From contig NZ_JACHOU010000019.1 in assembly GCF_014206975.1 (NCBI RefSeq), positions 1 to 64,000 of the forward strand: a stretch of 64,000 nucleotides of DNA, given 5' to 3'. This DNA is from Aminobacter aganoensis. Its GTDB lineage: Bacteria > Pseudomonadota > Alphaproteobacteria > Rhizobiales > Rhizobiaceae. Below the pieces are notes generated by a model, which was not told the DNA's origin, searched no databases, and was given only the letters and a program-made list of their open reading frames with translations. The position numbers were made by a program, and so were the translations under genes. The number at the start of each line of letters is the position of its first letter. Positions within the stretch are counted from its first letter, which is position 1. This document shows positions 1 to 64,000 of the stretch, piece by piece.

Positions 1-213
1 TCGTCTGGCGTCTGCACCAACGACTTCCGGCGCATGCAGAAATACATCGCAGGCCTGCAGGTCGGCACCGTGAACATCTGGGAAGTCCCCGGATATCGCA
101 TCGAGATGTCGCCATTTGGCGGGATCAAGGACTCTGGCAACGGCTACAAGGAAGGCGTCATCGAAGCCATGAAAAGCTTCACCAACGTCAAGACATTCTC
201 ATTGCCCTGGTAA
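1..213 (+). CDS. phnY: phosphonoacetaldehyde dehydrogenase, C-terminal fragment
   Basis: This is the last 70 codons of a gene entering from the left edge and ending in TAA. The residues include GTVNIW, the aldehyde dehydrogenase C-terminal block [17 protein letters not shown], and the ending KTFSLPW. That ending is typical of the phosphonoacetaldehyde dehydrogenase branch of the NAD-dependent aldehyde dehydrogenases, which oxidises phosphonoacetaldehyde to phosphonoacetate in 2-aminoethylphosphonate catabolism. The catalytic Cys and NAD-binding parts lie outside the window, so the precise substrate is inferred from the C-terminus only. A 2-aminoethylphosphonate importer lies 42 kb downstream, and a decayed copy of this same 3' end precedes it at 41002-41130. 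Another aldehyde dehydrogenase subfamily cannot be fully excluded. Confidence 0.8.
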
Positions 214-304
214 GGATCGCCTCAGGCGTCGGCTTCGGCCGACTGCGAGTTCGTGCGGAAATGCTGGCGCGGACTCGCATCTCGTCCGTCGCTCGCCGAT
301 GGCC

Positions 305-973
305 CTAGTTCAACAACCCGATCCGATCGAGATCGCGGCTTGCCGAGCCAGGCAAGGGCATGCCCCTCGCCGCCATGACCAGGCCGACGCGGTTGCGCAC
401 TTTCAGCTTCTGCATCAAGAGCGTCATGTAGTTCTTGATCGTCTTTTCGCTGAGATGAAGCTGCTTGGCCATCTCGCGATTGGTTCGGCTTTCGAGCAGC
501 AGCGCGACGATCTGTTCCTCGCGCGCGCTGAGCTTGATCGGCGCGCCCTGAGGATGCGTAAGCGCCGCGATCACCTTGGTCGCAAAGCCTTTCGTGATGT
601 AGGTGTCGCCGGTCAATACCGCGTCTATGGCGTCGGTCAGGCTGTCGAGGGAACTGCCCTTGAGAACATATCCGCTCGCACCCGCCTGCAAGGCCTCGAT
701 CGCGTGATTGATGCCCGAGGACGCCGTGAAGGCGACAATCTTCGTTTCGCCCGACGCCTTGCGAATGCTCTTGATGCATTCAAAAGCATTGCCTGGCATG
801 TTCAGGTCAAGGACGACGACGTCCGGCTTGAACTTCGAGACGATGTCCAGGGCCTCGTCGCAACAACCACCGGTGGCAACCACCTTGTACCCGTTGCGTC
901 GCCCAAAGATGGCTTTCAGACCTTCCAGCAGAGTTGGATGGTCGTCTACAAATGCAACCAACACACTATGCAT
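305..973 (-). CDS. NarL/FixJ-family response regulator
   Basis: A 222-residue two-component response regulator. The receiver domain (about residues 3-120) has the acidic pair in FVDDHP and the phosphoacceptor Asp56 in VVVLDLNMPG. A LuxR-type helix-turn-helix follows at about 150-210 (LSAREEQIVALLLESRTNRE, then SEKTIKNYMTLLMQKL). The ATG is supported by GGGGAG nine bases upstream. It lies 114 bp downstream of the histidine kinase on the same strand and is very probably its partner. Both diverge from the giant RTX peroxidase gene, so control of that locus is a reasonable inference that the sequence does not prove. Confidence 0.93.
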   Translation of the reverse strand: MHSVLVAFVDDHPTLLEGLKAIFGRRNGYKVVATGGCCDEALDIVSKFKPDVVVLDLNMPGNAFECIKSIRKASGETKIVAFTASSGINHAIEALQAGASGYVLKGSSLDSLTDAIDAVLTGDTYITKGFATKVIAALTHPQGAPIKLSAREEQIVALLLESRTNREMAKQLHLSEKTIKNYMTLLMQKLKVRNRVGLVMAARGMPLPGSASRDLDRIGLLN

Positions 974-1087
974 TTCGACACACTCCCCAGCCCGAAACGC
1001 AGGAGAAGTTTAGCCGCATAACCGTCGGTTGCAAACAAGTTTGTTAAGATCTGGTTAATATAAGTCGCCTGGCATACAACCCTCCAA

Positions 1088-2506
1088 TCAGCGACGGAGG
1101 AGGCGGTGGGACAAAGGACCTTTGCCATAGCGGAGCGAGGCCCGCGCACCGTCCAGCGGAAGCGACACGCGAACGTCCGTGCCTGTTTCGGTCTTGCCGA
1201 TCTCCAATGTGCCGCCGAAGGCCTGGACGCGATTGCGAATGCCCCTGTGCCCGAGCTTGGTATGATGCATCCGGCTCGTCACGTCCCTGGCGAAATGAGC
1301 GCCCCGGTCGCTTACCAGCAGTCGAAGACATCCATCGACCACCCGCGCCTCGACGCGCTGCCCGATACCACCGGCATGCCGGAAGGCGTTGGTCAGGGAT
1401 TCCTGCACGATCCGATAGATGCAGATCTTCATGGCCTCGGAAAGCTGGTCCGGCAATTCGCCGAGGTCGAGCTCGACCTGGGTCGCGGTCATGTTTTCGT
1501 GACGGTCCCGGGCCAGCTCGATGACGTCGCGCGGAGACTTCTCGTTCAGTTCCGGCAGGACCAGCCCTGTCGAAAGCTGTCGCAGTTCCTCGATCGAACC
1601 GGCAACCGTGGTTCTTGCCTCGTCGAGATATCCTCCGACCGCCTCGCCCCTCGTCTGCGTGCTCCAGATACCGGCGATCTCGTCGAGGCGGAAGCGCGCC
1701 AGGGTCAGCACCTGGATGGGGCCGTCGTGGATGTCGGAGCCGATGCGACCCAGCAACTCCTCATTCGCCTCGTTGGCATCCAGCCGCAGCTGTTCGTTCT
1801 GGGCAGCCATTCGCTGCGCTTCGGCAATGCGCTCTCGCAACTCGGCGCGTTGCAGCGCAATGGTGTAGCTGCCGCGCCGCACGATCAGGTAAAGGAAGGC
1901 GAGCATCAGCAGCGTCGTCAGGCAGACGACGACCCAGGTCAGGATTTGGCTGGAATTGAGCTGTGCGTCGAGCGCTTCGGCGTCTTCGTACACCTCACCG
2001 ACGGCAACCACTATGTCGGTGCCGGTCTTGTAGAGCGGCGCATAGACCTCGATCAGGGACTTGTTCAGCGTCTGCTCGTATGCACTCTCCTGGCTGACCA
2101 TGTCCTCGAACTCGGCGACGATCTGGCCGCGCGCTGCCTTTGCCACATCGGCCGAGACGAAGTGCTTGCCGACCACGTCCTTCGACATGCTGCTGTAGAT
2201 GACACGTCCGTCGGGCCGCCAGATCTTGATGGAGACGATGCTCTCCGCCACCGGCGTGCCCACGAAAAGCCTGTCGAGGCGCTGCTGGTTTTCCAGCGGC
2301 ATGGTGCCATCGGGCAGCAGGTTCTGCACCTCGGCCTCCAGGAAGCCCATCATGAAATCGGAGCCGCCGGCTCCCGACGTAACCAGCACGCTTCGGGTTA
2401 TCTGGTGGTTGACCCAGGTGCCGAGCACGGCCATCGAGGCGCACAGCACGAGGGCGGCGGCGACGAGAAACTGCGTCGAAAGACTAAGCCTGTCGCGCCA
2501 GATCAT
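1088..2506 (-). CDS. NarX-type sensor histidine kinase
   Basis: A 472-residue membrane sensor kinase. An N-terminal membrane helix (about 13-32) is followed by a periplasmic sensor region of about 150 residues and a second helix (about 188-209). Then comes a coiled linker, the HisKA_3 dimerisation segment with phospho-acceptor His260 in SDIHDGPIQ, and a HATPase domain whose N-box is IVQESLTNAFRHAGG. The start chosen is the ATG at 2506, preceded by AGGAGGT six bases upstream. An upstream in-frame ATG at 2560 lacks such a site and would add a Cys-rich tail. The periplasmic domain matches no sensor family I recognise by eye. Partner: the response regulator at 305-973. Confidence 0.92.
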   Translation of the reverse strand: MIWRDRLSLSTQFLVAAALVLCASMAVLGTWVNHQITRSVLVTSGAGGSDFMMGFLEAEVQNLLPDGTMPLENQQRLDRLFVGTPVAESIVSIKIWRPDGRVIYSSMSKDVVGKHFVSADVAKAARGQIVAEFEDMVSQESAYEQTLNKSLIEVYAPLYKTGTDIVVAVGEVYEDAEALDAQLNSSQILTWVVVCLTTLLMLAFLYLIVRRGSYTIALQRAELRERIAEAQRMAAQNEQLRLDANEANEELLGRIGSDIHDGPIQVLTLARFRLDEIAGIWSTQTRGEAVGGYLDEARTTVAGSIEELRQLSTGLVLPELNEKSPRDVIELARDRHENMTATQVELDLGELPDQLSEAMKICIYRIVQESLTNAFRHAGGIGQRVEARVVDGCLRLLVSDRGAHFARDVTSRMHHTKLGHRGIRNRVQAFGGTLEIGKTETGTDVRVSLPLDGARASLRYGKGPLSHRLLRR

Positions 2507-2561
2507 GCCGGGACCTCCTGCCCTCTTTCCACAGGTGCCGAAAGTCCCGAACAGGCACATG

Positions 2562-2593
2562 ACAGAAGTCGCAAAGATAGCCCGACTTCCTGT
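2562..2593. promoter_or_regulatory. imperfect dyad in the kinase/peroxidase divergent region
   Basis: ACAGAAGTCG at 2562-2571 faces CGACTTCCTGT at 2583-2593, giving a 10-bp inverted repeat with one bulged base and an 11-nt centre. It sits in the 180-bp gap between the histidine kinase start (2506) and the peroxidase start (2687), where both promoters must lie. It is a candidate regulator binding site; no matching consensus is known to me. Confidence 0.4.
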
Positions 2594-2644
2594 CGTTTAC
2601 GGCCAGCATTCCCTGTCGACATAATCTGACGATCCATAGAGGCG

Positions 2645-2660
2645 TCGGATGATGATCCGA
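2645..2660. promoter_or_regulatory. inverted repeat just upstream of the peroxidase start
   Basis: TCGGAT-GATG-ATCCGA is a perfect 6-bp inverted repeat with a 4-nt centre. It ends 26 bp before the ATG at 2687 and 12 bp before the G-rich ribosome site (GGGGG at 2673-2677). It could be an operator overlapping the transcription start or a small hairpin in the mRNA leader. Confidence 0.4.
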
Positions 2661-2686
2661 TCTCGTTCGAGTTGGGGGTTAGTCAA

Positions 2687-5600
2687 ATGGCTGTCAAACT
2701 TAATAAGCACGACCTTGAGTTCATCCTCAAGCAGATCAAGATTGCCGAGGCGCATGCAAGCGGTATCCCGCTGACCGAGATCCGTGTCGACGAGAACGGC
2801 AACTACGGCACCAGCGGCAACATCGCGATCACTCAGCCGCACCTGCCCTATGGCCTGCGCACCGTCGACGGCACCTACAACAACATCATCCCCGGCCGCG
2901 AACTCTGGGGCGCCGCCGACCAGACCATGCCGAGGCTGTTCGATCCCAACTGGCGCAACGAAACGGATGGCGACAGCTTCGATCCGGACGGGCCGACGCA
3001 ACCCGGGTCCGCGGTCACCAACGGCAACTACAACAGCGGCGGAGCGAGCGGCAGCATCGCCGACGCAGACCCGCGCATCATCTCCAACCTGATCGCCGAC
3101 CAGACGCCGAACAATCCTGCCGCGCTGATCGCGGCATTGCGCCATGCCGGCGTAGAAGGCGACCTCACCGCTGCGATGGCATCTGTGACTGCGCCATATG
3201 CCCTGGTTCACGCCGTCCATGTTGCCGAAGGACGTGTCGCCAGTTGGCAGAAGATGAAGGACGACATCCAGGGCGCGATCGACGCCGCCATCGCGGCGGG
3301 GCAGCCGACGGCCCACCTCACCGTCCTGCAGCCGATGATCGACGGCAACCTCGCCGCGGCACAAGCCGCGGCCGCAGTGGCCAGCGCCGATGCCGACGCG
3401 TACCAGATCACGCTCCCCGACGGAGATGACGCCGACACGGCCGATGACGTGGTTATCGGTGCACAGGAAGCCCTGAACCGCATCGCAACCGACCTCGGCC
3501 TCGAGTTCGAGGTCGATGGCCGCTCGCTGAAAATTCCGAATGTTGCGCCGGACGAAGGCCTGTCTGCGCCGTTCAACGGCTGGATGACCTTCTTCGGCCA
3601 GTTCTTCGACCACGGCCTCGATCTGATCAGCAAGGGCGGTGACGGCACTATCTATGTGCCGCTGCAGCCCGACGACCCGCTCTACGTACCGGGCGGCTTC
3701 ACCAACTTCATGGTGCTGACGCGCGCAACACAGGTCGAAGGACCCGGCGCCGACGGCGTTCTCGGCACAGCCGACGATACGCAGCGCGAAGCGGTCAACG
3801 TCACCACCCCGTTCGTCGACCAGAACCAGACCTATACGTCACACCCGTCGCACCAGGTTTTCCTGCGCGAATACAAGCTCGACGCAGACGGACAGCCGCT
3901 TGCGACCGGTAAGCTGGTCGGCAACAGGAGGCCCAATGAACTCGACGAGTATTTTGGCGCCGGCTCCGTCGACCTTGGCGGCCTGCCGACCTGGGCGGTC
4001 ATCAAGGCTCAGGCCCGGGAACTGCTCGGGATCGAGCTCACCGACAAGGACGTCTTTGCCATCCCGCTGATCCGAACCGACCTCTATGGCGAGTTCGTGC
4101 GCGATGCCAATGGCATGCCGCAAGTGATCGTCGGGCTCGGCCCCGATGGCATTCCGAACACCAACGACGATGTGCTGGTCAGCGGCAATCTCGACAATCC
4201 TCTCAAGTTGCGGCTTCCGACCGACCCGGCAAGCGTGGAAGGCATCACGCCGGTCCGCACATCGCATTCGTTCCTCGACGACATCGCGCACAACGCCGTA
4301 CCGGTGATCGCCAACGGCGTGCTCGTGGTCGACAACGTGGTGATCGGCGGCATCGATCCGGCCGGCAACGCCGTGCAGTTCAACCCGCTGACCGGCCGTA
4401 ACACCCAGTACGACAACGAACTACTCGACAAGCACTTCATCACCGGCGACGGCCGTGGCAACGAGAACATCGGCCTCACCGCGGTCCACCACGTGTTCCA
4501 CTCCGAGCACAACCGCCAGATCGAGGTGAACAAGCAGTACATTATCGAGACGGTGCAGAGCGGCGAGGCCGACATCGCCTTTCTCAACGAATGGCTGCTG
4601 ACCGACGTAACCGCCTTGCCGGCCAATCTCGCCGACCTCCAATGGAACGGCGAGCGCCTGTTCCAGACGGCGCGGTTCGCGACCGAAATGCAGTACCAGC
4701 ACCTCGTCTTCGAGGAATTCGGTCGCAAGGTGCAGCCGATGATCGACGTCTTCGTGTTCAACACGATCACTGACATCGATCCTGCGATATTCGCCGAATT
4801 CGCCCATGTCGTCTATCGCTTCGGCCACTCGATGCTGACCGAGGAAATCTCGCGCATGTTCCTCGATGGAGACGGCGCGCCGGTGCGCTACGGGCTCATC
4901 GACAAGCTGGATGCGAATGGCGCCCCGATCCTCGACGAGAACGGCGACCCTGTCCAGGAAATGGGGCAGATTGCGATTGCCCCTGGCCAGCTTGCGGATT
5001 GGTCGCAGGATGTCGGCCTCATCGAGGCGTTCCTCAATCCCGTGGAATTCGACAAGGACGGGACGATCACGCACGACCAGGCTGCCGGCGCCATTTTCCG
5101 CGGCATGACGCTGGTTCAGGGCAACGAAATCGACGAATTCGTCGTCGATGCGGTGCGTACCAATCTTCTCGGCCTGCCGCTCGATCTCGCGGCGATCAAC
5201 ATCGCCCGTGGCCGCGACACCGGCATGCCAACCCTCAACCAGGCACGCGAACAGCTTTACGAAGCCAGCAATTCGACATTCGTGAAGCCTTATACGAGCT
5301 GGAGCGAACTGGCTGCCAACCTCAAGAACCCGGCGTCGATCATCAACTTCATCGCCGCATACGGCAAGCATTCCTCGCTGACCAGCCAGGTTGCCGATGC
5401 AAGTTCGCCGACCGGCTTTCGCGACAAGAATGTCGACGAACTGCGCGCTGCAGCGACCCTGTTGGTCATGGGCGGCGTCGGCGCCCCGCCGGCGGCCGAG
5501 CGGCTGGCCTTCCTCAACAGCACCGCTGGCTGGAACCCCGCCAACAGCGGCCTCAACGACATCGACCTGTGGATCGGTGGACTGGCGGAAAAGAAGATGC

Positions 5601-8600
5601 CGTTCGGCGGCATGCTTGGTTCGACCTTCAATGCCGTCTTCGAGGCGCAGCTCGAAATGCTGCAGGATCTCGACCGGTTCTACTACCTGACGCGCACGCA
5701 AGGCCTGAACCTGCTCAACGAGCTCGAGAACAATGCGTTCTCGAAACTGATCGCGGCCAACACCGACATGATCGACCCGGGTCCGGACGGCATCCGAGGC
5801 ACCGCAGACGACATCGAGAGCCCGTTCCGGACGGGTGTCGATTCCTTCGCCAAGCACGATTTCGTCCTCAACATCGATCGCGACAAGCAGATCGAGGACG
5901 ATCCGACGCACGACGACGCCGCGCTCAACGCCCTCGGCATGACCAAGGTCCAGCGCGACAACCTGTTGACCGAAGCCGACGAAACCGCCTCCAGCAACTA
6001 CATCCGTTTCATCGGCGGCGAGCACGTGGTGATCGGCGGTTCCGCGGGCAATGACACGATCATCTCCGACTATGGCGACGACGCCATCTGGGGCGGCGCG
6101 GGCGACGACCGCATCGAATCCGGAGCAGGCGTCGACTTCGTCATCGGCGGCGCGGGCGACGACATCATCACCGACTCGGGCGACACCGGCGACTTCATCA
6201 AGGGCGAGGACGGCGACGACGTCATCGCCAATTCCAATGGCCTCGACGTGCTCATGGGCGGCGACGGCAAGGACGTGTTCATCGTCGGCGTCGACGGCAC
6301 GGAGGTCTTCGCCGGCGAAGGCGACGACTTCATCCTCGGCGGCGCCGACCACGACTTCATCCTCGGCAACGAGGGCGACGACTGGATGGAGGGCGGCGAC
6401 GGCTTCGACGTCCTCAACGGCGACAACTCGGAGCTGTTCTTCAACTCCACGATCATCGGCCACGACGTGATGATCGCGGGCGAGAACGAGAATGACTTCG
6501 ACGCGGAGTCCGGCGACGACATCATGGTCCAGGGCGAAAGCGTGATGCGCAACGAAGGCATGCTCGGCTTCGACTGGGCGATCCACAAGGGCAGCCGGAT
6601 CGCCGCCGATTCCGATATGCGCATCCCGATCTTCACCAACGTCGCCAACGACATCCTGCGCGACCGCTTCGACCAGACCGAAGGCCTGTCGGGCTGGATC
6701 CACAACGACGTGCTGCGCGGCGACGACCGCGGCGACACCAGCGAGCTCGAGCCCGAACTCGACATGCAGGGCCACGAGTTGAACCAGGCCGGCGTCGACC
6801 GCATTGCCGGCCTGCGCGAATTGCTCGAACTCGCCGCGCGCAACGGCGCAAGCGACGACGCGATCGCCTGGACGGGCGGCAACATCCTCCTCGGCGGCGA
6901 TGGCCACGACACGATCGAAGGCCGCGGCGGCAACGACTTCATCGATGGCGATGCCTGGCTCAACGTCCGTATCAGGCTGACCAACGCCGACGCGGCGAAC
7001 ACGCCCGAAAACGAGATCGCCACCGTCGACACGCTGAAGCACGTCTTCACCGCCACCGACGTCGGCGCCAACGGCCAGCCGGTTCCGGTCGCCTGGGCAG
7101 GCAAGGCGCTGTCGGAGCTTTTGCTCGAAGGCACGATCAAGCCAAGGCAGCTCCACATCGTGCGTGAAGTGCTTTCCGCCGATGGCAGCGACGACACCGA
7201 CACTGCCGTCTATGCCGGCAACCGCGACTGGTACGAGATCACGCAAGTCGGCGACAAGACGATCATCGCCCGCCGCGAGCAGGAAGAGATCGATCCGCAT
7301 ACCGACGAGGGCACGGATATCCTCGTCAATATCGAACGCATCCAGTTCGCCGACCAGATCCTCACCCTGCGCACGACAGGCAACCACGATCCGGTCGGGC
7401 AATTGCGCATCACGGGGCTCCCTGCCACCGAGGACGGGCTTCTCACCGTCGATGCGTCACTGGTCTACGACGCCAACTTCCCCGGCGGCGTCATTCCCGA
7501 AGACAAGATCAGCTACCAGTGGCAGGTCGAGCGCAACGACGGCACCGGCGACTTCGTCGACATTCCCGATGCCCAGGGCAACACGTTCCGGCCGGGCGAC
7601 GCCGAAGCAGGCCTCGGCCTGCGCGTTCGCGGCACCTTCGTCGATGGCGGCCAGGTCCGGGAATATGTCTACTCGGCGGTGACCGCGCCTGTCGTTGCGG
7701 TCAATGATGCGCCGTCCGGCAACCTGCTGATCAGCGATCCCTCGCCAACCGAGGGACAGCAGATCACGGCGGCCGTGGCCTTCGTCGATCCCGACGGGAT
7801 GAGCGACGCCTTCGAAGAAGGCCTGCTGACCTATCAGTGGCAGCGTTCTTCGACGCCGGGCATCGAAGCGTCATGGACAAACATCGGCGCTCCGTCGGCG
7901 ACCTCCAGCTACACGCCCGGACAGGCCGATGTCGGCATGTATCTGCGCGTGCGGGTTGACTACACCGACGACGGAGGGAGGCAGGAATTCTTCGTCTCGG
8001 CCCCGACTTCGATGGTGGGCGACGACATCAATGGCAGCAATAACACCGGCAGCGCGGCCATTGACGAGACCCTCAACGGCAACGCCGGCGACGACGTGAT
8101 CGACGGCAACAACGGCGACGACCTGATCAACGGCAATGCCGGCAACGACGTCCTCAACGGCGGCGCGGGCAACGACACGATCAACGGCGGCGACGGCAAC
8201 GACACGCTGAACGGCGGCACCGCCGATGGCACCGGGACGGACATCAACATCCTCAATGGCGGCCTCGGCAGCGACACCTTCATCCACAACGATGACGAAG
8301 GACCAAACGCCTTCAATGGCGGCGAGGACCCCGATGGGGCCGACAACGACACCGTCTACTACACCGGCGACAACGGCAACGACACGCTTGCCGTGGTCTA
8401 TGACGGCACGCGGATCACGCAGCTCGAGGGTGGCACGCTGACCGACATCGAGTCGGTCGTCGCCGACGGCGACAACGTCGATGCCAACCTGCACAGCGTG
8501 ACCTCGGATGGCGACGGCGATGACGACAGGCTGACCTATGCGACTTCGAGCAGCAGCGGCGTCAACGTCAACCTGCTGACGGGCGTCGCCACCGGCTTTG

Positions 8601-11600
8601 CCTTCATCCGCAATTTCGAACACGTCGAAGGCACGCAGAACGCCGACACGCTGGTGGGCAACAACGAGGCGAACGAGTTGGAAGGCCATGGCGGGGCCGA
8701 CACGCTGCGCGGCGGCTTCGGCGATGACGAACTCGACGGCGGCGACGGCAACGACACCCTGTTCGGCGACGCCGGCAACGACATGCTGAACGGCGGGACG
8801 GGTGCCGATACGATGTGGGGCGGCGGCGGCAGCGACACATTCGTCGTCGACAACGCTTCCGACGTCGTGGTCGAGGCTGCGAGCGAAGGCATCGACACAG
8901 TGCGTACGATGCTGGCCTCCTACACTGCCGGCAACAATGTCGAGAACATCACCTACGTCAACGGCAGCAACAGTGGTTCCGGCACCGGCGCCTTCACCGG
9001 CACCGGCAACGCGCTCGACAACTTCATTACCGGCGGCACGGCCGGCGACGTCCTGACCGGCAATGACGGCGACGATACGTTGATCGGCAATGGCGGCAAC
9101 GACACGCTGACCGGTGGCGCCGGCAACGACGTCCTCGATGGCGGCACGGGTAACGACACCATGACCGGCGGAACCGGCGACGACACCTATTATGTCGACG
9201 ACGTCAGTGCGCCGGCGGACGTGGTCACCGAGCTCGACAACGAGGGCACCGACACGGTGATCTCGTCCCAGAGCTACACACTGGGGTCATTCGTCGAAAA
9301 CCTAACCTTGAGCGGATCGAGCGGCAACAGCGCAACCGGCAATGCCCTGGACAATGTGCTGACAGGCAACAGCGGCGGCAACACGATCAGCGGTGGTGGC
9401 GGCAACGACAGGCTGCGTGGCGGTGGTGGCAACGACACGCTCTATGGCGGCACGAGCAGCGGCGACAGCGGAACCGAGGACACGGCCATCTTCTCGGGCT
9501 CGCTGGCCGGCGCAGCCTTCGGCAGCAGCGGCAGCAATCTCACCGTCAACGCAGGCGACGGCACCGACACGATCAGCGGCATCGAGCGCTTGCAATTCGC
9601 CGATCACCTGGCAAACGTGCTCTATTCCACTGCCAGCAGCGCTGTGCCCCTCAATGGCACGGCGAATGCCGACCTCTTTGTCGGCACGGTCGGTTCCGGC
9701 GCCCGGACCATGGTCGGCGGCGATGGCGACGACCACTATTTCGTCAACGGCAACGACACTGTCTCGGAGACGAGCAGCACCGGTGGCACCGACACGGTCT
9801 ATGTCGCGCAGGGACTGAACAGCTATAGCCTGGGCGACAATGTCGAGAACCTGACGGCACAGGGCTCCGGCACCCGAACCCTTACCGGCAACGGGCTGGC
9901 AAACGTCATCGTTGGCGGCACCGGCAACGATGCCATGAGCGGTGGTGGTGGCAACGACACCTACTACGTCAACAATACCGGCGACACGGTCAGTGAAGGC
10001 AACGGAACTGCCGGCGGCATCGACAAGGTCGTCTCGTCGGTTTCCTACACCCTCACCGATGCCGACGTTGAAGACCTCGAACTCTCCGGCACCAGCGGCA
10101 TCAGCGCTACCGGCAACGGCTCGGCCAACCTGCTGACCGGCAACGCTGGCAACAACACGCTGAATGGCCAGGGCGGCACCGATACCGCGGTCTTCGCGGA
10201 CGGCGCGATCGACTATCGGTTCGACCTCAATGGCGGCAACGCCAGGGTCAACGCCTATGGCGAGGGCGGCAACGACACGCTGCAGGGCATCGAGCTCATC
10301 CGCCTTGCGGGGATCGATTACGCGCTCAGCAACGGCAGCAACGCCGGCGCGACCACGAATGGCAGCGGAAGTGCCGAACTCCTCCTAGGCAATGGCGGCG
10401 ACGACACGCTCAATGGCAATGGCGGCAATGACATCCTGGTCGGCGGCGACGGTGAGGACACCATCAATGGTGGTGCCGGCAACGACACCATCATCTGGGA
10501 CGGCACCAACGGCGATGACCTCGACGCGGTCGATGGCGGCGCCAACACCGATACCTTCCACATCAACGGAAGCAATGCCGGCGAAACGTTCCGGATCTAC
10601 ACCGCCCTCGAATACGCGGAAGCACTCGATACGACCGCGCCCGAAGGCTACGAGATCTTCATCACCCGGGCGGTTGGCGGTGGCGACGAGACGCTGATCG
10701 CGCAGCTCACCAACATCGAGGAGATATCGATCAATGCGCGCGGCGGCACGGACAGCTTCGAGGTGTTCGGCGACTACACCAACACCAGCCTGAGCCTCAG
10801 CACGATCACGATCGAAGGCTCTCCAGGCAATGACACGGTCGACATCTCCGGCCTGCAGTCGGCCCATCGCATCGTGTTCAAGACCAATGGCGGCACCGAC
10901 ACCATAGTCGGCAATCTGCGGCCGCAGGACGTGATCCAGTTGCCCGACGGCACCACCATTGCCGACTACGAGGTGACGATCGACGAGGAGACAGGGCGGA
11001 CGAAACTGACGAGCGACAACCACTCCGTCACCTTCGTTTCACCTCAGGGAATGCCCAACATCGGATCCGGCGACGATGATGATGATGATGACGACGACAA
11101 TGTCGAAAACCCGCCTCCCGGCAGCGGCAACGGCGACGGCGACGGAGACGGAGACGGAGACGGAGACGATAACGGTCCCGGCAGCGACGACGACGAGGAT
11201 GAAGATGACGTCGGCGTCGTGTCGCCCGGTGCGATCGCGGGAACGGCGATTGCCGATGTTCTGCTTGGCACCGCGGCGAATGACTCGATCATCGCACTCG
11301 CCGGCGACGACGTTCTGCGTGGCCAGGGCGGCGAAGACTTCCTGTCAGGCGGCGAAGGCCGGGACATGGCGTTCGGCGGCGACGGCAACGACGACATGCT
11401 CGGCGGCGACGGCGCGGACATGCTTTATGGCGATGGCGGCGCCGACCGTATCTTCGGCGACGACGGCGACGACCTGATCAATGCCGGCGCGGGCAGCGAC
11501 GCAGTGCAGGGCGGGTCCGGCAACGACTTGATCCTGGCCTCGGCCGGTGATGGCGACGACAGCTACTGGGGCGACGGCATGTCGTCCTGCGGGGCCGGCA

Positions 11601-12100
11601 TCGACACGCTCGACATGTCGGCAATCACCGCCAACAGCACTGTCGATCTCGGCACCGGCCTCGGCGGACGCGGCAGTGCCTCGTCCAGCCAATCGGGCAC
11701 GGACACGCTCTGGGGCATCGAGAATGTGGTCACCGGATCGGGTGACGACATGATCACCGCCAGCAGCGCCGTGAACGTCATGGATGGCGGCGCCGGGGAA
11801 GACACGTTCCGTTTCCTGTCGACTGCCGACGCGGATGGCGACACCATCGTCTCCTTCCAACCCGGCGACCGCATCGACCTGTCGGCAATCGACGCCAATA
11901 CCGGCTCTGCCAACCACCAGTTCACCCTGGTTACCGGTTCCGGCTTCAATGCCGCCGGGGCGCTGCGGGTCACACACGAAACCTGGCAGGGCCAGGACTA
12001 CACGCTGGTGGAGGGCAATACCAATGGCGGCAGCGACGCCGAATTCACGGTGAAGATCAAGGGGCGTCACACGCTGACGACAAACGACTTCGACCTCTAA
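2687..12100 (+). CDS. giant RTX haem peroxidase secreted by type I system
   Basis: A 3137-residue secreted animal-type haem peroxidase fused to long Ca-binding RTX arrays. By eye-alignment with mammalian peroxidases the catalytic residues are present: distal His309 (FFGQFFDHGLD), Arg590 and haem-linking-type Glu593 (RGNENIGLT), proximal His714 (YRFGHSM), and the ARGRDTG block near 840. RTX nonapeptides (GGxGxDxxx) start near residue 1110. Two Ig-like domains follow (about 1568-1782), then further RTX blocks broken by beta-rich stretches with the VENLTL-type motif. A poly-acidic linker lies at about 2796-2842, then a last RTX block and a C-terminal type I signal region. There is no N-terminal signal peptide, as expected for this route. 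The ATG at 2687 has GGGGG upstream and was preferred to a TTG at 2672. The fusion of peroxidase and RTX is a known bacterial group (peroxicin-like); substrate and halide preference are unknown. Confidence 0.95.
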   Translation: MAVKLNKHDLEFILKQIKIAEAHASGIPLTEIRVDENGNYGTSGNIAITQPHLPYGLRTVDGTYNNIIPGRELWGAADQTMPRLFDPNWRNETDGDSFDPDGPTQPGSAVTNGNYNSGGASGSIADADPRIISNLIADQTPNNPAALIAALRHAGVEGDLTAAMASVTAPYALVHAVHVAEGRVASWQKMKDDIQGAIDAAIAAGQPTAHLTVLQPMIDGNLAAAQAAAAVASADADAYQITLPDGDDADTADDVVIGAQEALNRIATDLGLEFEVDGRSLKIPNVAPDEGLSAPFNGWMTFFGQFFDHGLDLISKGGDGTIYVPLQPDDPLYVPGGFTNFMVLTRATQVEGPGADGVLGTADDTQREAVNVTTPFVDQNQTYTSHPSHQVFLREYKLDADGQPLATGKLVGNRRPNELDEYFGAGSVDLGGLPTWAVIKAQARELLGIELTDKDVFAIPLIRTDLYGEFVRDANGMPQVIVGLGPDGIPNTNDDVLVSGNLDNPLKLRLPTDPASVEGITPVRTSHSFLDDIAHNAVPVIANGVLVVDNVVIGGIDPAGNAVQFNPLTGRNTQYDNELLDKHFITGDGRGNENIGLTAVHHVFHSEHNRQIEVNKQYIIETVQSGEADIAFLNEWLLTDVTALPANLADLQWNGERLFQTARFATEMQYQHLVFEEFGRKVQPMIDVFVFNTITDIDPAIFAEFAHVVYRFGHSMLTEEISRMFLDGDGAPVRYGLIDKLDANGAPILDENGDPVQEMGQIAIAPGQLADWSQDVGLIEAFLNPVEFDKDGTITHDQAAGAIFRGMTLVQGNEIDEFVVDAVRTNLLGLPLDLAAINIARGRDTGMPTLNQAREQLYEASNSTFVKPYTSWSELAANLKNPASIINFIAAYGKHSSLTSQVADASSPTGFRDKNVDELRAAATLLVMGGVGAPPAAERLAFLNSTAGWNPANSGLNDIDLWIGGLAEKKMPFGGMLGSTFNAVFEAQLEMLQDLDRFYYLTRTQGLNLLNELENNAFSKLIAANTDMIDPGPDGIRGTADDIESPFRTGVDSFAKHDFVLNIDRDKQIEDDPTHDDAALNALGMTKVQRDNLLTEADETASSNYIRFIGGEHVVIGGSAGNDTIISDYGDDAIWGGAGDDRIESGAGVDFVIGGAGDDIITDSGDTGDFIKGEDGDDVIANSNGLDVLMGGDGKDVFIVGVDGTEVFAGEGDDFILGGADHDFILGNEGDDWMEGGDGFDVLNGDNSELFFNSTIIGHDVMIAGENENDFDAESGDDIMVQGESVMRNEGMLGFDWAIHKGSRIAADSDMRIPIFTNVANDILRDRFDQTEGLSGWIHNDVLRGDDRGDTSELEPELDMQGHELNQAGVDRIAGLRELLELAARNGASDDAIAWTGGNILLGGDGHDTIEGRGGNDFIDGDAWLNVRIRLTNADAANTPENEIATVDTLKHVFTATDVGANGQPVPVAWAGKALSELLLEGTIKPRQLHIVREVLSADGSDDTDTAVYAGNRDWYEITQVGDKTIIARREQEEIDPHTDEGTDILVNIERIQFADQILTLRTTGNHDPVGQLRITGLPATEDGLLTVDASLVYDANFPGGVIPEDKISYQWQVERNDGTGDFVDIPDAQGNTFRPGDAEAGLGLRVRGTFVDGGQVREYVYSAVTAPVVAVNDAPSGNLLISDPSPTEGQQITAAVAFVDPDGMSDAFEEGLLTYQWQRSSTPGIEASWTNIGAPSATSSYTPGQADVGMYLRVRVDYTDDGGRQEFFVSAPTSMVGDDINGSNNTGSAAIDETLNGNAGDDVIDGNNGDDLINGNAGNDVLNGGAGNDTINGGDGNDTLNGGTADGTGTDINILNGGLGSDTFIHNDDEGPNAFNGGEDPDGADNDTVYYTGDNGNDTLAVVYDGTRITQLEGGTLTDIESVVADGDNVDANLHSVTSDGDGDDDRLTYATSSSSGVNVNLLTGVATGFAFIRNFEHVEGTQNADTLVGNNEANELEGHGGADTLRGGFGDDELDGGDGNDTLFGDAGNDMLNGGTGADTMWGGGGSDTFVVDNASDVVVEAASEGIDTVRTMLASYTAGNNVENITYVNGSNSGSGTGAFTGTGNALDNFITGGTAGDVLTGNDGDDTLIGNGGNDTLTGGAGNDVLDGGTGNDTMTGGTGDDTYYVDDVSAPADVVTELDNEGTDTVISSQSYTLGSFVENLTLSGSSGNSATGNALDNVLTGNSGGNTISGGGGNDRLRGGGGNDTLYGGTSSGDSGTEDTAIFSGSLAGAAFGSSGSNLTVNAGDGTDTISGIERLQFADHLANVLYSTASSAVPLNGTANADLFVGTVGSGARTMVGGDGDDHYFVNGNDTVSETSSTGGTDTVYVAQGLNSYSLGDNVENLTAQGSGTRTLTGNGLANVIVGGTGNDAMSGGGGNDTYYVNNTGDTVSEGNGTAGGIDKVVSSVSYTLTDADVEDLELSGTSGISATGNGSANLLTGNAGNNTLNGQGGTDTAVFADGAIDYRFDLNGGNARVNAYGEGGNDTLQGIELIRLAGIDYALSNGSNAGATTNGSGSAELLLGNGGDDTLNGNGGNDILVGGDGEDTINGGAGNDTIIWDGTNGDDLDAVDGGANTDTFHINGSNAGETFRIYTALEYAEALDTTAPEGYEIFITRAVGGGDETLIAQLTNIEEISINARGGTDSFEVFGDYTNTSLSLSTITIEGSPGNDTVDISGLQSAHRIVFKTNGGTDTIVGNLRPQDVIQLPDGTTIADYEVTIDEETGRTKLTSDNHSVTFVSPQGMPNIGSGDDDDDDDDDNVENPPPGSGNGDGDGDGDGDGDDNGPGSDDDEDEDDVGVVSPGAIAGTAIADVLLGTAANDSIIALAGDDVLRGQGGEDFLSGGEGRDMAFGGDGNDDMLGGDGADMLYGDGGADRIFGDDGDDLINAGAGSDAVQGGSGNDLILASAGDGDDSYWGDGMSSCGAGIDTLDMSAITANSTVDLGTGLGGRGSASSSQSGTDTLWGIENVVTGSGDDMITASSAVNVMDGGAGEDTFRFLSTADADGDTIVSFQPGDRIDLSAIDANTGSANHQFTLVTGSGFNAAGALRVTHETWQGQDYTLVEGNTNGGSDAEFTVKIKGRHTLTTNDFDL
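11072..11210 (+). repeat. acidic low-complexity tract inside the peroxidase gene
   Basis: Nine Asp codons (11072-11098, mixed GAT/GAC) are followed by a Pro/Gly/Ser/Asn stretch, an array of alternating Asp-Gly codons built from repeated GACGGAGAC-type units, and another Asp/Glu run. At protein level this is a highly charged flexible linker separating the last RTX block from the rest of the peroxidase. The near-identical tandem units make the length prone to change by slippage. Confidence 0.85.
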
Positions 12101-12108
12101 ACGTGGTT

Positions 12109-12175
12109 GGCGGATTGGTCATGGGGGCCAGTCCGCCAGAAGCCGGCCCCGCGGTTGCGGCACCCCGGGGCCGGC
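12109..12175 (+). terminator. two consecutive hairpins between peroxidase and secretion genes
   Basis: First hairpin: GGCGGATTGG (12109-12118) with CCAGTCCGCC (12128-12137), one G-U pair. Second: a 10-bp GC stem, 12142-12151 with 12166-12175, and a 14-nt loop. Neither is followed by a T-tract, so they look like partial terminators or 3'-end stabilisers rather than strong terminators. They could set high expression of the RTX cargo with weaker read-through into the secretion genes. Confidence 0.55.
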
Positions 12176-12201
12176 CTCTCTGAGTAAGGGTGGGTGGGTT
12201 C

Positions 12202-13974
12202 ATGAGCAGTGACAAGGGTGACAAGGGCGCCAGGTCGCGCCCTCGGACAGCAGGCGAACTGACGCGCGGCTTTCGCGGCATCGTCGTCTTCCTGTTCTCC
12301 ATATCGGGCATTATCAACGTGCTCGCGCTGACCGGCTCGATCTACATGCTGCAGATCTACGACCGGGCGCTGACAAGCGGCAGCGTGCCGACGCTGCTTG
12401 CGCTGTCGCTGCTGGCGATCGGGCTCTACATCTTCCAGGGCATATTCGACATCCTCCGATCCCAGGTGCTTGTCCGCGTCGGTGGACGCCTCGATCGACA
12501 GATCGCGCCGATGGCGCATCGGGTGGCGATAGACATGCCGCGCTTCGGCTTTTCGACGGCGGAGGCGCTGGAGCGTGGCCGCGATGTCGACACCGTTCGC
12601 GGTTTTCTCGGCAGCCAGGGGCCGGTGGCGTTGTTCGACCTGCCCTGGATGCCGCTCTACATCCTCTTTGTCTACATGTTGCATCCCTATCTCGGCGCAT
12701 TGACGCTCGGCGGCGCATTCGTGCTGGCACTGCTCACCATCGCAACCGAATTGATGACACGCGGCCATGCTGCCGAAACGCACAGGGCGGCGATCCTGCG
12801 CAATCAGATTGCCGATTCCAACGCGCGCAACGCCGAGGTGCTGAAGGCGATGGGCTTTGCCGGCCGGGCCGTGTCGCGCTTCACCGCTGCCAATGCCGAG
12901 CATCTTGCTCTGCAGACCCGCACCAGCGACGTCAGCGGTACGTTCGGCGCCATCTCCCGTGTGCTGCGGATGCTGCTGCAATCGGCGATTCTAGGACTGG
13001 GTGCCTATCTGACGATCCAGGGCAACCTGTCTGCGGGCGCTATTATCGCCGCCTCGGTCGCTTCGGCGCGCGCACTGGCTCCGGTCGACCTGGCAATCGG
13101 CAACTGGAAGAATTTCGCCCAGGGCCGCAGTGCATGGCGGCGCCTGAAGGAAACGGCCGTGGCGCTGAGCAAGGTTCCCGAGCCGATGGAACTGCCTGCG
13201 CCTGCGCGCAATCTGAAGGTCGAAAAACTCACGGTTGCAGCCCCGGCTACGGGCCGCGTGTTGCTCAGCGACGTGGAATTCCAGCTCGACGCCGGGCAGG
13301 CGCTGGGCGTCATCGGCCCCTCCGGCGGTGGCAAGACGACGCTGGTCAGGGCACTCACCGGCATCTGGCCAGCCTTGCGCGGCAGCGTCCGACTCGACGA
13401 TTCCGAACTCACCCAATGGCGCGACGAGGTTATCGGCCGCCATATCGGCTACCTGCCGCAGGAGGTCGCGCTGCTTGATGGCACGATCGAGGAAAACATC
13501 TGCCGCTTCGACCCCGAAGCCGATCCGCGGGCCATCGTCGAGGCCGCTCGCGCTGCAGGCGTTCACGAGATGATCGTGCGCATGCCCGACGGCTACCACA
13601 CCCAGCTCGGCGCGCAGGGAATGGCGCTTTCGGCGGGCCAACGCCAGCGCATCGGGCTCGCCCGGGCGCTCTACGGCAATCCCTTCCTCGTTGTCATGGA
13701 CGAGCCGAACTCCAATCTGGATGCCGAGGGCGAGGCCGCGCTGACCAGCGCGATCCTGGCGATCCGCGCGCGTTGCGGCATCGCCATCGTCGTCGCGCAC
13801 CGGCCGAGCGCGCTGGCCGCGGTCGAGATCGTTGCCGTGGTGCAGAACGGCAAGATCAGCGCGATCGGCCCGAAGAACACGATCTTGCAGGCGCGGCCGC
13901 AAGCTCAGGTGGCGAACCTCGACACAGTCGTCAAGAAGGCACGCCCGAGCGTCAACGCAAAGGTCTCGGCATGA
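12202..13974 (+). CDS. type I secretion system permease/ATPase (PrtD family)
   Basis: A 590-residue inner-membrane ABC half-transporter that powers export of C-terminal-signal RTX proteins. The membrane domain (about 25-310) begins with a strong helix near VFLFSISGIINVLALTG. The nucleotide-binding domain has Walker A GPSGGGKTTL (about 372), signature LSAGQRQRIGLARAL (about 476), Walker B FLVVMDEPNSNLD (about 497) and the switch His in VVAHRPS (about 530). There is no N-terminal C39-like domain, as in the PrtD/AprD subgroup. The ATG at 12202 is preferred over an in-frame GTG at 12190. It starts 101 bp after the peroxidase stop, and its stop overlaps the next gene by ATGA, implying translational coupling. 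No outer-membrane TolC gene is in the window. Confidence 0.94.
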   Translation: MSSDKGDKGARSRPRTAGELTRGFRGIVVFLFSISGIINVLALTGSIYMLQIYDRALTSGSVPTLLALSLLAIGLYIFQGIFDILRSQVLVRVGGRLDRQIAPMAHRVAIDMPRFGFSTAEALERGRDVDTVRGFLGSQGPVALFDLPWMPLYILFVYMLHPYLGALTLGGAFVLALLTIATELMTRGHAAETHRAAILRNQIADSNARNAEVLKAMGFAGRAVSRFTAANAEHLALQTRTSDVSGTFGAISRVLRMLLQSAILGLGAYLTIQGNLSAGAIIAASVASARALAPVDLAIGNWKNFAQGRSAWRRLKETAVALSKVPEPMELPAPARNLKVEKLTVAAPATGRVLLSDVEFQLDAGQALGVIGPSGGGKTTLVRALTGIWPALRGSVRLDDSELTQWRDEVIGRHIGYLPQEVALLDGTIEENICRFDPEADPRAIVEAARAAGVHEMIVRMPDGYHTQLGAQGMALSAGQRQRIGLARALYGNPFLVVMDEPNSNLDAEGEAALTSAILAIRARCGIAIVVAHRPSALAAVEIVAVVQNGKISAIGPKNTILQARPQAQVANLDTVVKKARPSVNAKVSA

Positions 13975-15938
13975 CCATCACCGTCAAATCGACACGACCG
14001 GAAACGACCGAACCGGCGGCCCCTCACCCTTACCGCTTCAGCACCGAACCCAAGACCTCGCGCTGGCCCCTCGCCTTTGCCGCATTGCTGGCCGGCATTG
14101 CGCTTTACATCAAGCCCATGCTGCCCGGCTGGAGCAGCAAGGCGGAAGCTGAAGCACTCCCCGAGAACAGGGCTGACGACGCCGGCGAACAGCCGGGCCA
14201 GGGCGGAGCCGCGCTGGCTCTCCAGGCTGCTGCGGACCAGACACAAGCTGACGGCTCGGATGGCTCGCCTCCGGCCATAGGCAGCCCGCCAGGATCGGGT
14301 GACAGGCTCGTCGATCTCCAGAGCCCGGCATCGTTCGAGACCATCTGGGCGCCCGAGTTCGAGTTCATCGACTACGCGTCCTTCGGCCCGGTAGCGACCT
14401 TGCCCTTCAGGTTCGCCGGAGCATTCATGGCCGCCAACGACAATCCGGCTCCCGGCACGGGAGAATCGGACGGCAATGGGCCGGGTGGTTCCGATGGGCC
14501 GGACGGACCAGGTGGACCTGGCGGCAATGAGCCCGGCCAGGGCGGCGAGGAAGAAGAACAGCAGAACCGCGCACCGCGCACCAGCGGGCCTGTCTATCTG
14601 GCGGACGTCGCCGGCTGCGCCATTGCCTTGATCGGGCTTACCGACCTGCTCGCCAACGCCGTCGATCCGGATGGCGATGCGCTGTCGGTCAGGAACATCA
14701 CCGCCTCCTCCGGCTCGCTGACTGCGATGGGGGGGGCCTGGCTGTTCGACCCCAGCGGCTATGGGGTTGTGACGATTGCCTATGAAATCACCGACGGCGC
14801 GCGATCGGTGATGCAGAATGCCTATTTCGCGGTCGTCCGCAACAGCATTTCCGGCCGTTCGGAGGACGACCTTCTGGTTGGGACCGAATGCGGCGACGAA
14901 ATCGATGGCGGCGATGGCCATGACAACATTGACGCACGCGGCGGCAGCGACATCGTCTTCGGCGGTGCCGGAAACGACCACATCGTGGCAGGCGCCGGTG
15001 CGGACACCGTGTTTGCCGGGCTCGGCAACGACACCGTTTTCGGTGGCACCGGCAACGACTGGATTTCGGGAGGCGACGGCGACGACAGGCTGTTCGGAGA
15101 GAACGGCGACGATACTTTGTTCGGAGACGGCGGCCGGGACCGGCTGTTCGGCGGCCGAGACAACGATCTGTTGTTCGGCGGCGCTGACGACGACGAGCTT
15201 TCCGGAGACGAAGGCAACGACCGCCTGGCAGGCGGTGACGGCAACGATACCCTGCACGGTGGCGACGACGATGACGTTGTCATGGGAGATGCCGGCGCGG
15301 ACAAGATGTTTGGCGGCGATGGACTGGACACCCTCTCGGGCGGGGCCGGCACCGATGATGTCGATGGCGGCGGCGGCGACGATACCGTGATCGGCGACCT
15401 CGACTTCGTTGCCGACAGCTACGACGGCGGCGAAGGCACCGACACCCTCGACTATGCTGCCGCGACAACCAGCGTTTCGTTCGATCTCGCGTCCGGCAAG
15501 GTCAGCGGCGTCGAGACCGGCACGGACACGATCTCGAACTTCGAGGTCTTCATCGGTGGGTCGGGAGATGACCACTTCAAAGGCAACGGACAAGGCGCTT
15601 CCTTCCGCGGCGGCAGCGGCGACGACCTTTTCGAGTTTGAAGCGCTTTCGGGGGCAGGCCTGCGGGTTGCCTACGAGATCCTCGATTTCATGGCGGGCGA
15701 CCGCATCCGCGTATCCCACTACGAGATCTTCAAGGAGGTCGTCGACAGCCTCGAGGATCGCTTCGAAGACGTCTATGGCGACGGCGGCGACGACGATCTC
15801 CCGATCCTGATCAGCCACGAGTACACCGGCAACGTTCGCCGCACGCTGATCGAGGCCGACCTCGACAATGACGACCACTACGAACTGGCGATCATGATCA
15901 GCGGCGACAGCCAGGTCACCGTCTCGGAAACCGCCTGA
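13971..15938 (+). CDS. RTX protein with N-terminal membrane segment and cadherin-like domain
   Basis: A 655-residue protein coded between the two inner-membrane type I secretion genes, starting at an ATGA overlap. Residues 1-31 are polar. A single hydrophobic segment follows (about 33-50, LAFAALLAGIALYIKP), then a roughly 140-residue Pro/Gly/Ala-rich linker ending in acidic residues. A cadherin-like repeat (about 200-285, with AVDPDGDALSV), about 20 RTX nonapeptides (about 294-480) and a C-terminal region of about 175 residues complete it. The hydrophobic segment has no obvious signal-peptidase site, so it may tether the protein to the inner membrane or stall it in the export channel. Function is unknown; it could be a second cargo, a retained adhesin or an accessory of the exporter. 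A run of eight G at 14729-14736 is noted. Confidence 0.88.
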   Translation: MTITVKSTRPETTEPAAPHPYRFSTEPKTSRWPLAFAALLAGIALYIKPMLPGWSSKAEAEALPENRADDAGEQPGQGGAALALQAAADQTQADGSDGSPPAIGSPPGSGDRLVDLQSPASFETIWAPEFEFIDYASFGPVATLPFRFAGAFMAANDNPAPGTGESDGNGPGGSDGPDGPGGPGGNEPGQGGEEEEQQNRAPRTSGPVYLADVAGCAIALIGLTDLLANAVDPDGDALSVRNITASSGSLTAMGGAWLFDPSGYGVVTIAYEITDGARSVMQNAYFAVVRNSISGRSEDDLLVGTECGDEIDGGDGHDNIDARGGSDIVFGGAGNDHIVAGAGADTVFAGLGNDTVFGGTGNDWISGGDGDDRLFGENGDDTLFGDGGRDRLFGGRDNDLLFGGADDDELSGDEGNDRLAGGDGNDTLHGGDDDDVVMGDAGADKMFGGDGLDTLSGGAGTDDVDGGGGDDTVIGDLDFVADSYDGGEGTDTLDYAAATTSVSFDLASGKVSGVETGTDTISNFEVFIGGSGDDHFKGNGQGASFRGGSGDDLFEFEALSGAGLRVAYEILDFMAGDRIRVSHYEIFKEVVDSLEDRFEDVYGDGGDDDLPILISHEYTGNVRRTLIEADLDNDDHYELAIMISGDSQVTVSETA

Positions 15939-15952
15939 CGCGGGAGGACACC

Positions 15953-17287
15953 ATGGATACGCACCGACAGGGCAAATTGATCAATCGCAATCCAGACGAC
16001 GACGAGAAGCGATTTCGCCTGGGTGGACGGGTTGCGGCCGGCCTCGCCTTCGGCGTCCTGTTGCTTGCGGGTGCAGGCGGCTGGGCTGCCACAGCCGAGC
16101 TGACCGCGGCCGTGATCGCCACCGGCGCCGTCAAGGTGGATCGGAACCTCAAGGCCATCCAGCATCGTGATGGCGGCATCGTCAGCGAAATTGCCGTGCG
16201 CGAAGGCGACTTCGTCAAGGCCGGACAGGTTCTGTTGCGCCTGGACGACGCACAGACACGGGCTGAACTGTCCATCGTTCGCGGGCAACTGGCCGAACTG
16301 TCGATCAGGAAGGGCAGGTTGATGGCCGAGCGCGACGGGCTCGATCGGATGGAGCTGCCAAAGCTCTCCGATGAGGCCGGACAACATATCGATGACGTCG
16401 TGCGCGGCGAGACGAGGCTGCTCGAAGGGAACCTGCGCAACAGGAAGACGCAGATCGAGCAACTCACGCTGAGCATCGAGCAACTGGGCGAGGAGATCAG
16501 CGGGCTGGAGGCGCAGCACGCCGCGAAGCTCGATGAAGTCGCAATCATCGAGACCGAGCAACGCAAGATCAAGGGGCTGGTGGACCAGAAGCTGATCGAG
16601 AGTTCGCGGGTGTTTACCACCAACCGTGAACTTGCACGCCTCAATGGCGAGACGGCCGAGATCGGAGCCGGCATTGCCCGCGCCAAGGTGCAGATCAGCG
16701 AGATCAGGCTGCAGACCATCGCGGTTGGCGATGCCGCACGCACACAGGCCCAGCATGACCTTTCCACGGTCGAGCCGAAACTGGCGGAACTCAAGGAGCG
16801 CGCAGCCGCGATCGAGGACCGCCTCCACCGCGCCGACATCCGCAGCCCGATTGCGGGCATCGTCAACGAACTTGCCGTCAACACGCTTGGCGGGGTCATC
16901 ACCCCGGCCGAGAAGCTCGTCACGATCGTGCCCGAGGGGGCAGAGCTCAAGATCGAGGCCCGGCTCGCCCCGACCGACATCGACCAGGTACACATCGGCC
17001 AGGCCGCGAAGCTTCGGTTCAGCGCCTTCAACCAGCGCACCACGCCGGAGCTGGCCGGTGAAATTGCCTATGTCTCGGCCGCGACGTCGATCGACCAGGC
17101 GACCGGCCAGCCCCATTACATCGCCGAAATTCGCGTCTCCGACGGCGAGATGGCAAAGCTGGGCGAGAACAAGCTAAGGCCGGGCATGCCACTGGAGGTC
17201 TTTGTCGCGACCGAGGATCGCACCGCGATTTCCTATCTGGCCAAACCTCTGCTTGACCAGTTCCAGCGTGCGCTGCGCGAGCAGTGA
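15953..17287 (+). CDS. HlyD-family type I secretion membrane fusion protein
   Basis: A 444-residue periplasmic adaptor linking the ABC exporter to an outer-membrane channel. A short cytosolic N-terminus precedes one membrane helix (about 27-47). Next come the biotinyl/lipoyl-like half near AIQHRDGGIVSEIAVREGD, a long alpha-helical hairpin rich in Leu/Glu/Arg (about 100-290), the second lipoyl half (RSPIAGIVNELAVNT) and the beta-barrel domain with LRPGMPLEVFV near the C-terminus. The ATG has GGAGG eight bases upstream and lies 14 bp after the previous gene. With the ABC protein at 12202-13974 it makes the inner-membrane part of the exporter for the peroxidase. Confidence 0.94.
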   Translation: MDTHRQGKLINRNPDDDEKRFRLGGRVAAGLAFGVLLLAGAGGWAATAELTAAVIATGAVKVDRNLKAIQHRDGGIVSEIAVREGDFVKAGQVLLRLDDAQTRAELSIVRGQLAELSIRKGRLMAERDGLDRMELPKLSDEAGQHIDDVVRGETRLLEGNLRNRKTQIEQLTLSIEQLGEEISGLEAQHAAKLDEVAIIETEQRKIKGLVDQKLIESSRVFTTNRELARLNGETAEIGAGIARAKVQISEIRLQTIAVGDAARTQAQHDLSTVEPKLAELKERAAAIEDRLHRADIRSPIAGIVNELAVNTLGGVITPAEKLVTIVPEGAELKIEARLAPTDIDQVHIGQAAKLRFSAFNQRTTPELAGEIAYVSAATSIDQATGQPHYIAEIRVSDGEMAKLGENKLRPGMPLEVFVATEDRTAISYLAKPLLDQFQRALREQ

Positions 17288-17290
17288 ATG

Positions 17291-17318
17291 CCTTAAGCAG
17301 CCCGGAGCAGTCTTAAGG
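17291..17318 (+). terminator. inverted repeat with short T-run after the adaptor gene
   Basis: CCTTAAG (17291-17297) and CTTAAGG (17312-17318) form a 7-bp stem with a 14-nt loop. A T5 run follows at 17326-17330 after a short spacer. It could be a weak terminator closing the secretion operon. Because each arm contains the palindrome CTTAAG, it might also be an operator for the LuxR gene that starts 63 bp later. Confidence 0.4.
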
Positions 17319-17381
17319 TGGTACATTTTTGCCGCCGCCTATGATAACGGCATCGTTGGTTGATGCTGGATCCTGGCAGGA

Positions 17382-20090
17382 ATGGTGGCATTGTCGCCCG
17401 AACACATCTCTGAAGGCGGGGCCGATGCGCGCATGGCGCAGGTCAGGCGCGTCCGCACGCTGAGGCTGCTCGACGACGCCGGCGACCGGCGCCTGACGCT
17501 GGTTGTCGCGCCGGCCGGTTTCGGCAAGTCCTCGTTGATGAACCAGCGCTACGAGGACCTGCGCAAGCAGGGCCACCAGGCGGCTTGGGCCGCGCTCGAT
17601 GGCGACGACCGCGACGGCACCCACTTCCTGCTCGGACTGCTTGGCGTTCTCACCGCCGCGCACGTCTTTCCCGCAGCGGCTCAGGATTATTCCAGCCTGT
17701 CGCAGCAGCATGTCCTGGGCGTCATCCTGACCCAGTTGCAACGGCTGCGCCGTCCGTTGTACCTGTTCCTCGACGACTACCATTTCGCCCAGAGCGATGA
17801 AAACGACGCGACGCTGGCGCGGCTCCTGTTTTCACCGCAGGCGCGAAACCTCAGGCTGCTGATCATCTCCAGATCGGAGCCGCGGCTGGCGATCTCGGCG
17901 ATGCAGCTGAATGGCCAGCTCACCTATCTGAAAGCCAGCGATCTGCGTTTCTCGCCAGGTGAGGCTCAGAACCTGCTCGCCATGGCCGGGGTCAAGCTCG
18001 ACAAATCGCAGATCGAGGCGCTGGTCCAGAAGACCCAGGGCTGGGCCGTGGCACTGCAACTGGCTCGCGTGCTGTTGCGCGACGGGGCCGTGACAGACAG
18101 GGACCTGCTCGAATTCAGCGGCACCCAGCTCGATATGGCGCGCTACCTGTCGGAACAGGTGTTTTCGTCGCTCTCGATCCACATGCAGTCGGTGCTGGTC
18201 GGCGTGGCGGCCCTGCCCTATTTCAGTGCCGAGCTGGCGAGCGCGGTCGTCAGCCCTTCAGCCGCAGCCGAACTGACCTCCGACATCGCTGTCGGCGGCT
18301 TGCCGATCGAGGCTTTCGACGACGGGCACAAGCAGTTCAAGCTGCATGCGGTGTTCCAGGAGTACCTGATGCAGGAAGCGCTCGCGCGCGGACTGGACAT
18401 CAACCAGATCAGGCGCAATGCCGCGCACTGGTATGCCGCCCGGCGCGACTGGGCGAGCGCCATCCGCCACGCCTTGCATGCGGAGGATTTCCGTCTTGCC
18501 GGGGAATTTTCCGAAAGTGCCGGGGGATGGCGGCAGGTCTATGCCGGCGCCCGTGGTCTGCTGCAGCAGTTTCATGCGCTGGCGGCGGTGCTGCCCGAAC
18601 CGGAAGCCGCAAAGTTCCCACGCAGCTTCCTCGGACTGGCCGTAGCCGCGGCCAAGGGCGGCAACCTGGCGCTGGCAACCCACTATTTCGAGCTGGTCGA
18701 TCGGACCATCGACCGTTCCGACAACATCCTCGTCAACGAGGTTCGCCTGATCGGCGCCCTCATGGCGCTGTACCGGGATGACCGCATCGAAGCCCTCGAC
18801 CTGTCGCTGCTCGAGCGCGACCTGACGCTGCTTGAACTGGTGGAACCGGTGCAGCGCGCGCTGACCTACAACCTGCTGTGTTTCCAATATCTCGAACGCA
18901 GCGAGTTCGAACGCGCCGAGCGCCACGGCAACCTGGCGATCCAGTCCTTCACCCAGGCCGGAGCCCTTTTCGGGGCGATGCATCTCCACGTCCACGTCGG
19001 ACAGGCACAGTTCTTTCGCGGCGACATGGAAGGCGCGAGTGCGGCCTACGAGCGCCTGGCCAGCGATGCGCAGAACGCCATCGGCAAGGGGTGCGACCTC
19101 GACGCGATCGCCCAGGTACTGCTGGCGGAGACGCTGTCGGAGCGCGGCCTTCATGATGGTGCCGAGCGCATCCTCGAATGGTCGCTGCCGCATCTGGAGA
19201 AGAACGACTGCTGGTTCGACCTGTTGGCGGCAGCCTATCTGTCCCGCATTCGCGCAAGAACGGTCAGGAACGATTTCGACGGCATCGACGCCGTGCTCGA
19301 ACAGGCACGGCGCACCGCGCAGCGCCGTGGCTTTTCCCGCCTGCAAAGGCTGGTGGCGCGCGAGCAGATGCGCTCGATCATCCACTTTGGCGACATCCAG
19401 GGTGCCAAGCGTTTCGCCGACCGTTTCGACCTCGGCCCGGAAACGGCGTTTGACATCGAGCGAAACCGGCTTTCAATCCGGCTGCGCGGCGAGGTACCCG
19501 CCACATTGTGGGTACGGGTCTGGATACAGGAAGGCCAGATCGAGCGCGCACTCGACATGCTGCAACGCCTGGAGGTGGCGCAGGAGCGTCCCTTCAGCGT
19601 GCCGCGAATGCTGCGAATACGCCTGCTGGCGGTGCTGGCCAGCATGAAGGCCGGTAAGACCGAACGCACCGCTTCCGTACTGGACGAAATCCTGCTGACC
19701 CTGCCCAGCGCAACGTATCGCGCGGCCTTTTTCGAAGAGGGTCCCGAAATGCTCGCCTTGCTGCGCCAGCGCGCGCAGGAGGCCGGCCCCGACAGCCTGA
19801 TCGCACGGCGCGTCGGCCAGATATTCGCCCCGGCAGACGCTTCGAGTTCTGGACAAGGGAGCACCGGAACCGCGGCCGATACCGCGGGCGCACCGCACAC
19901 GCTGACCCAGCAGGAACTGAAGGTCATTTCCCTGATCTGCGGCGGCTTCTCCAACAAGGAGATCGCCAGGCACATGGACGTGAGCGAAAACACCGTGAAG
20001 TTTCACGTCCGGAACGTCTTCTCGAAACTCAATGTCCACTCGCGCACCTCAGCCATCTCGGTCGCGCGAGAACTAGGACTATTAGCCTAA
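17382..20090 (+). CDS. MalT-type large LuxR transcriptional regulator
   Basis: A 902-residue regulator of the STAND/MalT class. The N-terminal P-loop ATPase has Walker A APAGFGKSSL near residue 45 and an LFLDDYHF Walker B-like block. A long alpha-helical TPR-like middle region (about 330-800) follows. A C-terminal LuxR helix-turn-helix occupies about 835-900 (LTQQELKVISLICGGFSNKE, then SENTVKFHVRNVF). Such proteins switch between ADP and ATP states on binding a small inducer. It lies between the secretion operon and the hydantoinase operon, both on the same strand, so either could be its target. The ATG at 17382 has only a close AGGA; the alternative GTG (17385) or TTG (17391) starts would change the length by a few residues. 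Confidence 0.9.
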   Translation: MVALSPEHISEGGADARMAQVRRVRTLRLLDDAGDRRLTLVVAPAGFGKSSLMNQRYEDLRKQGHQAAWAALDGDDRDGTHFLLGLLGVLTAAHVFPAAAQDYSSLSQQHVLGVILTQLQRLRRPLYLFLDDYHFAQSDENDATLARLLFSPQARNLRLLIISRSEPRLAISAMQLNGQLTYLKASDLRFSPGEAQNLLAMAGVKLDKSQIEALVQKTQGWAVALQLARVLLRDGAVTDRDLLEFSGTQLDMARYLSEQVFSSLSIHMQSVLVGVAALPYFSAELASAVVSPSAAAELTSDIAVGGLPIEAFDDGHKQFKLHAVFQEYLMQEALARGLDINQIRRNAAHWYAARRDWASAIRHALHAEDFRLAGEFSESAGGWRQVYAGARGLLQQFHALAAVLPEPEAAKFPRSFLGLAVAAAKGGNLALATHYFELVDRTIDRSDNILVNEVRLIGALMALYRDDRIEALDLSLLERDLTLLELVEPVQRALTYNLLCFQYLERSEFERAERHGNLAIQSFTQAGALFGAMHLHVHVGQAQFFRGDMEGASAAYERLASDAQNAIGKGCDLDAIAQVLLAETLSERGLHDGAERILEWSLPHLEKNDCWFDLLAAAYLSRIRARTVRNDFDGIDAVLEQARRTAQRRGFSRLQRLVAREQMRSIIHFGDIQGAKRFADRFDLGPETAFDIERNRLSIRLRGEVPATLWVRVWIQEGQIERALDMLQRLEVAQERPFSVPRMLRIRLLAVLASMKAGKTERTASVLDEILLTLPSATYRAAFFEEGPEMLALLRQRAQEAGPDSLIARRVGQIFAPADASSSGQGSTGTAADTAGAPHTLTQQELKVISLICGGFSNKEIARHMDVSENTVKFHVRNVFSKLNVHSRTSAISVARELGLLA

Positions 20091-20099
20091 CCGTCATTT

Positions 20100-20130
20100 C
20101 GGGTGGGCGCGCAATCAGGCTGCCCACCCG
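20100..20130 (+). terminator. GC-rich hairpin after the MalT-type regulator
   Basis: CGGGTGGGC (20100-20108) pairs perfectly with GCCCACCCG (20122-20130), giving a 9-bp stem and 13-nt loop ten bases after the stop codon. No T-tract follows, so termination would be weak or Rho-assisted. Confidence 0.5.
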
Positions 20131-20213
20131 ATCGGTCGGGTATGCAAGCCCCTTCCACGATGCAACCTTTCCGCATGGGCAGCAGATACGCGCTGCAGTC
20201 AAAAAGGTGCGGA

Positions 20214-21908
20214 ATGGAGCAGCAGGTGCGAACCGTCGATCCCGTGACCCAGGAGATTATCCAGGGCAAGCTACTGTCGATGGTCGACGAGATGGGCATC
20301 GTGATGGCGCGGACCAGCATGAGCCCCGTAATCTACGAGGTTCTGGATTTCGCCTGCGGTATCTGCACCCGCGACTGCGACCTGATTGCCCAGACCAACG
20401 GCATCACGCTGTTTACCGGCACCTTCGCCACTCAGGTTCGCAGCCTGGTCGAGAGGTTCGCCGACGACATGGCGCCGGGCGACGTGCTGGTTACCAACGA
20501 CCCCTATTCCGGGGGGACGCATTCCTGCGATCTGGCGATCATGCGTCCGATCTTCGCCGAAGGCCGCATCATCGCATTCGCCATCAATGTCGCCCATTGG
20601 TTGGACGTCGGCGGCGCGGTGCCCGGCAGCCTGCCCCCGGACGCCAATTCGGTGTTTCAGGAAGGCCTTCGCCTGCCCTGCGTCCGCATTGCGCGTGATG
20701 ACAAGCTGCTGCCCGACATGGTCCGCATCATCAGCGAGAATGTCCGCCTGCCGGAAGTCGCGCTAGGCGACCTCAATGCGCAGCTTGCCACGGTGCGCAT
20801 CGCCGAGCGCCGCATCCTGGAGATGGTCGAGAAATATGGCGCGGGCACGATCCAGGACGCATTCGATCACCTCCTCGATGTCAGCGAGCGGCGCAGCAAG
20901 GACGTCATAGCTGCACTGCCGGACGGCCTCTACGAGGCAACCGACGTCATCGACGGCGATGGCATTACCACCGATCCCATCGAAGTGAAGGTCGCCATCC
21001 GGATCGAGGGTGGCCGCATGGAGGTGGATTTCACCGGCTGCCCACCTGCGGCGGCAGGCCCGATCAACTGCGCGCGCGGCGCGCTCAGCTCGGCCGTGAA
21101 GACCATCTTCAAGGCGCTGGTGGCGCCACAGGAGCCGTCCAACGAAGGATGGTTCCGGCCACTTTCGGTGATCGCGCCCGACGGGACTGTCTTCACGGCG
21201 CAGAAACCTTCGCCGACAGGCTGGTACTACGAAGGATCTGTCCATGCCTCAGAGCTGGTTTGGAAGGCGCTTGCGCCGCTGATGCCGGAACGTTTCTCCG
21301 CCGGCTCCTATTCCAGCCTGTGCGTGACCTACATCAATGGCCGGACTGCCGACGGCGAAGAGTTCATCCACATCGAGCCGCAGCATGGCGGCTGGGGTGG
21401 CGCGCCCGGTCGCGATGGCGCCAGCGCGGTGATCGCCCTGACCGATGGCGATACCTACAACTACTCGGTCGAACTCATCGAAGCCAAGTTTCCGCTCCAC
21501 GTCCGGCGCTACGCACTCAATGTCGAGGGCGGAGCCGGCGCAGGCCAGTGGCGCGGCGGCTTCGGGGTCGTGCGCGAATACGAGATCCTGTCCGGTGAGG
21601 CCGACATCCACAGCGGCTTCGGCCGCTCGCGAACCCCGCCCTGGGGCATGGACGGCGGGGATGCCGGAAGTCTCAACCGCCTTGATGTCGTCGACAACGA
21701 AGCCGGGAACACCACCTCCTATGGTCGATTGTCTCACCGCCGGGTCGTCAAGGGCGACGTGCTGCGCATCGCCACCGGCGGCGGCGGCGGCTGGGGCGAC
21801 GCAGCCAAGAGAAGCAATGACGCGATCGCCGAGGACATCCGCGCCGGCTACATCAGCGCGGAACATGCGGCATCGGAATACAACCACCGGGGCATGGCGA
21901 CGAAATGA
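20214..21908 (+). CDS. hyuB: hydantoinase B/oxoprolinase family protein
   Basis: A 564-residue HyuB-type subunit. With HyuA it forms an ATP-dependent cyclic amide hydrolase (N-methylhydantoinase, 5-oxoprolinase, or related acetone/acetophenone carboxylase-type enzymes). It starts with the family block VDPVTQEIIQGKLLSMVDEM, has TNDPYSGGTH (about 97-106), and ends with a Gly-rich IATGGGGGWGD segment; the length is normal for the family. The ATG at 20214 follows AAGGTG and fits family N-termini. In-frame ATGs at 20175 and 20160 would add residues unlike the family. Its last four bases overlap the hyuA start (ATGA). The substrate cannot be read from the sequence. Confidence 0.92.
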   Translation: MEQQVRTVDPVTQEIIQGKLLSMVDEMGIVMARTSMSPVIYEVLDFACGICTRDCDLIAQTNGITLFTGTFATQVRSLVERFADDMAPGDVLVTNDPYSGGTHSCDLAIMRPIFAEGRIIAFAINVAHWLDVGGAVPGSLPPDANSVFQEGLRLPCVRIARDDKLLPDMVRIISENVRLPEVALGDLNAQLATVRIAERRILEMVEKYGAGTIQDAFDHLLDVSERRSKDVIAALPDGLYEATDVIDGDGITTDPIEVKVAIRIEGGRMEVDFTGCPPAAAGPINCARGALSSAVKTIFKALVAPQEPSNEGWFRPLSVIAPDGTVFTAQKPSPTGWYYEGSVHASELVWKALAPLMPERFSAGSYSSLCVTYINGRTADGEEFIHIEPQHGGWGGAPGRDGASAVIALTDGDTYNYSVELIEAKFPLHVRRYALNVEGGAGAGQWRGGFGVVREYEILSGEADIHSGFGRSRTPPWGMDGGDAGSLNRLDVVDNEAGNTTSYGRLSHRRVVKGDVLRIATGGGGGWGDAAKRSNDAIAEDIRAGYISAEHAASEYNHRGMATK

Positions 21909-23959
21909 TCAGACTTGCAACCGATGTCGGCGGCACCTTCACCGATCTCGTTGGGTATGACGAGAAAACCGGAAAAGTGTTCACCTCAAAGAGCCTGACC
22001 ACCCCCCAGGACCAGTCGATCGGCGTGCTCGATGTGATCGACCGCGCAGAGAATGCCAGCGGCCTGGACCCCGACAAGGTCCGGTTCTTCGCCCATGGCG
22101 GAACGACGGTGATCAACGCGATTACCGAACGCAAGGGCGTCAAGACCGCCCTAGTGACCACGGCAGGGTTTCGCGACGTGCTCGAGATCGGCCGCGGCAA
22201 CCGCCCCGACCTCTACAATCTCCAGTTCCACAGCCCCGAACCGTTCATTCCCAGGAAGCTGCGAACGGAGGTCCGCGAACGGGTCGGCGCGGACGGGAGG
22301 GTCATCGAACCGCTCAACGAAGACGACATTCGCCAAGCCGCGCGCCTGTTTCGGGATGAGGGCGTCGAGGCCGTAGCGGTCATATTCCTGCACAGCTACG
22401 CCCATCCGGACCACGAGCTGCGCTGCGCTGCGCTGCTGCGCAACCTGCTGCCGGGCGTCACCGTCTGCGCCAGCTACGAGATTTCGCGCCAATGGCGCGA
22501 ATACGAACGCACCAACACGGTTGCCCTCAACGCCTATGTGCAGCCGATCATCCAGCGCTACTTCGCCAATCTCGAAAAGGCGCTGGCCGCCAAGGGCGTG
22601 TATTCGGCCTATTATGCGATGTTGTCGAATGGCGGCGTCGCGACGTTCTCGCAAGCCGTCGCCAGTCCGTTGACCCTTGTCGAATCCGGCCCTTCGGGCG
22701 GCGCAGCTGGTGCCGCCAGGATCGGCGCGATCCTCGGCGAAAAGGACGTGCTTTATCTCGACGTCGGCGGCACCACGGCAAAATGCACGCTCATTCGTGA
22801 CGGCAAGCCCAATCTAGACGCCGAATACAAGCTGGAATGGGCCCGCACCTTCCCCGGTTATCCGGTCCAGGTGCCTGTGGTCGACATCGTCGAGATCGGC
22901 TCGGGCGGAGGCTCGATCGCCTGGATCGACGCCGCCGGCGGCCTGCGGGTAGGGCCGAAAAGTGCGGGATCCGCTCCCGGGCCGGCCTGCTACGGCCTTG
23001 GCGGAACCGAGCCGACGGTCACCGACGCCAAGGTGGCCATCGGGCTGCTCGATCCTGCTGCATTTGCCGAAGGCGCCATGGCCCTCGACGTCGGACTCGC
23101 GCGCCAGGCCATCGCCAGGCTGGCCGGACCACTCGCCCTGTCCGTCGACGACACAGCCCAGGCCATCATCGACGTCGCCGAATCCAACATGATCAACGCC
23201 CTGAAACTGGTCACCGTCCAGCGCGGCCACGATCCACGCGACCTCGCGCTGATCGTCAGCGGCGGCGCCGGGCCGATGCTGGGCGCCCGCCTCGGCCGCG
23301 AACTCAACGCCAAGTCGATCATCATCCCACCGCATTCGGGCATCTTCTCGGCCTGGGGCATGCTGGCAGCGCATCCGCGCGCGGACATTCGCAAGACGTG
23401 GTTCTCGCCACTCGCCGCGTCGTCGCTTGGCGATTTGGCAACCGTGTTCGCCGACATGGAAGGCGAGGCGCTGTCTTATTTCGACCTCGACAACAAGGAC
23501 GGCATCGCCTTCAGCTACACCGTCGAAATGCGCTACCACGGACAGGAGCACAGCGTGTCGACACGGTTCACGCCGTCGATGCAACTCGCCGATTTCGCCG
23601 AGGCCTTCCATCTCGCTCACGAGACCGCCTACTCGTTCCGCCTGCCCGACGCGCGCATCGAGGTGACGAACCTGCATCTTCAGGCCGAGATCGCCGGCAA
23701 CGTCATCGACTGCCCGTTGATCGACAATGACGGCCGCACTGTCGCCAAGGCGCGCAAAGGCGAACGCAAAGTCTATTTTGGCAACGATGGCGGCTGGAAA
23801 TTATGCGCTGTCTATGATCGTAACGGCCTGCCCTGCGGCGAGCGCCTGAGTGGTCCGCTGCTTGTCGAAGAGCCCACCACGACAACGCTTGTTCATGCAG
23901 GGCAAGTCCTGGAGATCACCGACCGGGGCATCATGGTAATCACCGAAGAGGTCCGCTAG
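21905..23959 (+). CDS. hyuA: hydantoinase/oxoprolinase family protein, subunit A
   Basis: A 684-residue HyuA-type ATPase subunit. It has the ASKHA-fold phosphate-binding block TDVGGTFTDLVGYD at the N-terminus, HGGTTVINAITERKG near 62-77, and a second nucleotide motif LDVGGTTAKCTLI near 283. It is translationally coupled to HyuB by an ATGA overlap. The ABC transporter ATPase gene begins two bases after its stop, so enzyme and importer form one transcription unit. Family knowledge says HyuA/HyuB couple ATP hydrolysis to opening of a five-membered cyclic amide. A second, fused version of the same enzyme is coded at 31548-35399. Confidence 0.93.
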   Translation: MIRLATDVGGTFTDLVGYDEKTGKVFTSKSLTTPQDQSIGVLDVIDRAENASGLDPDKVRFFAHGGTTVINAITERKGVKTALVTTAGFRDVLEIGRGNRPDLYNLQFHSPEPFIPRKLRTEVRERVGADGRVIEPLNEDDIRQAARLFRDEGVEAVAVIFLHSYAHPDHELRCAALLRNLLPGVTVCASYEISRQWREYERTNTVALNAYVQPIIQRYFANLEKALAAKGVYSAYYAMLSNGGVATFSQAVASPLTLVESGPSGGAAGAARIGAILGEKDVLYLDVGGTTAKCTLIRDGKPNLDAEYKLEWARTFPGYPVQVPVVDIVEIGSGGGSIAWIDAAGGLRVGPKSAGSAPGPACYGLGGTEPTVTDAKVAIGLLDPAAFAEGAMALDVGLARQAIARLAGPLALSVDDTAQAIIDVAESNMINALKLVTVQRGHDPRDLALIVSGGAGPMLGARLGRELNAKSIIIPPHSGIFSAWGMLAAHPRADIRKTWFSPLAASSLGDLATVFADMEGEALSYFDLDNKDGIAFSYTVEMRYHGQEHSVSTRFTPSMQLADFAEAFHLAHETAYSFRLPDARIEVTNLHLQAEIAGNVIDCPLIDNDGRTVAKARKGERKVYFGNDGGWKLCAVYDRNGLPCGERLSGPLLVEEPTTTTLVHAGQVLEITDRGIMVITEEVR

Positions 23960-23961
23960 CC

Positions 23962-25056
23962 ATGGCCATCTCGATTGGAATTGACAACGTAACCAGGACC
24001 TTTGGCACGGTCAAAGCACTGGAGCGCGTGGGTCTCAAGATCGAGGCCGGCGAATTCTTCACGTTGCTCGGCTCGTCGGGCTCGGGAAAAAGCACACTGC
24101 TGAAGCTGATCGGCGGCTTTGACCGCCCCACCACGGGGCGGGTCCTGTTCGATGGCCAGGATGTCACCGACATGCCGGCGAACCGCCGCCCGTCAAACAC
24201 CGTCTTCCAGGACCTCGCCCTGTTTCCCCACATGAGCGTGGGAGAGAACGTCGCCTATGGATTGAAGGTGAAGGGCGTCGCTGCGTCGGAGCGCAAAAAG
24301 CGGGTCGAAAGCACACTCGCTCTGGTCGACCTGACCGGATTTGCCGAGCGCAACGTCAATCTTCTGTCCGGCGGGCAGCGACAGCGAGTCGCCCTGGCGC
24401 GCGCCCTCGTCATGGAGCCAGGCATCCTGCTTCTCGACGAGCCCCTGACCGGGCTCGACGAAAGGCTGCGCCAGCAGATGCGCGATGAGTTCGGCAGGCT
24501 GCACCAGCGAACCGGATCGACCTTCGTGCTGGTCACCCACAATCAGGACGAAGCGCTGAGCCTCAGCGACCGCATGGCCATCATGCACAAGGGCAGGCTC
24601 GAGCAGGTGGGACGACCGGCCGATTTCTTTGCCAATCCCGCCAATGACTTCGTCGCACGCTTCGTTGGCATGGAACGCGTGCTCAAACCCGAAAGGCTGG
24701 AGCGCAGCGGCAGCGACACGGTCGCCGTCATAGCCGGTGAGCGGCTGGTTCTGCCAGGCGCTCGCGACGTCGGTGAAATGGGACTCCTGGCGGTTCGTCC
24801 CGACCGCATTTCGCTCGCGAACGTGCATGCAGCGCCCGGGAGCTCACTTGCAGCTATCGTGGCCGGACGCCAGTTTCGCGGCCGGTTCTTCGACTTCTAT
24901 CTGGAGCTTGGCGACGGCCAGAAGCTCGACGCCGAGATCCCGATCGAGTTCGCCGATGCCTGGCCCGAAACGGGCAAGCCAGTGCGGCTCGAATTCGCCG
25001 GAGGCGCCTTGGTGCCCGTGCCCGCATCGGGAGCGACGGCGAACCGTGACACCTGA
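23962..25056 (+). CDS. spermidine/putrescine-type ABC transporter ATP-binding protein
   Basis: A 364-residue ABC ATPase of the PotA/iron/sulfate (CUT1-like) group. It has Walker A LGSSGSGKST (about 38), signature LLSGGQRQRVALARAL (about 134), Walker B ILLLDEPLTGLD and the switch His in VLVTHNQDEA. A C-terminal TOBE-type regulatory domain follows (about 240-364, LAVRPDRISL). It lies two bases downstream of hyuA, with its ribosome site inside the hyuA 3' end. Together with the following binding protein and two permeases it forms a complete importer, presumably for the substrate of HyuAB. Polyamines are the family reference but not necessarily the substrate here. Confidence 0.93.
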   Translation: MAISIGIDNVTRTFGTVKALERVGLKIEAGEFFTLLGSSGSGKSTLLKLIGGFDRPTTGRVLFDGQDVTDMPANRRPSNTVFQDLALFPHMSVGENVAYGLKVKGVAASERKKRVESTLALVDLTGFAERNVNLLSGGQRQRVALARALVMEPGILLLDEPLTGLDERLRQQMRDEFGRLHQRTGSTFVLVTHNQDEALSLSDRMAIMHKGRLEQVGRPADFFANPANDFVARFVGMERVLKPERLERSGSDTVAVIAGERLVLPGARDVGEMGLLAVRPDRISLANVHAAPGSSLAAIVAGRQFRGRFFDFYLELGDGQKLDAEIPIEFADAWPETGKPVRLEFAGGALVPVPASGATANRDT

Positions 25057-25092
25057 TCATCCTGAAGAAATTTCATAAAAAGAAGGGGTAAC

Positions 25093-26268
25093 ATGATGAC
25101 AAACAACATGAATTCTTTGAACGGCGCGATGGCGAGCAACATCAGCCGGCGTCAATTGCTCAAGACGCTCGGGGCCGGCGGTGCGGCACTGGCGGGCGGC
25201 TCCATGTTTCGGCCCATGTCGGCACTGGCCGCGGGCGATCTGGCATTCTGGGCCACTGGCACGCTTGACGTCGGCGACGCCTGGTCTCGGGCAGCCGACG
25301 ACGCGGGCCTGAACGTCGCCTTCACCGACAATGGCAACGACCCCGGTCCGGCCGTCGCCCGACTGGTCGCCGGCAACGCTAACGACCTTTTCGATATCGG
25401 CGGCCTGCAGGGCGGCGCCGAGAAGGAACTCGCTGTCCAGGGCGCTATCGTTCCCTGGGACATGTCGAAGATCCCCAACTACGAAAACGTCTGGCAGTGG
25501 GCGAAGGACATTCCCTACCTGCAGCATGACGGAAAGCAGTATGGCCTGCCTGCCGTCATCAACGCCGACTCGATCATCTATCGCCCCGACAAGCTGGGCA
25601 AGGTCGACAGCTATGGCGTCATCTTCGACCCGAAGCTGAAGGGACAGGTGGCGATGGAAGACGCCTGGATCAACAGCGCGGTCTTTGCCGCAATGTACCT
25701 GAAGGAGTCGGAAAACCAGAAGATCGGCAATCCGGGCAACCTCACCGAGGACGAGCTTGGCCTGGTCATGGAGTTCCTCATCAAGCACAAGAAGGATGGC
25801 CAGTTCCGCACCTTCTGGAGCGGCTGGGAGCAAGGCGTGCAGCTTGTCGGCGACGGCGAAGTGCTGGCCATGACAGGCTGGGAGCCCATCGTCTACGAAG
25901 GTCGAAAACGCGGTCTTCAGGTCGAGTATGCCGCGCCCGTCGAAGGCTATGAGGGCTGGGGCAACAACCTGGTCCTGCTCAAGGGAGCAGTCGACCGCGG
26001 CCTTGGCGACGACGCCCACAAGTTCGCCAATTGGCTGCTCGACGGCTTCTATGGCTGCGCGCTTGGCGAACAGCGCGGCTACGTCGTGCCGAGCGATCGC
26101 AATGTCGCCTACGCCGAGGCGAATGCGAGCCAGTTCGACCCGGCAAAGGTCAAGGCGCTGGCCGAGCACGTCAAGGCCAAGTTCAGTGGCAAGGTCGCCT
26201 GGCAGAACACCCGCCCGGACAATTTCCAGCTCTACGAAGAATGGTGGCAGAAGCTGCGTAACGCCTGA
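25093..26268 (+). CDS. extracellular solute-binding protein, PotD-like, Tat-exported
   Basis: A 391-residue periplasmic binding protein. The N-terminus has a twin-arginine signal (ISRRQLLKTLGAGGAALAGG, then cleavage near ALAA), so it is probably exported folded. The mature part has the alternating pattern of spermidine/putrescine-type binding proteins, for example YGLPAVINADSIIYRPDKLG and AMTGWEPIVYEG. The ATG at 25093 follows AAGGGG by five bases. The gene sits between the ATPase and permease genes, and a strong terminator-like hairpin follows at 26283-26314. This fits the usual excess of binding protein over membrane subunits. The ligand is unknown. Confidence 0.9.
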   Translation: MMTNNMNSLNGAMASNISRRQLLKTLGAGGAALAGGSMFRPMSALAAGDLAFWATGTLDVGDAWSRAADDAGLNVAFTDNGNDPGPAVARLVAGNANDLFDIGGLQGGAEKELAVQGAIVPWDMSKIPNYENVWQWAKDIPYLQHDGKQYGLPAVINADSIIYRPDKLGKVDSYGVIFDPKLKGQVAMEDAWINSAVFAAMYLKESENQKIGNPGNLTEDELGLVMEFLIKHKKDGQFRTFWSGWEQGVQLVGDGEVLAMTGWEPIVYEGRKRGLQVEYAAPVEGYEGWGNNLVLLKGAVDRGLGDDAHKFANWLLDGFYGCALGEQRGYVVPSDRNVAYAEANASQFDPAKVKALAEHVKAKFSGKVAWQNTRPDNFQLYEEWWQKLRNA

Positions 26269-26282
26269 TTGCGACCAACAGC

Positions 26283-26314
26283 GGCGGGAGCCGTTCGCGC
26301 TCCCCCGCCTTTTT
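26283..26314 (+). terminator. Rho-independent terminator/attenuator after binding-protein gene
   Basis: GGCGGGAGC (26283-26291) pairs with GCTCCC..CGCC (26299-26309, two extra C in the 3' arm), directly followed by five T (26310-26314). It lies 12 bp upstream of the first permease start. It would end most transcripts after the binding protein and let a fraction read through. Confidence 0.75.
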
Positions 26315-26325
26315 CTGGAAACCAG

Positions 26326-27183
26326 ATGAAATCGCCCGGCCTTCTACTCGCACTCCCCACCGCACTCATCGTGCTGCTGCTGGGCTTCGTGCCCCTGATC
26401 GTCATCCTCGTCTGGAGTTTCTGGACCTGGGATCCCGCGACCTATTGGATCAGGCCGGAGTTCAGCCTGGCCGGTTATGAAGCGATTCTCGAGGCCGGGC
26501 GCTGGAGCGTCATCGTCGGATCGCTGGGCAAGGCGTTCCTGACCGCCGCGATATGTGTCGTCATCGGCTATCCCGCCGCGATGGCGGTGCATTTTCTGGC
26601 GAGCAGGCGAACGGCACTGCTGCTCATGGCGCTGTTCACCATCCCGTTCTTTACCTCATACATGATCCGCGCCTTTTCCTGGCGGCTGGTGCTCGGCCGC
26701 AACGGCCTGATCAATGGCTGGCTGATGGATCTCGGGATCGTCGACCAGCCGCTCGACTGGCTCCTTTTCTCCAATTTCGCCGTCAATGTCGGCCTCGTCG
26801 CCTCGTATTTGCCCTTCGTCATCTTTCCACTGATCCTGTCGATGCAACGCGTCGAGCCATCGCTGCTCGCCGCAAGCCAGGACCTTGGCGCCGGCTTCTG
26901 GCGGACCTTCCGCTCGGTCCTGCTGCCGCTGACGCAGGCCGGCATATTCGCCGGGTTCCTCTTCGTCTTCGTCATGGCGGCAGGGTCGGCCACCGAAGTG
27001 CAGATGCTCGGCGGCGCCGCCGCATCGATGATCTCGGTGATGATCAACGACGTCATGCGGGTGGTGAACTTCCCGCTGGCCTTCGCGATCTCGACCCTGG
27101 TGCTGATCATCCTGTTCGGGCTGATTTTTATCGGCAACCGACTGTTCAAGCTGACCAGCCTGTTCGAGGGATTCACATGGTAG
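26326..27183 (+). CDS. ABC transporter permease, PotB-like
   Basis: A 285-residue integral membrane permease with about six helices, beginning LLLALPTALIVLLLGFVPLI. The cytoplasmic coupling loop (EAA motif) is seen as LLAASQDLGAGFWRTFRSVL near residue 185. The start chosen is the ATG at 26326, giving the standard permease N-terminus MKSPGLLL. An upstream in-frame ATG at 26269 would run through the terminator hairpin. It ends with a 7-bp overlap with the second permease gene. It forms a heterodimeric channel with the product of 27177-27983. Confidence 0.92.
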   Translation: MKSPGLLLALPTALIVLLLGFVPLIVILVWSFWTWDPATYWIRPEFSLAGYEAILEAGRWSVIVGSLGKAFLTAAICVVIGYPAAMAVHFLASRRTALLLMALFTIPFFTSYMIRAFSWRLVLGRNGLINGWLMDLGIVDQPLDWLLFSNFAVNVGLVASYLPFVIFPLILSMQRVEPSLLAASQDLGAGFWRTFRSVLLPLTQAGIFAGFLFVFVMAAGSATEVQMLGGAAASMISVMINDVMRVVNFPLAFAISTLVLIILFGLIFIGNRLFKLTSLFEGFTW

Positions 27184-27983
27184 CCGGTTTCGAAAGCCGC
27201 CCGCTGAAGGCCGCCATCTGGCTGATGACAGCCATTGGCCTGGCGATCATCTACCTCCCGCCGCTGTACCTGGTGGCGGTGTCGTTCAATCCGGCGCTGC
27301 AGCCCGCGCTGCCGCCGCTGTCCGACATCAGCCTGACCTGGTATTTCGCGCTCGCCAAGGAGCGCACCCTCATCAGCGCATTGCAGGAATCGCTGCTGGT
27401 CGCGACCATCACCGCGCTGGTGGCAACCGGCCTCGCGCTATTGTCGGCACTCGCCTACATGGACCTCGGCAAATGGCGCTCGCGCTGGTTCATGTTCGTG
27501 CTTCTGCCAATGTTCGTTCCCGGCATCATCCAGGGCCTGTCGCTTTCGGTGATTTTCGGACGCATCGGACTGAAGCCTTTCTGGGGCACTGTAGCGGCAA
27601 GCCACCTGCTGTGGGCGCTGCCATTCGCCTTCACCGTCATCCTGACCAGCATGGCAGCCGTCAGGCGTTCCTACCTGCTTGCCGCGTCCGATCTCGGCGC
27701 TTCCTGGTGGCGCCAACTCGTCGACGTGACATTGCCGCTGATCAAGCCGGGCCTGGTGGCCGCCTTCATCTTCTCGTTCCTGCTGTCGCTGAACGAATTC
27801 GGCCGGGCCTTCTATCTGGTCGGGCGGCAGAACACGCTGCCATTGGCGATGTTCGGCAAGATGAACTCAGGCGCCTCGCCGACCATCTATGCCTTGTCGG
27901 GCTCGATCTTCCTGGCTTCGATACTGGCGGTGTCGTTCGTGCTCCTGGCGGCGCAGGCCAAGGACCGGAAGCTGCATCGATAG
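27177..27983 (+). CDS. ABC transporter permease, PotC-like
   Basis: A 268-residue permease with about six helices (first helix AAIWLMTAIGLAIIYLPPLY). The EAA loop is LAASDLGASWWRQLVDVTLP near residue 172. The ATG at 27177 lies inside the end of the preceding permease gene (7-bp overlap), so the two are translationally coupled in the order normal for Pot-type importers. It is the last gene of the hyuBA-importer unit. The next gene is convergent, with a GC-rich hairpin in between. Confidence 0.92.
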   Translation: MVAGFESRPLKAAIWLMTAIGLAIIYLPPLYLVAVSFNPALQPALPPLSDISLTWYFALAKERTLISALQESLLVATITALVATGLALLSALAYMDLGKWRSRWFMFVLLPMFVPGIIQGLSLSVIFGRIGLKPFWGTVAASHLLWALPFAFTVILTSMAAVRRSYLLAASDLGASWWRQLVDVTLPLIKPGLVAAFIFSFLLSLNEFGRAFYLVGRQNTLPLAMFGKMNSGASPTIYALSGSIFLASILAVSFVLLAAQAKDRKLHR

Positions 27984-28039
27984 AAACCAAAGCTATTGTC
28001 AGTGGCCGCTCGCCACCTTTCACCAATAGCTCGATAGCT

Positions 28040-28076
28040 TGGGAGGGCCGCGCTGAGCGCGAGCGCCGCCCTCCCA
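28040..28076. terminator. hairpin between convergent genes
   Basis: TGGGAGGGC (28040-28048) pairs with GCCCTCCCA (28068-28076), a 9-bp perfect stem with a 19-nt loop that is itself GC-rich. It lies in the 100-bp gap between the permease stop and the convergent amidohydrolase stop and could serve both strands. There is no T-run on either side. Confidence 0.55.
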
Positions 28077-28083
28077 GCAGTCA

Positions 28084-29259
28084 TCATTCGGCCGGCAGCG
28101 CCAGTCTTCCGCTGACGAGGGACGTCCAGTAACGAACGCCATGGACGATCGCATCGTCGTTGAAATCATATGCGGGATTGTGAAGCCCGGCGGAGTCGCC
28201 ATTACCCAGCCAGATGATCGCGCCGGGCCGCTTTTCGAGCATGTAGGAAAAGTCTTCCGCACCCATCGTGCACTGACAATTGTCATTGACCTTGTCCTCG
28301 CCCACGACATCGGCGGCGACTGCGACAGCCGCCTTCGTCATCTCGGGATCGTTGACTGTCACGGGGTAGCCCGGCCGCCAGTCGATCTCGGCTTGCGCTT
28401 CGAACAGCCGCGCGGTGTTGGCGACGATATCCCTGAAACGCTGCTCGACGGCCTTCCGCGTCTTAGGATCGATGGTGCGGATCGTGCCGCCGATGACGGC
28501 CTGCTCCGGGATGACGTTCAGCGCCAGCGCATTGCCGCCGGAGATATAGGTGACCGACAGGACGACCGGGTCGAATGGATCGACGTTGCGCGAGGCGATC
28601 GACTGCAGCGCCGTCACCAGATGCGCTGATATCAACACGGGATCGCGCGATTCATGTGGCGAAGCGGCATGCGAGCCCTTGCCGTTCAAAGTGACGACGA
28701 AGCGATCTGCTGCTGCCAGCATCGGGCCGGGCCGAATGGCGAAGGAACCGACAGGCAGGCCCGGCTCATTGTGCATGCCGAACACTTCCTCGATGCCGAA
28801 ACGCTCCAGCAACCCTTCCTCGAGCATGACGCGCCCGCCGGCGCCGCCCTCCTCGGCCGGCTGGAAGATGAGCACGGCCGTGCCGGCAAAATCCCTGGTC
28901 GAGGCGAGGTGTCGCGCGGCGCCGAGCAGCATTGCCGTGTGGCCGTCATGGCCGCACGCATGCATCTTGCCCGGGGTCTTCGACGTATGGGCCAGGTTGG
29001 TCTGCTCGGCAATCGGCAGGGCGTCCATGTCGGCCCGCAGACCGATCGTCCGGCCGGCGCCTAGCTTTCCCTTCACCACCGCGACGACGCCCGACGTGGC
29101 AATGCCGGTGACGACCTCATCACAGCCGAACGACTTCAGCTTGTCGGCAACGAAGGCCGACGTTACCGGCAGGTCGAACAAGAGCTCGGGATTCTGGTGG
29201 AGGTGGCGGCGCCACTGTCCGGCTTCTTCCGCAATCGTCTCGATTGTCTGTGCTGACAT
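28084..29259 (-). CDS. M20D-family amidohydrolase (hippurate-hydrolase-like)
   Basis: A 391-residue metallo-amidohydrolase of the M20 family, which cleaves N-acyl amino acids and similar amides. It has RRHLHQNPELLFD at the N-terminus, the metal-binding block ACGHDGHTAML near 98-110, the catalytic/metal EEGGAGG near 134, and the C-terminal GAEDFSYMLEKRPGA. The ATG at 29259 is preceded by AGAGGAAAAG; an upstream frame to 29331 has no good start signal. It is divergent from a paralogous amidohydrolase (29416-30570) across 156 bp. In this neighbourhood it could process ring-opened or acylated products of the HyuAB enzymes. The real substrate is unknown. Confidence 0.92.
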   Translation of the reverse strand: MSAQTIETIAEEAGQWRRHLHQNPELLFDLPVTSAFVADKLKSFGCDEVVTGIATSGVVAVVKGKLGAGRTIGLRADMDALPIAEQTNLAHTSKTPGKMHACGHDGHTAMLLGAARHLASTRDFAGTAVLIFQPAEEGGAGGRVMLEEGLLERFGIEEVFGMHNEPGLPVGSFAIRPGPMLAAADRFVVTLNGKGSHAASPHESRDPVLISAHLVTALQSIASRNVDPFDPVVLSVTYISGGNALALNVIPEQAVIGGTIRTIDPKTRKAVEQRFRDIVANTARLFEAQAEIDWRPGYPVTVNDPEMTKAAVAVAADVVGEDKVNDNCQCTMGAEDFSYMLEKRPGAIIWLGNGDSAGLHNPAYDFNDDAIVHGVRYWTSLVSGRLALPAE

Positions 29260-29415
29260 CTTTTCCTCTTTCAGGCGGCTGGGTCTGAAGTGTCGGCGCC
29301 TGTTGGCCAGTCGAGCCGCGCCTCCGTTCACGTCTTCGACGCCCTAGGACGAAACGCTTGCCTTCACAAGACGCCAGTGCCACTGACAGGCCAAAGCCAC
29401 GAAAGACGGTCCGCC

Positions 29416-30570
29416 ATGCCTGTGATTGAACAGATCGCCCAGTTCGCCGACGATCTCACCGCGATACGCCAGGATTTTCACCAGCATCCCGAACTCGGTT
29501 TCGAGGAGCATCGCACCTCACAGCGGGTGGCGGATCTGCTTACCAGTTGGGGCGTCACCATCGAGCGCGGCATCGGCGGCACTGGCCTGGTTGGTGTCAT
29601 CGAGGGTACCCGGCCGGGGCGCAGCATCGGCTTGCGCGCCGACATGGACGCCCTGCCGATGGATGAGCTGACCAACCTGCCCTATGCCTCGAAGAATCCC
29701 GGTGTGTTTCATGGTTGCGGTCACGACGGGCACACCACCATGCTGCTTGGTGCTGCGCGCTACCTCGCCGGCAACCGCGATTTTTCGGGCCGTGCCGTAC
29801 TGATCTTCCAGCCGGCGGAGGAAGGTCTCGGCGGCGCGCGCGCCATGCTGCGCGACGGCCTGTTCGACCGTTTCCCCTGCGACGAGCTCTACGGCATGCA
29901 CAATTCGCCCTACCAGGACCACTCCCAGCTGACGATCCGGCCGGGCAAGGCGCAGGCCGGCGCCAGCTTCTTCGACATCACAATCCACGGCCGCGGTAGC
30001 CACGGGGCCATGCCCCAGGCCAGCCGCGATCCGATCACCATCGGCTCGGGCCTGATCAAGGAGATGCAGGAGATCGTCTCGCGCAACACCGACCCAACGC
30101 ATCCCGCCGTCGTTTCGGTCACGCAGTTCCATGCCGGCTCGGCCTACAACGTCATTCCGGAAGCGGCAGTCCTGCGCGGCACCTTCCGATACTTCCACGA
30201 CGCTGACGGCGAACTGATCGAGAACCGCATTCGCAAGCTCTGCGCCGGCTTCGCGCTCGCCCACGAAATCGAGATCGCCGCCGATATCCGCAACATCTTC
30301 GACGTGCTGTCGAACGATCCCGAGCGGGTCGGCAACCTCATTGAGGTGGCGCAGGAAATCGTCGGCGACAAGGCGCAGCCGAATGCGGAACTGACGATGG
30401 GATCGGAGGACATGGCCGATCTGCTGCGCGTCGTTCCGGGTGCTTTCTTCAATCTGGGGCACAACGGAACCGTCCCGCTGCACAATTCCGGATTCATTTT
30501 CGACGACACGATCCTGCCCGTCGGCGCCAGCCTTCTGGCCCGGCTCGTCGAGGTGCGTGGCGCCGCCTGA
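29416..30570 (+). CDS. M20D-family amidohydrolase, second paralogue
   Basis: A 384-residue M20 amidohydrolase. It has IRQDFHQHPELGFEEHRTSQ at the N-terminus, the metal block GCGHDGHTTML near 98-108, EEGLGGARAML near 134, and TMGSEDMADLL near the C-terminus. The start is the ATG at 29416, which gives the canonical N-terminus. An open frame extends upstream to 29290 but has no family similarity. It is related to the divergent gene at 28084-29259 yet clearly not a recent copy, since many positions differ. The two may act on different acyl amides. It precedes the IclR regulator by 222 bp, with a hairpin between. Confidence 0.92.
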   Translation: MPVIEQIAQFADDLTAIRQDFHQHPELGFEEHRTSQRVADLLTSWGVTIERGIGGTGLVGVIEGTRPGRSIGLRADMDALPMDELTNLPYASKNPGVFHGCGHDGHTTMLLGAARYLAGNRDFSGRAVLIFQPAEEGLGGARAMLRDGLFDRFPCDELYGMHNSPYQDHSQLTIRPGKAQAGASFFDITIHGRGSHGAMPQASRDPITIGSGLIKEMQEIVSRNTDPTHPAVVSVTQFHAGSAYNVIPEAAVLRGTFRYFHDADGELIENRIRKLCAGFALAHEIEIAADIRNIFDVLSNDPERVGNLIEVAQEIVGDKAQPNAELTMGSEDMADLLRVVPGAFFNLGHNGTVPLHNSGFIFDDTILPVGASLLARLVEVRGAA

Positions 30571-30616
30571 GCGCAGGCACGCAACAAAATCAATTTCTTG
30601 AACTGAAGACTTCGTT

Positions 30617-30642
30617 CGATCCCGGCATCGCTGCCGGGATCG
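30617..30642 (+). terminator. perfect hairpin after the second amidohydrolase
   Basis: An 11-bp perfect stem, CGATCCCGGCA (30617-30627) with TGCCGGGATCG (30632-30642), and a TCGC tetraloop. It lies 46 bp after the amidohydrolase stop. No T-tract follows; it is probably a 3'-end hairpin or Rho-assisted terminator separating this gene from the IclR unit. Confidence 0.6.
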
Positions 30643-30712
30643 GCGGAGCATTGCCTTGGCGATCTTCGATTCCGTCTGCCCGGCGGCATCGGGAAGTCGG
30701 CTCATTTTTAGC

Positions 30713-30778
30713 TTGACCGAATGCACGGACGAGAGCATTAGTTTCAAAAAGTGGAACTTGAGTTCCATTTTATGGAAC
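30713..30778 (+). promoter_or_regulatory. promoter with IclR-type operator array
   Basis: A TTGACC -35-like box (30713-30718) and a weak -10 (CATTAG, 30736-30741, 17-bp spacing) are followed at once by four half-sites. These are GTTTCA (30741-30746), TGGAAC (30752-30757), GTTCCA (30762-30767) and TGGAAC (30773-30778). The middle pair makes the perfect 16-bp palindrome TGGAACTTGAGTTCCA (30752-30767), resembling the TGGAA-type operators of IclR proteins. Position directly downstream of the promoter and 15 bp before the regulator's ATG suggests autorepression and control of the downstream hyu-dpp operon. Confidence 0.7.
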
Positions 30779-30792
30779 GACTCGGAGGAGAA

Positions 30793-31530
30793 ATGTCGGT
30801 CCTGAACAATGCCGCAGATGTGCTGAGGTGCTTCGGCAACGACTGTCCCGATCTCACGGTCTCGGACGTCGTGAAGCTGCTCGGCATGCCGAAGGCCAAT
30901 GCGTCGCGGCTGTTGAAGGCGATGCGGGAGGCCAACATGCTTGAGACGATCGGCGACTCGCATCGGCACCGCCCGGGCCGCCTGATGCTCGACCTCGCAG
31001 CCGCCTACCGCCGTTCGTCGCTGCTCATCGGCCGCGCCAGCGAAGTGGTCGCCGAAGCCAGCAGCACCTTTGGCCACACCGGCTACATCTCCGTGCGTGA
31101 CGGCAAGGAAGTGACGGCCGTCGCAGACTTCCAGGGCACCAACGCGCTCCGCGTCGTCAGCAATATCGGCCGCCGCCTGCCCGCCCATCTCAGCGCCACC
31201 GGCCGGTCGCTGCTGGCGCGGCTTGGCGAAGAAACAGTGCATGCGCTCTATGCCGGGCACAGTGCGCTGCATGATCTGAGCGAGCAGCTCTCGAAAGTAC
31301 GGCACCAGGGCTTCGCTTATTCGAGCCAGGAGGCGACGCCTGGCGTGGACGCCATCGCTATTTCGGTCGCCGACCCCCGCACCGACGAAGCCGTCAGCCT
31401 CTGTATCGTCTACCCCCACGCACTCGTGGACACCAAAGGCCGCGACGAGATGATCGCCGCCCTCGCCAAGGGGGCCGCCCGCATCGCCGAGGATCTGGGC
31501 GACAGCGCCTTCGTCGCCCCCCGGATTTGA
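30793..31530 (+). CDS. IclR-family transcriptional regulator
   Basis: A 245-residue regulator. The N-terminal winged helix (about 5-65) includes DLTVSDVVKLLGMPKANASR. The effector domain (about 75-240) has the family features GHTGYISVRDG, RRLPAHLSATGRSLLARLG and GVDAIAISVADP. The ATG at 30793 is supported by CGGAGGAGAA directly upstream. An in-frame ATG at 30751 lies inside the operator palindrome and is rejected for that reason. Seventeen bases separate its stop from the fused HyuAB gene, so it probably heads the operon that runs to 40866 and responds to a metabolite of that pathway. Confidence 0.92.
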   Translation: MSVLNNAADVLRCFGNDCPDLTVSDVVKLLGMPKANASRLLKAMREANMLETIGDSHRHRPGRLMLDLAAAYRRSSLLIGRASEVVAEASSTFGHTGYISVRDGKEVTAVADFQGTNALRVVSNIGRRLPAHLSATGRSLLARLGEETVHALYAGHSALHDLSEQLSKVRHQGFAYSSQEATPGVDAIAISVADPRTDEAVSLCIVYPHALVDTKGRDEMIAALAKGAARIAEDLGDSAFVAPRI

Positions 31531-31547
31531 AGAAAAGGACATCAGTA

Positions 31548-34500
31548 ATGAGTGATCTGCCCAACCGCTGGCGCGTGGGATTCGACATTGGTGGAACCTT
31601 CACCGACTTCGTGCTCTATGACAGCCAGAACCATTCCGTCACGCTGCACAAGCGCCTGACCACGCCGCATGATCCGTCACAGGCCGCACTGCTCGGCCTG
31701 CAGGAACTGCTGGATCTGCAGAGCATCAGGCACAGCGACGTCAGCGAGATCGTCCACGGCACGACACTGGTCACCAACGCGGTCATCGAGCGCAAGGGCG
31801 CGCCGGTCGGCCTGATCACGACGCGCGGCTTCCGCGACCTGCTCGAAATGGGCACCGAGCAGCGCTACGACATCTATGACCTGTTCGTCTCCTTCCCCGA
31901 CCCGATGGTCAGCCGCGACATGCGCCTCGAAGTCGATGAGCGCATGAATGCCTCGGGCGAGGTGGAGACCCCGCTCGACGAGGCACAGGTTCTGTTGGCT
32001 GCCAAGAAGCTGGTGGCGCAGGGCTGCGAGGCAATCGCCATCGCCTTCATCCATTCCTATGCCAATTCGGCGCATGAGCGCCGCGCCGCCGATATCATCC
32101 GCGCCGCGTTCCCCGAGCTGTCGATCTCGATATCGAGCGAGGTCGTGGCCGAAATGGGCGAATACCAGCGCACGGTGACCACCTGCGCCAACGCTTTCGT
32201 GCAGCCGTTGATGCACCGCTACCTGACCAAGCTGGAGAAATCGCTGCGTGGCGCTGGCTTTGCCGGCGCGCTGCGCCTCATGCATTCGGCAGGTGGCCTG
32301 ATGTCGCTGGAGACTGCCCGCGACTTCCCGATCCGGCTGCTCGAAAGCGGCCCGGCCGGCGGCGGCCTCGCCACCGCGCTGTTCGGCAAGGCGGCTGGGC
32401 TTTCCGACGTCATTTCCTTCGACATGGGCGGCACCACCGCCAAGGCGTGCATGATCGAGGACGGCCGCGCAGAGATATCGCCAATGATGGAGGCCGCGCG
32501 CGTCCACCGCTTCGTCAAGGGCTCCGGCCTGCCGATCAAGGCCCCTGTCATCGAGATGATCGAGATCGGCGCCGGCGGCGGTTCGATCGCCGCCATCGAC
32601 GACGTTGGCCTGCTGAAGGTCGGCCCGCATTCGGCGAGCTCCGACCCGGGCCCGGCCTGCTACGGCATGGGCGGCAAGCAGCCGACCGTCACCGACGCCA
32701 ACCTCACGCTCGGCTATTACGATCCCAACTTCTTCCTCGGCGGTCGCATGAAGCTCGACCTCGAGGCCGCCCGTGCTGCCATCGCGCGTGTGGCGGAGCC
32801 GCTGAACCTGACGATTGAAGAAGCTGCACTCGGCATCCACAAGGTGGTCGTCGAGAGCATGGCTTCGGCCGCACGCGTGCATCTTGTCGAGCGCGGCAAG
32901 GATCCGCGCGAATATTCCATGGTCGGTTTCGGCGGCGCCGGTCCGGCCCATGCTGTCGACGTGGCGCGCGCCATGGGCATCTCATCCGTGCTGATCCCAC
33001 CGGCATCGGGTGCTGCGTCGGCGCTCGGCTTCCTTGCAGCACCGCTGTCCTTCGAAGGCGTACGGTCGCTGCGCGTCGAGCTGAAGACTGGCTTTGACAC
33101 GAACGCCGTCAACGGCGTGCTGACCGCTCTTGAAGACGAGGGGCGCCATCAGCTGACCCGTTCGGGCATCGCCGCAGGCGACATCGTTGTCGAACGCAGC
33201 GCCGACATGCGCCTTGTCGGCCAGATGCACGACATCAGCGTGCCACTCCCCGACACGACACTCGGCGAAGCCGACCTGCCCGCCATTCGCGAGGCCTTCG
33301 TGCGGGCCTACTCCGCCCGTTATGCCGAGCCTTTCGAGGGTGCGCGCTTCGAATCCGTCAACTTCCGCGTACGCGTCGCCGGCCCCACGCCGCAGCTTTC
33401 GCTCACCGGTGCCACTGGCGGCGGCGACACCACGACCCGGATCAAGGGCCACCGCACCTGCTGGTTCGATGAAGGCAAGTTCGAGACAGCGGTTTATGAC
33501 CGCTACGCGCTGCGCAGCGGCGACACCGTCCCCGGCCCGGCGATCATCGAAGAGCGCGAGTCCACCACCGTCGTCGGCCCGTCCGACAGCGTCACCATCG
33601 ACGCCAGCCAGAACCTCTGCGTCCAGGTCGGCGCGCTCAAGGCGGCTGACGCGTTCGTCACCGACGACATGACCCGCGCCCAGGCAGTCGCCCGCATCAA
33701 GGGCGATCCGATCGGCCTCGAGATCATGTGGTCGCGCCTCGTCAACGTCGTCGAGGAAATGTGGCTGACCGTCTGCCGCACCGCATTCTCACTGGTCATC
33801 GCCGAGGCACAGGACTTTGCCTGCGAACTGCTCGACAAGGACGGCGAGACGCTGGCCCACAGCCCGCGCGCCATGCCGGTCTTCAACCTGACGCTGCCGC
33901 GCGCGGTCAAGGCACTGTTGGAGCGCTATCCGGCCGAGACGCTGAAGCCCGGCGACGTGCTGATCACCAACGATCCGTGGCTCTGCGCTGGCCATCTGTT
34001 CGACATCGCCATCGTCACGCCGGCTTTCCGCAATGGCAAGCTGGTCGGCCTGATGGGCACTGTCGGCCACGTCTCGGACATCGGCGGCACCAAGGACTCG
34101 CTGCATGCCCGCGAGATCTACGAGGAAGGCCTGCAGATCCCGCCGATGAAGATCTTCGAGGAGGGACGCCCCAACGAGACGCTGATCCAGCTCATCCGCC
34201 AGAACGTCCGCAACGGCGAGCAGGTGCTGGGCGACATCTTCTCCTTCGTCGCGGCCAACAAGCTCGGCGCGGAGCGGCTCGACGCCTTCATGCATGACTA
34301 CGGCATGCACGACCTCGGCGCGCTGGCCGAAGTCGTCCAGGGCCTGTCGGAAAAGGCAATGCGCGATGCGATCCGGGCGCTGCCCGATGGTGAGTACCGC
34401 TCGGTCATCACCAACAACCCGCTTGGCGAGACCATCAGCTACCCGGTCCTGGTCAAGGTCGAGGGCGACAGCATATCGGTCGATTTCGCCGGCGCCCCGC

Positions 34501-35399
34501 CGCAGCTCCCCCAGGGTGGTCTCAACTCGACGCTGAACTACACGGCGGCCCATGCGACCTACCCGCTGAAGTGTATGCTGACCCCCGCGGTGCGCGGCAA
34601 TGCCGGCTGCTATCGCCCGTTCACGGTGACCGCGCCGGAAGGTTCGATCCTGAACCCGACCTACCCGGCGGCCGTGAACCTGCGTACCCGCACCGGCTGG
34701 TACCTCGCGCCGAACATCTTCGCGGCACTCGCCTCGGCCTCGCCCGACATGGTCCAGTCCTTCACCGGGCTTGCGGTCGCGGCGAACGTCTATGGCCAGA
34801 CCAAGGACGGGCAGTTCTATTCGGACATGCTTTTCTGCGGCGGCGGCCAGGGCGGCTCCGAACGCGGCGACGGCCACTCCTCGCTGCTGTGGCCGACATC
34901 GGCGGCCAACACCTCCATCGAGCTGATGGAGAGCCGGGTGCCGGTGCTGGTGCTGGAGAAGGCGTTCCGCGCCGACAGCGGCGGTGCGGGCAAGCAGCGC
35001 GGCGGCCTCGGCCAGGTCGTGCGCTTCCGCAAGCGCGAAGAGGACGGGCTGGAGATGCTGGTCTCGGTCTACCCCGAGGGCGTCGACAATCCCATCGACG
35101 GCCTGTTCGGCGGACAGGCAGGCGGCGGGGCACGCGGTCGCGTGCTATCCACCGACGGCCGGGTGCTGCGCGATTGCGGCACCGGCGAGCTGGTGTCGCT
35201 GCACCGGACCGACCAGGTGGTGGAACTCGTGCTCGCCGGCGGCTCGGGTTACGGCAACTCCGCCGAACGCGACCACGCCGCGATCTCCCGCGACCTCGCA
35301 CTCGGTTTTGTGACGCCTGATCACGTGGCGCTCAACTACCGCAAGGAACCAGGTACGCCAGGAACCGTGGCGCCGCAGGAGAACGTGGCCTGGGCCTAA
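31548..35399 (+). CDS. fused hydantoinase A/B (5-oxoprolinase-type) protein
   Basis: A 1283-residue fusion of both hydantoinase/oxoprolinase subunits in one chain. This is the arrangement and length of eukaryotic-type ATP-dependent 5-oxoprolinase (about 1290 residues). The HyuA part (about 1-690) has FDIGGTFTDFVLYD, HGTTLVTNAVIERKG and FDMGGTTAKACMI. The HyuB part (about 720-1275) has TNDPWLCAGHLFDIA and ends with the Gly-rich LAGGSGYGN block. The ATG at 31548 follows AAAAGGACATCAGTA; an in-frame TTG at 31527 overlaps the iclR stop. The following dipeptide-type importer suggests an imported peptide-like or cyclic amide substrate. 5-Oxoproline is only one possibility. Confidence 0.92.
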   Translation: MSDLPNRWRVGFDIGGTFTDFVLYDSQNHSVTLHKRLTTPHDPSQAALLGLQELLDLQSIRHSDVSEIVHGTTLVTNAVIERKGAPVGLITTRGFRDLLEMGTEQRYDIYDLFVSFPDPMVSRDMRLEVDERMNASGEVETPLDEAQVLLAAKKLVAQGCEAIAIAFIHSYANSAHERRAADIIRAAFPELSISISSEVVAEMGEYQRTVTTCANAFVQPLMHRYLTKLEKSLRGAGFAGALRLMHSAGGLMSLETARDFPIRLLESGPAGGGLATALFGKAAGLSDVISFDMGGTTAKACMIEDGRAEISPMMEAARVHRFVKGSGLPIKAPVIEMIEIGAGGGSIAAIDDVGLLKVGPHSASSDPGPACYGMGGKQPTVTDANLTLGYYDPNFFLGGRMKLDLEAARAAIARVAEPLNLTIEEAALGIHKVVVESMASAARVHLVERGKDPREYSMVGFGGAGPAHAVDVARAMGISSVLIPPASGAASALGFLAAPLSFEGVRSLRVELKTGFDTNAVNGVLTALEDEGRHQLTRSGIAAGDIVVERSADMRLVGQMHDISVPLPDTTLGEADLPAIREAFVRAYSARYAEPFEGARFESVNFRVRVAGPTPQLSLTGATGGGDTTTRIKGHRTCWFDEGKFETAVYDRYALRSGDTVPGPAIIEERESTTVVGPSDSVTIDASQNLCVQVGALKAADAFVTDDMTRAQAVARIKGDPIGLEIMWSRLVNVVEEMWLTVCRTAFSLVIAEAQDFACELLDKDGETLAHSPRAMPVFNLTLPRAVKALLERYPAETLKPGDVLITNDPWLCAGHLFDIAIVTPAFRNGKLVGLMGTVGHVSDIGGTKDSLHAREIYEEGLQIPPMKIFEEGRPNETLIQLIRQNVRNGEQVLGDIFSFVAANKLGAERLDAFMHDYGMHDLGALAEVVQGLSEKAMRDAIRALPDGEYRSVITNNPLGETISYPVLVKVEGDSISVDFAGAPPQLPQGGLNSTLNYTAAHATYPLKCMLTPAVRGNAGCYRPFTVTAPEGSILNPTYPAAVNLRTRTGWYLAPNIFAALASASPDMVQSFTGLAVAANVYGQTKDGQFYSDMLFCGGGQGGSERGDGHSSLLWPTSAANTSIELMESRVPVLVLEKAFRADSGGAGKQRGGLGQVVRFRKREEDGLEMLVSVYPEGVDNPIDGLFGGQAGGGARGRVLSTDGRVLRDCGTGELVSLHRTDQVVELVLAGGSGYGNSAERDHAAISRDLALGFVTPDHVALNYRKEPGTPGTVAPQENVAWA

Positions 35400-35415
35400 A
35401 CGCCTATCGAGATCC

Positions 35416-35442
35416 GGCGGCGCCCGGCCAACTGGCGCCGCC
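35416..35442 (+). terminator. hairpin between fused HyuAB and binding-protein genes
   Basis: GGCGGCGCC (35416-35424) pairs perfectly with GGCGCCGCC (35434-35442) around a 9-nt loop, 16 bp after the HyuAB stop. There is no T-run; it is a likely processing or partial-termination point inside the operon. Confidence 0.5.
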
Positions 35443-35482
35443 CATTTGCAATGACGACCAGACATCCGACAGGAGCAATGCA

Positions 35483-37054
35483 ATGACCTCTGACCAGTTC
35501 AACATCTCGCGGCGCGGCCTGCTGGCCCTGGCCGGCGTCGGCCTCGCCACCACCGTTTTCCCCCGCGCCCTCTTCGCGCAGTCGGGCGGCGTCCTGATCA
35601 TCGCCGCCGGCCAGGACATCCCCAATTTCGACCCGCACACCGCGACGGGCTATTCCGCCTCGTTCTTCATGCGCAACGTCTATGACCCGCTGGTGCGCAT
35701 CTCGGGCAACCCGCCGGTGCCGACCCCCGGCATCGCCGAGAGCTGGACCGTCAGCGCCGACGGCACCGAATACACCTTCGTCCTGAACAAGGCCGCCAAG
35801 TTCCATTCCGGCAATGCCGTCACCGCCGACGACGTGGTCTACTCCTTCGCCCGCGCACTGAAGCTCGCCAAGGGCAACTCCTGGATGATCCGCGACATCG
35901 TCACAGCCGAAGGCGTGACGGCCGTCGACGCGGGCACCGTCAAGTTCAAGCTCGCCACGCCCTTCGCACCGTTCCTGCAGGTGCTGCCGTGGATTTTCGT
36001 CGTCGAGAAGGCGGTGGTCGAGGCCAATCTCGGCAGCGATTCCGGCGAAACCTATCTTATGACCAATGCAGCCGGCTCGGGCCCGTTTGCAGTGGCACGC
36101 TTCGAGGTCGGCACGCTCTACCAACTGGCCCGCGCGCCGGAAGCCTGGCAGGCCGGCGGCGGCAACCTCGAAGGCGTGATCTGGCAGATCGTGCGTGAAA
36201 CGGCCACCCAGCGGCTGATGATCCAGCGCGGAGAGGCCCACATCGCCACCGACCTCACCAGCGAGGACATGGATGCTTTGAAGGATGCACCCGGCGTCGT
36301 CAGCGTCATCGAGCCGGAATACCGCACCTTCTCGATCAAGATGAACACCCAGCACGGTCCTTGCGCCGACATCAACCTGCGCAAGGCGATATCCTACGCC
36401 ACGAACTACAAGGCGATCCTCGACGCCGCAGGCTACGCCGACCCGATGAACGGCCCGTTGCCCAAGGGCATCCTTGGCTTCGACGCCAATCTCGTCGCCT
36501 ACGGCACCGATATGGCCAAGGCGAAGGAATACATGGCCAAGTCGGCCAAGCCGGAAGGCGGTTTCAAGCTCAAGATGTACCACGTCTCGGGTCTCGAGCA
36601 GCAGCGCCGCTGGGCGCTGATCATGCTCGACAGCCTCAAGCAGCTCAACATCGAGCTCGAGATCGTGCCGATGAACTGGCCTGACATGGTCACCGCCTGC
36701 AAGTCGGCGGAAACCTTCCCCGACCTGTTCCCGGTCTACCAGACGGCGAACTACGGCGACCCCGACAACATCGCCTATGCGGCCTACCACTCGTCGCGCA
36801 ACGGCGCCTGGCAGAACGCGGTCTACAAGAACCCGGAAGTCGACGCTCTCATCGAGGCCGGCCGCAAGGAAATCGATCAGGCCAAGCGCGTTGCGATCTA
36901 CGCCGAATTCCAGAAGAAGGTCGTCGAGGATGCACCTGACGTCTTCGGCGTGCTGGAGCGCCGCAAGCTCGCCATGCGCGACAACGTGAAGGACTACCAC
37001 TTCACGCCGGTCGCCTCCAACGCGATCGAGACCTGGGGCCTGTCGCTCGGCTAA
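35483..37054 (+). CDS. dppA: dipeptide-type ABC transporter substrate-binding protein, Tat-exported
   Basis: A 523-residue SBP_bac_5 family periplasmic receptor. A twin-arginine signal (ISRRGLLALAGVGLATTVFP, with cleavage near ALFAQ) precedes family blocks such as IPNFDPHTATGYSASFFMRN, PTPGIAESWTVSADG, TEYTFVLNKAAKFHSGN and the DDVVYSF segment. The ATG follows ACAGGAGCA. It heads the five-gene importer dppABCDF. Family members bind di- and oligopeptides but also opines, nickel or glutathione; with a hydantoinase upstream the ligand may be a cyclic or modified dipeptide. Confidence 0.92.
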   Translation: MTSDQFNISRRGLLALAGVGLATTVFPRALFAQSGGVLIIAAGQDIPNFDPHTATGYSASFFMRNVYDPLVRISGNPPVPTPGIAESWTVSADGTEYTFVLNKAAKFHSGNAVTADDVVYSFARALKLAKGNSWMIRDIVTAEGVTAVDAGTVKFKLATPFAPFLQVLPWIFVVEKAVVEANLGSDSGETYLMTNAAGSGPFAVARFEVGTLYQLARAPEAWQAGGGNLEGVIWQIVRETATQRLMIQRGEAHIATDLTSEDMDALKDAPGVVSVIEPEYRTFSIKMNTQHGPCADINLRKAISYATNYKAILDAAGYADPMNGPLPKGILGFDANLVAYGTDMAKAKEYMAKSAKPEGGFKLKMYHVSGLEQQRRWALIMLDSLKQLNIELEIVPMNWPDMVTACKSAETFPDLFPVYQTANYGDPDNIAYAAYHSSRNGAWQNAVYKNPEVDALIEAGRKEIDQAKRVAIYAEFQKKVVEDAPDVFGVLERRKLAMRDNVKDYHFTPVASNAIETWGLSLG

Positions 37055-37062
37055 GTCGAACA

Positions 37063-37088
37063 TTTGGCGGGCCTTCGGGCCCGCCAAA
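37063..37088 (+). terminator. UUCG-capped hairpin after binding-protein gene
   Basis: An 11-bp perfect stem from 37063-37073 with 37078-37088, arms TTTGGCGGGCC and GGCCCGCCAAA, closed by the very stable TTCG tetraloop, 8 bp after the stop. There is no T-tract. This is a typical 3' mRNA stabiliser that raises binding-protein output over the permease genes. Confidence 0.65.
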
Positions 37089-37111
37089 GCTCCAACCAAA
37101 GGACATCGGCA

Positions 37112-38119
37112 ATGCTGCATTTCATCCTGCGGCGGCTTCTGCTGCTCATACCGGTCATCGTCGGCCTGACGATCATCATGTTCGCCATCGCTCGCCTTCT
37201 GCCGGGCGATCCGGTGGCGCTCGCCGCAGGTCCGAACGCAACGCAGGCCGAAATCGCCTCACTTGCCGTCGAGTACGGCCTCGATAAGCCGATCTGGGTG
37301 CAATACGGCAACTATGTCGCCGGCCTGATGCATGGTGACCTCGGCACGTCGCTTTTGACCCGCCGCCCCGTCGCCGCCGATATAAAGGCCTACCTTCCCG
37401 CGACCCTCGAACTCGTCTTCGCAGCGATGTTCATTGCTGTCGTGGTCGGCATTCCGCTCGGCCTCATCACCGCCGTCTGGCGCAACCGCTGGCCCGACTA
37501 CCTTGCCCAGGTCGGCGCCATCGGCGCGATCTCGATGCCCCGCTTCTTCCTCGGGCTCCTTCTGCAGCTCTGCTTTGCCATGTGGCTGATGTGGCTGCCG
37601 CTCGGCGGACGCCTGCCGATCGTCGTGATCCCGCCGCGCTTCGTCACCGGCTTCCTGACCATCGATTCATTAATTGCCGGCAACTGGAACGCCTTCTTCA
37701 TGTCGCTCCGCCATCTGGCACTTCCGGCCATCGCCATGTCACTGTCCCCGCTCGCCACGATCATGCGCATGATGCGTGCCTCGACGATCGAGGTGATGCA
37801 GCAGGACTATGTGATGACAGCGCGCGCGCTTGGCCTGCCGCAGCGCAAGATCATCACCAAATACGTCGCCCGCAACGCCGTTTCGGCGACGCTGACAGTG
37901 ATCGGCCTCTATTTCGGCTGGCTTCTCGGCGGCACCGTGCTGGTCGAGACCGTGTTCGACTGGCCGGGCCTCGGCCTCTACGCCACCAAGGCCATCGTCT
38001 CGCAGGACATGATGCCGGTGATCGGCGTGGCCTTGGTCATCGGCCTGCTCTTCGTCTTCGCCAACCTCGTCATCGACCTGCTCTACGGCGTCATCAACCC
38101 CAAGGTCCGCTACTCATGA
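37112..38119 (+). CDS. dppB: dipeptide-type ABC transporter permease B
   Basis: A 335-residue inner-membrane permease starting MLHFILRRLLLLIPVIVGLT, the standard DppB/OppB N-terminus, followed by RLLPGDPV. It has about six helices, and a cytoplasmic loop with MTARALGLPQRKIITKYVAR near residue 235 contacts the ATPases. The ATG at 37112 has AAAGGA upstream. It overlaps dppC by ATGA. It pairs with DppC as the channel of the importer. Confidence 0.94.
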   Translation: MLHFILRRLLLLIPVIVGLTIIMFAIARLLPGDPVALAAGPNATQAEIASLAVEYGLDKPIWVQYGNYVAGLMHGDLGTSLLTRRPVAADIKAYLPATLELVFAAMFIAVVVGIPLGLITAVWRNRWPDYLAQVGAIGAISMPRFFLGLLLQLCFAMWLMWLPLGGRLPIVVIPPRFVTGFLTIDSLIAGNWNAFFMSLRHLALPAIAMSLSPLATIMRMMRASTIEVMQQDYVMTARALGLPQRKIITKYVARNAVSATLTVIGLYFGWLLGGTVLVETVFDWPGLGLYATKAIVSQDMMPVIGVALVIGLLFVFANLVIDLLYGVINPKVRYS

Positions 38120-39012
38120 CCACGACCGAGCCCAACACCGCGGACGATTTCGCCACGCCGCGCCGCGACAGGCTGCGCCGTGCCTTCTTCCGCTTTTCGC
38201 AAAGCAAGCTGTCGATGCTGGGTGCGGCCATCGTCGCGGTGGTGATCTTCTTCACCGTCTTCGGCACCGTGCTGGCCCCCTACCCCGAACACGTCGGCGG
38301 CGGGGTCGACACCGCTTCGCGCTTCATCCCGCCGTCAGCGGCGCACCCGTTCGGCACCAACGAACTCGGCCAGGACGTGCTGTCGCTGGTCATGGCCGGC
38401 ACCACGGTATCGGTGCTCGCCGGCTTCGGCGTGGTGCTCATCGGCTCGGTGATCGGCACGCTGGTCGGCGCCGTCGCTGGCTTTGCCCGTGGCTGGGTCG
38501 ACGAGGTGCTGATGCGGCTGACCGACCTGACGCTGACCATCCCCGGCCTGATCCTTGCCATGGCGATTGCCGCGGCCCTCGGCTCGGGCTTCGGCAACAT
38601 GGTGATCGCGATCGCCCTGTCATGGTGGCCCGGCTACGCGCGGCTGGTGCGCGGCGAGGTGCTGGCAGCGCGCGAGGAAGTCTACGTTACCGCTGCGCGT
38701 GCGCTCGGCGCCACGCCCAAGCGCATCCTCTTCCGCCACATCCTGCCCAACGTCGTGTCGCCGATCATCGTCAAGATGTCGCTCGACATGGGCTTTGCCA
38801 TCCTGACCGTCGCCGGCCTCGGCTTCATCGGTATCGGCGTTCGTCCCCCGACGCCCGAATGGGGCACACTCTTGTCCGTTTCGCGTTCCTATATGCCCGA
38901 CTACTGGTGGACGGCGATGGCGCCCGGCATGGCGATGTTCCTCGCGGTGTTCGGCTTCAACCTGCTCGGCGATGGCCTGCGCGACATCCTCGATCCGAAG
39001 GCGAGGCGCTGA
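38116..39012 (+). CDS. dppC: dipeptide-type ABC transporter permease C
   Basis: A 298-residue permease. A soluble N-terminus of about 30 residues precedes the first helix (MLGAAIVAVVIFFTVFGTVL). The family block PFGTNELGQDVLSLVMAGT and the coupling loop TAARALGATPKRILFRHILP (near 195) are present. It starts at an ATGA overlap with dppB, and its TGA overlaps the ATG of dppD. This tight coupling shows that the membrane and ATPase subunits are made from one message. Confidence 0.94.
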   Translation: MTTTEPNTADDFATPRRDRLRRAFFRFSQSKLSMLGAAIVAVVIFFTVFGTVLAPYPEHVGGGVDTASRFIPPSAAHPFGTNELGQDVLSLVMAGTTVSVLAGFGVVLIGSVIGTLVGAVAGFARGWVDEVLMRLTDLTLTIPGLILAMAIAAALGSGFGNMVIAIALSWWPGYARLVRGEVLAAREEVYVTAARALGATPKRILFRHILPNVVSPIIVKMSLDMGFAILTVAGLGFIGIGVRPPTPEWGTLLSVSRSYMPDYWWTAMAPGMAMFLAVFGFNLLGDGLRDILDPKARR

Positions 39013-40049
39013 TGACCCAACCTCTCCTTTCCATCCGCGACCTGCACCTCCGGATGTCCAGCTTCGACGGCCGGGCACATGTGCTGAACGGCATCAACCT
39101 CACCGTCAACCGGGGCGAGATCTGGGGGCTCGTCGGCGAAAGCGGCTGCGGCAAGTCGCTCACCGGTCTGTCGGTATCGCGCTTGCAGCCGACGCCGCCG
39201 GCGCACTACACGGCGGGCGAGATCCTGCTCGAAGGCCATGACCTGCTCAAGCTCAGCCAGGCTGAGATGCAGCGCCTGCGCGGCAAGCGCATCGGCATGA
39301 TCTTCCAGGACCCGACGACCAACCTCAATCCGGCCTTCCGCATCGGCGACCAACTTGTCGACGTGGCGCTGGCCGCGGCCGAGCGCGATCCCGACGTGAT
39401 CGGCTGCTCGCCCAATGCCGGCCGGCGCGAACGCCGCCAGGCCGCACGCAAGCTCGCCGGCGAGATGCTCGCGCGCGTCGGCATCCCCAACGCGCTGGCA
39501 CGGCTCAACGACTACCCGCACCAGTTCTCGGGCGGCATGCGCCAGCGCGTGCTGATCGCCATGGCGCTGATCGGCCGGCCTGACCTCCTGATCGCCGACG
39601 AGCCGACGACGGCGCTCGACGTCTCGGTCCAGGCGCAGATCCTCGAGCTCATCAAGAACAGCGTCAAAGACTTCGACATGGGCGTCGTTCTGATCACCCA
39701 CAATCTCGGCGTCGTCGCCCAGACATGCAGCCACGTCGCCGTCATGTATGCCGGCAACATCGTCGAAAGCGGACCGGTCGCAGCCGTCATCGGCAATCCG
39801 GTCCACCCCTACACACGCGCCTTGATGTCGGCGATCCCGACCCGCGAAACCAGGCGCGGCGAGCTTCGCGGCCTGGCCGGCTCGGTTCCGAACCTGATCA
39901 CCCCGCCGCCGGGCTGCCGCTTCGCCCCGCGCTGCCAGTTTGCCCAACCCGCCTGCACCGCTGCCATGCCGACGCCGGTCTCGGTAGGCGACAGCCATGC
40001 CGCCGCCTGCATTCGCGTCAACGAAATGGAGGCGCTCGTCGATGACTGA
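39012..40049 (+). CDS. dppD: dipeptide-type ABC transporter ATP-binding protein D
   Basis: A 345-residue ABC ATPase with Walker [15 protein letters not shown] (near 40), signature [15 protein letters not shown] (near 174), Walker [15 protein letters not shown] and the switch His in [12 protein letters not shown]-terminal oligopeptide-transporter region has a Cys cluster ([18 protein letters not shown]) that in this family often carries an iron-sulfur cluster. It overlaps the dppC stop by one base (TGATG) and dppF by eight. It pairs with DppF to energise import. Confidence 0.94.
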
Positions 40050-40866
40050 GATCATGCTTGAAATCGATAACGTCTCGAAGATCTATCCCGGCCGACGCGG
40101 CATCTTCGGCTCGTCGCCTGAAGTCCATGCGCTGAAGAACGTCTCGCTCAGCGTGCGCAAGGGCGAGAGCTTCGGCCTCGTCGGCGAAAGCGGCTCGGGC
40201 AAGACGACGCTGACCCGCTCCATCCTGCACCTGGAAACGCCGACCTCGGGCAGCATCCGCGTCCAGGGCCAGGACCTGGGCAAGCTGTCCGACGCCGAAC
40301 TGCGCCGCCTGCGCTCGCGCGTCCAGATCGTCTTCCAGGATCCCTACGCCTCGCTCAACCCGCGCATGTCGGTCTACGACATCATCACCGAGCCGTTGGT
40401 GATCCACCACGAGACGCTCGGCCTGACCAACAGGCAGCGCAGCGACCGAGCTGCGGAGCTGCTTTCGCTCGTCGGCATGGGTCCGCAGCACCTGCACCGC
40501 TATCCGCACGAATTCTCCGGCGGCCAGCGCCAGCGCATCTGCATCGCGCGCGCCCTCGCCTCGGGCCCGGAACTGCTGCTGCTCGACGAGCCGACCTCGG
40601 CTCTCGACGTCTCTGTGCAGGCCCAGGTACTCAATCTGCTGTGCGAACTTCAGGATCGCCTCGGCCTGACCTACTTCTTCATCAGCCACGATCTCGCCGT
40701 CGTCCGCTATCTCTGCGACCGTGTCGCGCTGATCAACCGCGGCGAACTCGTCGAACAGGGCGACTGCGCCGACATTTTCGACGCTCCGGAAAGCGAGTAC
40801 GCTCGCATGCTGATCGGCGCGATGCCGGAAGTGAAAGTACCTGCAAGCGCTGGTCGCGGCGGCTAG
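40042..40866 (+). CDS. dppF: dipeptide-type ABC transporter ATP-binding protein F
   Basis: A 274-residue ABC ATPase with Walker A GESGSGKTTLTRSILHLE (near 49), Q-loop QIVFQDPYASLNPRMSV, signature FSGGQRQRICIARALASGPE (near 167), Walker B LLLLDEPTSALDVS and switch His in FFISHDLAVV. It starts eight bases inside dppD. The C-terminus is shorter than in many DppF proteins: it stops after ARMLIGAMPE and lacks the usual Pro-rich and Cys-containing tail, so the C-terminal domain is minimal. It is the last gene of the iclR-hyu-dpp unit; no clear terminator follows. Confidence 0.93.
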   Translation: MTEIMLEIDNVSKIYPGRRGIFGSSPEVHALKNVSLSVRKGESFGLVGESGSGKTTLTRSILHLETPTSGSIRVQGQDLGKLSDAELRRLRSRVQIVFQDPYASLNPRMSVYDIITEPLVIHHETLGLTNRQRSDRAAELLSLVGMGPQHLHRYPHEFSGGQRQRICIARALASGPELLLLDEPTSALDVSVQAQVLNLLCELQDRLGLTYFFISHDLAVVRYLCDRVALINRGELVEQGDCADIFDAPESEYARMLIGAMPEVKVPASAGRGG

Positions 40867-41306
40867 ATCGAGCCTCGAACCGGCTCATCGTTGATCTGTT
40901 CGTCCTCTCCAAGCAGGCCCTCCATTGAGAGCCTCGGAGTGGGATGACGATGAGTTGACTGTGCTTTCCGATCCGACCGCCTTCGGCCGATCCCCAAACT
41001 CTGTCTGAAAAGTCACGGCATATCGCATCGGCATGTCGCCATTTGACGGTCACGATATCGTCCAGCGTCTACAAGGAAGGCGCCATCAAAGCGGTGACAA
41101 ACCTACCAACATCAAGACCTTCTCGTTATCGTCAGCCCGAGCGCTATTGTCTTGAGCCGGCAAATCAGATGAGTGTCGATGAGGGCGCGTTCGCGCTCCC
41201 TCATTTGCGTGGAGGGGAAATGCTGTTGCCGACTTCCAGGAAGCGTCGTCCTCTCCGGACTCGCCTCGATCCCTTCTCCGACTGCACTCCGTGAAAGCCT
41301 GATCGC
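40867..41306. other. 440-bp intergenic region with gene remnant and hairpin
   Basis: No intact gene is supported here. The first 135 bp show nothing I recognise. The stretch 41002-41130 is a decayed aldehyde dehydrogenase end (separate entry). A hairpin follows at 41179-41204: ATGAGGG pairs with CCCTCAT, and an inner GCG/CGC closes a TTCG loop. The last 100 bp before the DMT gene hold the leader; small open frames here have no family features. Confidence 0.7.
41002..41130 (+). pseudogene. decayed remnant of the phnY 3' end
   Basis: This stretch aligns in the same orientation with bases 75-207, the end of phosphonoacetaldehyde dehydrogenase. Exact shared blocks are ATATCGCATCG (41020-41030), ATGTCGCCATTT (41033-41044) and CTACAAGGAAGGCG (41069-41082). 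Weaker matches lie on both sides, ending near ATCAAGACCTTCTCG. Small deletions and substitutions destroy the reading frame, and the conserved PFGGIKDSG part is scrambled. It is a broken copy, not a functional gene. It lies upstream of the phosphonate importer, where a phnY gene would make sense as a neighbour. Confidence 0.8.
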
Positions 41307-42143
41307 ATGTCCGGCTTTGCCCTTACCATCGTCCTGGTCGCGGCCTTCCTGCATGCGAGCTGGAACGCCGTCGTCAAGGCGGCGACAGATCGCGCCGTCG
41401 TTCTTGCCGCCGTCTCGGCCACCCATGCCACGCTCGGCACGGTGCTGGTCCTGTCAGCGCCGGCGCCATCGCTGGAGAGCTGGATCTACATCCTGCTCTC
41501 GACCGTCATCCACTTCGGCTACTACATCTTCCTGTTCCAGTCGTACCGATTCGGCGACTTGAGCCAGGTCTATCCCATCGCACGCGGCCTTGCCCCGGCC
41601 CTCGTCGCTTTCGGCGCCTATGTGATGATCGGCGAAACCCTGCCGCCGCTGGGCTGGGCCGGGCTTGCCGCCGTCACCTTCGGCATCGCCTTTCTCGCCT
41701 TCCAGCGCGGTGCCGCCAACGCCGATCCGCGCGCCGTGGCCGCTGCGGCGATCAACGGCCTTCTGATCGCCTCCTATTCGGTCATCGACGGCATCGGCGT
41801 TCGCCTGTCCGACAGCCCGTTCGGCTACATGGGCTGGCTGTTCCTGCTCGAATTCCCGGTCACGTTGTTCGTCTTGTTCCGCCGCCGCGGCGCGTCCCAT
41901 ACCATCGACCGCAAGACCGTCATGCTCGGACTTGTCGGCGGCCTTGGTGCCGTCGCGGCCTATGGGCTTGTCATCTATGCCAAGACCATCGCCCCGCTCG
42001 GGGCAGTCTCGGCGGTGCGGGAATCGAGCGTCATCATCGCCGCGCTGATCGGACTGTTCATCTTCGGCGAGCGGCCCTGGCCGGCGCGCATCGTCTCGGC
42101 CGTCATCGTCGCTTGCGGCGTCATCGCCCTCGCCTTTTCCTGA
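41307..42143 (+). CDS. EamA/DMT-family membrane transporter
   Basis: A 278-residue protein with about ten hydrophobic helices in two halves, starting FALTIVLVAAFLHASWNAVV. HASWNAVVKA and the second-half pattern AVSAVRESSVIIAALIGLFI are typical of EamA (drug/metabolite transporter) proteins. A DMT protein of this sort often accompanies phosphonate-use operons, and here it stands between a phnY remnant and a 2-aminoethylphosphonate importer, so a link to phosphonate catabolism is plausible. Substrate and direction of transport are unknown. The ribosome site is weak (GTGAAAGCCTGATCGC before the ATG). Confidence 0.88.
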   Translation: MSGFALTIVLVAAFLHASWNAVVKAATDRAVVLAAVSATHATLGTVLVLSAPAPSLESWIYILLSTVIHFGYYIFLFQSYRFGDLSQVYPIARGLAPALVAFGAYVMIGETLPPLGWAGLAAVTFGIAFLAFQRGAANADPRAVAAAAINGLLIASYSVIDGIGVRLSDSPFGYMGWLFLLEFPVTLFVLFRRRGASHTIDRKTVMLGLVGGLGAVAAYGLVIYAKTIAPLGAVSAVRESSVIIAALIGLFIFGERPWPARIVSAVIVACGVIALAFS

Positions 42144-42182
42144 CGGCGGACTGACCCCGAACACGTTTGTCGCATCGCCATA

Positions 42183-42196
42183 CAGCTCATAAGCTG
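42183..42196 (+). promoter_or_regulatory. small dyad in the leader of the phosphonate importer
   Basis: CAGCT-CATA-AGCTG is a perfect 5-bp inverted repeat 40 bp after the DMT stop. It is followed by the most AT-rich stretch of this part of the window (42205-42235), a likely promoter region for the binding-protein gene at 42360. I see no good -35/-10 pair, and the dyad may be either an operator or a short 3' hairpin. Confidence 0.3.
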
Positions 42197-42359
42197 AGGC
42201 TACAGTATTATAAAAAGAATAGATTTTACTTATTGACCCCTCGTTCCCAGTATCAGCCTTGGACGAGGCGCAATCGGGGCAATCGCGGCACGCGCATCCC
42301 TGCTCAGACCTCTCCCAATCAGAACGTGCCTAAGCGATTCAAATGGGAGCCAGATATCC

Positions 42360-43382
42360 ATGAACCAGAAGAAAAACTTCGCGCTTGCTGCTGTTACCAC
42401 CATGCTGATGTCCTCGGCTGCCTGGGCAGAGACCGAGCTTACCGTCTACACGGCGATCGAGGCCGAAGACCTCAAGCGTTACGCCGAGACGTTCAACCAG
42501 GACCATCCTGACATCAAGCTGAACTTCATCCGCGACTCGACCGGCGTCATCACCGCCAAGCTGCTGGCCGAGAAGGACAACCCGCAGGCCGACGTGATCT
42601 GGGGACTGGCCGCCACCTCGCTTCTGGTGCTCAAGGCCGAAGGCATGCTTGAGCCCTATGCGCCGAAGGGCGTCGATCTGCTCAAGCCCGAATATGTCGA
42701 CAAGGACACGCCACCGGCATGGGTCGGCATGGACGGCTGGGCGGCGTCGATCTGCTACAACACCGTCGAGGGCCAGAAGCTCGGCCTGACCGCGCCCCAG
42801 AGCTGGAAGGACCTGACCAAGCCCGAATACAAGGGTCATGTGGTGATGCCGAACCCGGCATCCTCCGGCACCGGCTATCTCGACGTGTCGAGCTGGATCC
42901 AGCTGTTCGGCGAAAAGGAAGGCTGGACCTACATGGACGGCCTGCACCAGAACATCGCCACCTACACCCATTCCGGCTCCAAGCCCTGCAAGATGGCGGC
43001 CGCCGGTGAAACGGTGATCGGCATCTCCTTCGAGTTCCGTGCAGCCAAGTCCAAGGCCGAGGGTGCGCCGATCGACATCATCATTCCCGAGGAAGGCATC
43101 GGCTGGGACATGGAAGCCTCGGCGCTCGTCGCCGGCACGGCCAAGGAAGAAGCCGCCAAGACGCTCATCGACTGGTCTGTCTCGAAGAAGGCCAACGAGA
43201 TGTACAATGTCGGCTGGGCCATCGTCGCCATGCCGGGCGTTGCCAAGCCGGTCCCACACCTGCCCGCCAACATCGAAGAGAAGATGATCAAGAACGACTT
43301 CGAATGGGCGGCCAACAACCGCAATACGATCCTTGCAGAGTGGGCCAAGCGCTACGACTCCAAGTCCGAGCCGAAGAGCTGA
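42360..43382 (+). CDS. phnS: 2-aminoethylphosphonate ABC transporter substrate-binding protein
   Basis: A 340-residue periplasmic receptor. The signal peptide (NFALAAVTTMLMSSAAWA, cleaved before ETELTVY) is of the Sec type. The mature N-terminus ELTVYTAIEAEDLKRYAETF, then FIRDSTGVITAKLLAEKDNP and ADVIWGLAATSLLVLKAEGM, matches the putative 2-aminoethylphosphonate-binding family (PhnS2/AepX-like) of ferric-type binding proteins. GGGAGC nine bases upstream supports the ATG. An ATPase and a fused permease follow, completing the importer. The ligand assignment rests on family resemblance and on nearby phnY-related sequence, not on visible binding residues. Confidence 0.88.
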   Translation: MNQKKNFALAAVTTMLMSSAAWAETELTVYTAIEAEDLKRYAETFNQDHPDIKLNFIRDSTGVITAKLLAEKDNPQADVIWGLAATSLLVLKAEGMLEPYAPKGVDLLKPEYVDKDTPPAWVGMDGWAASICYNTVEGQKLGLTAPQSWKDLTKPEYKGHVVMPNPASSGTGYLDVSSWIQLFGEKEGWTYMDGLHQNIATYTHSGSKPCKMAAAGETVIGISFEFRAAKSKAEGAPIDIIIPEEGIGWDMEASALVAGTAKEEAAKTLIDWSVSKKANEMYNVGWAIVAMPGVAKPVPHLPANIEEKMIKNDFEWAANNRNTILAEWAKRYDSKSEPKS

Positions 43383-43427
43383 CGGCCAAAGCCGTCGACC
43401 GACGGGCGTCGCCACGCGCGACGCCCG
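43381..43427 (+). terminator. two hairpins after the phosphonate-binding-protein gene
   Basis: GACGGC-CAAA-GCCGTC (43381-43396) begins at the stop codon. It is followed by a perfect 9-bp stem CGGGCGTCG (43403-43411) with CGACGCCCG (43419-43427). There is no T-tract. As after the other two binding-protein genes in this window, this may stabilise the upstream message and reduce read-through. Confidence 0.6.
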
Positions 43428-43510
43428 AACTCTTGCCCCCAAGCCGGATGGTTACGATGAGACACGAAACCCTCGCCGGGCAGCCGCGACTTCCGACTGA
43501 AGTGAGCGCC

Positions 43511-44635
43511 ATGAACGCCGCCAGCCTGAACGTGAAGCCAGCCTATCTCAACATCTCGAACGTCTGGAAAGCCTTCGGCGAGTTCCACGCGCTGAAGGAC
43601 ATCTCGCTCGATATCAGGGAAGGCGAATTCGTCTGCTTCCTCGGCCCGTCTGGCTGCGGCAAGACCACGCTGCTGCGCGCCATCGCCGGCCTCGACCTGC
43701 AGACCCGCGGGTCCATCCATCAGGGCGGGCGCGACGTGTCGACCTTGCCGCCATCCAAGCGCGACTATGGCATCGTGTTCCAGTCCTACGCGCTGTTTCC
43801 CAACCTGACGATCGCCAAGAACATCGCCTTTGGGCTGGAGAATACCAAGCGCCCACGCGCCGAGATCGCAAGCCGCGTCACCGAACTGCTCAAGCTGGTC
43901 GGCCTGCCCGACCAAGGCAACAAATATCCGGCCCAGCTCTCCGGCGGCCAGCAGCAGCGCATTGCCCTCGCCCGCGCCATCGCCATCTCGCCAGGCTTGC
44001 TTCTGCTCGACGAGCCGCTGTCGGCGCTCGATGCCAAGGTGCGCACCCATCTGCGCCACGAGATCAAGGAACTGCAGCGCAAGCTCGGCGTCACCACCAT
44101 CATGGTCACCCACGACCAGGAGGAAGCTCTGTCTATGGCCGACCGCATCGTGGTGATGAACCATGGTGTCATCGAGCAGATCGGTACGCCGACTGAGATC
44201 TACCGACACCCCGCGACGCTGTTCGTCGCCGACTTCATCGGCGAGGCGAACAAATTTGCCGCCAACGCCGACAAGGGCGGCGTGAGCTTCGGTGCCAAGG
44301 CTTTCAGATCCGCTCCGCATCAGTTCGGCCCTGGCACCCCGGTCATTGCGGCGATCAGGCCCGAAGACGTCATTCCGCATGGACCCGGAGCCCGCTCCCC
44401 GGGTGCGCCCGACATCGTGCAGCAGCCGGAGAACCTGCTCGACGTGACCATTGGAGAAATGGAGTTCCTGGGCTCGTTCTGGCGCACGCGCCTACGCGGC
44501 AAGGAGCTTGGCGATGAAACGCTGATCGCCGATTTCTCGATCAATGCCGCCCGCCGTCTTTCGCTGGCGGAAGGCGGTGCCCTGACAGTCGAACTGCCCG
44601 AAGATCGCCTGCTGGTCTTTCCCGGGAGGGCATGA
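43511..44635 (+). CDS. phnT: 2-aminoethylphosphonate ABC transporter ATP-binding protein
   Basis: A 374-residue ABC ATPase of the ferric/spermidine type. Walker A is LGPSGCGKTTLLRAIAGL (near 43), signature LSGGQQQRIALARAIA (near 140), Walker B LLLLDEPLSALD, and the switch His lies in TIMVTHDQEEA. A TOBE-like domain follows at about 245-374 (AAIRPEDVIPHG). The start at 43511 gives a normal N-terminus before the first strand (AYLNISNVWKAFGEFHALKD). Upstream in-frame ATGs at 43448 and 43457 would add about 20 residues and are possible. One base separates its stop from the permease start. Confidence 0.9.
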   Translation: MNAASLNVKPAYLNISNVWKAFGEFHALKDISLDIREGEFVCFLGPSGCGKTTLLRAIAGLDLQTRGSIHQGGRDVSTLPPSKRDYGIVFQSYALFPNLTIAKNIAFGLENTKRPRAEIASRVTELLKLVGLPDQGNKYPAQLSGGQQQRIALARAIAISPGLLLLDEPLSALDAKVRTHLRHEIKELQRKLGVTTIMVTHDQEEALSMADRIVVMNHGVIEQIGTPTEIYRHPATLFVADFIGEANKFAANADKGGVSFGAKAFRSAPHQFGPGTPVIAAIRPEDVIPHGPGARSPGAPDIVQQPENLLDVTIGEMEFLGSFWRTRLRGKELGDETLIADFSINAARRLSLAEGGALTVELPEDRLLVFPGRA

Positions 44636-44636
44636 C

Positions 44637-46649
44637 ATGGCCATGGCAATCGACACTCCCCTGCCCGCCGGACGGACGCTGAAGCTCGCCCTCGACAAGG
44701 ACGAGGCGATCAAGCGTGGTCTGATGATCGTGATCGCGCTGTACCTGCTGGTCGCGCTCGCAGCCCCCCTCTACGTCATGCTGTCCAAGTCGTTTTCGAC
44801 CTACAGCTTCGACCTCGCCAAATTCGAGTTCCAGGTCAGCGACAGCGCCGGCAACTGGGGCGATCCGGTCACCGCCGCGGCACTCAATGGCGAGCTCAAC
44901 GCCATTCCCGAGGAGAAGCTTGGGACCAATTCCGACGGCCGCCTGCAGGCAACGAGCTTCTTTCCCGAATTCAGCTTCCGTAGTCCGGTCAAATACAAGA
45001 TCCGAGGCACGACACCGGACGCGACCTATCTTGTCGGCCTGCAACTGCACAGCGGCACCGAATGGCAGGAATTCGACTCCAATGCGTTCCGCAGGGTGAT
45101 GCTAAGGCCCTCGCGGGCGATCGGTCTGGAGAACTACGCCACCTACTTCTCGACGCCGACGCTGTTCCGCTCGATCGAGAACTCGGTCTTCATCGCCGTC
45201 ATCAGCACCATCGTCACCGTCGGGCTGGCCTTCGGTTTCGCCTATGCGCTGAACCGCAGCTGCATGCGTTTCAAGGACGCATTCAAGCTCGTCGCCATGG
45301 TACCGATCCTGGTGCCGTCCCTGCTGCCCGGCATCGCCCTCATCTACCTCTTCGGCAACCAGGGCCTGTTCAAGGACGTGCTGATGGGCGCGTCGATCTA
45401 CGGTCCGCTCGGCATCGTTGTCGGCTCGGTGTTCTTCGCCTTCCCCCACGCCATGATCATCATCTCGACGGCGCTGGCCATATCCGATCAGCGCCACTAC
45501 GAGGCCGCCGCTTCGCTGCGGGCCAGCCGGTGGCGCACCTTCTGGACGGTTACCATACCGGGCGCGCGCTACGGCCTGATCTCCGCCGCCTTCGTGGTGT
45601 TCACCCTTGTCATCACCGATTTCGGCCTGCCCAAGGTCATCGGCGGCCAGTACAACGTTCTTGCCGTCGACATCTACAAGCAGGTCATCGGCCAGCAGAA
45701 TTTCGAGATGGGCGCGGTAGTCTCGGTCATCCTGCTGATTCCGGCCATCGCCGCCTTCGTCGTCGACCGCATGGTCACCAAGAAGCAGGTGGCACTGCTG
45801 TCGGCTCGCTCAGTGCCTTATCAGCCCAAGCCCAATCGCGGCTTCGACGCGCTCTGCCTCGCCTGGTGCGCGCTGATCGCCGTGTTCATCATCGGCATCA
45901 TGGTCACCAGCCAGTTCGCCGCACTGGTCAAGCTCTGGCCTTACGACCTCAGCCTCAGCCTCAAGCACTTTGCCTTCGACCGCATGGATGGCGGCGGCTG
46001 GGGTTCCTACTACAACTCCATCCGCTTGGCAGCGCTGACGGCGATCATCGGCACGGCCATCATTTTCGTCGGCGCCTACATGGTGGAGAAGACCGAAGGT
46101 TTTCGCTCAGGTCGCTCGGCCTTTCAGTTCCTGGCCATGCTGCCCATGGCTGTGCCGGGCATGGTGCTTGGCCTCGCCTACATCTTCTTCTTCAACGATC
46201 CGGCCAACCCGCTGCACGCTATCTACGGGACCATGACGATCCTGGTGGTCTGCACCATCACCCATTTCTACACGGTAGGGCACCTGACTGCGCTGACGGC
46301 GCTGAAGCAGATCGACCAGGAATTCGAACCGGTGGCGGCGTCGCTCAAGCAGCCCTTGTACAAGCTGTTCGCCCGCGTCACGGTTCCGGTCTGCCTGCCG
46401 GCGATCCTCGACATCTCGATCTACCTGTTCGTCAATGCGATGACGACGGTGTCGGCCGTGGTGTTCCTCTATTCGAAGGACACCGCGCTGGCCTCGGTCG
46501 CCGTGCTCAACATGGACGATGCCGGCGACGTCGCCCCGGCGGCGGCCATGGCGATGATGATCTTCTACACCAACATCGCAGCGCGCCTGATCCACCTGCT
46601 CCTCTCCAAGGTGCTAATCGCGCGGACGCAGGCCTGGAGAGCGAGATAA
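44637..46649 (+). CDS. phnU: 2-aminoethylphosphonate ABC transporter permease, fused two-domain type
   Basis: A 670-residue permease in which two membrane domains are fused, each with its own coupling loop: ISDQRHYEAAASLRASRWRT near 285 and ITALKQIDQEFEPVAASL-type near 560. This double form is characteristic of the putative 2-aminoethylphosphonate permease family (PhnU2/AepW-like). After the first helix (near 29-48) a polar stretch of about 90 residues, probably periplasmic, precedes the remaining helices. The ATG is supported by GGGAGGG six bases upstream. It ends two bases from the convergent maiA gene, leaving no room for a terminator between them. Confidence 0.9.
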   Translation: MAMAIDTPLPAGRTLKLALDKDEAIKRGLMIVIALYLLVALAAPLYVMLSKSFSTYSFDLAKFEFQVSDSAGNWGDPVTAAALNGELNAIPEEKLGTNSDGRLQATSFFPEFSFRSPVKYKIRGTTPDATYLVGLQLHSGTEWQEFDSNAFRRVMLRPSRAIGLENYATYFSTPTLFRSIENSVFIAVISTIVTVGLAFGFAYALNRSCMRFKDAFKLVAMVPILVPSLLPGIALIYLFGNQGLFKDVLMGASIYGPLGIVVGSVFFAFPHAMIIISTALAISDQRHYEAAASLRASRWRTFWTVTIPGARYGLISAAFVVFTLVITDFGLPKVIGGQYNVLAVDIYKQVIGQQNFEMGAVVSVILLIPAIAAFVVDRMVTKKQVALLSARSVPYQPKPNRGFDALCLAWCALIAVFIIGIMVTSQFAALVKLWPYDLSLSLKHFAFDRMDGGGWGSYYNSIRLAALTAIIGTAIIFVGAYMVEKTEGFRSGRSAFQFLAMLPMAVPGMVLGLAYIFFFNDPANPLHAIYGTMTILVVCTITHFYTVGHLTALTALKQIDQEFEPVAASLKQPLYKLFARVTVPVCLPAILDISIYLFVNAMTTVSAVVFLYSKDTALASVAVLNMDDAGDVAPAAAMAMMIFYTNIAARLIHLLLSKVLIARTQAWRAR

Positions 46650-46651
46650 GT

Positions 46652-47284
46652 CTACTTGACCCGGTCGGGATGAGCCTTGGCGAAAGCGTCGAGTTGCTCG
46701 CACCGGCCGGCAATGTCGAGGACGCGCGGCAGGCCCGAGATGTCGACGTCCCAGCGCCTGGCGTTGTAGACCTGCGGCACCAGGCAGAAATCGGCCATGG
46801 CTGGCGTGTCGCCGTGGCAGAATTGACCGGTCGAGGGGTGCTCCAGCAGCCGTTCGAAAGCAGCCAGCCCATCGCCGATGAACTTCTGCATCCAGGCGTC
46901 GCGCGCTGCTTCGCCATCGGTCGCAACCCGCATCAGCTCGACAACCACGCCGGTGTTGCAGACGGCGTGGATTTCCATGGCGATGGCATAAGACAACTGG
47001 CGCACACGCTGGCGCCCGACGGGATCGGAGGGCAGGAAACCGGCTGCCCTGGTCTCGTTGAGATATTCGATGATCGCCAGCGACTGGGTGAAGGCATGGC
47101 CGTCGACCTCCAACACGGGCACTAGCCCTTGCGGGTTTCGCGCCAGATGCCCGGCCGATTTCTGGTCCTTCGCCAACAGATCGACGGACACCGAACGAAA
47201 CTCCTCGCCCAGCATGTTGAGCGCGATACGCACGCGATAGCTCGCGGACGAACGCCAGTAGTCGAACAGAACGGTTTCGCTCAT
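46652..47284 (-). CDS. maiA: maleylacetoacetate isomerase (zeta-class GST)
   Basis: A 210-residue glutathione S-transferase of zeta class that isomerises maleylacetoacetate to fumarylacetoacetate in tyrosine/homogentisate breakdown. The N-terminal thioredoxin-like domain contains FDYWRSSASYRVRIALN, the SSxxxR motif of zeta GSTs, and GLVPVLEVDG, TQSLAIIEYL. The C-terminal helical domain has CHGDTPAMADFCLVPQVYNA. The start is the ATG at 47284, five bases downstream of the fumarylacetoacetate hydrolase stop. It is the last of three co-directional genes (hmgA, hydrolase, maiA). Confidence 0.95.
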   Translation of the reverse strand: MSETVLFDYWRSSASYRVRIALNMLGEEFRSVSVDLLAKDQKSAGHLARNPQGLVPVLEVDGHAFTQSLAIIEYLNETRAAGFLPSDPVGRQRVRQLSYAIAMEIHAVCNTGVVVELMRVATDGEAARDAWMQKFIGDGLAAFERLLEHPSTGQFCHGDTPAMADFCLVPQVYNARRWDVDISGLPRVLDIAGRCEQLDAFAKAHPDRVK

Positions 47285-47289
47285 GCGAT

Positions 47290-48306
47290 TCAGGCCTTCT
47301 CGTATTTCGCCACGGTCTGCTCGATGGCGCCAAATATCGAGTGGCCCGTCTTGTCGTGCATCTCGATGCGGACCAGGTCGCCGAACTTCAGGAACGGCGT
47401 TTTCGCAGCCCCCGTTTCGATGGTCTCGATCGTCCTGATTTCGGCGATGCAGGAATAGCCCGCACCGCCTTCGGCAACCGGCTTGCCAGGTCCGCCGTCG
47501 AGCTTGTTGGAGACCGTGCCCGAGCCGATGATCGTGCCGGCGCAGAGCGGCCGGGTTTTCGCAGCATGGGCGACGAGCTGGCCGAAATCGAAAGTCATGT
47601 CGAGGCCGGCATTGGCCCGGCCAATTGGCTTGCCGTTGACGCCGACAAGGAGTGGCAAGTGCAGCTTGCCGCCGTCCCAGGCGTTGCCCAACTCGTCCGG
47701 GCTGACCGCAACCGGCGAGAACGCCGTCGACGGCTTGGATTGGAAAAAGCCAAAACCCTTGGCGAGTTCCGCCGGGATCTGGCCGCGCAACGAAACGTCG
47801 TTGACCAGCATGACCAGCCGTATGGCGTCCCGCGCCTCTTCGACAGACGCGCCCATCGCCACATCGTCGACGATGACGGCAACCTCGCCTTCGAGGTCGA
47901 TGCCCCAGGCCTCGTCGGCCATGACGATCGGATCGCGCGGACCGAGGAACGAGTCCGAACCACCCTGATAGATCAGCGGATCGGTCCAGAAGCTTGCCGG
48001 CATCTCGGCGCCGCGTGCCTTCCGCACCAGCTCGACATGATTCACATAGGCAGACCCATCGGCCCACTGATAGGCGCGCGGCAAAGGCGAGGCCGCATCA
48101 TGCTCGTGGAAGCGCATCGTCGGCTGGCTGCCAGTCTCAATGCCTTCGGCGACATTGGCCAGCCGCGGGCCGACATGGGCCCAGTCGTCGAGTGCCGCCT
48201 GCAGCGTGCGGGCGATGTGGCCAACCTCGGAACAGCTGGTGAGGTCCTTCGAGACCACGACCAGCCGGCCGTCGCGGGTGGAGTCTTTCAGCGTCGCGAG
48301 TTTCAT
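47290..48306 (-). CDS. fumarylacetoacetate hydrolase family protein
   Basis: A 338-residue FAH-fold enzyme, presumably the fumarylacetoacetase giving fumarate and acetoacetate. The metal-binding acidic pattern is in EAWGIDLEGEVAVIVDDV, and GTIIGSGTVSNKLDGG lies near the C-terminal third; both are typical of the family. It is shorter than the roughly 420-residue animal-type enzyme but has the size found in many alphaproteobacterial homogentisate clusters. The ATG at 48306 gives MKLATLKDSTRDGRLVVVSK, the usual start. It is 13 bp downstream of hmgA and immediately upstream of maiA. Confidence 0.93.
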   Translation of the reverse strand: MKLATLKDSTRDGRLVVVSKDLTSCSEVGHIARTLQAALDDWAHVGPRLANVAEGIETGSQPTMRFHEHDAASPLPRAYQWADGSAYVNHVELVRKARGAEMPASFWTDPLIYQGGSDSFLGPRDPIVMADEAWGIDLEGEVAVIVDDVAMGASVEEARDAIRLVMLVNDVSLRGQIPAELAKGFGFFQSKPSTAFSPVAVSPDELGNAWDGGKLHLPLLVGVNGKPIGRANAGLDMTFDFGQLVAHAAKTRPLCAGTIIGSGTVSNKLDGGPGKPVAEGGAGYSCIAEIRTIETIETGAAKTPFLKFGDLVRIEMHDKTGHSIFGAIEQTVAKYEKA

Positions 48307-48319
48307 GGTGTTCCCGTCT

Positions 48320-49669
48320 TCACTTGATGCCTGGTGTGCCGTCGAACTTGCGTTCCAGACCATCCCAGCAATCGATGTAATTGTCCTGCAGTGTTTCCAA
48401 CTCGGCGGCAAATTTCGTCAGTTGCTGGGGAAAGCGCGTCTCGAACATGAAGGCCATGGTGTGGTCGAGCTTGACCGGCTTGAGTTCGCCGTTCGACGCC
48501 TTCTCGAAGCCCATGGCATCCGGTCCGTGCGGCAACATCATGTTGTGCAGGCTCATGCCGCCAGGCACGAAGCCCTCTTCCTTGGCGTCGTACTGGCCGT
48601 AGATCAGACCCATGAACTCGCTCATGATGTTGCGGTGATACCAGGGCGGGCGGAAGCTGTGCTCGGCGACAAGCCAGCGCGGCGGGAAGATGACGAAATC
48701 GACATTGGCCGTGCCTGCCTCTTCCGTCGGGGCGGTCAACACCGTGAAGATCGACGGATCGGGATGGTCGAACAGGATGGCACCGACCGGCGAGAAGGTG
48801 CGCAGGTCATATTTGAACGGCGCATAGTTGCCATGCCAGGCGACGACGTCGAGCGGCGAATGGCCGATCTCCGTGACATGGAACTTGCCGCACCATTTGA
48901 CCAGCACGCGGCAAGGCGTTTCCTTGTCCTCATAGGCAGCCGTCGGCGTCTTGAAGTCGCGCGGATTGGCCAGGCAGTTGGCGCCGATCGGGCCCCGGTC
49001 GGGCATCGTGAACTTGGCGCCGTAATTCTCGCAGATGTAGCCACGCCGCATCTCGCCCTCGCCGAGGCGCGAGACCTTGAACATCATGCCACGCGGGATC
49101 AGGCAGATCTCCGATGGCTCGACGTCGATGATGCCCATTTCGGTAAAGATGCGGATCGACCCCACCTCGGGCACGATCAGCAGTTCGCCGTCGGCATTGA
49201 AGAAATAGTCGTCGTCCATGTCGTCGTTGAAGGCATAGACATGTGCGGCCATGCCAACCTGGGTCATCGCATCCCCCGCCGTCGTCATGGTGCGGATGCC
49301 CTGGATGAAATTCGTCCTGTCGTTGGGCTCAGGCAGCGGACCCCAGCGCAGCTGTCCGAGCGCAAGAGAATGATCGTCGAGGCAAGGCGCGGTCTTCCAG
49401 TGCGGATAGCTGGCGCCCGAAAACCGCTTGGTGTGACGAACGCTCGGGCGGATACGGTAGAGCCAGGAGCGCTCGTTGGTGCCGCGCGGCGCGGTGAATG
49501 GCGAGCCTGACAGCTGCTCGGCATAGAGGCCGTAATTGCACTTCTGCGGGCTGTTCTGGCCCTGTGGCAGCGCGCCCGGCAGCGCCTCGGTCTCGAAGTC
49601 GTTGCCGAAGCCCGGCATGTATTTCAAGGCCGCGGCAGCAACCGCCTGCTTTTCGGTTTTGTCCAGCAT
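48320..49669 (-). CDS. hmgA: homogentisate 1,2-dioxygenase
   Basis: A 449-residue iron-dependent ring-cleaving dioxygenase converting homogentisate to maleylacetoacetate. It begins near [19 protein letters not shown] and contains [20 protein letters not shown]. The iron-ligand region is [20 protein letters not shown] (His and Glu, about residue 330) with MLPHGPDAM (His) some 30 residues later, matching the His-Glu-His ligands of the human enzyme. The ATG at 49669 has GGAGG eight bases upstream; a GTG at 49678 overlaps that site. It is divergent from a MarR regulator with tandem operators between. Confidence 0.97.
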
Positions 49670-49707
49670 GGCTTGCACCTCCCGTCAGCACATGAGATCG
49701 TCTAATT

Positions 49708-49737
49708 GGTTGCAATTGTAACCGTTGATTTTGTAAC
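49708..49737. promoter_or_regulatory. tandem MarR-type operators between hmgA and marR
   Basis: GTTGCAATTGTAAC (49709-49722, flanked by G and C to give GGTTGCAATTGTAACC) and GTTGATTTTGTAAC (49724-49737) agree at 11 of 14 positions and are spaced 15 bp. The first is a near-perfect palindrome. They fill the gap between the two divergent genes and end 16 bp before the regulator's ATG. They probably bind the MarR protein and control both genes. Confidence 0.65.
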
Positions 49738-49753
49738 TATCAAAGGCTGCACG

Positions 49754-50203
49754 ATGCCTCCGCCCTTCGATCTCGAGAGCTTCCTGCCCTATCGGCTGAA
49801 CCGCGCCGCCGAGCTGATCAGCCTGAGCTTCGCACGCGAATACAAGCAGCGCTACCAGATGACACGGCCGGAATGGCGCACGCTCGCAGCTCTCGGCAGC
49901 GCCGGGCGAATGACGGCGACAGAGGTCGGCGCCCATTCCAACATGCACAAGACCAAGGTCAGCCGCACCGTGGCAGCACTCGCCGGGCGCCGCTGGCTGA
50001 AGCGGCGCGAGAACGAGTCCGACCGCAGGGTCGAGCATCTCGAACTCACCGCCGCCGGCCTCAGGGCCTATGGCGAGATCGCCGACCTTGCGCGTACATA
50101 TCAGGCGAGCCTGGAAGCTGCGCTCGGATCAGGCGCCATCGAGCGCATCGAGGCGGGGCTGGCCGAGGTCGAGCGGGCGTTGCTGGAAAAGAGGCGACCG
50201 TAG
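49754..50203 (+). CDS. MarR-family transcriptional regulator of homogentisate genes
   Basis: A 149-residue winged-helix regulator. It has FLPYRLNRAAELISLSFARE at the N-terminus, the DNA-binding region YQMTRPEWRTLAALGSAGRM then HSNMHKTKVSRTVAALAGRR, the wing KRRENESDRRVEHLELTAAG and a C-terminal dimer helix. The start at 49754 lies downstream of the operator pair; an open frame from 49706 would begin inside it. Its divergence from hmgA suggests repression relieved by homogentisate or a related aromatic. This is inferred from position. Confidence 0.92.
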   Translation: MPPPFDLESFLPYRLNRAAELISLSFAREYKQRYQMTRPEWRTLAALGSAGRMTATEVGAHSNMHKTKVSRTVAALAGRRWLKRRENESDRRVEHLELTAAGLRAYGEIADLARTYQASLEAALGSGAIERIEAGLAEVERALLEKRRP

Positions 50204-50204
50204 T

Positions 50205-50307
50205 CCCCCTCCCTCTTGTGGGGAGGGGTCGGGCGTGGGGGTACCTCTTTGCCAGTGGCGCGCCTAGCCACACCCCCACCCTTTATCCCTCCCCCGAAGG
50301 GGGAGGG
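50205..50307. repeat. GC-rich palindromic intergenic repeat (REP/RIME-like)
   Basis: Three nested inverted repeats fill the gap between two genes. They are CCCCTCCC..GGGGAGGGG (50205-50228), GTGGGGGT with the ACCCCCAC region (about 50235 with 50278), and a perfect 9-bp CCCTCCCCC-GAA-GGGGGAGGG (50287-50307). The composition, a C-run/G-run palindrome beside short coding genes, is that of the mosaic palindromic elements scattered through rhizobial genomes. It probably also ends transcription from both sides. Confidence 0.75.
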
Positions 50308-50342
50308 AGGGCGTCCACGTCGCGCTCGACTTAGCCGCGCCC

Positions 50343-50810
50343 CTACCCTATCGGCAGCGGCCCGAACTGCTTCAGCGTCGTCAGCACGATCGCCGTCTTC
50401 ACGTGCTGCACGGAATCATGCGGCAACAGCACTTCGTTGACGAAACGCGACAGGTCCGACAGTCCCCGGACCGCGACCTTGATGTGGTAGTCCATCTCGC
50501 CGGTCAGCGAATAGGCCTCGAGCACTTCGGGCAGGTCGTTGACCAACCGGGCGAAACGCTGGGCATTGTCGCGGTTGTGGGTGGCAAGCGTCACCGAGAT
50601 CACCACCAGCAGGTCGAGCCCCAATCGCTCGCGGTCGAGCATCGCCTGGTAGCCGCGGATGAAGCCTTCCGCCTCCAGCCGGGCGCGCCGCCGCGAGCAT
50701 TGCGAAGCCGACAGCGCAATCTTCTCCGACAGTTCGTTGTTGGTTAGACGTCCGTCGAGCTGCAGTTCGCGCAGGATCTTGAGGTCGAACTGGTCGAGTG
50801 CTTCATTCAT
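50343..50810 (-). CDS. Lrp/AsnC-family transcriptional regulator
   Basis: A 155-residue regulator. The N-terminal helix-turn-helix (about 5-60) has LDQFDLKILRELQLDGRLTN, ELSEKIALSASQCSRRRARL and EGFIRGYQAMLD. The C-terminal ligand-binding domain has VISVTLATHNRDNAQRFARL and AYSLTGEMDYHIKVAVRG. The start is the ATG at 50810; the frame is open to 50858 but lacks family similarity there. It is divergent from hppD and very likely its activator or repressor, sensing an aromatic amino acid or keto acid. That role is inferred from the position. Confidence 0.93.
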   Translation of the reverse strand: MNEALDQFDLKILRELQLDGRLTNNELSEKIALSASQCSRRRARLEAEGFIRGYQAMLDRERLGLDLLVVISVTLATHNRDNAQRFARLVNDLPEVLEAYSLTGEMDYHIKVAVRGLSDLSRFVNEVLLPHDSVQHVKTAIVLTTLKQFGPLPIG

Positions 50811-50829
50811 TGCACAAAACTCCCATTCC

Positions 50830-50886
50830 ATGCACGCTTCACGCATAAACCAGCCCAAAGAGGATCACAATGCAAGCACATTGCAT
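50830..50886. promoter_or_regulatory. dyad sites between lrp and hppD
   Basis: A perfect inverted repeat ATGCAA-GCACA-TTGCAT lies at 50870-50886, and a second partial dyad ATGCACGCTTCACGCAT at 50830-50846, 40 bp apart centre to centre (about four helical turns). Both have ATGC/GCAT ends. This spacing on one face of the helix suits an Lrp-type octamer wrapping DNA across the divergent promoters. Confidence 0.6.
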
Positions 50887-50935
50887 CGATTTGGGAGCAC
50901 ACTATGCGCAACCCCATTTCTGAGGAGGATTTGCC

Positions 50936-52045
50936 ATGGGTCCATTCCCGCACGATGCGCCGCCGGCCAAGATCAACGCCGACAATCCCGCTGGCACCGA
51001 CGGCTTCGAGTTCGTCGAGTTCGCGCACCCCGAGCCCGAGAAGCTGGAAGAGCTTTTCACCCGCATGGGCTACCAGCCCGTCGCGCGCCACAAGACCAAG
51101 AAGATCACCGTCTGGCGCCAGGGCGACATCAACTACATCGTCAATGCCGAGCCGGGCAGCCATGCCATGCGCTTCGTCAACGACCATGGCCCCTGCGCTG
51201 CCTCGATGGCCTGGCGGGTGGTCGATGCCAAGCACGCCTTCGATCACGCGGTGTCGAAAGGCGCTACACCCTACACCGGTACCGACAAGGCGCTCGACGT
51301 GCCGGCCATCGTCGGCATCGGCGGCTCGCTGCTTTACTTCGTCGACAAGTACGGCGCCAAGGGCTCTGCCTACACGGCGGAATTCGACTGGCTCGGCGAA
51401 ACCGATCACAAGCCTGAAGGAGTCGGCTTCTACTTCCTCGACCACCTGACCCACAATGTCTATCGCGGCAACATGGACAAGTGGTGGGACTTCTACCGCG
51501 AGTTGTTCGGCTTCAAGCAGATCCATTTCTTCAACATCGACGGCCGCATCACCGGCCTCGTCAGCCGCGCCATCACCTCGCCCTGCGGCAAGATCCGCAT
51601 CCCGCTGAACGAGTCCAAGGATGACACCAGCCAGATCGAGGAATACCTGCGCAAGTACAAGGGCGAAGGCATCCAGCACATCGCCGTCGGCACCGACGAC
51701 ATCTATGCCGCCACCGACAGGATCGCCGACAAGGGACTGAAGTTCATGCCCGGCCCGCCCGATACCTACTACGAGAAGTCGCACGCCCGCGTGCACGGCC
51801 ATGACGAGCCGATCGAGCGCATGAAGACGCACGGCATCCTGATCGACGGCGAAGGCGTGGTCGACGGCGGCATGACCAAGATCCTGCTGCAGATCTTCTC
51901 CAAGACCGTGATCGGCCCAATCTTCTTCGAGTTCATCCAGCGCAAGGGCGACGAGGGCTTCGGCGAAGGCAACTTTCGCGCGCTGTTCGAATCCATCGAG
52001 GAGGACCAGATCCGCCGCGGCGTGATCTCGCAGACAGCCGCCTGA
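50936..52045 (+). CDS. hppD: 4-hydroxyphenylpyruvate dioxygenase
   Basis: A 369-residue Fe(II) dioxygenase that turns 4-hydroxyphenylpyruvate into homogentisate, the substrate of HmgA. Two vicinal-oxygen-chelate domains are present. The iron ligands of the family fall at His170 (LDHLTHNV), His248 (GIQHIAVGT) and Glu332 (FFEFIQRKGD). GAGGAGG lies shortly before the ATG. Length and motifs are normal. It is divergently transcribed from the Lrp regulator and ends with a strong terminator, so it is a single-gene unit separate from the hmgA operon. Confidence 0.97.
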   Translation: MGPFPHDAPPAKINADNPAGTDGFEFVEFAHPEPEKLEELFTRMGYQPVARHKTKKITVWRQGDINYIVNAEPGSHAMRFVNDHGPCAASMAWRVVDAKHAFDHAVSKGATPYTGTDKALDVPAIVGIGGSLLYFVDKYGAKGSAYTAEFDWLGETDHKPEGVGFYFLDHLTHNVYRGNMDKWWDFYRELFGFKQIHFFNIDGRITGLVSRAITSPCGKIRIPLNESKDDTSQIEEYLRKYKGEGIQHIAVGTDDIYAATDRIADKGLKFMPGPPDTYYEKSHARVHGHDEPIERMKTHGILIDGEGVVDGGMTKILLQIFSKTVIGPIFFEFIQRKGDEGFGEGNFRALFESIEEDQIRRGVISQTAA

Positions 52046-52070
52046 CGGCGACGTTACATAGGCCTCTGTT

Positions 52071-52109
52071 GGGGCGGATTGCACGCAGGGCAATCCGCCC
52101 CTCTTTTTT
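52071..52109 (+). terminator. strong Rho-independent terminator after hppD
   Basis: A perfect 12-bp stem, GGGGCGGATTGC (52071-52082) with GCAATCCGCCCC (52090-52101), has a 7-nt loop and is followed by TCTTTTTT (52102-52109). This is the clearest intrinsic terminator in the window. Confidence 0.92.
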
Positions 52110-52210
52110 GGCGTTCAACCACAAGTTTGATCCAGCACAAGGAACGCCGCCGCCCAGCCTGCCACACTTGCGCGGGATGAGGATCTCCTCACCCATCGGG
52201 AGGTAGCGAA

Positions 52211-52633
52211 ATGAGCGGGATACCGCAGGCCCACGAACTTTGGCGCTCAGCCGTGCTCCATTACAAGGATTGGCGCCAGCGCCGGGCAGCCGTGCTAGAG
52301 ATCAGCCAGCTTGGCAACGACGGCGAACGCATGCTCGCGGAGTGCGGACTGACGCGGTCGGACTTCAGGCAGGCGATGCGCGCTGCCTTCGCCTCGAAGA
52401 TCCTGCTGCCTGAGGCCGTCAAGTCCAAGGGCGTCGATGCCGAGATATTCGAGAACCGCTACCCGGTGTGGAACCGCGACATGCGCCGGACCTGCATGAT
52501 GTGCTCGGCGCGACGCCTTTGCAGCGACCGGCTTTCCTCGGGCGAGTTCGAAGCGTCCTATCGGGATTTCTGCCCCAACGCAGGCAGCCTCGACGCCCTG
52601 GCTGAGCGCCGCGATTGCCGGTTGGCGGGCTGA
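52211..52633 (+). CDS. small Cys-containing protein, DUF6455-like
   Basis: A 140-residue cytosolic protein without membrane segments. The N-terminal half is helical and charged (HELWRSAVLHYKDWRQRRAA). The C-terminal half has a conserved-looking Cys pattern, RRTCMMCSARRLCSD and then YRDFCPNAGSL, that resembles the DUF6455 family. Four Cys in CxxC-x5-C...C spacing could bind a metal or iron-sulfur cluster. GGGAGG lies upstream of the ATG. It is convergent with the next gene at a 4-bp gap. Function is unknown. Confidence 0.75.
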   Translation: MSGIPQAHELWRSAVLHYKDWRQRRAAVLEISQLGNDGERMLAECGLTRSDFRQAMRAAFASKILLPEAVKSKGVDAEIFENRYPVWNRDMRRTCMMCSARRLCSDRLSSGEFEASYRDFCPNAGSLDALAERRDCRLAG

Positions 52634-52637
52634 CAGG

Positions 52638-52901
52638 TCAGGCCCTGGGAGCCATGACACTGAGCAGACGGGCGCGGCGATAAGCATCGGGGATTGACAG
52701 CGCCCAGACGAACAGGCCGCCGGCGTGCCGGCCGATGAACGAGGTTTCGGGCGTCGTGGTGACATAGGAAATCACCGCGAACAGGACGACGAAGAAAGCA
52801 AAGGCAAGCCCTCGCTTGGGATCGCGGACCGCGACGTGACCGGCGCCCGGCAGGACGACCGCCAAGGCGAGCACGAGATAGGGGTTGATCGGCTTGGCCA
52901 T
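52638..52901 (-). CDS. small membrane protein of unknown function
   Basis: An 87-residue protein with two predicted membrane helices: PYLVLALAVVLPGAGHVAVR (Gly/Pro-rich in the manner of TM2-like small proteins) and LAFAFFVVLFAVISYVT. A Tyr-Arg-Arg rich C-terminus follows. It ends at the convergent stop of the DUF6455-like gene and starts nine bases after the upstream gene, so the two minus-strand genes 53609-52638 form a pair. I do not recognise a function. Confidence 0.7.
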   Translation of the reverse strand: MAKPINPYLVLALAVVLPGAGHVAVRDPKRGLAFAFFVVLFAVISYVTTTPETSFIGRHAGGLFVWALSIPDAYRRARLLSVMAPRA

Positions 52902-52910
52902 CGATCTTCC

Positions 52911-53609
52911 TCAGGCTGCTTCATAGGCCAATGCTGCGCGCTCGTCCTCGGCAAGGACGGCGCTCAGCGCTTCGGCCTCGGCAAGGGCGGCACGCACGAG
53001 TTCGGGCGGTATGGCGGTCAGCGGAAAGCGCGCCTGCCGGAGCACTTTGTGCGCACCGGGCTCGCCTTGCGCGGCTTGCCTTATGATGCGCGTGCCGCCC
53101 GGCGTGATGACGGCTTCCTTGACCGTGGGATCGACAAACAGGTTCCTGAACAGTGCCGAGACTCGCTCGGCCTGCCAGGCCGTCGCGCGGCCATCGCCAC
53201 GCATCAGCAATGATGCTTCCGTCTCGGGAGGCGCCATCCAGTCCGGCATGTCGTGGACGAGCGAATAATATTCGGCGCCGGTCGGGCGGGCCAGCGCTCC
53301 AATGGTCGGCCGCGAACGGTTGCGCTGCTCGCTGAGCGTGACCCTGAGCCAGAGCTGGGGCAAACGGCGCGTGACCATGGTGTCGGCGATGAGTTCGATC
53401 TTTGCCTGCCTGCCATCTTCGAGCCGGCCCACGACGACAGGAAAATGATCGGGCCCGAAACTGATGCGGGAACTGGCAAACAGCCTCGCAGCGTCGTCGA
53501 GCAGGCCTTTGCGCTCGGCCAGTGCAGCGTGGTGATCGCGAACGGCGCACATGCCCATCCAGCCGCATGCAGCCGCGGCGAAGACTGAGAGGGCGATGGT
53601 GGTGAGCAT
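52911..53609 (-). CDS. hypothetical single-span membrane or exported protein
   Basis: A 232-residue protein. An N-terminal hydrophobic segment (MLTTIALSVFAAAACGWMGM) may be a signal anchor. The rest is soluble and mixed alpha/beta (RISFGPDHFPVVVGRLEDGR, YYSLVHDMPDWMAPPETEAS), with no enzyme motif I recognise. The ATG at 53609 gives the hydrophobic N-terminus; the frame stays open to 53909 but that part is unlike a protein start. It is co-directional with and nine bases upstream of the 87-residue membrane protein, suggesting joint function. Confidence 0.7.
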   Translation of the reverse strand: MLTTIALSVFAAAACGWMGMCAVRDHHAALAERKGLLDDAARLFASSRISFGPDHFPVVVGRLEDGRQAKIELIADTMVTRRLPQLWLRVTLSEQRNRSRPTIGALARPTGAEYYSLVHDMPDWMAPPETEASLLMRGDGRATAWQAERVSALFRNLFVDPTVKEAVITPGGTRIIRQAAQGEPGAHKVLRQARFPLTAIPPELVRAALAEAEALSAVLAEDERAALAYEAA

Positions 53610-53668
53610 TGGGGCCGCCTTGTTGCGAAAATGGCGGCGCGAGGTCCGCGCCGCCATTCCCTGGTAGG

Positions 53669-55066
53669 TCAGTAACCGACTGGCTTCGGCCAGGGCATGG
53701 TGAACTGGTCGCCGCGGCGCACGAACTGGTAGCGCCGGAAGTGGAACCAGAGCGATGCCACGATGTAGAAGCACATCATCGCGCTGAGCTGCGTGCCATA
53801 GCCGAGGAACACGGCGAAATAGGCGGTCGAGCACAGGATCAGCAGGACGATCGTCGGCAACGGGTGGAACGGATGCACATAGCCGCGCTTGATCGTGTCG
53901 AGCGGCCACTTGTTACGGAACATCACCATGTTGAAGGTCATGAAGGTGTATCCGAGCAAACCCGACAGGATCGAGAAGGTCACGACCTGGTCAAGCGGTG
54001 CGCCGAGCGCGAAGATAAGCGCGATCGGAACAAGGAAGACGATGGCGCGGTAGGGCGTCCGGTAGACCGGATGCACGGCACCGAACCAGCTCGGCAGGTA
54101 GCGGTCGCGGCCCATCGAGAACCAGGCGCGCGAGGCGTCGTTGATGCAGCCATTGGCCGACGCCAGCGTGGCGAAGGTCGTGCCGACGAACAGCAGGATC
54201 ATCAAGCCGGTGCTGCCGGTGACGCGAGCGGCATCGAACAGCGGTGTACCCGCCTGGCCGAGATATTCCCACGGCACCAGGCCCGAGCAGACATACCAGG
54301 TCATGGTCGCGGCAATCAGCAGTGTCATGATGCCAGCCATGGTTCCGTAGGGCAGCGAACGTGCCGGCGAGCGCACTTCCTCGGCCGCCTGGCAGGTGCC
54401 TTCGATGCCGAGATAGTACCAGAGGCCAAAATGCAGCGCCGCAACGATGCCTACCCAGCCGTAAGGCAGCGGATCGGTGGTAACCGCCGAGAAGTCGAGC
54501 GGAACGTTGGAGGCGCCGAACTGCACGGAGACGAACAGCGTGATGATCGCCAGGAAGGCGACTGCGGTGATGACCAGATTGAAGGTCAGCGTCGCCAGCA
54601 CGCCGCGATAGTTTAGCCACGCCAGGAACATGATGGCGAGGATGATGAAGGGCTGCTGATTGAGCCCGGAATGCCCTTGCATGCCCGCAACCGTGTCGAG
54701 CAGGAAGCCGACGGTGATCGCGTTGGCCGCCTCCAGCATGGTGTAGGCCATGACCAGGAACAGGCCGACATTAAAGGCCATCAACGGGCCGACGATGTGC
54801 TTGGCCTGGGCATACTGGCCGCCAGCCGCGGCGACCGTCGACGTCACCTCGGAATCGATCATGGCGACGCAGGTATAGAGCAGGCCGGCAACCCAGCAGG
54901 CGACGAGACCGGCGATCATGCCACCTTTGCCGACCGAGAAGTTCCAACCCATATATTCGCCGACGAGCACGATGCCGACGCCGAGCGCCCAGATATGGGC
55001 CGGGCCCAGCACGCGCAGCAGCTGAAGCCGTTCAGGCTCCCCTGCCGTTGAAGTTACATTTGCCAT
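53669..55066 (-). CDS. APC-superfamily permease (ethanolamine/amino-acid type)
   Basis: A 465-residue permease with about twelve helices. The first helix has the APC substrate-binding pattern IWALGVGIVLVGEYMGWNFS, and LYTCVAMIDSEVTSTVAAAGGQYAQAKH resembles the ethanolamine-permease branch (second helix and following loop). A conserved NGCINDASRAWFSMGRDRYL block follows. It is the last gene of a minus-strand operon after three mini membrane-protein genes with gaps of 10-12 bp. That is an unusual setting for an APC carrier, which normally works alone. The substrate is a guess (an amine or amino acid). The ATG follows GAGGGGACGACG. Confidence 0.88.
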   Translation of the reverse strand: MANVTSTAGEPERLQLLRVLGPAHIWALGVGIVLVGEYMGWNFSVGKGGMIAGLVACWVAGLLYTCVAMIDSEVTSTVAAAGGQYAQAKHIVGPLMAFNVGLFLVMAYTMLEAANAITVGFLLDTVAGMQGHSGLNQQPFIILAIMFLAWLNYRGVLATLTFNLVITAVAFLAIITLFVSVQFGASNVPLDFSAVTTDPLPYGWVGIVAALHFGLWYYLGIEGTCQAAEEVRSPARSLPYGTMAGIMTLLIAATMTWYVCSGLVPWEYLGQAGTPLFDAARVTGSTGLMILLFVGTTFATLASANGCINDASRAWFSMGRDRYLPSWFGAVHPVYRTPYRAIVFLVPIALIFALGAPLDQVVTFSILSGLLGYTFMTFNMVMFRNKWPLDTIKRGYVHPFHPLPTIVLLILCSTAYFAVFLGYGTQLSAMMCFYIVASLWFHFRRYQFVRRGDQFTMPWPKPVGY

Positions 55067-55076
55067 CGTCGTCCCC

Positions 55077-55244
55077 TCAGATCTCGTGGCGCTCTGCCGT
55101 CGCCTCGATCTCGCCTTCGCGAGAGGAGATCAGCAGTTCGTTGTCATAGGTGGTGTCGATGCGGATGAGGTCGATGAGCATCAGCACGCCGAACATGGCC
55201 GAGAGTGCCCAAGCCACGTATTCCAGGATGTTCCAGGTATCCAT
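55077..55244 (-). CDS. 55-residue single-span membrane protein
   Basis: A small gene between the 126-residue protein and the permease. The protein has one membrane helix (NILEYVAWALSAMFGVLMLI) followed by an acidic, charged tail (REGEIEATAERHEI). GGGAGAGG stands before the ATG. Spacing is 12 bp to the gene upstream and 10 bp to the permease downstream, so it is clearly inside the operon. Too short for family recognition; the operon position and codon-periodic composition support it as real. It may be an accessory subunit of the APC permease. Confidence 0.75.
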   Translation of the reverse strand: MDTWNILEYVAWALSAMFGVLMLIDLIRIDTTYDNELLISSREGEIEATAERHEI

Positions 55245-55256
55245 AGTGGCCTCTCC

Positions 55257-55637
55257 CTATGGCTTCTTGCCGAAGCGTTCTTCGATGACTTCGCGATATT
55301 CCTTGTCGGACAGCCGTACGACCATGACGAAGTAGCCGATGACCAGCACCGCCATGACGATCAGCGCGACCCAGCTGAAGCTGTAGTCGAACCGGGCGGT
55401 GATGATGTCATTGGCTGCTGCCGGATCGGTGATGCCGAGAGCGGCCCATTGCTGCTGCTCGGTGGCGTTCTGGCCGAGCGCTTCCCAGGTCGGGTTGGCG
55501 ATTGGGTTGGGCACCTTGGCGGCGCCGGCGAGGCCCAGGTAGAGCGGAATGTAGAGCGCGCCGACGGTGAGCACGAGCAAAGTCAGGACGTCAAAAATCT
55601 GGCCCGCGAGGCCCTGTTTTGGAGGTTTGTAAGCCAT
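55257..55637 (-). CDS. 126-residue two-span membrane protein
   Basis: Two membrane helices (VLTLLVLTVGALYIPLYLGL, about 16-38, and VALIVMAVLVIGYFVMVV, about 90-108) flank a polar, probably extracytoplasmic loop of about 50 residues rich in Asn, Pro and Gln. The C-terminus is charged (DKEYREVIEERFGKKP). AGGAAACGCACA precedes the ATG. It is the second gene of the four-gene permease operon, with 11- and 12-bp gaps. I recognise no family; a role as partner of the permease is inferred from operon structure. Confidence 0.78.
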   Translation of the reverse strand: MAYKPPKQGLAGQIFDVLTLLVLTVGALYIPLYLGLAGAAKVPNPIANPTWEALGQNATEQQQWAALGITDPAAANDIITARFDYSFSWVALIVMAVLVIGYFVMVVRLSDKEYREVIEERFGKKP

Positions 55638-55648
55638 TGTGCGTTTCC

Positions 55649-55966
55649 TCAGCCTCGGCGACGCCGCATCTCGTCGAGATGCTTGAGGTCAAGGCCATAG
55701 ATGAAGTGTTTGTCTTCGACGTAGTGGCGCAGCATGGCGACGATGGCCGCCGTGTTGAACGTCAGCACCAGCGCGCAGGCGATCGACAGGATCACGCGGA
55801 TGGCGGGCAGCGAGATGTAGGACCAGACGCTGAACAGAGCAAACAACATGGTGCACCACAGCACCACGACAAAAATCACAAGGCCTGCTCGATCGCGTCC
55901 GTGCATCTTGTCGATGCGCTGCTCAAGCGTCGCATCTCCGCTTCGATGGGCTAGTGTTGCTTCCAT
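55649..55966 (-). CDS. 105-residue two-span membrane protein
   Basis: The first gene of the permease operon. A charged N-terminus (about 27 residues) precedes two helices (LVIFVVVLWCTMLFALFSVW and VILSIACALVLTFNTAAIVA) and a C-terminal tail EDKHFIYGLDLKHLDEMRRR. The ATG at 55966 has an exceptionally strong AGAGGAGGAGG five bases upstream. In-frame upstream ATGs to 56080 would run through the palindrome at 56005-56020 and are rejected. No family is recognised. With the 126- and 55-residue proteins it may form an accessory membrane module for the APC permease. Confidence 0.78.
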   Translation of the reverse strand: MEATLAHRSGDATLEQRIDKMHGRDRAGLVIFVVVLWCTMLFALFSVWSYISLPAIRVILSIACALVLTFNTAAIVAMLRHYVEDKHFIYGLDLKHLDEMRRRRG

Positions 55967-56336
55967 TTTCCTCCTCCTCTCGGCCGTTTTCGGCTTCATT
56001 ATGCGGGAAATTAATTTCCCCTGAGGAATGTCCGGCAAACTTAAATTGCTGTCAAGTGAAGCCGCGATCACATGCCGCACCCAGGCTTTAGGCCAGAGCA
56101 GAACGACATTGAAACGATTGAGTTTTATGGATTTGGCAGGATGTCGGAAATTTTACGGGACAGGCCCGAAGCCCCATGCGGAGGGGTCACAAAGGACGTT
56201 TTGGCTGCCAAAGCGTCAATTTGAGGTGGCGATACGGGAGTCACAAACGGTCGGCGTCGGGAGAGCGACACTCATGATTTTCGGCAGGCAATGATGCCTG
56301 CCGAGTTGATTGATCGGCCAAGCGGCTACAGCGAAC
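55967..56336. other. 370-bp intergenic region upstream of the permease operon
   Basis: It contains the perfect palindrome at 56005-56020, a hairpin TCGGCAGGCA-ATGA-TGCCTGCCGA (56281-56304, 10-bp perfect stem) close to the end of the phytase-like gene, and otherwise no supported gene. A plus-strand open frame at 56028-56294 has no family features or ribosome site. The hairpin probably marks the 3' end of the DUF4956 operon transcript. Confidence 0.65.
56005..56020. promoter_or_regulatory. perfect 16-bp palindrome upstream of the permease operon
   Basis: GGGAAATTAATTTCCC is self-complementary over all 16 bases and lies 39-54 bp before the first start codon of the four-gene operon, in an AT-rich stretch that stands out locally. 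This is the expected position for an operator or activator site of that operon. I cannot assign it to a regulator; none is coded next to it. Confidence 0.65.
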
Positions 56337-57272
56337 TCAGTCCGGCTTGATGACCGAAAACAGGACGAATTCAGTCGACGGCGTTTCCTTCTTGGTCTTG
56401 TCGGTCACGGCCAGATAGAGCTCGTCGGTGAGACGGGCCATGCCTTCGAAGTTGTCGTTCAGCAGCGTGCTGGCACCTGCATCGAGTTCCGTCGCCGTGC
56501 ATGTCTCGGCAGCGCAGGCCTGCGGGTCGACGACGCGCAACCGGCCAATGCTCGGACCGCCCTTGGTTTCACGCGTGCGTTCGAGCACCAGCAATTGCCC
56601 GCCGGGCATCGTCTCGATGGCCTTCAGGTTGCTTCGCTTGGGCTGGAAGGTCGGGAAAGTCCAGCGTCCGCCATCCAGGCCGTAGATCGTGTGCGTGTCG
56701 CCGGGCTGGCCCTGCATCGCCTCCTCCGGCGCCGTCACGATGCCGCGATCGATCGTGGCGGCCACCGCTTCCAGCCGGCTGTTCGGCTCATTGTATTGGG
56801 CGACGTCCGACAACGTGCCCGGCAGAGTCAGCGCTTCGATCGGCGTGCCGTCGGGCTTGAAGCGATGGATCGCGGGACCGTCCTCGAAGGCGACGAGGAG
56901 CTCGCCGTCCGACGGCGTGCCGTTGTCGCCATTCACCACGGCGAGCCCTTCGGCATTGACGAGCGCGGGGGTCGTGCCGGTGGCGAGCTGAACCGAAAAC
57001 ACCGGCTCCATGCTGGCGATCTTGTTGTCTTTGATCTCCACGCGGAAATGATGCAGCACGCCGTCGTCCGAAACCGCATAGAGCAATTTGTCGTCCGCAT
57101 CCCAGGCCAGGCCGGACAGTTCGTTGATGTTGTGACCGCCCGGTCCACTGGCCGGGCTGGCCTTGCTGTCGAGCAAGGTCAGCGCGAAGCTGGACGACTG
57201 TGCCATCGCCAAGGATCCAGGCGCCAGGACCGTGGTGCACAGAAGCAGTGCCGGCAAGATTTTCTTGATCAT
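56337..57272 (-). CDS. phytase-like esterase domain protein, exported
   Basis: A 311-residue periplasmic protein. The signal peptide (MIKKILPALLLCTTVLAPGS, cleaved after LAMA) precedes a beta-propeller-like domain of the 'esterase-like activity of phytase' family. Blocks include INELSGLAWDADDKLLYAVS, NAEGLAVVNGDNG and NDNFEGMARLTDELYLAVTD. AGGAG precedes the ATG by ten bases; the frame is open upstream to 57551 but that is not protein-like. It is the third gene after DUF4956 and the VTC-domain gene, 11 bp downstream. It may hydrolyse a phosphate or carboxyl ester in the periplasm; the substrate is unknown. Confidence 0.85.
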   Translation of the reverse strand: MIKKILPALLLCTTVLAPGSLAMAQSSSFALTLLDSKASPASGPGGHNINELSGLAWDADDKLLYAVSDDGVLHHFRVEIKDNKIASMEPVFSVQLATGTTPALVNAEGLAVVNGDNGTPSDGELLVAFEDGPAIHRFKPDGTPIEALTLPGTLSDVAQYNEPNSRLEAVAATIDRGIVTAPEEAMQGQPGDTHTIYGLDGGRWTFPTFQPKRSNLKAIETMPGGQLLVLERTRETKGGPSIGRLRVVDPQACAAETCTATELDAGASTLLNDNFEGMARLTDELYLAVTDKTKKETPSTEFVLFSVIKPD

Positions 57273-57283
57273 CTCGTTTTCTC

Positions 57284-58096
57284 CTATTGTTGGGTGGCCA
57301 TGGGCTGTGCCCCTTGGCTGGGAAAGCCGCCAAGCTTGCGCAAGGCCGGCAGGAACTTGTTGTGCTTGGTGCCTGGGTTGAGCAGCGCGGTGCCGACGCA
57401 ATATTTCGAGCACCGTTTCGTCGGATGCTGATGCAGCGCCCTCAGTATGGCGTCTGCAACACCATTGCCGTTGGCCGACTTCGTTTCGATGATGAACAGG
57501 CCATCGTCGACGGCGTGCTGTGCCTCCGGAGTGAAGAACTGCAGGCCACAATCGATCGTCATGCGCTCGCCGCCTTGCTTGGCGACCAGCGTCATGCGCC
57601 GGTAGCGCATGTCGATGACGCGGGACAGCTGGTGCGGAAAGGGCTGGCCGTACTGGGCTCGGTACACGTCGTCGATGTAGGTGATGGCCGCATCGTCCAG
57701 GACACCGAACTTCGCCGGATCCCGGTCGAGGCGCTTCTTGACGGTGATGCCGCGCTTGTCCTTCAGCTTGACTTCAAGGAAGCAAAGGCCAGCCTCGGCA
57801 TAGCGGCGAACCCTGACCTTGGCGCGCTGGCGCCTGCCCTGGTGGTGGTCGAAATAGCTGCGCCGGTCGGCATCGTCGAAGTAGCAGGTCTCGTAGGTGA
57901 AGGCCCGCAATCCATCGATTTCGAGCATGTCGAAAGCCTGGGCCAGGTCGCCGGCGGCGTGCTTGAGCACGGTGGCGTCGACGACGTACTTGTTGTCCAG
58001 CCGCTCGAGCATGGCGGCTTTGCCGTTCAGCTGGGAAAGGCTGATGGGCAAGAAGCCGCGCTCCAGCCAGGAGTCAGTGCTTGCGATAATGGACAT
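57284..58096 (-). CDS. VTC-domain (polyphosphate polymerase-like) protein
   Basis: A 270-residue protein with the VTC tunnel-fold seen in the yeast vacuolar polyphosphate polymerase. The N-terminal RLDNKYVVDA is the substrate-binding Lys region. Charged strands follow with KVRVRRYAEAGLCFLEVKLK and GITVKKRL, then MTLVAKQGGERMTIDCGLQF and IIETKSANGNG at the C-terminal end. Basic and acidic residues on alternating strands are the family mark for triphosphate and metal binding. The ATG at 58096 lies 23 bp inside the DUF4956 gene. Bacterial members often sit with DUF4956 membrane proteins. Polyphosphate synthesis is a family inference. Confidence 0.87.
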   Translation of the reverse strand: MSIIASTDSWLERGFLPISLSQLNGKAAMLERLDNKYVVDATVLKHAAGDLAQAFDMLEIDGLRAFTYETCYFDDADRRSYFDHHQGRRQRAKVRVRRYAEAGLCFLEVKLKDKRGITVKKRLDRDPAKFGVLDDAAITYIDDVYRAQYGQPFPHQLSRVIDMRYRRMTLVAKQGGERMTIDCGLQFFTPEAQHAVDDGLFIIETKSANGNGVADAILRALHQHPTKRCSKYCVGTALLNPGTKHNKFLPALRKLGGFPSQGAQPMATQQ

Positions 58097-58658
58097 TGAG
58101 CTTCGCCATTTCGGTGATGTAATCGAGCTGGAGGACCTGGTAGGACAGCACATCGACGCCGAGCCGTGTGGACAGCTCCGCGCGCATGGCCACCGGATCC
58201 GACAGCAGCGCCAGATGGATCTTGTCGAGCGAGACCTTGGTGCCGCTGACAGACTGAAGCATCTTCGGATGGTCGATGACGTAGGCACCGATCAGCACGA
58301 ACAGCACGGTTGCGGCCGCGAACGGGATTGTGGTTCCTTGCACGGAGGAAATCACCGCAATGGCGACGCTGCCGAAGAAATAGGTCATCTCCGTCTTGCT
58401 GAGCGGTTCGGAGCGAAGCGTGAAAAGCGCCAGGATCGCAAACAGACCGAAGCCGGCTGCCACGCCGAAATCGACCACCGAAAGCACGGTGAGGACCGCG
58501 AAAACAAAAATGTTGAACAATGCGGCGGCGGTGACGAGTTCCTTGTCGCGATAGCGCCGGTAGTACATGCCGAACAACAGGATCGACATGCCGGTGACGT
58601 CCACGGCAAAGCGCACGAATTCCATGACGAAGAGGTTCTGCAGCAGTTGAGGTGTCAT
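58074..58658 (-). CDS. DUF4956 membrane protein
   Basis: A 194-residue protein with an N-terminal membrane domain of four or so helices (FAVDVTGMSILLFGMYYRRY, LFNIFVFAVLTVLSVVDFGV, GFGLFAILALFTLRSEPLSK, TYFFGSVAIAVISSV) and a soluble C-terminal part of about 70 residues (KVSLDKIHLALLSDPVAMRA). RSEPLSKTEMTYFF is typical of DUF4956. GGGGAGG precedes the ATG. It overlaps the VTC gene by 23 bp, so the two proteins are probably made in a fixed ratio and may work as a complex at the inner membrane. Confidence 0.88.
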   Translation of the reverse strand: MTPQLLQNLFVMEFVRFAVDVTGMSILLFGMYYRRYRDKELVTAAALFNIFVFAVLTVLSVVDFGVAAGFGLFAILALFTLRSEPLSKTEMTYFFGSVAIAVISSVQGTTIPFAAATVLFVLIGAYVIDHPKMLQSVSGTKVSLDKIHLALLSDPVAMRAELSTRLGVDVLSYQVLQLDYITEMAKLNVHYRKH

Positions 58659-58759
58659 TTCGACCTCCCCTTGCGAACGAGGCGTGTACCCACGCGGGCT
58701 GCCTCGAATGGGTTAAGCAGCAAGCAGCCCGGAGGCGCTGACGGACAAAGGGTTGGCAT
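58655..58759 (-). CDS. possible 34-residue leader peptide upstream of DUF4956
   Basis: A short open frame with AGGAG seven bases before the ATG ends in TGA overlapping the DUF4956 start (ATGA). The peptide, beginning MPTLCPSAPPGCLLLNPF and ending LVRKGRSK, has no recognised family. Its ribosome site and exact stop/start overlap suggest translational coupling or attenuation. It may also be a chance frame in the mRNA leader, because DUF4956 has its own strong ribosome site. Confidence 0.35.
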   Translation of the reverse strand: MPTLCPSAPPGCLLLNPFEAARVGTRLVRKGRSK

Positions 58760-59055
58760 GTTCCATCTCCTGAATTTTTTGCCGCCATGGCGGCGACGTC
58801 AGGAAGAACGGACGAAAACAGACTCTATTCCGCCGCAGGCAACTTTTTTCTGCGATTGGGAAAATTGAGATAAGTAACGTAATTCAATGCCTTACAATCA
58901 GGTGCACCGGTCTTTATGAAAGACTGATGACAATTTCATGAATGACGCCGGCTTCCAAACGGACATCTTTGATTATCTTGAAAGGCGCTAATATTAGCCC
59001 GTGCCGTTGCTGACCACCGAATGGATACGGGTGCGGGCACAGATCCAAGACAAAG
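58760..59055. other. intergenic region between DUF4956 and S8 peptidase genes
   Basis: No gene is supported. It holds the perfect 14-bp palindrome GCCGCCATGGCGGC (58781-58794) just before the leader ribosome site, an AT-richer stretch (about 58850-59000) that should include the promoter of the minus-strand DUF4956 operon, and a 6-bp inverted repeat GTCTTT-ATG-AAAGAC (58910-58924). Confidence 0.5.
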
Positions 59056-59083
59056 AAAAAGCCGCCGCGGTTCCCGCAGCAGC
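59056..59083 (-). terminator. Rho-independent terminator of the S8 peptidase gene
   Basis: Read on the minus strand, GCTGCTGCGG (59083-59074) pairs with CCGCGGCGGC (59070-59061), with two G-U pairs and a 3-nt loop, followed by five T (59060-59056). It lies 31 bp beyond the peptidase stop. Confidence 0.75.
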
Positions 59084-59114
59084 TTCCATTGTTCGACTGA
59101 CGATAGAAGTCGCT

Positions 59115-60515
<1,401 letters not shown>

Positions 60516-60598
60516 CGTTCGGCCTTTCCTAGGGTGTAGCGCATCGGCGTCAATTGTTAGCGATCCACATAAGCCTGCCGGCATCCCATATCATTTCG

Positions 60599-60614
60599 AA
60601 TGCATTTGTGCATT
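60599..60614. promoter_or_regulatory. inverted repeat between S8 peptidase and ECF sigma genes
   Basis: AATGCA-TTTG-TGCATT is a perfect 6-bp inverted repeat, 84 bp upstream of the peptidase start and 58 bp upstream of the ECF sigma start. It is central in the divergent region and a candidate site for common control. I could not find a convincing ECF-type -35/-10 pair by eye. Confidence 0.45.
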
Positions 60615-60671
60615 TTGGGCCAACGGACGAATGTCCTTTTTATTCCATGGGGAGCGACAGGGTACGACCGC

Positions 60672-61211
60672 ATGAAGGGTGACGAGGTACAGGTCAGCGA
60701 TCGCCTGATAGCTTTCCTTCCCAATTTGCGCCGGTTCGCCATCTCGCTGTGCCGGTCGCGCGATCTCGCCGACGACCTCGTGCAGGCGGCCTGCGAGCGC
60801 GCGCTGGCGAGCCAGGATCGATTCGAGCAAGGCACCCGGTTCGATGCCTGGATGTTCCGCATCCTGCGCAACCTGTGGATCGACCACGTTCGCCGCGCCA
60901 AGACGGCGGGACCGCAACAAGACATCGACGAAACGCCCGATATTGCCGGTTCTGGCGGCGAGCGCGATGCCGAAGCCCGGCTAACCCTGAAAAGCGTCGC
61001 GGTGGCAATCGACGAATTGCCGGACGATCAGCGCGAAGTGCTGCTGCTCGTCTGCGTCGAGGACCTTTCGTACAAAGAGGCGGCGGAGATATTGTCCATT
61101 CCGATCGGCACCGTCATGAGCAGGCTCTCCCGCGCCCGCAAAAATCTTGCCGACGCGGCTGGAATAAACTCCGGGACCGACCGTTCACCCGAAAAAGGTG
61201 GAAACAAATGA
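60672..61211 (+). CDS. ECF-type RNA polymerase sigma factor
   Basis: A 179-residue group 4 sigma factor. Region 2 (about 10-75) has LCRSRDLADDLVQAACERAL and FDAWMFRILRNLWIDHVRR, which read the -10 element. Region 4 (about 110-165) has LPDDQREVLLLVCVEDLSYK and the recognition helix segment IPIGTVMSRLSRARK. The ATG at 60672 was preferred because it gives the usual short N-terminus; its ribosome site is weak. It overlaps its anti-sigma gene by ATGA. Likely targets are its own operon and perhaps the divergent peptidase; this is inferred. Confidence 0.93.
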   Translation: MKGDEVQVSDRLIAFLPNLRRFAISLCRSRDLADDLVQAACERALASQDRFEQGTRFDAWMFRILRNLWIDHVRRAKTAGPQQDIDETPDIAGSGGERDAEARLTLKSVAVAIDELPDDQREVLLLVCVEDLSYKEAAEILSIPIGTVMSRLSRARKNLADAAGINSGTDRSPEKGGNK

Positions 61212-61972
61212 GCAGGCGCGAATTCGACGACGAAACCTTGATGGCATTCGCCGACGGCGAACTCGACGACGACACGACGGCAACCGTCGAAGCGGCCATG
61301 GAGACGGACGACGACCTCGTTGCCCGCGTCGCCGCTTTCATCGAAAGCCGGGCGTTGGCAGCATCAGCGCTGAAGCCGCTGATCGACGAGCCGGTTCCCG
61401 AAGCGCTGACACAGTCGGTGCAAAAGATGATCGACGAGGCGCGCGCCTCGGATCCTTCGGCGGTGGCCAACAACGTCGTCACCTTTCCGTCGCGCGACAT
61501 GCGCCCGGCTCGTTCGACCTGGGCAATGCCGCTGGCGGCATCGCTGGCAGCCGTAGTCTTCGGCGCCGGCGGCTACCTCGCGGGCCAGGCAGGCGCGCCG
61601 GCTTCCGGCAACCTGGCCATGACCACGATCAACGACGCCGAAGTCGCCAAGGCGCTCGATTCGACGGCCTCGGGCACCGATGTGGCATTGGGCGATGCCA
61701 CGTTGAAACTCGTCTCCAGCTTCCGCGACGAAACCGGCACGTTGTGCCGCGAGTTCGAACTTCACCGCGCGTCTAAGTCTGCCATCGTGTCGATCGCTTG
61801 CCGTCCGGAACAGGACTGGGACGTCCGGCTGGCCGTGGCCGCCCAGGCGCCTGGAGGAGACTATGTCCCGGCCGGGGCCACGGAGACTGTCGATTCCTAC
61901 CTGACGACGATCAATGCCGGAGCCCCGCTGTCGGTGGCGGAGGAAAAGAAGGCCCTGGCCCTGCCGCAATGA
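61208..61972 (+). CDS. anti-sigma factor (membrane-spanning, zinc-less type)
   Basis: A 254-residue protein translationally coupled to the ECF sigma. The N-terminal cytosolic domain (about 1-95) starts FDDETLMAFADGELDDDTTA, the pattern of anti-sigma N-domains, but lacks the His-Cys-Cys zinc triad. One membrane helix follows (about 102-123, MPLAASLAAVVFGAGGYLAG), then a periplasmic domain of about 130 residues with two Cys (GTLCREFELH and VSIACRPEQD) that could form a disulfide and sense redox or envelope state. The stop is convergent with the LuxR gene 22 bp away. Confidence 0.88.
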   Translation: MSRREFDDETLMAFADGELDDDTTATVEAAMETDDDLVARVAAFIESRALAASALKPLIDEPVPEALTQSVQKMIDEARASDPSAVANNVVTFPSRDMRPARSTWAMPLAASLAAVVFGAGGYLAGQAGAPASGNLAMTTINDAEVAKALDSTASGTDVALGDATLKLVSSFRDETGTLCREFELHRASKSAIVSIACRPEQDWDVRLAVAAQAPGGDYVPAGATETVDSYLTTINAGAPLSVAEEKKALALPQ

Positions 61973-61994
61973 CAGCAACGGGCGCCTGGGTTCC

Positions 61995-62642
61995 CTATCG
62001 CGGGATCGGCTGCGGGCCGCGCTTGCGCTCGCTAGCGTAGAGCGCGACCGCCATGGCGCGGTTGCGCACGCCGAGCTTGTCGTAGAGATTCTTGAGGTGA
62101 TACTTGACTGTGTTTTCGGAGATCCCGGTCCGCGTCGCGATCTGCAGATTGGTCCAGCCGTCGGCCAGGACGCCGAGCAATTCGAGTTCGCGGGTGGTCA
62201 GGCGCGACAGCGGCGTCTCGTTGATCTTGCCGACGTCGACATAAGGAATGCAGATGCGGCCATTGGCAACGGCCAGCAGCGTATCGAACAGGATACAGGG
62301 ATCGTCGAACTGGTAGCAGAAGCCCTGCGCGCCGAGCCGCACGCACTGCTTCAGGATGCCGACATCATGATCGTTTGAGAAGACGACCAGGCGTGCGGTC
62401 AATTGCCGGCGCTGAAGCTCGATCAGCACCTCGCTGGCATCCATGTCGGACAGCTTCCAGGCGACGATGGCGACGTCGAACGAAGGCTGCGCGCCCACCA
62501 CCGCCTGAATGAAGGCCTCCCCGCTCTGGATGCCTTCTGCAAACTCGAAGCGCTCGTCGCGGCTGATCATGTCGCGCAATGCCGAAATCACCAGCGGGTT
62601 ACGCTCGGCAACCAGGACATTCAGCTTTTTCTGTTGCGCCAT
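61995..62642 (-). CDS. LuxR-family regulator with degenerate (pseudo) receiver
   Basis: A 215-residue NarL/FixJ-like protein. The receiver-like domain (about 7-125) lacks key residues: the acidic pair is reduced to Ala-Glu in VAERNPLV, and the phosphoacceptor position is Ala61 in FDVAIVAWKLSDMDA, where a true receiver has Asp. The DNA-binding domain (about 150-210) is intact: LTTRELELLGVLADGWTNLQ and then SENTVKYHLKNLYDKLGVRN. It is therefore probably not controlled by ordinary phosphorylation. The ATG at 62642 follows GGCAGGTTG. It lies 83 bp downstream of glyA, same strand. Confidence 0.9.
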   Translation of the reverse strand: MAQQKKLNVLVAERNPLVISALRDMISRDERFEFAEGIQSGEAFIQAVVGAQPSFDVAIVAWKLSDMDASEVLIELQRRQLTARLVVFSNDHDVGILKQCVRLGAQGFCYQFDDPCILFDTLLAVANGRICIPYVDVGKINETPLSRLTTRELELLGVLADGWTNLQIATRTGISENTVKYHLKNLYDKLGVRNRAMAVALYASERKRGPQPIPR

Positions 62643-62725
62643 CAACCTGCCATCGACACCGGCATCATGCCTTGGCACATTCCAATCGAATTTGCCAAGG
62701 CATGCCCGCTCTCCAGCGACAGGAA

Positions 62726-64000
62726 TCAGTCGTAGATTCGGAATCGACCGACCAGATCGTGGCTTTCTTCGCGAACGGCAGCCTCGATCTTGGCATTGCC
62801 GGCTTCGCCGTTGGCCGCAAGGCCATCGATGACGGCCATGGTCATGCGGCCGACCTGGCGGAATTCCTCGGCAAGGAAGCCGCGGGTCGTGCAGGCCGGC
62901 GTGCCCAGCCGGACACCCGAGGTGACCATCGGACCTTGCGGATCGAACGGGATGCCATTCTTGTTGCAGGTGATGTGGGCCCGCCCGAGGGAGGCTTCCA
63001 CCGCCTTGCCGGTGAGGTTCTTACGCCTGAGGTCGACAAGCATGAGATGCGTGTCGGTACCGCCCGACACGATATCGACGCCACCCTCCTGCAGGGTCTC
63101 GGCCAGCACCTTGGCGTTGGACACGACGTTCGCGGCATAGACCTTGAAGTCGGGCGTCAGCGCCTCGCCGAAGGCAACGGCCTTGGCTGCGATGACGTGC
63201 ATCAGCGGGCCGCCCTGCAAGCCGGGGAAGACGGCCGAGTTGATCTTCTTGCCGATCTCCTCGTCGTTGGACAGCACCATGCCGCCGCGCGGGCCGCGCA
63301 GGGTCTTGTGGGTCGTGGTCGTGACCACATGGGCATGGTCGAGCGGATTGGGATGGACACCGCCGGCAACCAGGCCCGCGAAGTGGGCCATGTCGACGAA
63401 CAGCTTGGCGCCGACCTCGTCGGCGATCTCGCGGAACGCCTTGAAATCGATGATGCGCGGATAGGCCGAGCCGCCGGCGAGAATGACCTTGGGCTGGTGC
63501 TTCTTGGCGAGATCGCGCACCTCGTCCATGTCGATGCGGTGCGTGTCGGGCTTGACGCCGTAGGAGACGGGCTTGAACCACTTGCCAGACTGGTTGACCG
63601 GCGCGCCGTGCGTGAGGTGACCGCCCGCGGCGAGGTTCAGGCCGAGATAGGTGTCGCCTGGCTGCATCAGCGCCATGAACACCGACTGGTTGGCCTGGCT
63701 GCCGGAGTTCGGCTGCACGTTGGCGAAGCTGCAGTTGAACATCGTCTTGGCGCGTTCGCGCGCCAGATCCTCGATCTCGTCGACATAGGCGCAGCCGCCA
63801 TAGTAGCGCCGGCCGGGATAGCCCTCGGCATATTTGTTGGTCAGCACCGAGCCCTGGGCCTCGAGCACCGCCTTGGAGACGATATTTTCCGAAGCGATCA
63901 GCTCGATCTCGTCACGCTGGCGCTGGAGTTCGCGATCCATCGCATCGCTGACGGCCGGGTCTGCCTGGGCGACGCCCGTGCGGAAGAAGTGGCGGGCACT
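62726..64000 (-). CDS. glyA: serine hydroxymethyltransferase, N-terminus beyond the window
   Basis: The gene reads from the right edge to TGA at 62726; about 424 codons are present and the first dozen or so are missing. The enzyme is PLP-dependent and interconverts serine and glycine, feeding one-carbon units to tetrahydrofolate. Family blocks include [40 protein letters not shown], the PLP-lysine site [17 protein letters not shown], and [13 protein letters not shown]. The frame stays open through base 64000, which confirms that the true start is outside. Single-copy housekeeping gene; nothing unusual is visible. Confidence 0.97.

Follow-up and report, generated by a model that had tools for sequence, protein, structure and literature searches.

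Three genes for small membrane proteins, here called S1, S2 and S3, directly precede the gene of an APC-family permease in the window, i.e. the whole stretch of 64,000 nucleotides of Aminobacter aganoensis DNA that was analysed, and two further genes, X and Y, continue the series on the same strand. Membrane spans were predicted from Kyte-Doolittle hydropathy in 19-residue windows.

S1, 55649-55966, minus strand: 105 aa, two membrane spans by hydropathy
S2, 55257-55637, minus strand: 126 aa, two membrane spans by hydropathy
S3, 55077-55244, minus strand: 55 aa, one membrane span by hydropathy
APC-family permease, 53669-55066, minus strand: 465 aa, Pfam AA_permease_2
X, 52911-53609, minus strand: 232 aa, N-terminal membrane anchor and folded domain
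Y, 52638-52901, minus strand: 87 aa, two hydrophobic spans
Perfect palindrome GGGAAATTAATTTCCC, 56005-56020, no strand: 38 bp before the start of S1

S1 and S2 are separated by 11 bp, S2 and S3 by 12 bp, and S3 and the permease gene by 10 bp; further down, 59 bp lie between the permease gene and X and 9 bp between X and Y. Coordinates and hydropathy (two, two and one spans for S1, S2 and S3; X has one and Y two) agree with the original prediction of three small reading frames of 105, 126 and 55 residues, spaced by 10-12 bp before an APC permease. The ribosome site assigned to each of these genes corresponds to a purine-rich stretch a few bases 5' of the ATG of S1, S2, S3 and the permease gene. 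The proposed four-gene operon needs enlarging: the four tandem genes are present, but the unit goes on with X and Y, and among 80 named loci 75 contain this six-gene unit in full. These loci were fetched with the permease probe as the best 80 of 304 matching, and the set is therefore biased to close relatives. Four of the remaining five end at contig ends, and the fifth (L055) has X and no Y match. The RefSeq annotation of plasmid pUSP1 of Aminobacter sp. MSH1 contains the same six ORFs with identical lengths. As relatives align over nearly their full length, order and strand are kept and the annotation of MSH1 matches, S1-S3 and the permease gene are regarded as real genes.

The permease belongs to the APC family by its match to Pfam AA_permease_2 (PF13520), which exceeds the gathering cut-off (92.2 bits, cut-off 27) and covers model positions 16-406 of 427; it also matches AA_permease with 91 bits (cut-off 24.6). 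The best NCBIfam model is the ethanolamine permease TIGR00908 (8e-55), and this likeness suggests a small amine as the substrate, but the score of 186.4 bits is under half the equivalog cut-off of 381.75. A C-terminal tail QFTMxWPRPxGY or a near variant of it was found in each of the 15 printed tails that were complete. The nearest named relative among the best 80 of 304 matching loci is that of Aminobacter niigataensis, with a 99% identical permease.

Relatives of the small proteins align over nearly their whole length down to 36% identity for S1, 45% for S2 and 42% for S3. The family alignments have invariant residues in the tails of S1, S2 and S3 and in the loop of S2. The C-terminal tail of S1 has the family consensus HYxEDKxFIYGLDIKxLDExR, S2 carries a conserved loop, some 50 residues long, between its two membrane spans, and S3 ends in a conserved LTSSREGEIEA. 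These residues, together with the permease tail, could form docking surfaces. The AlphaFold2 model of S2 (mean pLDDT 82.1, pTM 0.40) has helices at 10-34, 58-66, 72-80 and 89-122, i.e. two long ones and two short ones within the loop; its best match among PDB folds had an E-value of 7.5, and the alignments of S1 and S2 gave no match below E 0.5 against PDB sequences. In Pfam searches, at most 2 of 37 S1 members hit any one family (best DUF4153, 1.4e-4), S2 hit no consistent family (FixQ with 2 of 32 members, BCCT with 1 of 32), and none of 32 S3 members was matched; the known small transporter-subunit families of Pfam were thus not consistently matched by S1, S2 or S3. X likewise had no consistent Pfam match, and Y matched DUF6677 weakly, under the Pfam cut-off. 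The AlphaFold2 model of X has high confidence (mean pLDDT 94.6, pTM 0.89), and its best, weak fold match in the PDB is TtfA (6t84), with a Foldseek E of 0.012, probability 1.00, 9% identity and TM-scores of 0.39 (query) and 0.50 (target). No PDB match reached E ≤ 0.001 in this search, and a TtfA-like fold of X, TtfA being a mycobacterial transport factor, is suggestive only.

Linkage of the unit across genomes

Bacterial APC carriers are generally treated as single-gene transporters. S1, the permease and S2 served as probes in the genome searches. The S1 probe matched 44 of 297 genomes of the order, at 45 places. The permease probe (E ≤ 1e-55) matched 43 of the 297, which are the S1 genomes less G004, and the odd one is explained by a contig end. 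Among the matches listed, the weakest permease match had an E-value of 3.5e-190, and none fell between that and the limit of 1e-55. At 44 of the 45 S1 places a same-strand permease gene lies downstream, no more than 726 bp away (575-726 bp at 43 places, 95 bp at one), and the 45th place is a contig end. The fear that homologues of the small genes would occur mostly apart from the permease, voiced with the original prediction, is therefore not borne out in these 297 genomes.

Starting from S1, 30 loci were fetched, which contain S2 in all 30 cases and S3 and the permease in 29, L008 ending at a contig end. With S2 as the probe, 14 of 398 genomes of the phylum, 6 of 337 of the class and 11 of 150 of another order were matched, together 28 distinct genomes. 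In 27 of these, S1, S3 and the permease lie in the same short locus; the 28th (G660) has a weak match (E 0.004) with no S1, S3 or permease beside it. Co-occurrence in the same order, suggested as a check of the association, was found in 35 of 36 wider stretches, where the six genes run in the usual order and on the same strand; in the 36th (L190) the contig stops short of X. Of the plasmid records, 22 match the permease at E ≤ 1e-100, and the identical 22 match S2 at E ≤ 0.001. Two of these are from the betaproteobacterium Paraburkholderia, whose permeases are 68-69% identical to that of the window, and the one that was examined contains the complete set of six genes. S1-S3 stand directly before the permease gene in every locus examined, whereas neighbours such as gmaS, mgs, mgd and dmm vary. 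Gene fusions were also sought, and among 164 loci with the permease no open frame joins two of the six families.

Carrier and putative partners are thus encoded together, as would be expected of a multi-subunit APC transporter, with a partial exception in locus L276 (G031:C1:541000-560000). There, at 9445-11176, a second permease gene follows a degenerate S1, and S2, S3, X and Y are absent; the same genome holds a full copy elsewhere, and by eye a transposase-like stretch seems to lie upstream of the second copy. Such a locus could show, as a natural experiment, which of the partners the permease can do without. In L181 (9449-14306) the unit reads S1-S2-S3-APC-APC-X-Y, with two permeases in tandem that share 76% and 74% of their residues with that of the window. 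In the second order, the three loci translated (L153, L156 and L159) have a gene of about 145 codons between permease and X, which in L156 (11231-11662) matches Pfam Usp, the universal stress protein.

Methylated-amine genes around the unit

Neighbouring genes were counted to a distance of at most 6 kb on either side of the 80 named loci. The commonest identified ones are gmaS (32 loci), mgsA (26), mgsC (24) and mgsB (21), followed by the genes of phosphoenolpyruvate carboxylase (PEPC, 17) and serine hydroxymethyltransferase (SHMT, 15), and in about ten loci dmm-type genes and a TMAO permease are near the unit. The names of the Mgs subunits, as well as that of PurU, are probable assignments in keeping with the family matches shown. 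On the contig of the window, the genes of SHMT (from 62.7 kb), PEPC (from 64.1 kb), mgdC (from 68.3 kb), mgdA (from 71.7 kb), gmaS (at 73.0 kb) and mgsCBA (74.4-77.4 kb) are all encoded on the strand of the operon, at distances of 7-22 kb from it; in our reading of gene order and first residues, more serine-cycle genes probably follow up to 85 kb. A gene for a PuuR-like HTH-cupin regulator at G000:C19:77761-78498 (L117) lies beside mgsABC and, with its relatives, is a recurrent neighbour; the relative in L072 matches HTH_3 and Cupin_2.

The plasmid pUSP1 of MSH1 carries the same arrangement as this contig, so that the Aminobacter genes are plasmid-borne. For A. aminovorans, the N-methylglutamate genes and nine serine-cycle genes have been described on plasmid pAA01, in a section that makes no mention of the operon (PMC8235418). 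In Paracoccus aminophilus, the pAMI6 genes RS21935, RS21940, RS24840, RS21950, RS21955 and RS21960 are the six genes, divergent from mgsABC-gmaS. The host of this plasmid, strain JCM 7686, has been shown to grow on methylamine, and the section of that paper on the island leaves the six genes unmentioned (PMC4543880). In the Paraburkholderia locus (L135), a dmmD-like gene immediately follows Y. Mesorhizobium sp. 1M-11, which is described to use methylated amines (PMC4653772), carries the unit (L064), and Aminobacter sp. MET is reported to grow with methylamine and dimethylamine as nitrogen sources (PMC9800807). In Methyloversatilis universalis, conserved proteins co-clustered with the N-methylglutamate genes have been reported as increased 6-10-fold on methylamine (PMC5023235). 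We do not count this as support, because the paper leaves the proteins unnamed, its list skips nine gene numbers that fall between mgdD and qhpB, and gmaS, mgs and mgd have printed q-values of 0.65-0.75.

The association also holds at the level of whole genomes. gmaS (TIGR03105 above cut-off) occurs in 104 of the 297 genomes of the order, namely in 43 of the 44 S1 genomes versus 61 of the 253 others (Fisher p 8e-22, with kinship ignored); in 24 of these 43 genomes the distance from S1 to gmaS is at most 10 kb, and 32 have both on one contig. The unit thus occurs together with methylamine catabolism genes, as a methylamine transporter should. Conversely, stretches around gmaS were fetched from 60 of the 61 S1-negative gmaS genomes (L196-L255, all except G181), and 54 of these hold gmaS and mgsC, with neither S2 nor the window-type permease in any of the 54. 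The N-methylglutamate pathway can therefore run without the unit, which is optional. Amt was considered as a substitute for uptake where S1 is missing, and it was found near gmaS in 6 of the 54 S1-negative and 1 of the 31 S1-positive stretches, so that no clear pattern emerged and Amt is not a general replacement; most S1-negative N-methylglutamate loci have neither the window-type permease nor Amt by gmaS.

A common regulatory site was looked for as well. The palindrome GGGAAATTAATTTCCC, whose putative function is operator-like, is the sole such site in the genome of 5.76 Mb even if up to 2 mismatches are allowed, and it is identical in five Aminobacter loci (L033-L037). A second palindrome upstream of S1, TTTGGCTGCCAAA, was found among 277 loci only in those of the window genome and in L033. 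Neither was found near mgsA (L117), so that no shared operator of the S1 and mgsA promoters emerged and co-regulation by a common site is not supported. A promoter scan yielded no sigma-70-type site, although the relatives printed share a TTGACA 5' of S1.

A putative methylamine importer and its alternatives

What is conserved is the gene set with its order and strand; in the 297 genomes no permease of this subfamily occurs without S1, and the unit is linked to methylated-amine genes. We consider it probable that the six genes encode one transport system for the import of a small methylated amine, most likely methylamine and possibly dimethylamine, with S1-S3 as integral partners. The narrower reading, a dedicated methylamine importer that is an obligate hetero-oligomer of the APC carrier and the subunits S1-S3 with X and Y as accessory proteins, has in our view about an even chance. 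A small-amine substrate is favored because the nearest NCBIfam model, the ethanolamine permease, is a small amine carrier. The permease would bring methylamine in for the N-methylglutamate pathway, and GmaS would trap it as gamma-glutamylmethylamide. S1-S3, with five membrane helices in total, may pack on the permease and be needed for its stability, assembly or regulation; their conserved tails would be cytoplasmic by the positive-inside rule, and X, a membrane-anchored domain, and Y may be accessory. Of the undescribed multi-subunit transporter or sensor-transporter that had been proposed, the linkage held and a methylated-amine context has been gained, while the physical complex, like the substrate, the direction of transport and the roles of single subunits, is what we infer.

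As five partner genes seem to be more than a carrier requires, the S1-S3 set might, together with X and Y, alternatively be a co-regulated membrane module beside the permease, such as an amine-flux sensor or assembly factors; the conserved tails of S1, S2 and S3 could then dock a soluble enzyme instead, and the TtfA-like fold of X, weak at best, would also fit. We think that this is unlikely, as the permease is never seen without S1 and S1 never without the permease except at the contig end, and as the small genes keep their place before the permease while the catabolic neighbours come and go. Slightly less likely still, the carrier would serve methylated-amine metabolism but move other cargo inward than methylamine, i.e. 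dimethylamine, gamma-glutamylmethylamide or N-methylglutamate, or exchange ammonium and methylamine. APC carriers include antiporters, dmm genes are frequent neighbours, and in Paraburkholderia the dmmD-like gene follows Y; indeed, gene neighbourhood as such cannot separate methylamine from dimethylamine, from an exchange carrier or from the export of a pathway product. Against this stands that gmaS is the common denominator of 43 of 44 S1 genomes and that methylamine is the substrate of GmaS, an incomplete argument, as the systematic genome-wide count covers gmaS. That the genes are functionally unrelated and stand together by chance or by inheritance within a lineage is very improbable. Many of the loci are close relatives, the 131 distinct permease sequences amount to an effective number of 15 at 80% identity, and the Fisher test is uncorrected for kinship; but order and strand are kept from Alphaproteobacteria to Paraburkholderia, at only 68-69% permease identity, and the neighbouring genes are reshuffled around the kept unit. 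The S1/permease linkage in 297 genomes and the ordered six-gene loci largely refute such an origin.

The preferred reading of an importer with integral small partners can be compared with several known systems. The earlier remark that no small partners of APC carriers are known needs qualification, as E. coli MgtS is bound to GkApcT in the crystal structure (PDB 5oqt/6f34), with its helix packed against TM5, although it is described as a chance heterologous partner from the expression host (PMC5803215). According to the same report, GkApcT made without MgtS has less total alanine uptake at a similar initial rate. It is the nearest structural precedent, a small single-span protein that packs on a carrier of the APC family and affects stability and uptake, and GkApcT structures are also the best PDB sequence relatives of the window permease, though at E-values of only 7e-16 to 2e-15; in contrast to MgtS, which is not encoded with GkApcT, the three partners are encoded and conserved with the permease. 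The SLC7/SLC3 heteromeric amino acid transporters likewise pair an APC light chain with a partner in the membrane, and the permease matches SLC7 light chains, too, among PDB sequences; the SLC3 heavy chain, however, combines a single span with a large extracellular domain, which S1-S3 with 55-126 aa do not have. Among the solute:sodium symporters, ActP-YjcH presumably is a case in which a secondary carrier and a small membrane protein are encoded together, but the carrier family is another one and S1-S3 members have no DUF485-type Pfam match. The TMAO permease TmoP (NF053774) is an APC-fold carrier of the same methylated-amine islands and stands beside Y in L083, yet NF053774 is absent among the 16 NCBIfam models that the window permease matches at E ≤ 1. 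For the methylamine uptake step itself, a review names Amt carriers and proposes an Amt adjoining gmaS-mgsABC as methylamine transporter (PMC8292978), which would have the same task in the same pathway but is unrelated to the window permease; for other methylotrophs, the mode of uptake has been called unclear (PMC6794327).

No description of the operon was found in the full-text literature, which is not conclusive, since most subscription papers lie outside its coverage. The tie to a transport role in the breakdown of methylated amines goes beyond the original prediction and has good support from the gene context. Methylated amines matter to the turnover of nitrogen and carbon in soil and sea, and the six genes are concrete candidates for methylamine uptake. 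If the narrower reading is true, a bacterial APC-family carrier has its own conserved set of small subunits, and genes can be assigned to the specific methylamine uptake system; a conserved set of three would also raise the question of subunit roles in the large APC family. The six genes in Alpha- and Betaproteobacteria, L181 with its two tandem permeases and L276 with S1 and permease only provide a set of tools for this. Elsewhere in the window, genes of tyrosine/homogentisate catabolism including hppD adjoin the operon in Aminobacter at 47290-52045, where hmgA and the fumarylacetoacetate hydrolase gene were named by comparison with pUSP1, and a very long ORF of 3142 codons occupies 2672-12100.
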